In this document: positions 1-43,950 of the stretch, in pieces
Layout of the letters: each line of letters starts with the position of its first letter
How positions within the stretch are numbered: position 1 is the stretch's first letter
NCBI GenBank assembly: GCA_022648545.1
Contig: JALCMP010000015.1
Coordinates: 1-43,950 of the forward strand
DNA length: 43,950 nt
Direction: 5' to 3'
Source of the DNA: Bacteroidales bacterium
GTDB lineage: Bacteria; Bacteroidota; Bacteroidia; Bacteroidales; UBA932
Position numbers and translations under genes: made by a program
The notes under the pieces: generated by a model
Database searches by the model: none
What the model was told of the DNA's origin: nothing
Seen by the model: the letters and a program-made list of their open reading frames with translations, nothing else

Positions 1-3000
1 TCAGGGACCCTTGTACTTGCGCCATATCGCTGAAGAGTCTTTATATTTCCGTTGCCGTCATAGCTTATTCCTCTCTCAGTATATGTGACGACATCGCTCG
101 TGCCGTTTCCCGAGTATCTGCTGCAGCCCATCAGTCTGCCGTTCTCATCATATAAGAAACCGTAGGTGCTGGAAGCGTTCGTACCCTGCCGTACCGTCCA
201 TTCGCTAATGTTGCCGCTGTATAGGGCCGTCGTCCCTTTCTCCGGATCATAATATCTCAGATTCTGGCTGTAGAGGTTCGTTGTTCCCTGCTTCGCACTC
301 CTGACTGTCAGCCATCCCTGTATGTCGTAGGTATCGGTCTGCGTTATAGAATTGGCTGTACCGCTACCATAGGTAGTGGTCTTCAATCGTCCCAGATCGT
401 CATACGTGTATGCTATAACTGAACTTACACCATTATCCAACCGGGATATAGCCGTGAGGAGTCTGCCGCGATCGTCGTAAGTGAAGGTCTCGTTAAGCTT
501 CCTTGAAGTACTTCCCTGGATATATGTCTGGCTGGCTGCTATTACATTTCCCGTAAAATTGTACTTGTAACTCGTCCTGTTAACACCCCCGTCGGGATTG
601 AGCTCAACACTCTGACGCAAACGGCCTCGTATATCGTAGTAAAAAGCTCTTTGGACATATGATACCCTGCCGCCTATAGTTGACAAATCCGCTGTCTTCT
701 CCCAGGTCTTCATGCCGGTGGTATTGTCGTATATATCAGACAATGATACTACATCATTTACTCCTGAAAAGGCTAGTATCGAAGGAGCCGTAACACCGTA
801 ATGGTACTCCGACAAAAGAATATTTGATGAGTTATTATATATGGCAGGGTAAGGCGTAGTGGAAAAATAATGCTGCATGGCGGATATTGTAACCGCCGGA
901 GTAAGATACTGTTTCACTGCCCGCCCGAGGCTATCGTATCTGGTAAGCTTCCATTTACCGGATTTTGCCAGGACAGAATCCCTTACGGCAACCATACGGC
1001 CGGCAGGATCATAAACCATTCTCACGGTCACGGCCCCGGGCATAAGCTTTTCCGTCATGTTATTTTTCCCGTCATATACATATCGATAGCAATATTTTAC
1101 TGCATATGTACTCTTTTTACCCCATCTTGTATTTGATGTAAGTAAAGAGCTGCCGGTGGGTGTAATCACCCACGCAATACGGCCGAGGGCATCATAAACA
1201 TAATACGTATTTGCAGAACTTCCGTGAGGAAGGCTCTTTCTCTCCAGTATCGTTTTACCGTCGGCATCGGTATATACTATTGTTGTTGTTCCATCTTCGT
1301 TGGTAACGCTGTTTTTATATAATTTTCCGGCAGAATAATAGCCGCCTGCCTTTAGAGAATTATCGGAATCTGTTTTAAGAAGTAAAACTTCGCCTATGGC
1401 ATTAGTTTCATAGCCATAAGACGAACATTTGCTGTCAGCCCCCCGGAATGCGTTTCCGGGATTATAGGAAGCCACAACCCTGTTAAGAGGTGATTGTTCG
1501 TAAACGTTCTGCACATAAGCATAATGACTGTCTGCTGTTCCGTATTTTGAGGCATAATAATTTTTCTGCATGGTAAAAGGAGAATTATCCTTTTCAAGCG
1601 AGGATTGCTGAGAAACATATGGAAGGTACGTTTTGGCATCTGCTCTCATTACCGCATCATACCATACCGGAGTTACTATGTTTTTCCCTGCAGGCGAACC
1701 ATGAACCTGAATTACCTGTTCAGGATATCCCAAACCATCATAATAAGTTATATCGGATATGTATTTTATACCAGTGCTATATGTATAAGTATCCTTAATG
1801 ATATAATTCCCCTCCGGCAATACCCTTGCTTCCTTTTCCACATATCCGTTCATTACAAGGGAATCGTTCTGATAAAAAGCCTTAATAGTATATTTGCCCG
1901 CATCTATAGGTGAGTGGAAATATATTTCCGATCCCGTTCCGGTTATTGCTCCGGTATTATAGCGGACATTATCCTTGTAAAGCCTGTATGTTACATAATA
2001 TTGCGAGGAAGAGAGCTTTATCAGAGGCTCTTCGTCAAGAGTATCTGCAGACAACGTATATCTTTGCAGTGAACCGCCGGCCTGCTGCCTGAATACAAGC
2101 GTATTATTTGAACTATTAACTTTAAAGAAAGTACTGTCTGTTATTGTGCTTCCGGAATTATTCAGAGGTGATGAAACCGTAAGATATCCGTTGGAATAAC
2201 TGATATGAACGGCTTTATTCCATTTTTCGGAATTTCCTGAACTATATGTGGATAAAATCCTGTATAATTCGAATAGTTTTGAAGAGCTGTTCGGAATAAA
2301 CGGAATTACTTTCTTATCACCGTTTTTATTGAGTTCTATGGTATAATTTGTTCCCGGAACCGTTGCAGAATGTACATAATTATAAAACGAATAATAATGG
2401 ACCTCCGGCCTTCCATTCATTGCTACTTCAAAAGGATAACTTGATATAGCAGAATACTTGCCATCGTCAGACAAAAACAAAGTCCAAGGTTCCCCGGTTC
2501 CCTCCATATCACATATTTTTTTGTAGGGACCGCCTGATACTCTGCGTAATATATCGTAGACAACTGCAGGATCAGAGCCACTGAGTCTTAATGAAAACGT
2601 CTCCCCACGTGCAATAGTGTCTTTATCGGATGTAAGCTTGTATACATTTGGGGTTGCCCCATCCTGTGAAATTAACGCCGATCCGGCGTTGGCTGAAAAT
2701 AGAATTTTCCTTTCCGGACCATCGTTTTTTGTTACCGAAAAAGATATAGTACCTTCCCAATAACCATGTTGTTCAAAGGAGACTCCAACATCTGTAATCC
2801 AACCCCCACCTTCTGAATTCTTTATCTGTGCAATAACATAATCCGCAAAATCGCTCTCGCTTACAGGACGGCTATTCGTAAATGATATAGTTACAGAACC
2901 TCCGGTATTGGGAAGAGTTGCTCCGCCTTCTACGGAATCGATATCAAGATAGACTTCAGGAACCTTATCCTGTGCCATAGATACATCGTATGTAAAAACT

Positions 3001-3065
3001 ATTGCTGCTGATATCAGAATACAGATAACGACAAAATTATATATATGTTTTAAAAATTTTTTCAT
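1..3065 (-). CDS. RHS/YD-repeat protein of the DUF6443 type, 3' end cut by window edge
   Basis: An open frame runs from an ATG at 3065-3063 to the left edge without a stop (1021 codons visible), so the gene is 5'-complete and 3'-partial. The product starts with a lysine-rich N terminus and a hydrophobic segment (about residues 9-30, ending VSMA before QDK), read as a signal peptide or anchor. Beta-rich, immunoglobulin-like sequence follows. A conserved Bacteroidota segment (DITYYDGLGYPEQ, then QKNYYASKYG and EQSPLNRVVA) matches the DUF6443 region as I know it. Then come many YD-type repeats (YVYDALGRIAWV, MVYDPAGRMVAV, FTYDDRGRLLTA, YTYDDLGRLKTT). In this family the repeats form a hollow shell and the variable C terminus, often a toxin, follows an RHS core; that part lies outside the window. 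It starts only 7 nt after the stop of the upstream RHS gene and is probably co-transcribed with it. Confidence 0.85.
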   Translation of the reverse strand, partial: MKKFLKHIYNFVVICILISAAIVFTYDVSMAQDKVPEVYLDIDSVEGGATLPNTGGSVTISFTNSRPVSESDFADYVIAQIKNSEGGGWITDVGVSFEQHGYWEGTISFSVTKNDGPERKILFSANAGSALISQDGATPNVYKLTSDKDTIARGETFSLRLSGSDPAVVYDILRRVSGGPYKKICDMEGTGEPWTLFLSDDGKYSAISSYPFEVAMNGRPEVHYYSFYNYVHSATVPGTNYTIELNKNGDKKVIPFIPNSSSKLFELYRILSTYSSGNSEKWNKAVHISYSNGYLTVSSPLNNSGSTITDSTFFKVNSSNNTLVFRQQAGGSLQRYTLSADTLDEEPLIKLSSSQYYVTYRLYKDNVRYNTGAITGTGSEIYFHSPIDAGKYTIKAFYQNDSLVMNGYVEKEARVLPEGNYIIKDTYTYSTGIKYISDITYYDGLGYPEQVIQVHGSPAGKNIVTPVWYDAVMRADAKTYLPYVSQQSSLEKDNSPFTMQKNYYASKYGTADSHYAYVQNVYEQSPLNRVVASYNPGNAFRGADSKCSSYGYETNAIGEVLLLKTDSDNSLKAGGYYSAGKLYKNSVTNEDGTTTIVYTDADGKTILERKSLPHGSSANTYYVYDALGRIAWVITPTGSSLLTSNTRWGKKSTYAVKYCYRYVYDGKNNMTEKLMPGAVTVRMVYDPAGRMVAVRDSVLAKSGKWKLTRYDSLGRAVKQYLTPAVTISAMQHYFSTTPYPAIYNNSSNILLSEYHYGVTAPSILAFSGVNDVVSLSDIYDNTTGMKTWEKTADLSTIGGRVSYVQRAFYYDIRGRLRQSVELNPDGGVNRTSYKYNFTGNVIAASQTYIQGSTSRKLNETFTYDDRGRLLTAISRLDNGVSSVIAYTYDDLGRLKTTTYGSGTANSITQTDTYDIQGWLTVRSAKQGTTNLYSQNLRYYDPEKGTTALYSGNISEWTVRQGTNASSTYGFLYDENGRLMGCSRYSGNGTSDVVTYTERGISYDGNGNIKTLQRYGASTRVP

Positions 3066-3072
3066 AAGGCAA

Positions 3073-6000
3073 TTATTTTGTAATCGTATTATATGTATAA
3101 GCATTCGTCTTACTTTCTCCACTATCAGTAACTCCGGTAAGACGATCGTTTGCATCATAGGTATATGTGATAATTTTTCCGGAAGGATCAGATATTTTCG
3201 ACGGCATTCCGTATTTAACGTAAGTATACCACGAAACTTCCGCTTTATTTAAGGCAGTTTTTATAGTATTCGCCTTATCTTTAATATCACTAACGCCTAC
3301 AGGATAAGAATTAAATACATTACTTAATCCCGAAATTGCTTTTATCTGTGCATTTGAAGCATTTGCAACTTTTATTGCAACCCCCAGTCCATTCCCGCTC
3401 CATATATAGCTCGAATACAGGCCGTTTGCATCTTTTTTCTCTATCATATCCCCCTGATTGTCATATAGAAATTCCGCATAAGTATAAAACGCTCCCGTTA
3501 ATACGTTTCGCTTCTGCTGTTTCTTAGGACGATAAAATATCGTAAGATCTTCATCACCTTTACTATTGTAATATTTCTCGAATATATATTTGTCTTCGCT
3601 TACTATGGTTTCCGCAGTTTCGCCTTTCTTTTTCAGTTTAACAGAAACATCTACCGGATAACCTATAACATGATCTTCATACATGGCACGCTCTACCGTT
3701 GTTCTTGACGAAGGGCTTATATCCGTTACATAAGTATAATATGTAGAATATATATCGCCATTGCTTTCCTGACGCGATTCCTTTATTTTCTGGCCGTATG
3801 AGTTATACGTATAATTAGTAACATTTTCAACTGAATCCGAAGGATAATAGGAAACATCTTCGGTAGAGACAAGCGGATAATCATCCGTATACAGTTTTAA
3901 GCGCAAATAACCTTCACCTACACAGATTCGATCGGACTTGCTGCTGAGCGGATATGCAGTATTATATCTATTAACAATACATTCAAGTTTGCCGGAATTG
4001 TCTGCACCATAAGTTTCTTTCTTCAATAACTTACCGCGCTGGCTTTGTTTACTTTCATATGGAGATAATATATTGCAGACCCGCAGACTATCGGCACTGC
4101 TCATTATTAAATAATCTTTATATGTACCAATAAACGTTTCCATACGTCTCATAGGTACATAAAAATTAGATTTAGTATCACAATCCGTCTGCCAGTTTGA
4201 AAAATGGTAAATATTCTTTGACCCATCGGACAATATCTCCTCTACACGCGGATATTCAACCGGAACCGCATCATAAGAAACCAATCCGCCAGACGTAGCA
4301 TATTTACAGGTTATATTGCAATTATCCGCAAATACCCCGGAATATTGTATTCTGCATCTGGGGTATTTCAACAACACTCCGCTTGAAGATCCGTCGGAAT
4401 TAACATAATTATATATTACGGAATCCCTCGGAACTCCATTATTATCACAGTTGGTTATTTTCTTAATTCTGGCTCCGGGGCCTGTTCCTGAAAGATCATG
4501 CAACAGCAACTCATAATTATCAGAACTTTCCTTACTTACCCGTTTAGAATAATTGTTTTTTTCATATGTAAAATTTGTATATCCTTTTGTAGGATAAGAG
4601 ATCTTTGTCATAAGCCCCAGGGAGGAGGCACTATAACCCGGTTCTTTCTTCCTTTGCAACGACTCGGAGAATCCGCTTAGCGTACTAACCTGAGATACAG
4701 TAATAGTATTGGAATTACACTCTGACTCGCTGGTACTATTGGCATAGTCCCAATAATCGGTTGCAGTAGTACCGTTGGGAGGGAAATATCCATTTTCAAG
4801 TCCTTTATATTCCATAGTATAAGTACCTATACCTTTTATATGTACACTATCTAAGAAAGGATAAGGGTTACCGGTTTCATTGTAAGTAAACACCATATCG
4901 GCCTCTGAATCATTCCATTCTATTGATTGCAACACGTTATATGTTCCATTTATTTCTCTTATCCCGTTATTCGTTATATATTCTCCTCTCTTATCAGCAG
5001 GCTTACTGGCATATGAGAAAGTTATAATCTCATTATCGCCGCAATCTACCTCCGATAACGGACAAGACTCAGTAATAAACGGATCCGCTGTTGCATTAAT
5101 TTCACCTAAGGGTGAATTCTTAGACTCTACAGGTTTAGTACAGACTAAATTATATCCATAATTCCACAAGGATGGCCTGTAATTCCATACTTTCGTTATT
5201 CCGCCCTTATTAATATTACGATCGAAAGTTATTGAACGGCCGCTGGGAGCTACTATTTTAATTAATTTCCATGAAAGGATATCTTTTTTTGCTGTATTAG
5301 TTTCATCTTTCGGCACACTGGTTCTGTCCGTAGTTGGATAAAGATTAATACCTTTATTAGTATAATTATTCTCCAAAGATCCGAAATAATACTTATAACC
5401 ATCTCCGGTAGTTATGATTATCTGTGACAGATGATTATTAATACCGTTTACTTCTTTATTGCTTTTTTCGATCTTATAATCGCCATTATATGTAGATGTA
5501 TGAAATACTATGAATTTACCGGTAGTATCCCTTATGAAAGATCCGCTCCTGCCTAAAAATGAAAAATGGTAAATATCCGGAGTTGCTTCATAATATTTCG
5601 GACCAAGTGAATAAAAGATTTTAGGAACTTTACCGGGACCGGTATTATTATCGATCAAGCACTGATAGTACAGATTATTATGAAAAGAAGAAGAAGAAGT
5701 AAACGGAATATCATCAAATCCATATAAATCCTTTGACATTCCACCCTGCCCTAAAAGAATACTGCCCATTTCTTCATCGGGTATTCCTTTCACTTCCCTG
5801 GTTATATAACCACCGCATCCCAAAGACCATCCCAAACCTGTTTCCCCGGCCTGGGTGTTTGCAACAAGGCCGTTATAACTATAATCCAAAGTTACGGGAA
5901 TAGTAAAATCCTTGTCTTTATAAACGTATATTGGAATACTTACCGATATTTTTCCGGTATATAATTGCGGATTATACTTTCCATATTTATTGAATTGCGC

Positions 6001-6117
6001 AGCCTGCGCAGAAGGCGGTTTTATTTCATTAATTAAAGTTAATTGTGAAAAAGCTGCTGTATTTCCCATAAGAAATGCAGACAAACACAAAAATAATAAT
6101 GAAGCTGTTTTTTTCAT
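3073..6117 (-). CDS. RHS-family shell protein, first gene of a two-gene RHS unit
   Basis: This is a complete 1014-residue secreted protein with a clear signal peptide (MKKTASLLFLCLSAFLMGNTAAFSQ). The N-terminal third has the layout common to SpvB/TcB-like and RHS proteins of Bacteroidota: a segment with YNPQLYTGKISVSIPIYVY, then DYSYNGL and GLGWSLGCGGYITREVKG. The C terminus has YD-like units (FLYDNQGDMIEKKDANG, YTYDANDRLTGVTDSG) and stops after them with no extra domain. It therefore lacks a toxin tip of its own. The second RHS protein begins 7 nt downstream and supplies the DUF6443 region and more repeats. I infer that the two chains act together at the cell surface. The exact role (adhesion, contact-dependent killing or carriage of a toxin) cannot be read from what is visible. 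Confidence 0.85.
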   Translation of the reverse strand: MKKTASLLFLCLSAFLMGNTAAFSQLTLINEIKPPSAQAAQFNKYGKYNPQLYTGKISVSIPIYVYKDKDFTIPVTLDYSYNGLVANTQAGETGLGWSLGCGGYITREVKGIPDEEMGSILLGQGGMSKDLYGFDDIPFTSSSSFHNNLYYQCLIDNNTGPGKVPKIFYSLGPKYYEATPDIYHFSFLGRSGSFIRDTTGKFIVFHTSTYNGDYKIEKSNKEVNGINNHLSQIIITTGDGYKYYFGSLENNYTNKGINLYPTTDRTSVPKDETNTAKKDILSWKLIKIVAPSGRSITFDRNINKGGITKVWNYRPSLWNYGYNLVCTKPVESKNSPLGEINATADPFITESCPLSEVDCGDNEIITFSYASKPADKRGEYITNNGIREINGTYNVLQSIEWNDSEADMVFTYNETGNPYPFLDSVHIKGIGTYTMEYKGLENGYFPPNGTTATDYWDYANSTSESECNSNTITVSQVSTLSGFSESLQRKKEPGYSASSLGLMTKISYPTKGYTNFTYEKNNYSKRVSKESSDNYELLLHDLSGTGPGARIKKITNCDNNGVPRDSVIYNYVNSDGSSSGVLLKYPRCRIQYSGVFADNCNITCKYATSGGLVSYDAVPVEYPRVEEILSDGSKNIYHFSNWQTDCDTKSNFYVPMRRMETFIGTYKDYLIMSSADSLRVCNILSPYESKQSQRGKLLKKETYGADNSGKLECIVNRYNTAYPLSSKSDRICVGEGYLRLKLYTDDYPLVSTEDVSYYPSDSVENVTNYTYNSYGQKIKESRQESNGDIYSTYYTYVTDISPSSRTTVERAMYEDHVIGYPVDVSVKLKKKGETAETIVSEDKYIFEKYYNSKGDEDLTIFYRPKKQQKRNVLTGAFYTYAEFLYDNQGDMIEKKDANGLYSSYIWSGNGLGVAIKVANASNAQIKAISGLSNVFNSYPVGVSDIKDKANTIKTALNKAEVSWYTYVKYGMPSKISDPSGKIITYTYDANDRLTGVTDSGESKTNAYTYNTITK

Positions 6118-6152
6118 AGTATATAAAAATTTTACTAGTAAGTTCTTAGGTA

Positions 6153-6190
6153 TATTATAAAGTTACAAAAGTTTATATAACTTTATAATA
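6153..6190. repeat. 13-bp perfect inverted repeat between divergent RHS and protease genes
   Basis: The arms are 6153-6165 (TATTATAAAGTTA) and 6178-6190 (TAACTTTATAATA), with a 12-nt spacer. The element is almost pure A/T and lies in the middle of the 91-bp gap between two divergent start codons (6117 and 6209). No canonical TAnnTTTG box was found on either side. Its location suggests a shared operator or a hairpin in one of the leaders; the sequence does not decide between them. Confidence 0.6.
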
Positions 6191-6208
6191 ACTTTTAACA
6201 AAAATACT

Positions 6209-7405
6209 ATGAAACACAAAAATTTATTTTCTATTGCACTGCTGCTGCTGACGTGCATATCTTGCGAAAAAGAGCCTAACATAGAAAAGCAACAAACTCC
6301 GGAAACACAAATATCCTATGCCCCGGAAGAAGCATTCCCTAATAAACCCAAGGAACCATATACTTTTCCCAACGGTATTACCGTTATGAAATGCGACAGC
6401 ATGTATATATACCAGGGAGATGTAATACTTTCATCCGCCCAAGTGGATTCAATGAATAAAGCCTCCGATGTAAAATCTATGGGTACAAATAAATACGTCA
6501 ACTTTTGGCCATATTCAAAAATATATTATACAATAGCACCATCAATGCAAAATGTAAATAGAGTAACAACAGCCATGGCATATTACAGTAGATTTACAGG
6601 CATAGAATTCATTAAGAGGACTAATCAAAGAGATTACATATACTTCCAAAGTAAAACAGGAGACGGCAATTATTCAAATTGCATAGGCATGAAAGGAGGA
6701 AAACAAATTATCAATTTGGATACTGATGGAACTTACGGAACCGCAATCCATGAAATAGGTCATGCACTCGGTCTCGAACACGAGCAATGCAGACCCGACA
6801 GAGACGACTATGTTACAATTAATTTCGATGCCATACCAAATAAATACTGGAAAAATCAATATAAGAAACAATCCATTGACAATTGTTTTTATCTTGACTC
6901 CTTTGACTTTTATTCGGTAATGTTATATGGTTCTTATCTTTATTATAATAATAAAAATATACTCGTAATGAAAAAGAAAGACGGATCGGTTTTCTTTAAT
7001 CAGAGATCGCGTCTCTCACCGGATGATGTAATCGGAATCAATTATATTTACGGACCTCCCTATGCACAACTTGTAACTAAAAACATTTCCGAAGATGACA
7101 ATGTTGGCGGAGGCTTGGACTATGCTGATATTATTTTCAGCAATACTTTATATTTTTATTCAGATAAAGCATGCCAACATCCGACCACAACCACACAAAA
7201 ACGCATGATAACAATTTATTATAGATTTTATCAACAATATTACAATAATCCACCATCAACTAGAACAGCATCACACAATGTAATTATCCCTGCCGGGGTT
7301 GATCATTATGAAATAGGTAATACAGAACTAATATCCCAATCCGAATACGGATATAATGACCTAGACCAAGGAGAAACATATTCTATATCAGGTGTATGTC
7401 AATAA
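6209..7405 (+). CDS. Astacin-like (M12A) zinc metalloprotease lipoprotein
   Basis: The 398-residue product begins with a lipoprotein signal; C19 is the likely lipidated cysteine (CIS-C), followed by EKE, the acidic pattern associated with surface export in Bacteroidota. The catalytic zinc signature HEIGHALGLEHE is at residues 181-192, with CRPDRDDYV directly after it as in astacins. The Met-turn (SVMLYGS) is near residue 238. The protease domain covers about 95-282. The last 115 or so residues are beta-rich and of unknown function. A short region between the lipid anchor and the catalytic domain may act as a propeptide. The protein would cleave extracellular or envelope proteins. It is divergent from the RHS pair and visibly more AT-rich than the genes after 12 kb, which hints at an accessory or acquired origin. 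Natural targets are unknown. Confidence 0.9.
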   Translation: MKHKNLFSIALLLLTCISCEKEPNIEKQQTPETQISYAPEEAFPNKPKEPYTFPNGITVMKCDSMYIYQGDVILSSAQVDSMNKASDVKSMGTNKYVNFWPYSKIYYTIAPSMQNVNRVTTAMAYYSRFTGIEFIKRTNQRDYIYFQSKTGDGNYSNCIGMKGGKQIINLDTDGTYGTAIHEIGHALGLEHEQCRPDRDDYVTINFDAIPNKYWKNQYKKQSIDNCFYLDSFDFYSVMLYGSYLYYNNKNILVMKKKDGSVFFNQRSRLSPDDVIGINYIYGPPYAQLVTKNISEDDNVGGGLDYADIIFSNTLYFYSDKACQHPTTTTQKRMITIYYRFYQQYYNNPPSTRTASHNVIIPAGVDHYEIGNTELISQSEYGYNDLDQGETYSISGVCQ

Positions 7406-7423
7406 ATTAATTGTATCAAACAA

Positions 7424-7466
7424 AGAGTAGGCCGGCTTAAAATTTTCCGCCGCCCTACTCTATTTT
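7424..7466. terminator. Bidirectional intrinsic terminator between protease and TonB receptor
   Basis: The stem 7424-7436 (AGAGTAGGCCGGC) pairs with 7449-7461 (GCCGCCCTACTCT) with a single C/C mismatch. A 12-nt loop lies between the arms and TTTT follows at 7463-7466. On the other strand a CTTTGTTTG tract follows the stem. It sits between two convergent genes (stops at 7405 and 7495) and probably ends both transcripts. Confidence 0.85.
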
Positions 7467-7494
7467 AAAAGTTCTATTTCAGAACCCGATGGTT

Positions 7495-10400
7495 TTAGAA
7501 TATGAACTTAAATCCTAACAGCATTCCCCATGTACTGCTTGTCTTGTTCTCCCGAACCCATTCAAAACTATTGTTGAAATCTTCTTCACTTTTTGCATTA
7601 AGATGATATACAGGGACACCATTTATAATCTTGTCTTTTCTAAGAGGAGTTATATTTCCATATGACAAATTACCCATGTCTCTGTAGCATCCCCATTTAT
7701 TATTGAGAAGATTACCAACATTCAATATATCGAGACTTATTTTCAAAGTATATTTTCTTGCAGATCCAAAATTAGAGAAAATATCCTGAACATATTTGAA
7801 ATCCCAACGTGTATGCCAAGGTTCAACATATCCCCATCTGGCAGCATATTTACCTTTATGCTTGCTGAGGTAACTGTTGGTATTTACATAATTCCAGAAA
7901 ATCTTAGCCTGCTGATCGGCAGTCATTCCGTTATAATCGGTAAATGTTAACTCATCACTGGATTTAGGTATGTATAAAAGATCTGCCGTATATCCGTCGC
8001 CGTTTAAATCGTTGGAATAAGTAAATGATGCCCTTCCCTGCTGAGAGGCAGTAAAATAAAGTCCGAACGTACTTGCAAAGTGTTTTGCATAATTTATCCT
8101 GTAAGTTAAATTACCAACGAATCTTGAAGGAACTGCAAACTCGGAATAACTTAATTCAGGATCATTCAGATAAGATCTTACCACATTATATTTCCATGCA
8201 GAAGAAGCTGAGGAACCTGGATTTGCAGTCACATCTTTGGAAACTGTATAAGTATAAGCAAACGAACCGGATAAGCCATTGGACATATTTTTCGTCAACT
8301 GGAATGTCAGTGAATTTTGGAATCCCTTGCTGGTGTTTGTCAAAACCATTGCCGTTCCTACATTTGAATTTATCTTACTTGAAGAAGACCAATAAGGCCT
8401 GTCATCCGCCCCATTGAAAGTTGCATCCGGGTAAGAAAGATTAACATTCTTTTGAGTTACGGCATTAATATTCTTCGTAAAAATATCCTCAACGGTAAAA
8501 ACCATATTCCATGGTAATGCTATATCTACAGCAAGGTCAGTTCTCCAGTTCTGAGGCATCTTAAAGTCCTTATCCACTTCTGCAAGATTTGATCCGTAAG
8601 GAAGTTTCCCGGGAGTTGTAGGAAACAATGTAGGATAATTCTTTATAAGGTCATGGTAATCAGGTGTAAATTTAACACCTGCACCTTCCAGTGTAGTCTT
8701 ATCTTTTATTATAGTTTCAGGAGATTGGATCATTCCGGAGCCATTAGGCTGGTTAGTAAACCAAACAAAAGGTAGCAAACCGCTGAAAAGACCTGTTCCA
8801 CCGCGTACCTGCAGACTTCTATCGCCACGGACATCCCAGTTAAATCCTAACCTTGGAGAGAATTGCAGTTTGGCTTTAGGCCAGCTGCCGGATTTTATAT
8901 AATAAGGATCATCCTCTGCTGCATCCTTTCCAAGAATATTAGAAGTTCCCTTGTCCCATCCTCCGAATTTGTAAGCATCTACTGCAGGATTGGAATCCAG
9001 ATCGTTCAAGAAGAACGGACGCTCTACCCTGAGGCCATATGTCAATTTCAATTTGTCATTTACCTGCCATTCGTCCTGAGCATATAATGCGCCTAATCCG
9101 AAAGTCAGTTCTACTCCGGGAGCTTCATTTCCGTTATATCCATAAGTAAGAGCTAGTGCGGAAGGTGTTTCATTATTCATGAAAGCTTCCATACTATCAT
9201 AGCAATAATATGAAGTTCCTTCTCTCATATACGAATTCTTGAAATAAAGGTTATCATAAGAAACTCCTACCGTAATGGTATGTCTGTTAAGGTTGAAAGT
9301 AACATTATCGGAAATCGATAGAGTATTGTTCTTTACATCATTATTATGTGAAAACAATTCATATCCGAAAGACATATACCTGTCGTTATCCTTGTAAATA
9401 TCCACAAACGGGAATAAACCGGAGTCGGAAGTCCTTTTATCTTCTGTAGCAGTATATGAAGCCAATAGTCTCATATTTACTTTCGGAGAGAATGTTGCAT
9501 TCCACTCTCCGGTAAGGCTTCTTACGGTATTCTTAAAACCGTACCATGCATTGGAAAATTCAACAGCCTTGGCAGAACTACGTCCGGAACCATAACACGG
9601 TCCGCTGGAACTTGCAAGATTATCCGAAGTTCCAACCATATCATTGTAACGTACAGTTACCTTGTTATATTTATTTATATTCCAGTCTATTCTTGCAAGA
9701 ATCTTATGGTTATCGGAAGTAAAATTCCTGAAATTCTGATAATCACCAGCTTCATAATCATATTTGCTCAACAAATAATCATGCATGGTTTTAAGATCGG
9801 AAATAGAAGTGCGTGAAGTTTTTGTCTCTGTATGAGCAATTCCATCCGTACTAGGTTTCCATGCACCGCTCGGCGATGTAGTTTTTCCATATTCGCCGCT
9901 TACGAAAAAGAATAACTTGTTCTTTATGATAGGACCTCCGAAAGTAAAGCCGTATGTCTCGGACTTGCTGTCATGCGCACCATCGACCGTTAAGTCACCT
10001 ACTTTATTTCCCGTAAAAGTTTTCGGCCTTATGAAGGTATAAGCAGATCCCTTATATTCATTTGTACCGCTCTTTGTTATAGCGCTTATGGCAGCCCCTG
10101 TAAACTGTGACTGACGAATATCGAAAGGAGCTACATTTACATTAATTTCCTGGATTGCATCCAGAGAAATAGGCTGGGCATCTCCGCCAGGCATAAGATT
10201 GGAACTCAATCCAAAATTATTATTAAAATTTGCACCGTCTATGGTAATACTATTCATACGTCCGTCGACTCCTGCAAAAGAATTGCCGTTGGCCTGAGGT
10301 GTTAGACGTGTAAAGTCCGTAATACTGCGGGATATGGTAGGAAGATCGTTGATCTGCCTTTCGGTAACGTTTGTAGAAGCGCCGTTTTTGTCGGAGTTAA

Positions 10401-10791
10401 GTATAGGATTCCTTATTTTCCCCGAAACTACTATCTGAGACAATTCTTCAGACTTTTCCGAAAGTACCAGATTCTGTACGAAGTTTTCACCAAGACGGAG
10501 AACAGCTCCGCCTGCTTCAGCAGAACCATAACCGAGAAGAGTAACCTTTACGGTATAGGGACCGCCTACACGCATACCCGGAATACGATAGTTACCAGCC
10601 TTGTCGGTCTCCGAATAGTACTGTGTACCGGAAGGACCATGAGTCGCAATTACCGTCGCCCCTTCTACAGGAGCTCCTTTTGCGTCTTTTACCGTACCAC
10701 TCATAGATGACGTAGTAACCTGCGCAAACACCGCAACAGACAGCAATAAGCCGAATGTCGCCAGAAAGATTTGCTTAATAGTTTGTTTCAT
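7495..10791 (-). CDS. TonB-dependent outer membrane receptor, Oar-like
   Basis: I place the start at 10791, giving 1098 residues, because MKQTIKQIFLATFGLLLSVAVFAQ is a typical signal peptide. An in-frame ATG at 10926 would add 45 unlikely residues and run through the promoter. The order is signal peptide 1-24; a carboxypeptidase-regulatory-like domain 28-110 (SGTVKDAKGAPVEGATVIAT); a plug domain about 115-245 (LPTISRSITDFTRLTPQ, GVDGRMNSITIDGANFNNNFG); then a long beta barrel ending in the aromatic FKFIF. It resembles the Oar group, which often lacks a SusD partner, and none is next to it here. The substrate is unknown; candidates include peptides, metal chelates or glycans. It has its own probable promoter, 166 bp downstream of the S51 peptidase gene. 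Confidence 0.9.
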   Translation of the reverse strand: MKQTIKQIFLATFGLLLSVAVFAQVTTSSMSGTVKDAKGAPVEGATVIATHGPSGTQYYSETDKAGNYRIPGMRVGGPYTVKVTLLGYGSAEAGGAVLRLGENFVQNLVLSEKSEELSQIVVSGKIRNPILNSDKNGASTNVTERQINDLPTISRSITDFTRLTPQANGNSFAGVDGRMNSITIDGANFNNNFGLSSNLMPGGDAQPISLDAIQEINVNVAPFDIRQSQFTGAAISAITKSGTNEYKGSAYTFIRPKTFTGNKVGDLTVDGAHDSKSETYGFTFGGPIIKNKLFFFVSGEYGKTTSPSGAWKPSTDGIAHTETKTSRTSISDLKTMHDYLLSKYDYEAGDYQNFRNFTSDNHKILARIDWNINKYNKVTVRYNDMVGTSDNLASSSGPCYGSGRSSAKAVEFSNAWYGFKNTVRSLTGEWNATFSPKVNMRLLASYTATEDKRTSDSGLFPFVDIYKDNDRYMSFGYELFSHNNDVKNNTLSISDNVTFNLNRHTITVGVSYDNLYFKNSYMREGTSYYCYDSMEAFMNNETPSALALTYGYNGNEAPGVELTFGLGALYAQDEWQVNDKLKLTYGLRVERPFFLNDLDSNPAVDAYKFGGWDKGTSNILGKDAAEDDPYYIKSGSWPKAKLQFSPRLGFNWDVRGDRSLQVRGGTGLFSGLLPFVWFTNQPNGSGMIQSPETIIKDKTTLEGAGVKFTPDYHDLIKNYPTLFPTTPGKLPYGSNLAEVDKDFKMPQNWRTDLAVDIALPWNMVFTVEDIFTKNINAVTQKNVNLSYPDATFNGADDRPYWSSSSKINSNVGTAMVLTNTSKGFQNSLTFQLTKNMSNGLSGSFAYTYTVSKDVTANPGSSASSAWKYNVVRSYLNDPELSYSEFAVPSRFVGNLTYRINYAKHFASTFGLYFTASQQGRASFTYSNDLNGDGYTADLLYIPKSSDELTFTDYNGMTADQQAKIFWNYVNTNSYLSKHKGKYAARWGYVEPWHTRWDFKYVQDIFSNFGSARKYTLKISLDILNVGNLLNNKWGCYRDMGNLSYGNITPLRKDKIINGVPVYHLNAKSEEDFNNSFEWVRENKTSSTWGMLLGFKFIF

Positions 10792-10832
10792 AATGAATAG
10801 AATAAAGTTATTTATTTGGTTAAAATCAGGTG

Positions 10833-10865
10833 CAAAAATATATATTTTGAGAAAAGAACACCAAT
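10833..10865 (-). promoter_or_regulatory. Bacteroidota-type promoter for the TonB receptor
   Basis: Read on the minus strand, ATTG (10865-10862) is followed after 21 nt by TATTTTTG (10840-10833), which fits TTTG-N19-21-TAnnTTTG. Initiation would fall near 10826, giving a leader of about 35 nt before the ATG at 10791. This supports the shorter start. Confidence 0.55.
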
Positions 10866-10957
10866 AAAAGTATGAATAATTTGTTAAATAACTCCCTCCG
10901 ATTAAAAAATCATATGAATTTAACACAAAAAAAACAATAATCCTAAAATCATTTTCT

Positions 10958-12115
10958 TTATTCCTTTTCCGCCTTATTAAGCATCAAAACAGCTTTTTCC
11001 CTGAATGTGATTTCACTTTCCTTTAATGTCTTTCCCCCTATATCCTCCCCAACACTTACCCACTTGCCTTCTCTATTATAAAAATACCATAATCCGTATC
11101 CGAAAGAAGTTTTGTATGCATCGTTAACCACTCCTGCAATCTTATTATCGTAAACGAAAACTTTTTCCACACTTATATTCATTACCGAATTATATTCCTT
11201 TTCAGAAATATTCTGCCGGCCGAGACGAAATTTCTTAATTGCAGCTGCATATGCTTTTTCAGGAGAGGTATTTCCTTCGGGGTATAGCATTATGGATTTT
11301 ATTTTCTTTCCTACATTCCTGTATGTTAAATCTTTTTCAGACAAGGCATCATGTTTTAAAAGGAATTGGGAATGCATCTTTTTTTCGTATATCTTCCCTT
11401 TTCTGTTTTTCACAAACCACGTCCCCGAAAGATCGCTTATTGTTACAAAATCTACCGCCCTGCCGTTTTTGAATAATATGCCTGCTCCGGCATCACATGC
11501 AAAACCAGCATTACATTCTCCATTGGAAATCATCTTATGATAAAGATTTTTTCTCTCTATTTCGGAATAATGAGGGCAATTACTGTACGGGAGCAAGCCC
11601 AATCCTTTTACTAAACTCAGAGCGGACGGACGCGAATCGCTTATCCCGTTTTCGAACCAACAAATAGAACCGGCACTGCCCCCCGCCATAATAATACCTT
11701 TTTTCAAGGCTTTGCGCAGAATAGTATCTATTCCCTGATATTTCCATATCCCCAACATATTAAGAGTATTACCTCCTCCTACCACTATAGCGTCGGAATT
11801 CATTATTATATTTTCGAAAGAACGGTTGGTCCCGGAAGATGAAACCCAAACCTTCATAACATGTGGCTCTATACCTATTTTCTCACATATGGAATTATAA
11901 TATTTTATATTTTCAGAATTATCTGCGCTTGCGGTAGGGAAATAACACAGAACAGGATTTTCCTTGCCAGTAAGATCAGCTACATATTGTATGAATTTAA
12001 GATTTATATCACCGCCGAATACAAAAATTTTTTCTTCTTTCGGGCGTTCGACCGCAATGGCATTAAACAAGCAGCAAAATACCAGACAAAATGTACAAAA
12101 CAAGCCTTTTTTCAT
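10958..12115 (-). CDS. Exported S51-family peptidase (peptidase E / cyanophycinase-like)
   Basis: The 385-residue product has an N-terminal signal peptide (about residues 1-21). It has a class-I glutamine-amidotransferase-like fold typical of S51: IFVFGGD near 30-36, a GGGNT loop (113-117), and the nucleophile elbow GGSAGS at 145-150 with Ser147. Asp160 (ISDSRPSA) and His182 (CPHYSE) lie at spacings close to those of the PepE catalytic set. S51 enzymes cleave Asp-X dipeptides or cyanophycin-like substrates. A C-terminal extension of about 120 residues (from about 265) is not part of the usual domain. The gene begins 12 nt after the ABC ATPase stop, so it is probably the last gene of the efflux operon. 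It could alternatively be a general periplasmic dipeptidase that happens to be in that operon. Confidence 0.8.
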   Translation of the reverse strand: MKKGLFCTFCLVFCCLFNAIAVERPKEEKIFVFGGDINLKFIQYVADLTGKENPVLCYFPTASADNSENIKYYNSICEKIGIEPHVMKVWVSSSGTNRSFENIIMNSDAIVVGGGNTLNMLGIWKYQGIDTILRKALKKGIIMAGGSAGSICWFENGISDSRPSALSLVKGLGLLPYSNCPHYSEIERKNLYHKMISNGECNAGFACDAGAGILFKNGRAVDFVTISDLSGTWFVKNRKGKIYEKKMHSQFLLKHDALSEKDLTYRNVGKKIKSIMLYPEGNTSPEKAYAAAIKKFRLGRQNISEKEYNSVMNISVEKVFVYDNKIAGVVNDAYKTSFGYGLWYFYNREGKWVSVGEDIGGKTLKESEITFREKAVLMLNKAEKE

Positions 12116-12127
12116 AGCTATAATTAA

Positions 12128-12814
12128 TTAAAGCAAATTGTTAACATCTTCCACCAGTTTGCCGTCGAACAAATTAAGTATGCGACTTGCATATGAAGAA
12201 TCTCTTTGTGAATGGGTTACCATAACTATTGTGGTACCGGCATGATTCAATTCGGTAAGAAGTTCCATAACCTGCTTTCCGTTTGCGGAATCAAGATTGC
12301 CGGTAGGTTCGTCTGCAAGTATGAGCCTGGGTTCGTTTATTACGGCACGGGCTATGGCTACGCGCTGCTGCTGTCCGCCCGATAACTGCATGGGAAAATG
12401 TTTAGCCCTATGGCTCATATTCATACGCTTTAGTATTTCATCAACGCGCCTTTTGCGTTCGCCCGGTTTAACCCTGAGATATGTAAGAGGCAATTCCACG
12501 TTCTCATATACGTTAAGTTCATCTATGAGGTTGAAACTTTGAAAAACGAATCCTATCCTTCCCTTGCGGAACGACGTACGTTCTTTTTCTCTTAAGTTTC
12601 CGACATCTTTCCCAAGCAGGACGTAGCGGCCTTCGGTAGGATTATCAAGCAGCCCCAAAATATTCATAAGCGTACTTTTTCCGCACCCCGACGGTCCCAT
12701 TACCGCTACGAACTCTCCTTCTTCCACTTCAAATGACACTCCGTTAAGCGCAAGAGTTTCCACATCTTCAGTACGGAAGCTTTTCTTAATGTTTTCTATT
12801 TTTAATATAGACAT
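12128..12814 (-). CDS. ABC transporter ATPase, MacB/LolD type
   Basis: The product has 228 residues, normal for the LolD/MacB ATPase group. Visible motifs are Walker [10 protein letters not shown] (about residues 40-48), the Q-loop in FVFQSFNLI, the signature [14 protein letters not shown], Walker [13 protein letters not shown] and the switch histidine in MVTHS. It would energise the permease encoded just upstream (18-nt gap). Together with the HlyD-like adaptor and TolC it would form a tripartite, mechanotransmission-type efflux or envelope-remodelling pump. The substrate is not indicated. It is the fourth gene of the minus-strand operon. Confidence 0.95.
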
Positions 12815-12832
12815 GATTTTTATTATTTTTTA

Positions 12833-15196
12833 TTAATTATTTCTTATAGTATCCGCGGGATTGGAATTAACCGTCCCGATAGTTGCAATATATTCCGCAG
12901 CATAAATTAGAATCAGCACAACCGCAGCTGAAATAAGAAATATCCACCATCCGGTATTTATCTTGTTCGTAAAATTCTCAAGGAATTTTGCGATCAGGAA
13001 GTAACCAGCCGCCAGTCCGGCAACGACCGCCGGAATGGTTATCATGGTAATATCTCGTAATAACAGACTTATGATGTCTGCAGGACCGGCGCCGTTGACC
13101 TTGCGGATAGCTATTTCACGGCTTCTTCCCCGTATTTCGTCATTTATATACCCGAGCAACCCCATAAGGGTAAGCAAAACGACTATGATGCACACCAGAT
13201 AAAACAAATTCCGGTATCTGGAGATGTCCTGCAGATTATCCGTCACGGTATCGTCAAGAACGCCGATATGATACCCGTCATAGGATTTGTAATTCTTCAA
13301 AAGCTCCCTTATAGACGATATTGTTCCCGAATCCATACGGCGGAGCCTTATGAGACATAACATCTCCATTCCTTTTTTTATTCCCCGCAAGCTCTTTCCT
13401 TCCGAATTCATATAAAATTCCTTAAAATTATGAAAAACCGCCGGCAGGTATATGCCGTCCACAACTCTTATATTGCTTACCACTCCCGCTATTGTATATA
13501 CTCTTTCACCGGGGTACGAGGAATCCGTTATTATATGTCCGGCCGCCTGCTGTGGTGTCCATCCGCGCATATCTGCATATTTTTTATTAACAAGAACATG
13601 AAGGACATCACCGTCGAACCGAATATTCTTCCCGGCAAGCATTTTAAGGCCAAGAACATCAACATAATTATCATCTATCAATTCATACCTGGACGAGAAC
13701 AGCATTTTATGCGTATTCTCATCGTAACACGGCTGACCGCTCCATCCCTGCAGTGGACTGTTTTCGCACCATCCAGCCCCGGCCACATTCGGAATTTTTT
13801 TTATTTCCTCCATCAACGTTCTCGAATTCCAAGGATTTACGACCACTCTGGCCATAACAATATTATGGTGGTCGAAACCAATATCTCCGTATTTCATGGA
13901 TCTGAATTGCAGAACGGAAACGATAAGCATAAGGAATGTTATCGTAGTACAAATTATCTGAACGAAAAGCAATGCTTTTTTCCATTTATTATTATGCTCG
14001 CGCATCCCGCGGAATGCCGCCTGCAGGGAAACACCGGAAAACAATCTGGCCGGTATAAGACCTCCGGCAAGAAACGCTAAGGAGATTACGGCCACTGGTA
14101 TCCATATGCTTTTTAAGGAAAACAGTTCGGATGCAGTAAATTTGCTTATATAACGAACCTGATCCTGCTGCATAAAAATGAACATAAAAGCAAGAGCCAT
14201 GGAAATAAGGAGCAAAATAAAAGTCTCGTATAAAAAGATTGAAAAGATATCAGATTTCCTTGCTCCGCTGCACCTGAGCATGGCGATGGTCTTGCTCCTT
14301 TTCATCATTGAAGAGATGGAAATAAGTACATAATTGAAACATGCAACAAGCAGCGTAAGCAATCCCATGGCAAGAAGGACGGACATAAGTGATTTACGGG
14401 ACGCGGTTATGTTAACCTTGCCAACCGGAACGAAAACAATTTTCATCTTGAATTCATTAAGCTCGCGGTCGATTCCGTATTTTTTTTCAATCTCAGGCAA
14501 CTGCTTTTCCACATCTTTTATAGATGACCCGCGGGCAATCTTTATATACGCGGGAAAAGAATCGCCTCCGAACCATCCGGTATAAATATTTCCGGTATTC
14601 TTCTCAAAGGGAACTATTATATCAAATTTACCTATATGACAGTTGGAAGGGATATCTTCGAATATTCCGGCAACGGTAAAGGCCTTGCCCTGACCGTCCT
14701 TTACAACCTTCCCCATTGGATCGCCGTCTCCGAACATTTTCGACAAGGCGGATCTGCTTATCATTATATTATCCGGAGCGGCAAGGACCGAATGCGGATC
14801 GCCCTTTATAATATTAAAACCAAAGACATCAAAAAAAGAAGTATCGGCAAGAAGAACATTGAAGGTGTACACATTCTCTCCGTATTTTATATAATCGTCG
14901 GAAGGACCGAGAAACCTTGTTCCCGAAGAAACCTGGGGAAAGTCTTTTGCCAGAGCCGGAGCAAGCGGTGCATTTGTCTGAGACGACATGCCTTCGAATC
15001 CTTTTGCCGATGAAGAATAATATATCTTGTAAATTCTGTCGGCGTCGGGATAGAACTTGTCGAAGGAAAATTCGTAATTGACATATGAAAAAACCAGAAG
15101 CCCCGCCAGCAGTCCCAGAGTAAGTGATATTATCCTCGTAGCATTATTGCCGCGCCCCTTTAAAATATAGCGCAGCGCATACATAAAATTATTCAT
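12833..15196 (-). CDS. FtsX/MacB-type ABC permease, duplicated permease domain
   Basis: The 787-residue inner-membrane protein has two tandem MacB-like halves. The first starts with a transmembrane helix (about 22-42), a large periplasmic domain, then helices after the FtsX-like segment RSKTIAMLRCSGARKSDIF. The second starts with KKALLFVQIICTTITFLMLIVSVLQF, another periplasmic domain, and ends with RSREIAIRKVNGAGPADII and further helices. This double form is common in Bacteroidota, where one gene supplies the transmembrane part of what is a homodimer in MacB. It lies 3 nt after the adaptor stop and 18 nt before the ATPase. The predicted role is to couple cytoplasmic ATP hydrolysis to periplasmic conformational change during export through TolC. 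Confidence 0.9.
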   Translation of the reverse strand: MNNFMYALRYILKGRGNNATRIISLTLGLLAGLLVFSYVNYEFSFDKFYPDADRIYKIYYSSSAKGFEGMSSQTNAPLAPALAKDFPQVSSGTRFLGPSDDYIKYGENVYTFNVLLADTSFFDVFGFNIIKGDPHSVLAAPDNIMISRSALSKMFGDGDPMGKVVKDGQGKAFTVAGIFEDIPSNCHIGKFDIIVPFEKNTGNIYTGWFGGDSFPAYIKIARGSSIKDVEKQLPEIEKKYGIDRELNEFKMKIVFVPVGKVNITASRKSLMSVLLAMGLLTLLVACFNYVLISISSMMKRSKTIAMLRCSGARKSDIFSIFLYETFILLLISMALAFMFIFMQQDQVRYISKFTASELFSLKSIWIPVAVISLAFLAGGLIPARLFSGVSLQAAFRGMREHNNKWKKALLFVQIICTTITFLMLIVSVLQFRSMKYGDIGFDHHNIVMARVVVNPWNSRTLMEEIKKIPNVAGAGWCENSPLQGWSGQPCYDENTHKMLFSSRYELIDDNYVDVLGLKMLAGKNIRFDGDVLHVLVNKKYADMRGWTPQQAAGHIITDSSYPGERVYTIAGVVSNIRVVDGIYLPAVFHNFKEFYMNSEGKSLRGIKKGMEMLCLIRLRRMDSGTISSIRELLKNYKSYDGYHIGVLDDTVTDNLQDISRYRNLFYLVCIIVVLLTLMGLLGYINDEIRGRSREIAIRKVNGAGPADIISLLLRDITMITIPAVVAGLAAGYFLIAKFLENFTNKINTGWWIFLISAAVVLILIYAAEYIATIGTVNSNPADTIRNN

Positions 15197-15199
15197 AAC

Positions 15200-16462
15200 C
15201 TATTTATTTAATATTAGAACTTCGTTATTCCCAAAACTTTCATAAGACGACACTATAACCTTCTCCCCTGAATCCAGTCCGCCAGAAACCTCATAATATG
15301 ATGGATTTTGCCTGCCTATGCTTATATTGCGCCGGAAAGCGCGCCTCTCCTTTTCGTTTATTACGAAAATCCATTTCCCTCCCGTGGAATGGTAAAATTC
15401 CCCGACCGGCACCATAACGGCTTTCTTGCTCTGTCCCAGCTGCAAATTAAGATAATATGTTTGTCCCGTTCTTATATTGACGGGATACTTGCCTTTAAAT
15501 TTAAGATCCGCTCTAAACTTGCCATCCTTCACATCGGGATAAACCTTGCATACATAAGCGTCATATGTAATACCCGCCCTTTCCAAAGTTGCCCGGAGCC
15601 CCGTTTTAACTCTGTCTATATAATATTCGTCAACATCGGCTTCAATTATGTAACTCGACAGATCGTTTATCCGACCTATTCCCTGTCCTGGTAAAAGGGA
15701 CTGCCCTAGCTCTATATCAAGACTGCCTACTTCCCCGCTTATGGGAGATTTAACTACAAGGTTACCTACTCTGCGTCTTATAAGCTGCATATTGCGCTTC
15801 ATGTTATTAAGACTTTCTTCCATCTGGTCCATCTGAACCTTGCGGTAAACGGAATCCTGATTCTGCCTTTCCACAATAAGGCCCTGTCTGTTTAATGCAA
15901 GCTGATAATCCTCACGCGACTGAAGCATTATCTCGCGGGATATGAGGCCGTCGCCGTAAAGAGATTTGTTCTGCATGTAAGTCCTTTTCTTCCTCTTGAG
16001 ATCCATATCGAGCTGAAGTCTGTCCTGTTTAATAGAAAGACGCTCTTGTTCCATAGTAACCTGAGTATTGCGCAGGAAATTTTGTTTTTCAGCCAGTTCG
16101 GCCTCCGCATTCAATATGGAAAGGTCAAGGGTATTGTTTCCGAGTATTATAAGAGGGTCACCTTTTTTCACCATCGTTCCCTCTTCGGCTATCTTTTCCT
16201 TTACCACTCCTCCTTCCAGCGGGCTGATCTGTACGGCAGAAGCCGGTTCCACCTTTCCGCGGACGGTCATGTAATCCACAAAGTCTCCGTACGATGCCGT
16301 TGCCACTGCCAGATTTTTCTCGTCTACCCGCAATTCGGAATCATGATTCTTAAAAATCATCCATATCACAAGGCAAAGCAGAACCGCAGCACCGAAATAC
16401 GGTATATTCTTTTCCCTGAATATTTTTTTCACGCCCTTCGGCTTTTCCAATTTTATATCCAT
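15200..16462 (-). CDS. HlyD/MacA-type periplasmic adaptor protein
   Basis: I chose the start at 16462 (420 residues, MDIKLEKPKGVKK). It is preceded by a purine-rich AAGGAAA stretch and avoids overlap with the tolC end, whereas an upstream ATG at 16552 would overlap it. The chain has one N-terminal transmembrane helix (YFGAAVLLCLVIWMIF) and a lipoyl-like half (ISPLEGGVVKEKIAEEGTMVKKGD). A long alpha hairpin with heptad character follows (about 115-235), then the second lipoyl half (KSPISGEVGSLDIELGQSL) and beta-barrel and membrane-proximal domains. It would bridge the MacB-like permease and TolC. Its position between tolC and the permease gene fits that role. Confidence 0.93.
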   Translation of the reverse strand: MDIKLEKPKGVKKIFREKNIPYFGAAVLLCLVIWMIFKNHDSELRVDEKNLAVATASYGDFVDYMTVRGKVEPASAVQISPLEGGVVKEKIAEEGTMVKKGDPLIILGNNTLDLSILNAEAELAEKQNFLRNTQVTMEQERLSIKQDRLQLDMDLKRKKRTYMQNKSLYGDGLISREIMLQSREDYQLALNRQGLIVERQNQDSVYRKVQMDQMEESLNNMKRNMQLIRRRVGNLVVKSPISGEVGSLDIELGQSLLPGQGIGRINDLSSYIIEADVDEYYIDRVKTGLRATLERAGITYDAYVCKVYPDVKDGKFRADLKFKGKYPVNIRTGQTYYLNLQLGQSKKAVMVPVGEFYHSTGGKWIFVINEKERRAFRRNISIGRQNPSYYEVSGGLDSGEKVIVSSYESFGNNEVLILNK

Positions 16463-16506
16463 ATTCTCAGTTTCCTTTACGATATTACTTATTTCCCGTC
16501 GATTTC

Positions 16507-17862
16507 TTATTTTACAAGAGGGGTGCCTCCGTAATAACTTACCAGCCTGCATCGTTCTGCATATTGGAGTTCCGCCTTAAGCCTGTCGGCCCCGGCCTTA
16601 AGCAGATTATCCGAAGCCGTTCTCAGATCTATGGAACTTACGAGACCTTTTTCAAATTGTCCGGCTGCAAGTTCGAAAGCCTCCCTGGCAGACTCTTCTT
16701 TTTTTAATGCGCTCATATATTCTTCGGCATAACCGTTGCGTTCCATTATGGCCCTGCGTACTTCCGTATTGAGTTCCTGCCGGGTTCTCATACGTTCCTG
16801 CATAGATATTTTAAGGGAATTACGAGCCTGTACGGCATTCTTCCTGTACGAAAGACCCCCAAAAAGCGGTATGCTCAGAGAGAACTCCCAATAATATCTC
16901 CTGTGTTCCCTGAACTGCGTTTTAAAAGGAAGATGGATCTTGCCGTCGTTAAGATTCTTATAATAATTAGTGGAATAACCTCCGTATAAATAAAGCGAAG
17001 GAGCCATTCCCCCTTTTGCAACCCGGAGGTTCATACGTTCGTTCTCAACGGCATAACCGGCAGCCAATATCCCCGGATTATTTTTCATTGCATAATCCAG
17101 TATTGCATATACCGAAACCTTTTTCGTCCTTAAATCGGCCGCATATAAAGTATCAACCACAAGAGTATCGTCTTGCGGATAATTCATTTTTTCCTTAAGA
17201 TGCAGCAGGGCAAGATCCCTGAAATTTTCTTGCTGAACCAACAAAAGTTCCCCTGCCGCAACCTGCGACTGCATCTGCGCAACATCGGCTCTGCTCGCAA
17301 TTCCAAGATCAAACTGTTTTTTACTTTTAAACAAAAGCTTTTGCGACGTTCCAAGCTGACGGCCTGCGATAACAGCACTTTTGGAATAATACACCACATC
17401 GAAATAAGCCTGCATAACTGCAATCGCCGTTTCATCCTTTACCTTTTGCAGTACGGCCTCGCCCGAAAGGCACATGTAACGGGCCGCCCTTATACCGTTT
17501 ATATGCCGAAACCCGCAGAAAAGAGGCATCGACGACGAGGCCGAATATTCGTTGGAAAAATGTCCTGTATTCGAATAAGTGTTGGTGGAAGGGTCTATGG
17601 TCCGTCCATATGAAGATCCCGCCGTAACAGATAAGGAAGCAGATGGAAGTAAAGCGGCAACAGCCGCCTTTTTGTTTATCCGGTAATCGTCGTTGGTATA
17701 TTTCCGCTTGTTTATATCAGTATTGTGCCTTACCGCATAACTCATGCAATCGTCCAGACTAAAAATCCTGCCACCGCCCTCCGTCATGGCCTCGGCCTGA
17801 TTGCAGATAAACAGCAACAAAAGGATAACGTCCAAAAGAAATATGTAAAATACGTTTTTCAT
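16507..17862 (-). CDS. TolC-family outer membrane efflux protein
   Basis: The product has about 451 residues with a signal peptide (MKNVFYIFLLDVILLLLFICNQAEA), then two OEP repeats with long helices. FSLDDCMSYAVRHNTDI opens the first, and YAMKNNPGILAAGYAVENERMNLR marks the second. I prefer the ATG at 17862 over the one at 17871. The sigma-54 promoter just upstream predicts a transcript start near 17875, leaving only 4 nt before the earlier ATG but 13 nt before this one. It is the first gene of the operon tolC-hlyD-permease-ATPase-S51 peptidase and would form the trimeric exit duct. Confidence 0.9.
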   Translation of the reverse strand: MKNVFYIFLLDVILLLLFICNQAEAMTEGGGRIFSLDDCMSYAVRHNTDINKRKYTNDDYRINKKAAVAALLPSASLSVTAGSSYGRTIDPSTNTYSNTGHFSNEYSASSSMPLFCGFRHINGIRAARYMCLSGEAVLQKVKDETAIAVMQAYFDVVYYSKSAVIAGRQLGTSQKLLFKSKKQFDLGIASRADVAQMQSQVAAGELLLVQQENFRDLALLHLKEKMNYPQDDTLVVDTLYAADLRTKKVSVYAILDYAMKNNPGILAAGYAVENERMNLRVAKGGMAPSLYLYGGYSTNYYKNLNDGKIHLPFKTQFREHRRYYWEFSLSIPLFGGLSYRKNAVQARNSLKISMQERMRTRQELNTEVRRAIMERNGYAEEYMSALKKEESAREAFELAAGQFEKGLVSSIDLRTASDNLLKAGADRLKAELQYAERCRLVSYYGGTPLVK

Positions 17863-17885
17863 TTTTCCCATTTGCCATTCTTATA

Positions 17886-17902
17886 AGCAGGGGCCGTGCC
17901 AT
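17886..17902 (-). promoter_or_regulatory. Sigma-54 (-24/-12) promoter of the efflux operon
   Basis: Read on the minus strand the site is ATGGCACGGCCCCTGCT. The consensus as I know it is YTGGCACGrnnnTTGCW. The invariant GG and GC doublets are present with exactly 10 nt between them, and only the first base and one T of the -12 element deviate. Transcription would start near 17875, just before tolC. The divergent gene encodes a sigma-54 activator, which strengthens the call. Confidence 0.85.
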
Positions 17903-17964
17903 AAATATATGTGTTTGATAATATGATTTTTACAAAAGAAAGACTATATTTATATGTATGATTA

Positions 17965-17982
17965 TTTTACATATGTGTAAAA
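17965..17982. promoter_or_regulatory. Candidate upstream activator site (dyad) for the sigma-54 activator
   Basis: TTTTACA-TATG-TGTAAAA is an 18-bp near-perfect dyad. Its centre is about 98 nt upstream of the predicted tolC start, within the usual range for enhancer sites of NtrC-type activators. It lies 51 nt before the regulator's own start codon, so it could also serve autoregulation. Binding itself is inferred. Confidence 0.6.
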
Positions 17983-18032
17983 ATAACAACCGGATTTCCA
18001 ATATTTGCCGTAGATATGATTTACATTTGATA

Positions 18033-19391
18033 ATGAATAAGAAAGGAACCATACTCGTAGTAGACGACAAAAAGGCCGTCCTCTCGGCTCTCAAATTATT
18101 ACTCGGGAATTATTTCGAAACTATAATATTATCCGAACATCCCGACAGAATCCCTGCAATATTAAAAAATAACGACGTTGACGTAGTACTCCTCGACATG
18201 AACTTCAGGGCAATGGTGAATACCGGCAACGAAGGTCTTTTCTGGCTCGGCGAAATAAAAAAAGCCGACGCAGACATACAGGTCGTAGTATTTACCGCCT
18301 ATGCCGATATAGACCTTGCAGTAGAAGCCATAAAGCGCGGTGCATCCGACTTCGTAGTTAAACCGTGGGACAACGGGAAACTGGTTGCATCGATGCTGCA
18401 TGCCTTTCAGATAAGGAAATCAGGACGCGACATGGAAAGGCTCAGGGAGATGAAAGAAGGACTTATGGATGAAAAAAGAATGTATTGGGGGACCGGAACC
18501 ATAATGACTCGTCTTCACGAAATAATAAAGAAAGTTTCCTCAACGGACGCCAATATCCTCATTACCGGAGAAAACGGAACCGGCAAGGAAATGCTTGCAA
18601 GAGAAATACATCTTCTCTCCGAACGAAGGAAAGAGTTGTTCGTAAGCGTTGATATGGGAGCAATAAGCGAAACCCTTTTCGAAAGTGAACTCTTCGGACA
18701 CGTAAAGGGTGCCTTTACCGATGCCGTAAACGACAGGGCCGGAAAATTTGAAATAGCGGACGGCGGAACCTTGTTCCTCGACGAAATAGCCAATCTTCCT
18801 TATCATCTTCAAGCCAAATTACTTACCGTAATACAAAGCAGACGTATAGTTAGAGTAGGAAGCAACAGGCCGGTGGATACAAACGTAAGACTCATATGCG
18901 CAACCAACAGGGATCTGGAGAAAATGGTAGCCGACGGAAATTTCCGCGAAGACCTTTTTTATCGGATAAATACTATCCGCACAGAATTGCCGCCGCTCCG
19001 TAAACGTATAGAAGATATAATACCGCTTGCACAAATGTTCCTCGCTTCATACTCCTCCAGATACGGCAAAAAAATAAACGGTTTTTCGGAACAGGCGAGC
19101 AACAATCTTAAAAAGCATCCCTGGCCGGGAAACATAAGGGAACTTCAGCATACAATAGAAAAAGCCGTAATAATGTGCGACGGCAAGATTATAATGCCGC
19201 AGGATCTGCTTCTCGACAAACCGAGGAACAAGACCATTTATAATAAAGGTCCCGTCACTCTGGAAGAAATGGAAAAGGGAACTATCAAAGAGGCCGTACA
19301 AAGAAACGAAGGGAACATGTCCGCCGTTGCAAAAGAACTCGGAATAACACGACAGACCCTTTATAATAAGATAAAACGTTACGAATTATGA
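18033..19391 (+). CDS. NtrC-family sigma-54-dependent response regulator
   Basis: The start at 18033 gives 452 residues and begins MNKKGTILVVDDKKAV; a longer in-frame start at 17958 would add 25 residues ahead of the receiver domain. The receiver has acidic D11/D12, phosphoacceptor D55 (VVLLDMNF) and K110. The AAA+ domain has Walker A GENGTGKE at 179-186, the sigma-54 contact loop GAFTDA at 226-231 (a natural variant of GAFTGA) and Walker B TLFLDEI at 246-252. An arginine-finger region follows. A Fis-type helix-turn-helix ends the protein (GNMSAVAKELGITRQTLYNKI). It overlaps the kinase gene by 4 nt. The divergent efflux operon with a sigma-54 promoter is its probable target. A TACATTTG box ends 3 nt before the ATG. 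Confidence 0.95.
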   Translation: MNKKGTILVVDDKKAVLSALKLLLGNYFETIILSEHPDRIPAILKNNDVDVVLLDMNFRAMVNTGNEGLFWLGEIKKADADIQVVVFTAYADIDLAVEAIKRGASDFVVKPWDNGKLVASMLHAFQIRKSGRDMERLREMKEGLMDEKRMYWGTGTIMTRLHEIIKKVSSTDANILITGENGTGKEMLAREIHLLSERRKELFVSVDMGAISETLFESELFGHVKGAFTDAVNDRAGKFEIADGGTLFLDEIANLPYHLQAKLLTVIQSRRIVRVGSNRPVDTNVRLICATNRDLEKMVADGNFREDLFYRINTIRTELPPLRKRIEDIIPLAQMFLASYSSRYGKKINGFSEQASNNLKKHPWPGNIRELQHTIEKAVIMCDGKIIMPQDLLLDKPRNKTIYNKGPVTLEEMEKGTIKEAVQRNEGNMSAVAKELGITRQTLYNKIKRYEL

Positions 19392-20707
19392 AAATAAGCG
19401 ATACACGCACAGGACAGCTTCTCGCCGTCGTCCTTATAATAATCTTTACGGCGCTATCCGCAACAAGCATATGTTTAGGCAGATACGTCCATCTAGTCAT
19501 ATATATACCCGTTTTATCGTACGTAGTATTTTACACCTTGAGGCTATTCGGAAGAACGGCACGCAAGGTCGCCTTTATGTTCGATGCCATAGATTGCGAC
19601 GATTACTCCTTCAGATTTTCAGGAAAATCCGAAAGCATGAACGAAAAGCTTCTTGACAAATCCCTCAACCGAATAAAAGAAATCCTCGGCAACGTAAGGA
19701 AAAGGGAGGCGGACAAGGAAAAATATTACGGCCGCATATTGGACAGCGTCCGGACGGGAATAATAGTAATGGAAGATAACGGAAACGTCCGGCAGACTAA
19801 TAACGAATCCGAACGCATGCTGGGACTGGAAGTTATAACCAACATAAATCAGATTATGCACATTGCACCTGCCGCAGGGAAAGCCATAAAAGAAATAAAT
19901 CCGGGGGAATCCCTAAAGGCCGATATCACAAATGAACTTGGGACAAACGAAATATCGCTTGCGGCATCCGACGTGGAATATGACGGCAAGAGATTAAAGA
20001 TCATCTCCATAAACGATATAAACAAGGCCATGAATGAAAAGGAAGTGGAATCATGGATAAAACTCACGAGGATCCTTACACATGAAATAATGAATTCGCT
20101 TGCTCCGATTACATCGTTAAGCGAGACTCTTATTAATATTCCGCGGAACGATCCTTCCCTGCATGAAGGACTGGAAACCATATATAAAACAAGCCGAAAC
20201 CTCATCTCTTTCGTAGAATCATATCGCAAATTCACAAGAATACAACCTCCGGTAAAAAAGCCGTTCGATTTAAAGCCGGTTATAGAAAACACTGCGGGAC
20301 TTGTATTACAGGAAATCAACGATTCTTCAATAACCGTTAATACGAAAGTTTCCCCTGCCGGACTTATGGCGTACGGAGACGAGGCACTTATATCACAAGT
20401 GCTGGTAAATCTTATAAAGAATGCGGCCCAGGCTCTTGAAGACGCACCTGCAGATAAAGAAAAAACTATATCGGTTCTTGCAGGAACGGATTCCGATGAA
20501 AATGTATTCATACGTATAGGAAACACCGGCAATGCCATTCCGAAAGACATTGCCGAAAATATTTTCACACCGTTCTTTACCACCCGGGAAAAAGGTTCAG
20601 GCGTAGGGTTAAGCATTTCGCGCCAGATAATGCTGCTTCACCGCGGCTCCCTGCGGCTTACATCCAACCGCAGCGGAAACGTTGAATTTACCGTCACGTT
20701 TCCGTAA
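19388..20707 (+). CDS. NtrY-like membrane sensor histidine kinase
   Basis: The 439-residue protein has two N-terminal transmembrane helices (about 9-30 and 34-54) with almost no periplasmic loop, so it probably senses within or near the membrane. A linker with a PAS-like domain (about 112-215) follows. The dimerisation and phosphoacceptor motif LTHEIMNSLAPI carries His232. The catalytic domain has the N box (VLVNLIKNAAQAL) and FFTTREKGSGVGLSISRQIM. In the G1 box the usual Asp is Asn (IGNTGNAIP); related Bacteroidota kinases that I recall also vary here. Its ATG overlaps the regulator's TGA, so the two are translationally coupled and should form one two-component system for the adjacent pump. 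Confidence 0.93.
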   Translation: MKISDTRTGQLLAVVLIIIFTALSATSICLGRYVHLVIYIPVLSYVVFYTLRLFGRTARKVAFMFDAIDCDDYSFRFSGKSESMNEKLLDKSLNRIKEILGNVRKREADKEKYYGRILDSVRTGIIVMEDNGNVRQTNNESERMLGLEVITNINQIMHIAPAAGKAIKEINPGESLKADITNELGTNEISLAASDVEYDGKRLKIISINDINKAMNEKEVESWIKLTRILTHEIMNSLAPITSLSETLINIPRNDPSLHEGLETIYKTSRNLISFVESYRKFTRIQPPVKKPFDLKPVIENTAGLVLQEINDSSITVNTKVSPAGLMAYGDEALISQVLVNLIKNAAQALEDAPADKEKTISVLAGTDSDENVFIRIGNTGNAIPKDIAENIFTPFFTTREKGSGVGLSISRQIMLLHRGSLRLTSNRSGNVEFTVTFP

Positions 20708-20750
20708 TTTTTGGGGAGGAGGAAAGCCGGCACACGGCAAAACTATTTAA

Positions 20751-22373
20751 CTATTTATCGGTGACTTCCGTTATCGGACTGCCTATGCATCCGTCAGGCA
20801 TCTGTATATGCAGCAGCGCTGCAAGAGTTGCCGATATATCGGTCATATAAACCGTTTTATGAGTGCATCCGTGTCTTATATTCCATCCCATAAAAATGAG
20901 AGGGATATGCGTATCGTACGGATTCCATACTCCGTGTGACGTCCCCGTTTTGTAGTACGAAGGGAGCCATCCCGGCATTGGTATTATTTGTATGCTTCCG
21001 CTGCGCAAATGGTTGTATCCGTTTATCATCATTTCTTTCAGCGGCATGGGAATGGAGGCTTCCGATATTTTATCCTGATCTACTACATATTGTACGCCCT
21101 TTTGCTTTTGAAGAAAGGCAACGGCTTCTTTTCTTATCTGCTCTGAATTCAGATGAAGACTATCCATGCGTGCGGTATTAAGGGTTATCTGGAAATCGTT
21201 CATTCCGAGCACCAGAAGGGCTGCGCCGTATTTCCCTTTAAGAAATTCATTTAGCTTGGAAGGGATATCGTCATCCACGAGTCCCGAAGGCATTTTGGAA
21301 GCTTTCATAAATCCTTCGGCATGAGCAGCCCCGTGATCCGCCGTAAGGAAAAGCAGGTAATTTCCTTTGCCTGCTTTTTTGTCGAGAAAGGAAAAGAAGG
21401 AGGCGAGATCCCTGTCAAGACGAATGTAGAGGTCTTCTATTTCTACGGCATTTATTCCTGTAAGATGTCCGCAGTAATCGGTTGATGCGCAATTGATAGT
21501 AAGGAAATCGGTGGAGTTCCCTTCTCCCAGTCCGTATCCTTCTACGGCCGCTTTCGCAAACCAGAGGGTAAGCGTATTTCCGAACGGGGTCTGCCTGAAC
21601 GAAGAATGGTCGATGGCGTAGCTTTTCTTAAGGTCATACGGAAATACGGGATTTTCCGCCCCTTTGAGCGTCCCCTCCCACGGCTCGTCGTCGTCAGTAC
21701 TTTCCGTATAATCCTTAGGGGAAAGAGCCGTATGCCAGCCTCCTGCAATCAGTTTTTCTATATTGCCCGCATTGTTGAAGTTTTTTACCCATTGCGGAAG
21801 ATCATTCATATAATAGCTGCTAGTTACAAAATGTCCGGATTCATCGTCGAGCCAGAATGCGGCGGTCGGGTTGTGTCCGGCAGGAAGTATTGCGGCCCTG
21901 TCCTTTAGCGATATTCCAACTACGCGCGATTTAAAGTTGGTGGCAAGACGCAGCTCGTCCGTTATTGTGGTGGCGAGAAGGTTGCGGGGCGACATTTTTC
22001 CCGATTTATTATTCGTCCCCGTTCCGTGTACGGTTGCATCGTAAGTGCAATATACCGACTTGCCGGCCTTGTGGTCGTACCAGTTGTTTCCGGCAATTCC
22101 GTTTATAGAGGGAACAGACCCGGTGAATATTACAGAATGCCCTACCGCGGTTACCGAAGGAATGTAATTTATCATGGTGTTTTCGCACGAGAAACCCTCA
22201 TTCAAAAGCCTGCGGAATCCGCCTTCGCCGTATTTGTCATAAAATCTGTAAAGATAGTCCCAGCGCATCTGGTCTATTACTATACCTACGACCAAACGGG
22301 GACGAAGCTGCTGCGCGGCTCCGTTGAATACAATTGCCAGCATTGCGGCCAAAATCAAAATACTTTTTTTCAT
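20751..22373 (-). CDS. pafA: PafA-type alkaline phosphatase (phosphodiesterase superfamily)
   Basis: The start at 22373 gives 540 residues with signal peptide MKKSILILAAMLAIVFNGAAQ; an upstream ATG at 22457 would put 28 residues ahead of it. The motifs match the phosphate-irrepressible periplasmic phosphatase PafA: metal ligand D34 (GIVIDQMRWDY), nucleophile T75 (PSVTAVGHS), N96 (GIAGNNW), K157 and R159 (SLKDRAAILPAGH), each 4-5 residues before its PafA counterpart (D38, T79, N100, K162, R164). LTADHGAAH supplies further metal ligands. The enzyme would hydrolyse a wide range of phosphate monoesters in the periplasm. It is convergent with the kinase gene (43-nt gap, no strong terminator) and divergent from metK. 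Confidence 0.9.
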   Translation of the reverse strand: MKKSILILAAMLAIVFNGAAQQLRPRLVVGIVIDQMRWDYLYRFYDKYGEGGFRRLLNEGFSCENTMINYIPSVTAVGHSVIFTGSVPSINGIAGNNWYDHKAGKSVYCTYDATVHGTGTNNKSGKMSPRNLLATTITDELRLATNFKSRVVGISLKDRAAILPAGHNPTAAFWLDDESGHFVTSSYYMNDLPQWVKNFNNAGNIEKLIAGGWHTALSPKDYTESTDDDEPWEGTLKGAENPVFPYDLKKSYAIDHSSFRQTPFGNTLTLWFAKAAVEGYGLGEGNSTDFLTINCASTDYCGHLTGINAVEIEDLYIRLDRDLASFFSFLDKKAGKGNYLLFLTADHGAAHAEGFMKASKMPSGLVDDDIPSKLNEFLKGKYGAALLVLGMNDFQITLNTARMDSLHLNSEQIRKEAVAFLQKQKGVQYVVDQDKISEASIPMPLKEMMINGYNHLRSGSIQIIPMPGWLPSYYKTGTSHGVWNPYDTHIPLIFMGWNIRHGCTHKTVYMTDISATLAALLHIQMPDGCIGSPITEVTDK

Positions 22374-22403
22374 GTTTTTATTAATGTCTGTCCGGTTTTT
22401 CTT

Positions 22404-22411
22404 CAAATGTA
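22404..22411 (-). promoter_or_regulatory. -7 box of the pafA promoter
   Basis: On the minus strand this reads TACATTTG, matching TAnnTTTG. Initiation would be near 22397, 24 nt before the pafA ATG. No clear TTTG is seen about 20 nt upstream, so the match is partial. Confidence 0.4.
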
Positions 22412-22478
22412 ATTGAAAAACGCGCCCTGCATTCCGGCTTAAAATAAACTTTACCATATGTTTATACTAATTTAATAT

Positions 22479-22508
22479 TTTGCATTCCGATTAAAATTAT
22501 TATATTTG
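22479..22508 (+). promoter_or_regulatory. Promoter of metK
   Basis: TTTG at 22479-22482 and TATATTTG at 22501-22508 are separated by 18 nt, matching the Bacteroidota housekeeping promoter. Initiation near 22515 would place the whole riboswitch in the 5' leader. Confidence 0.65.
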
Positions 22509-22524
22509 CCGCTGTTATAGTTTT

Positions 22525-22575
22525 AGTGGAAAGATTTGTATCTGCTTGCAACCACATTAAAAAATGCTAAAAAGA
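22525..22575 (+). promoter_or_regulatory. SAM-II-class riboswitch in the metK leader
   Basis: P1 is GTGG (22526-22529) with CCAC (22552-22555). The loop holds GATTT (22533-22537) and TTGCAA (22546-22551). The 3' strand carries the conserved GCTAAAAAG (22566-22574). Aligned by eye to SAM-II examples I remember, a pseudoknot forms: G48-C67 and C49-G66 (last two digits of position), T46-A70, T43-A73, C42-G74 and T41-A75, with the two U positions expected at the ligand site preserved (T47, T68). The gene it precedes makes S-adenosylmethionine, so feedback repression is expected. The pairing is my reconstruction; SAM-V, which shares this core, is an alternative label. Confidence 0.82.
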
Positions 22576-22606
22576 ATCTATCGGGTTCACCGATTTCCTT
22601 TTTATC
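22569..22606 (+). terminator. Probable attenuator downstream of the SAM riboswitch
   Basis: ATCGG (22580-22584) pairs with CCGAT (22590-22594), followed by TTCCTTTTT: a short intrinsic terminator. Alternatively AAAAAG (22569-22574), part of the aptamer's 3' strand, pairs with CTTTTT (22598-22603), and AATC (22575-22578) with GATT (22592-22595), which would break the terminator. The two folds are mutually exclusive, so bound ligand would favour termination. An 8-bp AT-only hairpin (22641-22648 with 22652-22659) lies just before the metK ATG. Confidence 0.55.
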
Positions 22607-22664
22607 AATAACGGACAACACGGATCGAATCTTTTCGCTGAATAATTTAAAAAATTATTTAGTC

Positions 22665-23918
22665 ATGTCATATTTATTTACATCAGAATCGGTCTCCGAG
22701 GGACATCCCGATAAGGTTGCCGATCAGATTTCGGATGCGGTACTCGACGAATTTCTCCGTCAGGATCCCAACGCAAAAGTAGCCTGCGAAACTTTCTTGA
22801 GCACCGGACTGGTTGTCGTAGGAGGCGAAGTTAAATCTACCGCCTACGTGGATATTCAGGAAACCGCCCGCAAAGTCATAAATGAAATAGGTTATACAAG
22901 GGCGGAATATATGTTCGACGGTAATTCTTGCGGCATACTTTCGGCAATACACAGCCAGTCGCCCGACATAAACAGGGGCGTGGAAGTTTCCGACAGGGAC
23001 GAACAGGGTGCAGGCGACCAGGGAATGATGTTCGGCTATGCATGCCGCGATACCCCCGATTACATGCCCCTGCCAATATACCTTTCGAACCTTATGCTTA
23101 CGGAACTTGCGGACATAAGAAAAAACTCTTCGCTCATGCCTTATCTCCGTCCGGATGCCAAATCGCAGTTTACCATAGAATATTCGGACGACAGAAAACC
23201 GCTTCGCATACATACCATAGTACTTTCAACTCAGCACGACGAGTTCGACGGCGACGCAGCCATGCAGAAGAAGATAACGGAAGACACAAGGAACATATTA
23301 ATTCCAAGGATGATAAGCAAGCTTCCCGACGGACTCGGAGCATTGTTCGACGATAATTATATTTTATACGTCAACCCTACGGGCAAATTCGTAATCGGAG
23401 GGCCGCACGGCGATACCGGTCTTACCGGACGCAAGATAATAGTAGATACATACGGAGGCATGTGCCCTCACGGAGGAGGTGCGTTTTCGGGCAAAGATGC
23501 CAGTAAGGTAGATCGTTCGGCTACATATGCCGCAAGATATATAGCAAAGAATCTTGTTGCCGCAGGAATTGCAGATGAAATAATAATACAACTTTCATAT
23601 GCCATAGGAGTTGCAAAACCTCTCAGCATTTATGCAGATACCAGAGGGACCTCAAATGTAAATATTCCGGATGGTGAGATCGCTAAAAAAATAGGCGAAA
23701 TATTTGATCTGCGACCGGCGAAGATCATAGAAAAATTCGGACTGGAGAATCCTATTTTCCTTCCTACGGCAGCTTACGGCCACTTTGGCAGAAAACCTTA
23801 CGAGAAAGAAATAGACATAACGGACAACGGCCTTGAAAAGAAAAAGAAAGTATGTTTCTTCGGTTGGGAAAATCTTGATTCCGTATCAAAAATAAAAGAA
23901 GCTTTCGGAGTGAAATAA
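22665..23918 (+). CDS. metK: S-adenosylmethionine synthetase
   Basis: The 417-residue enzyme starts at [21 protein letters not shown]. Earlier in-frame codons from 22536 would translate the riboswitch, so 22665 is the start. The family signatures are complete: GHPDK near the N terminus, [12 protein letters not shown], the substrate loop [21 protein letters not shown], and GGGAFSGKD with KVDRSA after it. It makes S-adenosylmethionine from methionine and ATP in the cytosol. It is monocistronic in effect, with its own promoter, SAM-II-type leader and a strong terminator 23 nt after the stop. Confidence 0.98.
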
Positions 23919-23941
23919 TTTTTACATTTTTTCAATGCAGG

Positions 23942-23985
23942 ATTCCGCCTTCCGGTTAATTTTACATTTCGGAAGGCGGAATTTT
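23942..23985 (+). terminator. Strong intrinsic terminator after metK
   Basis: A perfect 13-bp stem, 23942-23954 (ATTCCGCCTTCCG) with 23970-23982 (CGGAAGGCGGAAT), has a 15-nt loop and TTTT at 23982-23985. The comF start codon follows immediately at 23986. Confidence 0.9.
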
Positions 23986-24777
23986 ATGTTGGGAATGATA
24001 ATTATAAAACGGACTTTATTCGCATTAAAAGCTCTCGAGGATTTTATTTTGCCGCGGTCGTGCAGGGTCTGCGGAAAGAATCTTATGGTTTTTGAGAAGC
24101 ACATCTGTCTGGAATGCCTTGCCGATTTCCCTTTTACCGGATATTGGCGACTTGCTGAAAGTCCCGCCGACGATATTTTTGCAGGACGGGTGAAGCTGGA
24201 GAAAGTACATAGCCTGTTCTTCTACTCCGGAGCCTATAAGAAGCTAATTTATGCCGTAAAATATAAATCGGACATAGGATTGGGTAAATTTCTCGGCAGA
24301 ATGCTGGGTAAAAGCATAATGGAATTTTATTCAAATCCCGATAATAAAATCGGTTTCCCGGATTATATAGTCCCAGTACCGCTGCATTTTATGAAAAAGT
24401 TAAAAAGAGGCTACAATCAATCGGAAGTAATAGCCGAAGGAATATCTCAGGTTACGGGCATAAAAATAGAGAAACGTCTTCTCAAAAGGCGCCGCTATAC
24501 TAAAACTCAAACGAGAAAGGACAGGACTGAAAGATGGCTGAACGTAAAAAAGGCATTCCGCCTTACAAGATACGGTGCCGAATTTTCAGCACGTTTGTTC
24601 GGGCAGGACATGAGTCAGACCGCAGGCGCTGGGAAAAAGCCCGATAGCCCGACCGTACATTTCCTTGTAGTGGACGACGTCCTTACCACCGGAGCAACTC
24701 TGGAAGTCTGCTGCTCCATTCTCAGGGATAATTTCGATTGTCCGGTAAGCGCAGCCACGGTTGCATTCGTGGAATAA
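23986..24777 (+). CDS. comF: ComF-family phosphoribosyltransferase-like protein
   Basis: The product has 263 residues from the ATG at 23986 (an ATG at 23995 is also possible). An N-terminal zinc-finger-like pair of Cys motifs (CRVCGK and CLEC) lies around residues 25-45. Next come the ComF segment KLKRGYNQSEVIAEGIS and the type-I phosphoribosyltransferase PRPP loop VVDDVLTTGATL near the C terminus. ComF is needed for DNA uptake in competent bacteria, apparently at the inner membrane with the ComEC system; its exact role outside those species is uncertain. The start codon touches the metK terminator and no separate promoter was seen, so expression may depend on read-through. Confidence 0.92.
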   Translation: MLGMIIIKRTLFALKALEDFILPRSCRVCGKNLMVFEKHICLECLADFPFTGYWRLAESPADDIFAGRVKLEKVHSLFFYSGAYKKLIYAVKYKSDIGLGKFLGRMLGKSIMEFYSNPDNKIGFPDYIVPVPLHFMKKLKRGYNQSEVIAEGISQVTGIKIEKRLLKRRRYTKTQTRKDRTERWLNVKKAFRLTRYGAEFSARLFGQDMSQTAGAGKKPDSPTVHFLVVDDVLTTGATLEVCCSILRDNFDCPVSAATVAFVE

Positions 24778-24819
24778 TTTTGGATATTTTAATTATCTTT
24801 GATAACGTATTTTCTTTTT

Positions 24820-25602
24820 ATGCTGGATTTTATTGACATAAGGTTCGTTGATCTGATAGATATTGCGCTGGTTGCATTGTTGATCTACCAGATATACAGA
24901 ATAATAAAGGGTACTGCTGCTCTGGGCATATTCTTGGGCATAATATTCCTGTATGTTGTCTGGCTGGTAGTCAAGGCCCTCGACATGAAGTTGCTTTCCA
25001 CTATTCTGGGACAGATACTCGGCGTAGGACTTCTGGCTCTTATCATACTTTTTCAGCAGGAGATAAGAAGATTCCTGCTGCGTCTCGGATCCACCTATGT
25101 AAACAATTCGCACTCCACAAAATTCATAAAAAAGATTTTCGGATACAGGAACCATTCCGTGCCGCTGGAAACTTTGGATGAGGTCACACAGGCATGCAGG
25201 AGAATGAGCGAAACGCATACCGGAGCACTTATAGTTCTGGCCCACGTCTCTTCACTTAATTTTGTGGTCGAAACCGGCGATGTCATAAATGCTAAAGTCA
25301 ACAGGCGACTTTTAGAAAATATATTTTTTAAGAACGCTCCGCTTCACGACGGTGCGATAGTTCTCTCGGCTAATAAAATAGTAGCTGCGCGCTGTACGCT
25401 TCCCATATCGGAAACGCCCAATATTCCTCCCCGCTACGGAATGAGACACAAGGCAGCAATAGGTCTTACGGAGGAAACCGACGCTTCTGTTATTGTGGTA
25501 TCTGAGGAAACCGGAGAGATTTCTTTCGTTCAGGACGGAAAGATAGAGACCATGAACAGCATAAGCGAACTGCGCCTCAGAATAGAAGGATCGTTCAAAT
25601 AA
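24820..25602 (+). CDS. cdaA: Diadenylate cyclase CdaA (c-di-AMP synthase)
   Basis: I use the ATG at 24820 (260 residues); a TTG at 24799 lies inside a likely -7 box (TATCTTTG, 24794-24801). Three N-terminal transmembrane helices (about residues 14-30, 34-53 and 62-78) precede the DAC domain, the CdaA layout. Active-site motifs are DGA (residues 177-179, LHDGAIV) and RYGMRHKAAIG, where the usual RHR triad reads RHK (209-211). The enzyme joins two ATP into the second messenger c-di-AMP, which controls potassium and osmolyte balance and envelope homeostasis. It is not next to glmM or a CdaR gene here. It converges on plsY with 6 nt between stops. Confidence 0.93.
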   Translation: MLDFIDIRFVDLIDIALVALLIYQIYRIIKGTAALGIFLGIIFLYVVWLVVKALDMKLLSTILGQILGVGLLALIILFQQEIRRFLLRLGSTYVNNSHSTKFIKKIFGYRNHSVPLETLDEVTQACRRMSETHTGALIVLAHVSSLNFVVETGDVINAKVNRRLLENIFFKNAPLHDGAIVLSANKIVAARCTLPISETPNIPPRYGMRHKAAIGLTEETDASVIVVSEETGEISFVQDGKIETMNSISELRLRIEGSFK

Positions 25603-25608
25603 TCAGAT

Positions 25609-26283
25609 TTACAAAAATGAATTGCGCCCCGGAGGTGCCTTTATGAAGAATTTTTCTTCTTTTCCGTGCCACAGCCTTTTGAGATTGCTTATATGGGAAA
25701 GCCATATTGTTACTCCTATTACTATGCTGAAGATTTTTAAGGTTAAGGTCTCCCGCGGTTCGAGCCACATAGCAAAAAGCAGGTTCACCATAATGGGGAA
25801 ACATGTTACTGCGGTTATTACACTTACGGAAACGTATTTTGTTATGAAAAAAACTATAAGAAATACGATAGTACAGAGGAGTACGGCAAAAGGATGCATT
25901 GCAAGCAGAGCTCCACAGGTAGTAGCAACACCTTTCCCGCCATGGAAACCATGGTATACCGGAAATATATGCCCTATTACGGCTGCCGTTCCGAAAACTA
26001 TCTGCGCTGCAACGAATGCATTCGTTTCCCTTTCAAAAGGCAGCAGGAATACAAGGCTTACAGCCACCACGCCCTTAAGAATGTCGAGCGCAAGTACAAG
26101 CAGCCCCATGGGCCATCCGAGAATTCTCTGGACGTTATTCGCTCCGGGATTTTTACTTCCGTAGTTTCTTATGTCTATATGATATATTAATCCGGAAAAA
26201 ATTATCGAGTTGGATACGGACCCTATGAGGTAGGCCGAAATAGTTAATCCGATATATAGAAAGGTTGTGGCCGTAGCGCCCAT
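25609..26283 (-). CDS. plsY: Acyl-phosphate:glycerol-3-phosphate acyltransferase
   Basis: The 224-residue integral membrane protein has about five hydrophobic helices. All three PlsY motifs are visible: GSKNPGANN (about 43-51), GHIFPVYHGFHGGKGVAT (about 104-121) and SHISNLKRL near the C terminus. It transfers the acyl group from acyl phosphate to glycerol 3-phosphate, the first step of phospholipid synthesis. The start at 26283 is 71 nt from the divergent mutS2 start. A minus-strand TAAATTTG box (26309-26302) could drive it, initiating near 26296. Confidence 0.96.
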   Translation of the reverse strand: MGATATTFLYIGLTISAYLIGSVSNSIIFSGLIYHIDIRNYGSKNPGANNVQRILGWPMGLLVLALDILKGVVAVSLVFLLPFERETNAFVAAQIVFGTAAVIGHIFPVYHGFHGGKGVATTCGALLAMHPFAVLLCTIVFLIVFFITKYVSVSVITAVTCFPIMVNLLFAMWLEPRETLTLKIFSIVIGVTIWLSHISNLKRLWHGKEEKFFIKAPPGRNSFL

Positions 26284-26293
26284 TTTTCGTTCG

Positions 26294-26326
26294 TTTGATT
26301 ACAAATTTATAAAACTTTTATCTTTG
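26294..26326 (+). promoter_or_regulatory. Promoter of mutS2
   Basis: TTTG (26294-26297) and TATCTTTG (26319-26326) have 21 nt between them, a full match to the Bacteroidota promoter. Initiation near 26333 leaves about 22 nt before the mutS2 ATG. The minus-strand box for plsY (26302-26309) lies inside this promoter, so the two divergent genes share the region. Confidence 0.7.
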
Positions 26327-26354
26327 CATTGATTTTTAAAAGAATTATTTCCTT

Positions 26355-28898
26355 ATGGAAGATTACGGAAAACTAGAACAGAAGATAGGATTCGATATAG
26401 TAAGACATAGTATAGAAGAACGTTGTTCTACCGAATACGCACGTTACAGGGCCTCTTCGGAAAAAATTTCATTTTCAGGCGACGAAATAGAATTGCGTCT
26501 TTCCCTCACTGATGAAATGAGAGTGGTGTGCATGTTCGAAAATTCTTTTCCCGGAGATTCGTTTATTGACGGTTCCGTTTTTCTTAAAGCCCTTGAAACG
26601 CCTTCGAGCGTTATTTCCCTGGAGAATCTGCGCAGGCTTGATGTCCTTATGGGAAACATACGCGGCATTTCGTCTTTTTTCGAAAAATGCGGCGAAGATC
26701 GTTATCCATGCCTTAAGAAACTGGCCTCCGGACTTCTTTATTTTCCGGAAGTCGGACGGCGCATAGCTATCATACTGGATAAGAACGGCGACATAAAGGA
26801 CAGGGCTTCGCAGGAGTTGTTCGACATAAGACAGAAAATCCGCACCAAAACCGCTTCTATTTCGGCAAGAACACAGTCTATACTTAAATCTGCAATCGAC
26901 GAAAATGTTGCCGACGAAGGAGCATCCGTATCCGTACGCGACGGCATCCCCCTCATTCCGGTTTCGGCTTCGAACAAGAGAAAACTTCAGGGACTTGTTT
27001 ACGGAGAATCATCTTCCGGTAAAACAGTATTCATAGAACCACTTGAAATAGTTGAACTTAACAACCAGGTGAGGGAACTGCATTTTGCAGAAGAGCGTGA
27101 GATTCTCAAAATTCTTGCTGATTTTTCAGATTTCCTGAGGCCCTATGTTCCCGATCTTATCTCAGGTGCGAAAATCGTAGGCGAACTGGATTTTATAAGA
27201 GCCAAGGCTCTTGCAGGACTTTCGATGGAGGCAGGCAAACCTCTTCTTTCCGACAACGGGGAGCTAGTACTTTCGCGGGCAAGGCATCCCCTGCTCGAGA
27301 AAGCCCTTAAGAAAGAAAGAAAGAAAATAGTTCCTTTGTCTCTTTCTCTCAACAGGGTGAAACATATTCTAGTTATTTCCGGACCCAATGCGGGTGGCAA
27401 ATCGGTTTGCCTGAAGACCGTCGGGTTGCTTCAATATATGTTTCAGTGGGGAGCACTAGTTCCGGCTTCAGAGAGCAGCGAGTTTCCGGTTTTTAATAAG
27501 ATTTTCATTGACATAGGAGACGAGCAGTCTCTTGAGAACGATCTTAGTACATACAGCTCCCATCTTCTTAATATGAAGCGCCTGCTTGCAGAGGCCGACG
27601 ATCGTACGCTGGTTCTTATAGATGAATTCGGGTCGGGGACGGAACCTGCAGCCGGAGGAGCGATAGCCGAAACGATTTTGTCGGAAGTTGAAAGCAGAGG
27701 GACTTTCGGCATAGTTACCACACATTATACGAATCTTAAGTTATATGCAAGCAACGGTAAAGGGGCAGTCAACGGAGCAATGACTTTTGACGTGGCCCAT
27801 ATTTCCCCGCTGTATCAGCTCGAGATAGGACTTCCGGGTAATTCTTTTGCTTTCGAACTGGCGCGAAAGATAGGTCTGCCGGAAAATATCGTAAAAAGAG
27901 CCGAAGAATGTGCAGGAGAAAATTTCGTCAACATGGAGAAACAGCTGCGAAAGATTTCCCGCAACAAAAGGAAACTCGACGAGAAACTGGCCAAAATAAA
28001 GCATACCGACAAAAATCTGGAGAACATCGCCGATACTTATCAGAAGGAACTTTCGGAAATAAGCAGTACGAAAAAGGAGATTATTTCCAAAGCAAAAGAA
28101 GAAGCTGCGGAAATAATTGCAGAAGCAAACAGAAAGATCGAAGCAACTATTAAGGAAATACGAGAATCGCAGGCCGAAAAGGAACGGACGAAAACCGCCA
28201 GACAAAAGCTCAAAGTCTTCGACGACAAACTTAAGAAAGAAGAGGAAGAGAGCGAGAAGGACAAACTGATAGAGAAGAAAATACAGCAGATCTCCGAAAG
28301 GAAACGGCGGCGCGAAGAACGCCGGCACAGGGAAGAAGAAAGACAGCGGAAAGGTATGGATGCCGGACAGGCAGCCTCTCCGTCAACAGTCTCGAGCGGA
28401 AGAAAGGAGAAGCATATTGACGAAACGCCTGTAAGAAAGGGCGACAAGGTGAGGATAAAAGGAAAGGGACTTATGGGGGAAATTATTGAAACGGACGGCA
28501 AATGGGCAAGCCTATCCGTCGGAAATATAATAAGCAGGGCCAAACTTTCAGATATAGAAAAGATTTCCAATCACACGTTCGACGATTTCGTAAAGGAACG
28601 GCCGCATTCGTCCGTTCCTTCAGATTCCGCAGGCATAGATGAACGTAAGATTAATTTCAAACCTTATATTGACGTACGCGGACAGCGGCTTGACGAAGCC
28701 CTAAACTCTGTATCGATGTTTATAGACGACGCAATAATGGTAGGAGCCGACGAAGTTAAGATACTCCACGGCAAAGGTACCGGCATTCTTAAGACCGAAA
28801 TACGTAAATACCTCAAGGCCAACCCTGCCATAGGATCGGCCGAGGACGAAGACATAAGATACGGAGGATCCGGAATAACTGTAGTTAAAATGAATTAA
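26355..28898 (+). CDS. mutS2: MutS2 family ATPase/endonuclease
   Basis: The 847-residue product has a MutS core and clamp region (about 1-320) without the mismatch-recognition domains of MutS1. The ATPase has Walker A GPNAGGKS at 343-350 and Walker B LVLIDEFGSGTEP, followed by the THY motif (VTTHYTNLK). A long, highly charged coiled coil (about 515-680) follows, then a small KOW-like segment (VRKGDKVRIKGKGLMGEI). The C-terminal Smr domain is at about 770-847 (DVRGQRLDEAL, KILHGKGTGILK). MutS2 suppresses homologous recombination in some bacteria and rescues collided ribosomes in others; the Smr domain supplies nuclease activity. Its stop codon overlaps the stop of the convergent gene. Confidence 0.96.
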   Translation: MEDYGKLEQKIGFDIVRHSIEERCSTEYARYRASSEKISFSGDEIELRLSLTDEMRVVCMFENSFPGDSFIDGSVFLKALETPSSVISLENLRRLDVLMGNIRGISSFFEKCGEDRYPCLKKLASGLLYFPEVGRRIAIILDKNGDIKDRASQELFDIRQKIRTKTASISARTQSILKSAIDENVADEGASVSVRDGIPLIPVSASNKRKLQGLVYGESSSGKTVFIEPLEIVELNNQVRELHFAEEREILKILADFSDFLRPYVPDLISGAKIVGELDFIRAKALAGLSMEAGKPLLSDNGELVLSRARHPLLEKALKKERKKIVPLSLSLNRVKHILVISGPNAGGKSVCLKTVGLLQYMFQWGALVPASESSEFPVFNKIFIDIGDEQSLENDLSTYSSHLLNMKRLLAEADDRTLVLIDEFGSGTEPAAGGAIAETILSEVESRGTFGIVTTHYTNLKLYASNGKGAVNGAMTFDVAHISPLYQLEIGLPGNSFAFELARKIGLPENIVKRAEECAGENFVNMEKQLRKISRNKRKLDEKLAKIKHTDKNLENIADTYQKELSEISSTKKEIISKAKEEAAEIIAEANRKIEATIKEIRESQAEKERTKTARQKLKVFDDKLKKEEEESEKDKLIEKKIQQISERKRRREERRHREEERQRKGMDAGQAASPSTVSSGRKEKHIDETPVRKGDKVRIKGKGLMGEIIETDGKWASLSVGNIISRAKLSDIEKISNHTFDDFVKERPHSSVPSDSAGIDERKINFKPYIDVRGQRLDEALNSVSMFIDDAIMVGADEVKILHGKGTGILKTEIRKYLKANPAIGSAEDEDIRYGGSGITVVKMN

Positions 28899-31171
28899 TC
28901 CGCGTCGGAAGTCTCTTTTTTCCGTTTTCCTTTTACCACTGCGGCAACAACAAACATTATTATTATTATTATTGCAGCCAGGACCGTTCCTTTTCCCGTT
29001 TCAGAAAAGAAACTGCCTCTGTCGGTTTGCTTTGCAAAGACATCTTCCTTAAGATATTTGCCTTCTTTTATAAGCTCAAGAGCCCGGTTGAGAATTGCAT
29101 CGCCACCCGAAAATTCCATTTCGGAAGTCGTAAGCCTTACCGGATAATCCGGAAGAACTCCGCTGCCATAAGGGACTCTGGTATTGATTTGTGTATCGAA
29201 TACCGATTTCATTATTGGAATTTCTATACGTATTTGCGAATTCGGCAGCCTCATCTGCGCAAATTTCATGGCTTTCATAAAATGATATGCGGTACGCGTT
29301 TCCCGGCCTACGGTTACCCCCCGGTGGCTCCTTACTATAAGTGCAGGGAAAAGTGTTGCCGCAGAAATGGAGTTTTCATTGGTAAGAACATATATCTTAC
29401 CGTCATACCTTACAAGTGAATCGGGACCGTGTCTTCCTTCCGAAAAGTTATAGAAACCGCTTTTTATAAGACTATCGCGGTTTATACTGCTGTTCCACGG
29501 GGCTTCAAGCATTCCGGAATCAAATTCCTTCACGATGTTTTTTTCTTCAGACGACAGGGAATCGTAAGGAATATAATTCTCGTACAGGGGTTTGTCGCCC
29601 GGATAATTCATGGAATATTTCATGGTTTTGAAAAATCCACGTTTATTCACTTTGTTGAAGGAATTAAGTATCAGGGAATCCTGCGCAACATAAGAAAATA
29701 TTTGCTCAAGGGGTTCCACTATACCGCCGCTATTGTTCCTTACATCTATTATCAGATATTTTTTTCTGCCCGATATCGAAGATATATAATGGCCTATGCT
29801 GTCGAGGTCCACCTGACTTTGCGTAAAACTCGACAGTCCCAGATACGCGGTGGAATCGTTGAGTTCCTTTACAGAGAATGTCTTTCCTCTATAATAATTA
29901 ATATTAAAATATTGACTCCAGCTTTTAATAAGGCCGGGACCGGGATGCCTGCGGCTGCATTTGAATCCCTTTACGAAACAGCTGTCGCCGTTTGCGAATT
30001 TTAAATGGAAATCGAAATTACGATTACCGTACGGTTTCTGGCAGAAAGAACCGAACCTATACCAGAACATCCTCACACGCGGATATGATTTTACTGCCGC
30101 ATCATAATCCCTTATACCGGCTGAGATTACCTTTTTAAACGTATCTACCGGAAAGCCGTTTATGGAAACGACCCTGCGAGCATAAAGATCCTTGTATTTC
30201 TTAGTTGTGTTTATAACATTAACCGTATCATCCGAGAAGCTCAGATAAACCTGAGGCTGGTAATCCGGAATATAATTTTTCATATCTACGGCAGGATATA
30301 AATATAGATGGCTGTCATGGGTTAGGGAAACAATATCGGCGATTATATTCCTCATGGTCCCCGATTTTATGCTGTCTTTTTTCGACGATTTTATTTTGGA
30401 AGTATAATACCTGCGCAGAGAATCCAACTGATACGCCGAAATTATATCTTCCTTATCGGGATAAATTTCCTCGAAGGCATTTAAATATATATTAAGATCT
30501 TCGAGTGCCTGTTCTTTGGACAACGCTGTTATTTTTTTCTGTTTTGCCGGCGGAACAAACGTGGTTTTAAGCCCGAACGGCGTCATGGGATCCGCCGGAT
30601 ACGTATTCACGCTTACAGACAGCCATATGCAAGGTTTATTTATCTTATGAAAAGCATACCCCATATGTCCGATAACCTGACCTTTTGCAATTTTCTGCCC
30701 TGTCTTGAATACTTCCCCTCCGGAAAGTCCGTTTATGTAAATCTGTTTCCCTTTTGCGGTCCTTATTCCTATACCCCCTGTAACGAATTTCTTATCATAC
30801 CTCTCCACAAGTCCCTTATCTTTCATTAGTTCGTTTTTCATCATATCAAAACTTGCCGGTTTCGTTCTAAAAGCCAGGGAATAATCGAGACTTTCATAAT
30901 AACCCATTGATATAAAAGTTATAACTCCGTCGACCGGACTATATACTTCCTGGCCTTCCTTCCCGGTAATAAATAAATTACTAAAATTCAATTCCTTACC
31001 GATATAACACTGGGGGCCGTACAAAAGACCCGTACCTACCTTGCCGCTTACAGGCCATAAATACAAATCTTTAGAATTACCAGGCATCCTCATGTTTTTT
31101 CCGGATGCCATACCAACGGCAACTATAAGTAACGCTGCCGTACATAAGGTTTTATAAAAATTGTTCTTCAT
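28895..31171 (-). CDS. Membrane-anchored fusion of degenerate LytM (M23-like) and S41 protease domains
   Basis: The 758-residue protein has a signal peptide (about 1-23). Residues 37-200 follow the M23/LytM fold (YSPVDGVITFI, then GQKIAKGQVIGHMG). However, the zinc ligands are missing: the HxxxD position reads GKELNFSN, and the HxH position reads CIWLSVSVN. A helical linker (about 213-300) leads into an S41 domain (about 380-690) with YLIIDVRNNSGG and probable nucleophile Ser603 in NENSISAATLF. GRETRTAYH stands where C-terminal processing proteases have a Lys-containing GxxTxGKG. A single transmembrane helix (AAIIIIIMFVVAAVV) and a basic tail end the protein. It would act in the periplasm, tethered to the membrane. 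A role in wall or lipoprotein quality control is inference. Confidence 0.8.
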   Translation of the reverse strand: MKNNFYKTLCTAALLIVAVGMASGKNMRMPGNSKDLYLWPVSGKVGTGLLYGPQCYIGKELNFSNLFITGKEGQEVYSPVDGVITFISMGYYESLDYSLAFRTKPASFDMMKNELMKDKGLVERYDKKFVTGGIGIRTAKGKQIYINGLSGGEVFKTGQKIAKGQVIGHMGYAFHKINKPCIWLSVSVNTYPADPMTPFGLKTTFVPPAKQKKITALSKEQALEDLNIYLNAFEEIYPDKEDIISAYQLDSLRRYYTSKIKSSKKDSIKSGTMRNIIADIVSLTHDSHLYLYPAVDMKNYIPDYQPQVYLSFSDDTVNVINTTKKYKDLYARRVVSINGFPVDTFKKVISAGIRDYDAAVKSYPRVRMFWYRFGSFCQKPYGNRNFDFHLKFANGDSCFVKGFKCSRRHPGPGLIKSWSQYFNINYYRGKTFSVKELNDSTAYLGLSSFTQSQVDLDSIGHYISSISGRKKYLIIDVRNNSGGIVEPLEQIFSYVAQDSLILNSFNKVNKRGFFKTMKYSMNYPGDKPLYENYIPYDSLSSEEKNIVKEFDSGMLEAPWNSSINRDSLIKSGFYNFSEGRHGPDSLVRYDGKIYVLTNENSISAATLFPALIVRSHRGVTVGRETRTAYHFMKAMKFAQMRLPNSQIRIEIPIMKSVFDTQINTRVPYGSGVLPDYPVRLTTSEMEFSGGDAILNRALELIKEGKYLKEDVFAKQTDRGSFFSETGKGTVLAAIIIIIMFVVAAVVKGKRKKETSDAD

Positions 31172-31212
31172 AATATATTAAGTTACCATAAATGTAACTA
31201 TTTATAATAGTT

Positions 31213-31245
31213 CTTGCAAATTAACTCGAGTTAACCGTATCTTTG
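31213..31245 (+). promoter_or_regulatory. Promoter of the PHP gene with a palindromic operator in its spacer
   Basis: CTTG (31213-31216) and TATCTTTG (31238-31245) are 21 nt apart. Between them, TTAACTCGAGTTAA (31221-31234) is a perfect 14-bp palindrome in the position of a repressor operator. The ATG at 31251 begins 6 nt after the box, close to the expected first transcribed base. Confidence 0.6.
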
Positions 31246-31250
31246 CACAC

Positions 31251-32084
31251 ATGGAAAGGAATATTTTTGACAACCATCTTCACAGCCAGTTTTCGGTAGA
31301 TTCCCGTACTACACTTAAGGAACTTACGGATAAAGCCATAGAAAGGCATCTCGCAGGAATAGCCATAACCGATCATCTGGATATAGATGCTCCGCGCAAA
31401 CAGGACGAATATTTGTTCGACATAGCAGAACAACAAAAAGAAATCGACCGCCTGCAGGCCGAACCTAAAATTAAAGGGACAAGTCTTAAGATTCTAAAAG
31501 GGATAGAAATAGGACTCCAGCCGGAGACTTATGAAAAGAACAGAAAATTCGTAGCAGGGAAATATTTCGATACTGTAATTGCGTCGGTACATTTCATAGA
31601 CCAGCTCGACCCTTTCTACCATACTTATTACAAGGACAAGACATATAAACAGGCTTACGGCCATGCCTTAGAAACGATATATGAAACGGCAATTGAATAC
31701 AAGGACTTTGATATATTAGGCCATTTCGATTATGTGGCTAGATATGCCCCTTATGAAGTGAGGGATATTACTTACAGGGAATTCGGTGATTATCTTGATC
31801 CGATACTTAAATTTCTTGCAGAAGAAGGAAAAGCTCTTGAAATAAATACGAAATCTTACAGGTTATTCAACGGACATGAACAATTATTCGATGATAATAT
31901 TCTTAAAAGGTTCAGGGAACTTGGAGGAGAAGCTCTTAGTCTCGGATCGGATTCGCATGATGCTTTACGCGTAGCCGAGAACTTTGAAAAATATGTTTCC
32001 GTTGCAATAAAATGCGGATTCAGATATTTGGTCCACTATGAACACCGCAAACCGGTATTTGAAAAAATTTCCGATAATATATAA
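31251..32084 (+). CDS. PHP-domain phosphoesterase, histidinol-phosphatase (HisJ) like
   Basis: The 277-residue protein begins MERNIFDNHLHS, so the first metal-binding HxH (residues 9-11) fixes the start. Further PHP metal motifs follow in order: ITDH, a glutamate in GIEIG, IASVHF, ILGHFDYVARY and GSDSHD near the C terminus. This matches the HisK/HisJ type of histidinol phosphate phosphatase. Members of the same fold also hydrolyse other small phosphates, and no his gene is adjacent, so the substrate is not certain. It is a single-gene unit between a promoter carrying a palindrome and a strong terminator. Confidence 0.88.
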   Translation: MERNIFDNHLHSQFSVDSRTTLKELTDKAIERHLAGIAITDHLDIDAPRKQDEYLFDIAEQQKEIDRLQAEPKIKGTSLKILKGIEIGLQPETYEKNRKFVAGKYFDTVIASVHFIDQLDPFYHTYYKDKTYKQAYGHALETIYETAIEYKDFDILGHFDYVARYAPYEVRDITYREFGDYLDPILKFLAEEGKALEINTKSYRLFNGHEQLFDDNILKRFRELGGEALSLGSDSHDALRVAENFEKYVSVAIKCGFRYLVHYEHRKPVFEKISDNI

Positions 32085-32087
32085 AAT

Positions 32088-32124
32088 AAAAGAAGTCCCG
32101 GGATATAACTACGGGACTTCTTTT
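32088..32124. terminator. Bidirectional intrinsic terminator
   Basis: A perfect 13-bp stem pairs 32088-32100 (AAAAGAAGTCCCG) with 32112-32124 (CGGGACTTCTTTT), with an 11-nt loop. The U-rich 3' side exists on both strands because the stem base is A/T. It lies between the convergent PHP (stop 32084) and esterase (stop 32147) genes. Confidence 0.92.
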
Positions 32125-32146
32125 AGCAGATTTTCCGTTCTATGGG

Positions 32147-33343
<1,197 letters not shown>

Positions 33344-33349
33344 TTAATA

Positions 33350-33820
33350 CTATTTTTTGCGATCTTTCTTTTTAGAACCTTTCTTATAATATATGCCACC
33401 CTTCCCTCTCCTGTATTCCTTTCCGCGCCCTATCATTTTCAAATATCTTATATATTGCTGCTCGGTAAAAACAGTCTTTAAGGCATCCAGATTTTTTTGT
33501 ATCCAGATATTCTGTACGGTTTTAAAATTTCTTGCATCCTCCATCCCCTCGGCACGCATATTCTCCATCTGATTCTTCATCCCGGTATAGTTGCATCGGA
33601 GAATCGAATCCACATAAAAAGTCTGGGAAGGAGTAAGCTTGAACTCTTCCTCCAGTTTGGCAGTCTCTTCTATGGCAACCTCTTCCGGTGTTTTCTGCTT
33701 TTGCTGATCATTCTGGGCATAAACGGATCCGGAAATAAGTGAACACATCATTACCGCAGCAAGGACACAACCTTTCATGCCCCTCAAGCCGCATTTCTTG
33801 CTGATATTCTTTACTTTCAT
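33350..33820 (-). CDS. Small periplasmic LTxxQ (Spy/CpxP-like) helical protein
   Basis: From the ATG at 33820 the protein has 156 residues with a basic N terminus and a hydrophobic signal ending VYAQ (about 35-36). The mature part is helical and charged and carries two motifs of the Spy/CpxP type: LTPSQ at 62-66 and FTEQQ at 118-122. The C-terminal 25 or so residues are strongly basic (GRGKEYRRGKGG, then KKGSKKKDRKK). An alternative start is the ATG at residue 15 (33778). Spy-like proteins act as ATP-independent chaperones or stress sensors in the periplasm. It lies 12 nt before the esterase gene and probably shares its transcript. The family call is by motif only. Confidence 0.7.
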   Translation of the reverse strand: MKVKNISKKCGLRGMKGCVLAAVMMCSLISGSVYAQNDQQKQKTPEEVAIEETAKLEEEFKLTPSQTFYVDSILRCNYTGMKNQMENMRAEGMEDARNFKTVQNIWIQKNLDALKTVFTEQQYIRYLKMIGRGKEYRRGKGGIYYKKGSKKKDRKK

Positions 33821-33824
33821 AATA

Positions 33825-33832
33825 CAAATATA
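33825..33832 (-). promoter_or_regulatory. -7 box directly before the LTxxQ gene
   Basis: On the minus strand this reads TATATTTG, with the ATG at 33820 beginning 5 nt after it. No TTTG about 20 nt upstream was found. If active, it would give a leaderless or nearly leaderless transcript, or else support the later start at 33778. Confidence 0.35.
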
Positions 33833-33842
33833 TATAATATGC

Positions 33843-33879
33843 CCGTTCATTTTAATAAACAATATCTTAAAAAGAACGG
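33843..33879. terminator. Long hairpin after xylE, possible terminator
   Basis: 33843-33855 (CCGTTCATTTTAA) pairs with 33867-33879 (TTAAAAAGAACGG) in a 12-bp stem with one A/A mismatch and an 11-nt loop. It starts 28 nt after the xylE stop but lacks a T tract on the minus strand. It could end the xyl transcript or structure the leader of the next gene. Confidence 0.5.
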
Positions 33880-33906
33880 ACATATGCGAAAAACAACTAA
33901 ACGGAC

Positions 33907-35307
33907 TTATTTACTCCATATATCATTCATATCCTCCAGGGTCTTGCCTTTTGTCTCCGGAACCATTTTCCACACGAACAAGATAGACAGGACGCAAAAT
34001 ACAGCATAAATAAGATACGTTCCGCCTACACTCCAGCACGATAGCGGCAGAAACGTAGAAGAAACTGCATAATTGGCAATCCACTGGACAGCTACCGCTA
34101 TAGCCACAGCCTGGGAACGTATAGTGTTGGGGAAAATTTCTGAAATAAGCACCCAGCAGACAGGTCCCCAGCTCATCATAAATGAAGCCGTATAAATAAT
34201 TATGAATACAAGGGCGGCAATACCTATCTTGTCAGAGAAAGACAACATGGCCAAAGCAACCATTCCTACAAGCATTCCGGCCGATCCTATTATAAGCAGA
34301 GGCTTTCGTCCCAAGCGGTCTACCGTAAAAACGGCTACCAGTGTAAAAATTATATTTACGATACCCATAACCACGGTCTGCAGCATTGCGGTATTTCCCG
34401 ACGCGCCCATATTCTGAAAAATACGGGGAGCATAATAAAGCACGACGTTGATGCCTATAGCCTGTTGAAAAAAAGACAGCAACATACCAACAACGACAAC
34501 CTTATAACCAAAAGAAAAAAGTTTGTCTTTTTTTATATCGGTAGTTTTACGTATATCCTTTATTATACTGGCGGCACGCTCGCTTCCGTTTATCCTCGTA
34601 AGAACTTTAAGAGCCTTATCGTCATGACCTCCCATACATAAAAAGCGCGGAGTTCTCGGCACGGTAAGAAGCAGCAGCCCAAAAGCGGCGGCAGGATAAG
34701 CCTCACTCAAAAACATTCTGCGCCAACCTATGGAAACCATCTCAACACCAGCATCGGACAAATGGCTTTTAATAAAATAATTGACAAAATAAACCACAAG
34801 CATACCAAAAATTATGGCGAACTGGTTCATGGAAACCAGAGTCCCTCTCTTCTCGGCGGGCGCAACCTCGGCTATATACATCGGACAAACGGCCGAAGCC
34901 AGTCCGACTCCTATTCCTCCCAGAATCCTGTAACAGGTAAAAGCAACAAGAACGCCCTTGCAGGCAACTCCGTGTTTGAAAAACAAAAATTCCGGATTGA
35001 AAGACCCCAACGCAGACAGGAAAAACAAAACCGCCGCCAGTATAAGGGAATTCTTTCTTCCCAGCTTTTTTGAAAGCACTCCCGAAAGAGCTCCGCCTAT
35101 TACACACCCGATCAGGGCGCTTGAGGCTGTCATTCCATGAAGTGCATCGGTATATACAAAATCCTTTGCACTTCTAAAAAACAACTGAAGAGCCTGTTCT
35201 GCTCCAGATATAACTGCAGTATCATAGCCGAAAAGCAAACCGCCTATAATAGCTACGAAAGTAATTCCCATTAAATAGGTCTTACTGCCTTTTTTTTGTT
35301 CAGTCAT
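33907..35307 (-). CDS. xylE: D-xylose:H+ symporter, sugar-porter MFS
   Basis: I chose the ATG at 35307 (466 residues), preceded by AAGG at a suitable distance; a GTG at 35325 would add six residues. Twelve hydrophobic helices are apparent. Sugar-porter signatures include LLFGYDTAVISGAEQ in helix 1, GRKNSLILAA, the RILGGIGVGLASAVCPMYIAEVAPAEKRG segment (in two parts around helix 4), QQAIGINVVLYYAPRIF, DRLGRKPLL and PETKGKTLEDM at the C terminus. It imports xylose (possibly arabinose or glucose) with a proton. It starts 23 nt after the xylose isomerase stop and closes the operon. Confidence 0.92.
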   Translation of the reverse strand: MTEQKKGSKTYLMGITFVAIIGGLLFGYDTAVISGAEQALQLFFRSAKDFVYTDALHGMTASSALIGCVIGGALSGVLSKKLGRKNSLILAAVLFFLSALGSFNPEFLFFKHGVACKGVLVAFTCYRILGGIGVGLASAVCPMYIAEVAPAEKRGTLVSMNQFAIIFGMLVVYFVNYFIKSHLSDAGVEMVSIGWRRMFLSEAYPAAAFGLLLLTVPRTPRFLCMGGHDDKALKVLTRINGSERAASIIKDIRKTTDIKKDKLFSFGYKVVVVGMLLSFFQQAIGINVVLYYAPRIFQNMGASGNTAMLQTVVMGIVNIIFTLVAVFTVDRLGRKPLLIIGSAGMLVGMVALAMLSFSDKIGIAALVFIIIYTASFMMSWGPVCWVLISEIFPNTIRSQAVAIAVAVQWIANYAVSSTFLPLSCWSVGGTYLIYAVFCVLSILFVWKMVPETKGKTLEDMNDIWSK

Positions 35308-35330
35308 TATAACCTTATTAATCACAAGGG

Positions 35331-36647
35331 TTATATGTACATATTAACAATACTTTCGTAGAGCTCCTGCTTTCCGCTTATATCCTTAACATTATTATAT
35401 TTGCGGGCATACTCCTCAACCTGTTCCAGAGTAAGACGGCCTTCTTCGAAGGCTTTTCCCTCGCCCGAATCATATGAAGCATAACGCTGTTTGATCATGG
35501 AAGGTATTGGCGATTTTTCCAGAATAGCCGCAGCCGTTTCCAGAGCGCGGGCCATAATATCCATTCCGGAAATATGTGCTATGAACAGATCGTTCCTGTC
35601 CGTAGAGTTTCGGCGCAATTTAGCATCGAAATTTGTTCCGCCGCTCTCAAGCCCGCCGTGGGAAAGAATAACCATCATGGCCTGTGTAAGTTCGTAAATA
35701 TCTATAGGGAACTGATCCGTATCCCATCCGTTTTGAGCATCGCCTCTGTTGGCATCTATTGATCCGAGCATGCCGGCATCGGCGGCACATTGTAGTTCAT
35801 GCTGGAAAGTATGTCCGGCAAGAGTAGCATGATTAACTTCTATATTTACTTTAAAATCTTTTTCAAGGCCATGGGCTCTCAAAAATCCTATAACTGTTTC
35901 CACATCAACATCATATTGATGCTTCATAGGTTCCATGGGCTTCGGTTCAACAAGGAAAGTTCCCTTAAACCCTCTGGAGCGCGCGTAATCGCGTGACATG
36001 CGCAGCATTGTAGCCATATGCTCCTTTTCTCTTTTCATATCCGTATTTAGAAGAGTCTGATAGCCTTCGCGCCCGCCCCAGAATACATAATTGGTTCCGC
36101 CCAAAGCAATAGTGGCATCAATAGCATTTTTTATCTGTACCATTGCACGTGCGGCAGTCCCGAAATCGGGATTAGTCGAAGCTCCGTTCATATAACGCGG
36201 ATGGCCAAAAACGTTGGCCGTTCCCCAAAGCAGTTTGATTCCGGTCTCCTTTTGCTTGTTTTTAGCATATTCGACTATAGCCTTTAAATTAGCTTCATAT
36301 TCCTCTATTGAAGGAGCTTCCTTAACAAGATCAACATCATGGAAGCAATAATAATCAATACCTGTTTTTTGCATGAATTCGAATCCGGCATCCATTTTTT
36401 GCTTTGCAACCGTCATGGGATCCGAACCTTCGTTCCACTCGTGCCTTATGGTTCCCGTACCGAACTGATCCGATCCATCGGCTCCTAGAGAATGCCACCA
36501 TGCCATTGCGAACTTAAACCAGTCCTTCATCTTCTTGCCCATGACAATCTTGTTTTTATCATAATAACGGAACGCCATAGGATTTTTCGAATCCCTGCCT
36601 TCGAATTCTATTTTCTTTACATCGGGAAAATATTGTTTTGTTTGCAT
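35331..36647 (-). CDS. xylA: Xylose isomerase
   Basis: The product has 438 residues, the usual length of group II xylose isomerases. Key signatures are the catalytic His103 in [26 protein letters not shown], the substrate and metal segment [27 protein letters not shown] with a metal-binding Glu, [14 protein letters not shown] and SIDANRGD. It converts D-xylose to D-xylulose in the cytosol with Mg2+ or Mn2+. It lies between xylB (33-nt gap) and xylE (23-nt gap), so uptake, isomerisation and phosphorylation are encoded together. Confidence 0.98.
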
Positions 36648-36680
36648 AGTTAGAATAATTAAAATATTTTTTAAGTGTTA

Positions 36681-38216
36681 TTAGTTAATATTGCATAATA
36701 TATGCAATCTTTCTTTCCATTTCAAATATGTTTCATCCAGTACGCTTTTTATTGAATGATCCGGTAACGTCGTTCCGGTCTTTTTAAGAGAGGCAAATGT
36801 CTCCTGCCGTGAAGAATAATACCCGGCTCCCAATGCAGCCCCTCTCGCAGCACCAAGCGCTCCGTCGGTATTATAGAGTTCTATTTTAGTATCGCAAATA
36901 GTAGCAAGAGTTGTTCTGAAAACGGGATTCAAGAACATATTAGCCGTTCCTGCCTTCATAACTTCCGGTTTGATTCCCGACTCCCTCATTATATCCAGGC
37001 CGTATCTGAAAGAAAAAGCCACACCTTCCTGTACGGCACGTACTATATGTGCGGTAGAATGCCTGTTGAAATCTACATCGCACAACTGCGCATCAGTCAT
37101 ATTATTTTCAAGAATCCTTTCGCTCCCGTTCCCGAACGGAATAACAAACATACCGTCGGATCCGGCCGGAACAGTAGCCGCAAGATCGTTCATTTGCCCG
37201 TAGCTCTTGGAATCATTAAGGATGTTATGCTTCAGCCAGGAATTGGATATGCCGGTTCCGTTTATACAAAGCAGTACTCCGTACCTGCAGTCCGTCCCGG
37301 TATGATTCACATGAAGAAAAGTATTAACTCTCGACAATCTGTCGGCATTACGTTTATCGGTTACCCCGTATATAACTCCGCTTGTTCCTGCGGTAGTAGC
37401 TATTTCTCCGGGGTCGAGTACGTTAAGAGAGAAAGCATTATTGGGTTGATCTCCCGCTCTGTAAGATATCGGAGTCCCTTTCCGTATTCCAAACTCCGAT
37501 TCCATGGCCGCATCGGTAGATACACACTCTTCCGGGCCCGAAGCTATGGAAGGTCCGGCTTCACAAAAAAGACTTTTATCAAGACCCAGCTCATCCGCAA
37601 CCATATCCGCAAATTCGTCGCGTTTAAAATCCCATAAAATACCTTCCGAAAGCCCCGAATAAGTAGTTGAAAACTTCCCGCTCATTTTAAATGCTATATA
37701 ATCGCCGGGAAGCATAGCCTTGTAAATTCCGGAATAAACAGCCGGTTCATTTACCCTTACCCAAGCCAGTTTTGACGCGGTAAAATTTCCGGGGGAATTT
37801 AGACAATGCTCCATACATTTGCGGTGGCCTATCCCTTCCATCGCCTTCCGTCCCAGATTAACCGCGCGGGAATCGCACCATATTATTGCTTTTCTCAGAG
37901 GAATGCCGTCGCTTCCGGTAACCACAAGCCCATGCATCTGATACGTAATGCCTATGCAAGCCACACGGGACAAAACATCCTTTGCCGGTCCCGACCCTGA
38001 CAATTTTCCGGCGACATCCCTGATGCCGGCCTTAACATAATTCCACCACATATCCGGATCCTGCTCGGCAAATCCCTTTTCAGGAACGAAAATAGGCATC
38101 TCCCTGTCGGAAGGATTGGTAGAAGACGCTATACACTCTCCGCCCTTTATATCCAGAAGTGAAACTTTAACGGAAGAACTTCCTACATCAATGCCAAGAC
38201 TCAGTTTATTATCCAT
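36681..38216 (-). CDS. xylB: Xylulokinase, FGGY family
   Basis: The 511-residue carbohydrate kinase has the N-terminal phosphate loop GIDVGSSSVKVSLLD and the QMHG substrate motif at 93-96. A conserved WCDSRA segment is at 113-118, and the probable catalytic base is Asp256 (YRAGDQPNNAF). The second ATP-binding part includes GTSGVIYGV and GALGAARGAALGAGY. It phosphorylates xylulose to xylulose 5-phosphate for the pentose phosphate pathway. It begins 18 nt after the GH43 fusion stop, which ties polysaccharide trimming directly to sugar metabolism in one transcript. Confidence 0.95.
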   Translation of the reverse strand: MDNKLSLGIDVGSSSVKVSLLDIKGGECIASSTNPSDREMPIFVPEKGFAEQDPDMWWNYVKAGIRDVAGKLSGSGPAKDVLSRVACIGITYQMHGLVVTGSDGIPLRKAIIWCDSRAVNLGRKAMEGIGHRKCMEHCLNSPGNFTASKLAWVRVNEPAVYSGIYKAMLPGDYIAFKMSGKFSTTYSGLSEGILWDFKRDEFADMVADELGLDKSLFCEAGPSIASGPEECVSTDAAMESEFGIRKGTPISYRAGDQPNNAFSLNVLDPGEIATTAGTSGVIYGVTDKRNADRLSRVNTFLHVNHTGTDCRYGVLLCINGTGISNSWLKHNILNDSKSYGQMNDLAATVPAGSDGMFVIPFGNGSERILENNMTDAQLCDVDFNRHSTAHIVRAVQEGVAFSFRYGLDIMRESGIKPEVMKAGTANMFLNPVFRTTLATICDTKIELYNTDGALGAARGAALGAGYYSSRQETFASLKKTGTTLPDHSIKSVLDETYLKWKERLHILCNIN

Positions 38217-38234
38217 ATAATATATTTTTTACGA

Positions 38235-41200
38235 TTATAAATATTCTCCATGTTTCCCGGTCGTAAGTCCGGGCCATTTATCCGATCTGTATGGCAAAAG
38301 AGGCAATCCACTCAAAGAAAACACCGAAGAACCCGGATTATCAGCCCATGCATACCTTACAGCTCTTATATCATCAACCTTAGGAGAGCTCAGAGAAATA
38401 CCTTCGGGAACAGGCAGGACTTCCGCACGATAAAATCTTTTATCCGGCCCGGCTACCGCAAAAGATCCCGGACCGTAAATTCTTATGCTGTCCATTGGGA
38501 AATTAAATTTTACGAGAGCCGAACTTCCGTTGATGCGTATGCTGGTTATCATCGGATATTCCGCCGGCTTTTTAATTTTATAAATTTTGGAGAGTGCGAT
38601 ATCGGCCAATCTTCTTCCTACGTCCTGCTTGTCCGAAGGATGTATTGTATTAGCTTCTCCTTTATCTATTATACAGGCCATATATACATTTTTCATATTA
38701 CGTGATACGCTGTCCTGACGCTCACGGAGTTCGGCCCATTCCGATTCAGAAGGTTCTGTCTTCCGGGCCATAAAATTGGGAAGCTGTACTATTATAAAAG
38801 GCATATCCTTTTCATTCCATGCTTTGCGCCAGCCATTAATCAAACCCGACAGATATTTTCCATATTGTCCGGCATAATAAGTATTGTTTTCGCCCTGATA
38901 CCACAGACATCCCTTTACAGGAAATCTGACGAGCGGATTTATCATACCGTTGTACAGGACGGAAGGGAAATTAGGTTCGCCCTCTCTTATATACGGTACG
39001 GTTATATCCTGTGCACTATATCCGACATGCAATTTCCATCCTTTTCCAAGGGAAATTTTCACATGTGAAGGACCTCCGCGGGAAACAAGGAACTGTCCGT
39101 CGGGTTGCCCGGAGAATCCTCCGTTGCCTGTTATATCTTCGATCCATACGGTCATAACATTGTCGCCCGTATGAAGCACCGAGGAATCCACATCGTATAC
39201 CCTGTTTATATTCCAGCCGCATGTATTCCCCAGCAACCTGCCGTTGATCCATGTATGATCGCAATCATCAAAAGGGCCTGAGTGCAGCTCATAATTCCCG
39301 TCAGCCATGGCCGCAGTCAGATAAAAATGCTTTCTAACCCACATTCCGCCGTTCATATCCCCCACAGGTGTATTTTCTACATAAAAAGGTAAATTTACGG
39401 AAAACCAATCTTTATCAGAAAATAAAGTTGAAGCAAAGACGGCGCTGTCGCCTTCAAATCCCGGATCATTTGCGTATTTATCAAGCATGAGCCTCCCGTG
39501 CTGCGCTAAAAGAGAATCTTTCATATCGGACGGATCACATGGCAATAATGCAGCCATATCGGCATACTTACGTGGAAAACTGCCGGGAGCAAATGATTCC
39601 CTGCTCATCCATGCCTCGGCAATAGTTCCGCCCCAATTGCAGCTTATGACGCCTACAGGCACATCAAGTTCCTTAAAAACATCCCGGGAAAAGAAATACC
39701 CCACGGCGGAAAATGAAGCCGCAGTTTCGGGATTACAGCGGACCCATCCCGAAGTAAGCGGTTCTTTTTCCTCATGGCAGGAGGCACGTTTGTTTATCTG
39801 CAACAATCGCAACATGGGATAATTAGCAGCGGCAACTTCCTCGGCAGAGTTTTTAACCTTGGCCCACTTGCAGGCCAGATTCATTTCCATATTGGATTGC
39901 CCGCCGCATAACCAGACATCGCCGTTCACAACATCTTTTAAACGGATGGTATCCTTGCCTGAATATATTTCCATAACGTTCATCTTATCATTGTCAGACG
40001 CTTTCAGATTTCCCAAACGGATTCGCCACATCCCTTTTCCGTCAGAACGTCCGGAATACTTTCTGTTATGATAACGTACCGTTATCTTTTCATAAGGTTT
40101 GCCTTCTCCAAAAACAGAGACATCAGCATCTCGCTGCAAAACCATATGATCGGTAAACAACGGATTTAATTTAAGCGCGGTTTCATCATCCGGAGAGGTT
40201 GCATAAATGCCCACCATATCTCCGGTAAACCTCCCCGGGAGCGATGGACTGAGAAAATCGGCGGATACATCGTCCCCAAGTTTTTCCCATCTGTTATTAC
40301 AATTTACCGAGTAGCTGAAACGGAAAGAGACCTTATCTACGCCTTCTATCTTAAGGTAAAGTTTGGAGATACCGGAAGTAATTCTCTCGGAAGCTTCGGC
40401 TACAAGCTTCCCTTTTGAATAAGTCTGCATAATAACCCTGTTCCCTCCGGCATTACCGAATTTTATATAACAGCCGTCGTCCTGAAAAACGGTCATGCCG
40501 GCAAAATCATTCGGGCCTCCGGCTTTGAAAGAAACGGCAGTCTCTGCCACAAAATGCCTGGCGGTTATTTTACGTAATATGGCGGCCGGCTGTGCCGGAT
40601 CTCCCATGCGTGCTTTCTTCGCTTCAAGAGAGAGTTTGCAATTCCATAATATTTTATAAAATTTAGTTTGGGGTGTCCTTATGAAAAAGGCATCCCCGGA
40701 TAGACCACCGGAAGTCCAAAGGGATGTATCTCTGCAATATTTATCTCCGGTATCGCATAATACTTTTCCGGATTGCAATATAACCGGCTGTCCGTTTTTC
40801 CATTCTACCGGAAGAATGAACGTTTCGCGTCCCATTATATCGTGAATTCCCTTATATGGCCTTACAGCAAGAAAGGCCGCATACCAATCGCCGGAAGCGG
40901 TTTGTACAAGATCTGCATGGCCGGTACATGTAATCGGATTCGGGCGGTCCGGCGGAAGATCGCGCTGGGTAAGTATGGGATTTATTGCACACTGACGATA
41001 CGGCCCCAATAAGGAATCGGACTCAAAAAGAACCTCAGAATGATTCATGTCCGTTCCTCCTTCGGCAGCCATAAGGAAATACCGGCCATGTATATAAAAA
41101 AGATGCGGACCCTCTATGTATGTCGGTTCTTCAAATAGATTAGTACCGCGTTCTATAAGCAGATGCGGCTTGCCCGTCGTCCTGCCTTTCTCTATATCTA

Positions 41201-41852
41201 TTTCCCTTATCCATATGGAACAATGGCCCTGATATTTTGGTCCCCCCTCGGGAGTTCCGCTGTTAAGTACATATGCCTTTCCGTCCCTGCCAAAGAAAAA
41301 GCTGGGATCTATACCGTCTATCGTCGTAAGATATACCGGATCGCTCCAATGCTCCTTGCGCGGATCTTTAGTATAAACATAAAAGGTTCCGCCGCACGCA
41401 ACACATGTAGTAATCATATAAAAAAGGCTATCGGAGGGATTAAAACTGATATCGGGAGCATAGATTCCGCTCTCTATGGAAACATTTCCCTTCATATTAA
41501 GTTGGGAAGGCCTGTTGAGCACATATCCTATATGTTCCCATTGTTTTAGATTGCGGCTGTGGTATATGGGGACCCCCGGAAAATAAGCAAAAGTGGAATT
41601 GACGAGATAATAATCTTCACCAACCCTGCATAAGCTAGGATCGGGCGAACATCCGACTATGGAAGGTGTTATTTTTAAGCAATTCTCCTGCGGAACGGCA
41701 GAAGAATCCATACCGGAAGGATTCGGCACCGAATATGTAAAATAATCAAATATGGCGGATTTATTAAAATCTCCTCTTCCTGTTCCACAACATGAACAGA
41801 CCGCAAAAACAAATATTGCGGCTATCGAAATAATATTTAAGGGCCTTTTCAT
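38235..41852 (-). CDS. Bifunctional lipoprotein: GH43 glycosidase fused to SASA-type acetylesterase
   Basis: The product has 1205 residues. A lipoprotein-like signal ends VCS-C (Cys21). The GH43 five-blade domain (about 58-360) shows base D71 (CSPDPSL), modulator D182 (DGIDPSFF) and acid E247 (TYIEGPHLF). A concanavalin-like domain (about 380-555) follows, as in xylosidase/arabinofuranosidase members. At 562 a second enzyme begins with NPLFTDHMVLQRD, normally the mature N terminus of SASA esterases; GQSNM (651-655, Ser653) and the C-terminal HPSDK carry its catalytic Ser and His. A jelly-roll insert (about 830-950) sits inside it. The protein could remove acetyl groups and then xylose or arabinose from substituted xylan. 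The ATG overlaps the GH95 stop by 4 nt. Confidence 0.9.
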   Translation of the reverse strand: MKRPLNIISIAAIFVFAVCSCCGTGRGDFNKSAIFDYFTYSVPNPSGMDSSAVPQENCLKITPSIVGCSPDPSLCRVGEDYYLVNSTFAYFPGVPIYHSRNLKQWEHIGYVLNRPSQLNMKGNVSIESGIYAPDISFNPSDSLFYMITTCVACGGTFYVYTKDPRKEHWSDPVYLTTIDGIDPSFFFGRDGKAYVLNSGTPEGGPKYQGHCSIWIREIDIEKGRTTGKPHLLIERGTNLFEEPTYIEGPHLFYIHGRYFLMAAEGGTDMNHSEVLFESDSLLGPYRQCAINPILTQRDLPPDRPNPITCTGHADLVQTASGDWYAAFLAVRPYKGIHDIMGRETFILPVEWKNGQPVILQSGKVLCDTGDKYCRDTSLWTSGGLSGDAFFIRTPQTKFYKILWNCKLSLEAKKARMGDPAQPAAILRKITARHFVAETAVSFKAGGPNDFAGMTVFQDDGCYIKFGNAGGNRVIMQTYSKGKLVAEASERITSGISKLYLKIEGVDKVSFRFSYSVNCNNRWEKLGDDVSADFLSPSLPGRFTGDMVGIYATSPDDETALKLNPLFTDHMVLQRDADVSVFGEGKPYEKITVRYHNRKYSGRSDGKGMWRIRLGNLKASDNDKMNVMEIYSGKDTIRLKDVVNGDVWLCGGQSNMEMNLACKWAKVKNSAEEVAAANYPMLRLLQINKRASCHEEKEPLTSGWVRCNPETAASFSAVGYFFSRDVFKELDVPVGVISCNWGGTIAEAWMSRESFAPGSFPRKYADMAALLPCDPSDMKDSLLAQHGRLMLDKYANDPGFEGDSAVFASTLFSDKDWFSVNLPFYVENTPVGDMNGGMWVRKHFYLTAAMADGNYELHSGPFDDCDHTWINGRLLGNTCGWNINRVYDVDSSVLHTGDNVMTVWIEDITGNGGFSGQPDGQFLVSRGGPSHVKISLGKGWKLHVGYSAQDITVPYIREGEPNFPSVLYNGMINPLVRFPVKGCLWYQGENNTYYAGQYGKYLSGLINGWRKAWNEKDMPFIIVQLPNFMARKTEPSESEWAELRERQDSVSRNMKNVYMACIIDKGEANTIHPSDKQDVGRRLADIALSKIYKIKKPAEYPMITSIRINGSSALVKFNFPMDSIRIYGPGSFAVAGPDKRFYRAEVLPVPEGISLSSPKVDDIRAVRYAWADNPGSSVFSLSGLPLLPYRSDKWPGLTTGKHGEYL

Positions 41853-43950
41853 TTTAATTTTATTTTTTTATCGGAATCGGATCCGATATTAACATGAATT
41901 ATTTTTCCGTTTACATTTATATTACCGTCATAGGGAACCGTACTGCTAATATGCAAATCGGAAACATGTCCGTCTTTCCATACCATATCAAGCACGGCCC
42001 CTCCCACCAGACGGACACCCCTCAACGATCCGGAGGAAAATGCCCTTGGACACGCCGGAAGAAGATCTACCATCCCGTTTTCGCTTTGTACAAACATTTG
42101 CATTATTCCCTCGGCGGTTCCGAAATTACCATCTATCTGAAAAGGGGGATGAGAACAAAATAAATTCGGATATGTGCCGCCTCTATTCTGCGAAGGATCC
42201 AGCGGTATCAGTAAATTCTTCAATAGCTTATAGGCATGCTCGCCGTCATGAAGTTTAGCCTGTAAATTTATTTTCCAGGCCATAGACCATCCGGTAGATT
42301 CATCGCCCCGGACTTCGAGTGTTTTTCCGGCGGCTCTTATCAGGGACGGATTGTCATAATAAGAAATTTGCCTTCCCGGATAAAGGCCGTACAAATGAGA
42401 AACATGCCTGTGATGTACGTCCACTTCGCCATAAGGAAAAGCCCATTCCATAATCCGGCCGTCATCACCTTCCGTGGCAGGACGTATAAGGCTTAATTCT
42501 TTTCTTATATTGCGCACGAACCTGCCGTTCCTTCGTAAAACTCCCGAAGCTTCTATGATATTTTCATACAATTGGCTTATTATCTGATTATCCATGGTCG
42601 TTCCCGCACATACGTGTACAGAAGTACCGTCTTTCATTCGAAACGAATTTTCAGGAGAAATGGAAGGGACATTCACAAGATAACCGCTTCGCGGATCGAT
42701 TACCATGGAACTGCAAAAGAATTTTGCAGCACCTTTCATGTAGGGATAAACCTCTTTAAGGTATTTTTTGTCCCGGTTGTAAATATAACGGGTATATAAT
42801 TGATTCATCAGCCAGGCGGCGCAGGTATTGGTAGATCCCCATGAAGGATCTTCGCCGGGGGCCGTAAAATTCCACGGATTTCCAAGAATATGTGTAACCC
42901 ATCCCCCGGCACGGTAATACACTCTGGCCGTCCTGCGGCCAGAACGCCTAATGGATTTTACGAAATCGCACAAAGGGCGGTTCAATTCGTCCAGATTGGT
43001 TTCGTTTACAAGCCAATAATTCATCTGCAGATTTATATTAAGATGAAAATCTGCATTCCAGGGAGGCTGAACATCCTTGCACCATATTCCCTGGAGATTT
43101 GCGGGCAGACTTCCGGGACGCGACGAAGAAACGGCCAGATATCTGCCGAATTGAAGATAAAGGGCCGCCAGAGCAGGATCTCCATCCTTTTGGAAACGTA
43201 TAAGCCTCTCGGAAATAGATGAAGCAGAATCGGACGGGCTCCCTTTCAGACTCAAATCGAAACGATCCATCAATTCCGAAAACTTTTCAATATGTCTGCT
43301 TTCAATTTTCCCGAACGGCAAACCGGAAATTGCCGAAATCTGTTTATCGGCAACTTTCGAAAGCCTTCCTTTTCTTCCGTAAGAAGTATTCAAGGCAATC
43401 AGCAATGTTACGGGACCGGGCGAAAAGATGGACAGTTTTTTCCCATCTACGGAAGAACATCTGCCGCCTGAAGAAATCAGGACCCTTATTTCGCCAAAAT
43501 AAGTAATACCTTCGCCGCCGAATCCGTCGGAAAGATTACCATATATATATATTTCATTCCCGTCCGCACATACATTCGATCGTTCTTCTCTTCTAAGAGA
43601 AATATCGAATATTAAAGAATCCCCTGACGGAGATTCCAGACGTACGACACCAATATCATCTGCATAAGAACAAAAATATTTTCTTTTATATATCTTCTCC
43701 CCGATAATAAAATCTACTTCTTCCTCTCCCTTTTCAATATCCAGAATTCGCGAATAAGAATCAGGGGACCGACCTTTTAATAAAGGAAATGAAATATCAA
43801 GATCGGCGAAAATCTGATAGGAGCCATAAGGCAGATCCTTTCCTCTTCCATATCCCGACCCCTTCCCCCGGCATACGAAAACGCTGTCCATCAATTTTTC
43901 CGCCTCATCATTCCGGTTATCAAAAATTAGAGACCGTATTTTTCCGAGCG
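41849..43950 (-). CDS. GH95 alpha-L-fucosidase/galactosidase, 5' end cut by window edge
   Basis: The frame stays open to the right edge and the protein upstream of the first internal Met (LGKIRSLIFDNRNDEAEKLMDS) already matches GH95 sequence. The gene therefore starts outside the window; an internal TTG or ATG near 43890 is not the start. Visible family features are YGSYQIFADLDISF in the N-terminal beta domain and PWNADFHLNINLQMNYW in the catalytic barrel. Further ones are GRIMEWAFPYGEVDVHHRHVSH (two parts, with the acidic catalytic Glu) and the C-terminal DLLPACPRAF...GVRLVGGAVLDMVW domain. GH95 removes alpha-1,2-linked L-fucose or L-galactose from xyloglucan, mucin or xylan side chains. It is translationally coupled to the GH43 fusion (4-nt overlap) and heads the visible operon. 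Confidence 0.9.
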   Translation of the reverse strand, partial: LGKIRSLIFDNRNDEAEKLMDSVFVCRGKGSGYGRGKDLPYGSYQIFADLDISFPLLKGRSPDSYSRILDIEKGEEEVDFIIGEKIYKRKYFCSYADDIGVVRLESPSGDSLIFDISLRREERSNVCADGNEIYIYGNLSDGFGGEGITYFGEIRVLISSGGRCSSVDGKKLSIFSPGPVTLLIALNTSYGRKGRLSKVADKQISAISGLPFGKIESRHIEKFSELMDRFDLSLKGSPSDSASSISERLIRFQKDGDPALAALYLQFGRYLAVSSSRPGSLPANLQGIWCKDVQPPWNADFHLNINLQMNYWLVNETNLDELNRPLCDFVKSIRRSGRRTARVYYRAGGWVTHILGNPWNFTAPGEDPSWGSTNTCAAWLMNQLYTRYIYNRDKKYLKEVYPYMKGAAKFFCSSMVIDPRSGYLVNVPSISPENSFRMKDGTSVHVCAGTTMDNQIISQLYENIIEASGVLRRNGRFVRNIRKELSLIRPATEGDDGRIMEWAFPYGEVDVHHRHVSHLYGLYPGRQISYYDNPSLIRAAGKTLEVRGDESTGWSMAWKINLQAKLHDGEHAYKLLKNLLIPLDPSQNRGGTYPNLFCSHPPFQIDGNFGTAEGIMQMFVQSENGMVDLLPACPRAFSSGSLRGVRLVGGAVLDMVWKDGHVSDLHISSTVPYDGNINVNGKIIHVNIGSDSDKKIKLK

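Follow-up and report, generated by a model that had tools for sequence, protein, structure and literature searches.

The question raised by this locus is what switches on a predicted export pump whose genes diverge from those of a response regulator (RR) and a sensor kinase. Within the window (the whole stretch of 43,950 nucleotides that was analysed), the leftward pump operon and the rightward regulatory genes are separated by an intergenic region of 161 bp. We consider it highly probable, from comparison of DNA sequences, that the locus forms a dedicated sigma-54 circuit, in which the RR acts from paired upstream sites on a sigma-54 promoter of the divergent pump; the prediction that the local sigma-54 activator and its kinase drive this operon is strongly supported. 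The genes concerned are the following.

10958..12115, minus strand: peptidase S51, cyanophycinase/PepE-like (Pfam; below the equivalog cut-offs)
12128..12814, minus strand: ABC ATPase, DarD/LolD/MacB-like (ABC_tran; Pfam and NCBIfam)
12833..15196, minus strand: duplicated MacB_PCD/FtsX permease, ADOP-like (Pfam and NCBIfam)
15200..16552, minus strand: HlyD/RND-type periplasmic adaptor (Pfam; above the RND_mfp cut-off)
16507..17871, minus strand: TolC-family outer membrane channel, opening gene of the pump operon (Pfam OEP)
18033..19391, plus strand: response regulator/sigma-54 activator with receiver, AAA+ domain and Fis-type HTH (Pfam)
19388..20707, plus strand: sensor kinase with TM hairpin, long helix, PAS-like fold, HisKA-like domain and HATPase (Pfam, hydropathy, AlphaFold2)

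One apparent operon therefore encodes a channel, an adaptor, an FtsX/MacB permease and an ATPase, recognised by Pfam as OEP, HlyD, MacB_PCD/FtsX and ABC_tran, as expected of the tripartite ABC pump named in the first-pass annotation; the divergent sigma-54 activator and kinase that it had described are likewise backed by Pfam. The listed ORF of the adaptor overlaps tolC and its true start is probably further in, while translation of tolC may alternatively begin at an internal ATG (codon 4). The S51 peptidase gene, 12 bp downstream of the ATPase gene (ORF spacing), is probably the final gene of the operon, and its presence there may hint at a peptide-like cargo. A gene for a TonB-dependent receptor (7495-10926, minus strand) probably begins in reality close to 10791, about 166 bp beyond the S51 gene, and is likely to be a transcription unit of its own.

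The intergenic region contains a candidate sigma-54 promoter and, upstream of it, the elements listed below.

17887..17902, minus strand: putative sigma-54 promoter TGGCACGGCCCCTGCT (sequence; conserved in relatives)
17955..17971, minus strand: proximal putative activator site TGTAAAATAATCATACA, a 17-bp dyad TGT-N11-ACA (21-bp register of relatives)
17976..17992, minus strand: distal putative activator site CGGTTGTTATTTTTACA, degenerate (position set by the 21-bp register of relatives)
17965..17982, no strand assigned: dyad TTTTACA-TATG-TGTAAAA of the first-pass annotation, composed of the facing halves of both 17-bp sites (sequence)

The predicted promoter matches the sigma-54 consensus almost completely (28.5 of 29 with hand-set weights). 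The invariant GG and GC claimed for it at first reading are exact at 17902-17887 of the minus strand, with the -24 GG at 17901-17900 and the -12 GC at 17889-17888; the box ends 15 bp ahead of the tolC ORF start (17871), and the pump transcript is expected to begin near 17876, 12 nt beyond the GC. The spacing of GG and GC, the presence of rpoN and the adjoining gene of a PF00158 activator are all in keeping with a sigma-54 promoter. The genome (2.37 Mb in 56 contigs, 85% complete) has one Sigma54_DBD match (rpoN, E 5e-54) and eight matches to PF00158, of which four are strong (E <= 3.5e-67). The bare motif TGGCACN6TGC occurs in it 6 times, as does a reversed control pattern, and the credibility of TGGCACGGCCCCTGCT therefore comes from position and conservation and not from rarity. 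Sigma-54-like words on the plus strand, such as CGGCATAGCGCATGCA, were considered as a second conserved site and rejected, being located inside tolC, where they encode C-M-x-Y-A codons. Inspection of the sequence revealed no convincing sigma-70 or Bacteroides-type element for the RR gene.

The upstream elements were interpreted with the aid of relatives, whose pump promoters carry two tandem 17-bp palindromes (TGTC-N9-GACA or TGTAAA-N5-TTTACA) placed 21 bp apart, centre to centre. In most cases the proximal centre is 62-66 bp and the distal one 83-87 bp ahead of the -24 T. Of 44 matches (43 distinct promoters), selected by their TGTC/GACA letters with the offset constrained only to 60-77, 42 have the start of the proximal site 70-73 bp from this T. 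In the window the two sites are separated by TATG and score 12/14 (proximal) and 8/14 (distal); CGGTTGTTATTTTTACA has kept its inner half, toward the proximal site, and its outer half is degraded. Seven relatives (L062, L068-L070, L117, L120 and L123) have solitary 17-bp sites near -118 to -137. These solitary sites, together with TGTAAA-N5-TTTACA ahead of pump genes in the same genus, favour the 17-bp palindrome as the unit. In the genome of origin, one site plus promoter was found once, at the window locus, although further targets may have been missed since the assembly is incomplete.

For comparison, we took 80 named loci with a relative of the RR and searched 60 related genomes. Among 110 RR loci, 34, the window included, lie within 700 bp of a divergent gene recognised as part of a pump; the remaining 76 show different arrangements or lie on short contigs. 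A composite site (dyads plus sigma-54 box) scoring at least 48 was present in 28 of the 34 divergent regions and in none of 680 dinucleotide shuffles, compared with 30 regions and 2 shuffles at a score line of 42, and 23 regions and no shuffles at 50; the scoring weights and the lines were chosen by hand once the dyads of the relatives were known. The window scores 48.5, just above 48 and below 50. Six regions fell below 48 (L025, L037, L044, L048, L050 and L122): in L050 a miscalled start had cut the region, and the site is present in the search for dyad pairs, whereas L037 and L122 have a 22-bp spacing between sites.

The same composite site separated RR loci with and without pump genes. Of the 68 named loci (out of 80) at least 10 kb long, it was found in 40 of the 41 with a pump gene and in none of the 27 without (reversed control 0/68), the sole exception with a pump gene being L086, where only the ATPase matched. 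All of these loci were picked by their RR, and this test thus ties the site to the pump and not to the RR. Dyad pairs sought without the sigma-54 condition were less specific (98 matches versus 9 in reversed sequence, each pair being counted on both strands). The first-pass annotation had suggested a search of related genomes for promoter and dyad; the promoter recurs there, with paired 17-bp sites in place of the dyad it had named. At the level of the letters, these comparisons demonstrate the predicted promoter, the paired sites, their spacing and their link with pump operons.

The RR itself carries the motifs of a sigma-54 activator of the NtrC superfamily, also demonstrable in its predicted product: a receiver phospho-Asp, Walker A and B, a GAFTGA-type loop, here GAFTDA, and a Fis-type HTH. 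In the 129 aligned rows (some loci are included twice), the receiver motif LLDMNF and the DE of Walker B are each kept in 127, and the loop that contacts sigma-54 is GAFTDA in 94 rows and GSFTDA in 29, the variant of GAFTGA usual in this family. The assignment as an NtrC/NtrY pair stands for the superfamily and fails for orthology, the scores being far under the NCBIfam equivalog cut-offs (NtrC 329.9 bits against 558.6; NtrX 284.9 against 600). The nearest kin of the window RR is a Rikenellaceae copy (L050, 64% identity) according to a quick FastTree tree of 127 rows, which has long branches and was relied on for this placement alone; the counterparts in the same genus are about 47-56% identical and stand in other gene arrangements. 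In L163, L171 and L172, for example, the RR and kinase genes close a tolC-hlyD-ATPase-permease operon, and TGTC...GACA sites with a weaker TGGCAC/T box lie upstream.

Many relatives that carry the site share the recognition helix of the window RR, TRQTLYNK. Changed helices were found in three loci that failed the site test, namely L044 (GRQTLYRK), L048 (TRASLYRR) and L025 (ARQTLYNK, one letter off); L037, with an unchanged helix, yet failed the test because of its 22-bp spacing. In L141 and L142, the helix NRSTLYEK accompanies a different palindrome, TGTCGGAAAAACCGACA or close to it. This parallel between helix and site is suggestive of binding of the RR to the sites, and the site specificity of the RR may be readable from its recognition helix, as L141 and L142 illustrate.

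Since none of the 27 pumpless RR loci had a composite site, targets were predicted elsewhere in their genomes. We searched 14 hand-chosen genomes of these 27, and 10 contained the composite site at another location (14 sites; control 0). Behind 13 of the 14 sites, the longest of the ORFs that begin no more than 350 bp away encodes TolC, permease or ATPase; at the remaining site the locus runs out after about 285 bp, probably because the contig ends there. The genome search found no composite site in the other 4 of the 14. Pump operons controlled in trans are predicted, among others, in the gut commensals Phocaeicola vulgatus and Parabacteroides distasonis.

A two-site search of the order that was not tied to RR loci covered 295 genomes, of which 24 had a match (49 matches in all, and 3 control matches); the genome of origin escaped this pattern because its distal site is too decayed. 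Of 30 matches examined as loci, 21 precede TolC or a permease, and nine have neither behind the site, some being plainly chance occurrences. An RR match (E <= 1e-100) was present in all 17 genomes that hold the 21 pump-linked loci, versus 153 of 295 overall, and in 22 of the 24 site-bearing genomes (in the exceptions, G065 and G254, the site is not followed by a pump). Of the 153 RR-holding genomes, 131 showed no site by this strict pattern; together with the 4 of 14 above, this indicates that other or weaker sites must be in use in many relatives. In the same genus 15 of 39 genomes gave a match (own included; 2 control matches), and 12 of the 16 loci besides the window precede TolC or a permease, with the 17-bp register TGTAAA-N5-TTTACA.

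These data bear on three other ways of reading the intergenic region. The first-pass annotation placed the RR on the single dyad TTTTACA-TATG-TGTAAAA, whose letters are indeed present, with perfect 7-bp arms, at 17965-17982, and which is more symmetric in the window than the distal 17-bp site. The relatives show this register to be wrong and replace it by two tandem sites: tandem palindromes always yield an inner dyad of this kind, and both the solitary 17-bp sites of seven relatives and the 12 pump promoters of the same genus are in the 17-bp register. The 7-bp dyad by itself is chance-level, as 153 of 500 sequences drawn from a first-order Markov model of the 161-bp region held a perfect dyad (arms of at least 7 bp, spacer 0-10), and we regard binding to it alone as improbable. 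It is even harder to believe that the sigma-54-like letters are fortuitous, that a housekeeping promoter drives the pump and that the palindromes are repressor operators; this is extremely unlikely. The lack of enrichment of the bare motif (6 versus 6) would agree with it, but the spacing from the dyads to the -24/-12 box is near-fixed across families, no shuffle of 680 reached 48, and the gene of an AAA+ activator adjoins.

A further reading leaves promoter and sites intact and assigns them to another sigma-54 activator of the genome, which the neighbouring pair merely adjoins. Candidates exist among the eight PF00158 matches, including an RR paralogue (40% identical) with its own kinase on contig C31, and the loci of at least 10 kb, having been picked by RR, speak only for the link between site and pump. 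Against this stand the genomes with pump-linked sites, all 17 of which have the RR family (roughly half do overall, 153/295), the missing pump behind the site in the two site-bearing genomes that lack the RR, and the altered helices, which go with a failed test (L044, L048, L025) or another palindrome (L141, L142). We judge control by such an activator to be very improbable.

For the preferred reading, control by the local RR through paired sites, the following course of events may be proposed. The kinase (19388-20707) would phosphorylate the RR (18033-19391), and the phosphorylated RR would assemble on the pair of 17-bp sites, whose centres lie roughly 87 and 108 bp ahead of the expected start; their 21-bp distance would correspond to two helical turns. 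The AAA+ domain could then remodel the sigma-54 polymerase held at TGGCACGGCCCCTGCT, and activation of this polymerase would turn on the tolC-hlyD-permease-ATPase(-S51 peptidase) genes. We infer from association and a few HTH differences that the RR is the protein that binds the sites; its activation by phosphorylation, and the sensing by the kinase of a signal within or beside the membrane, are likewise proposed.

The claim that the kinase has almost no periplasmic loop was supported. Among 111 kinase ORFs (the window being counted twice, and some ORFs being cut or misread), hydropathy analysis placed two hydrophobic segments at the N terminus of 79, a single one in 25, three in 2 and none in the remaining 5; in the 81 kinases with at least two segments, the gap between them has a median length of 5 residues and varies from 1 to 20. 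The AlphaFold2 model of the window kinase (mean pLDDT 85.4, pTM 0.48) has two helices (7-30 and 36-69) connected by a turn of 5 residues, followed by a helix and a PAS-like mixed fold (124-210) ahead of the kinase core. Both analyses therefore point to a kinase without an outside sensor domain. Pfam recognised PAS in 16 of 35 aligned kinases, the window kinase not being among them. NtrY-type kinases have a large periplasmic sensor domain; the window kinase has none, its best NCBIfam model is AtoS (128.4 against a cut-off of 646), and no NtrY model appears among the best 25 of 68 NCBIfam matches. The signal may come from the membrane, from a partner such as the permease, or from the cytoplasm. 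The first-pass terms “envelope-stress or export switch” and “membrane-derived signal” both stay interpretations, because the model also has a PAS-like fold in the portion expected to be cytoplasmic.

The locus shares parts with several known systems. Bce transporters have an FtsX-family permease, and Bce regulators are OmpR-type proteins of Gram-positives. Bce-type modules join an intramembrane-sensing kinase to an ABC transporter (PMC10314905; PMC3023708), and here a kinase with a tiny turn is encoded next to an FtsX-family ABC transporter. The likeness is one of gene content, and the window differs in that its regulator is a sigma-54 activator, not OmpR-type, and its pump is tripartite, with TolC and HlyD. 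It is a tentative, rather doubtful idea that the FtsX-family permease and the kinase without an outside domain report pump load to the sigma-54 activator, as a Gram-negative counterpart of Bce modules.

MacAB-TolC and the darobactin exporter DarBCD have the MacB_PCD/FtsX permease, HlyD-type adaptor and TolC in common with the window pump, whose ATPase is separate from the permease, whereas in MacB the two are fused. The best NCBIfam models are DarC for the adaptor and DarD for the ATPase, with DarB second for the permease, all below cut-off (191.6/450, 286.8/375 and 84.4/700), and no darobactin-type precursor or maturase is apparent among the listed ORFs of 8000-28000. The GlrR/QseF-GlrK/QseE system of Enterobacteriaceae likewise has an RR that is a sigma-54 activator with several TGTC...GACA upstream sites, and its kinase is envelope-linked. 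The QseF consensus is TGTCN10GACA, with a spacer of 10 in place of the 9 of window-type sites, and its target is the sRNA gene glmY with its operon, not a pump (PMC8745638). By this spacer and by its score (295.6 against a cut-off of 763 for the NCBIfam GlrR model), the window RR is not GlrR/QseF.

Sigma-54-type promoters have been mapped in Flavobacterium psychrophilum, where they are tied to envelope stress and gliding genes (PMC9723704), and a 2025 promoter-matrix survey placed predicted sigma-54 promoters ahead of genes for FtsX-like ABC permeases (COG0577), in Bacteroidia as well as in other classes, and called this the first evidence (PMC12316311). The survey shares transporter class, sigma factor and bacterial class with the window; in the parts of it considered here, the permeases are given neither an activator nor an enhancer, and relative to those parts the present analysis adds the regulator, the paired sites, their spacing and the prediction of trans targets. 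It was the only directly relevant item on sigma-54 and FtsX pumps among the open-access matches listed. The parts considered of PMC12669032, PMC10197588 and PMC10434189 do not describe the pump circuit, the main text of PMC3162934 has no word starting with “bacteroid”, and no printed form of the 9-base-spacer motif was found in the open-access literature. The kind of circuit is therefore known, and its enhancer code is, as far as that literature shows, newly read.

Sigma-54 targets are less explored outside Pseudomonadota (PMC12316311), and the code described here can be read from DNA: a regulator, paired 17-bp sites, a 21-bp pitch and about 71 bp to the -24 box. With this code, a set of anonymous FtsX/TolC pumps becomes a single regulon that can be tested, and the search for the signal gains a direct handle. 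Should the Bce-like reading be true, the activator would multiply pump operons through a single enhancer code, and one regulator would master an FtsX-pump regulon in multi-pump Bacteroidales such as G141.

The genome G141 has nine composite sites; in its stretches L161 and L162, four sites lie directly ahead of permease genes and one at an ATPase ORF start. This distribution suggests that a single regulator may run many pumps in this genome. A strong composite site was also observed in L158 (contig C6 of G237, around position 101504) before the gene of a 302-aa protein with a signal-peptide-like start, which matches no pump subunit of the window and is a possible non-pump member of the regulon.
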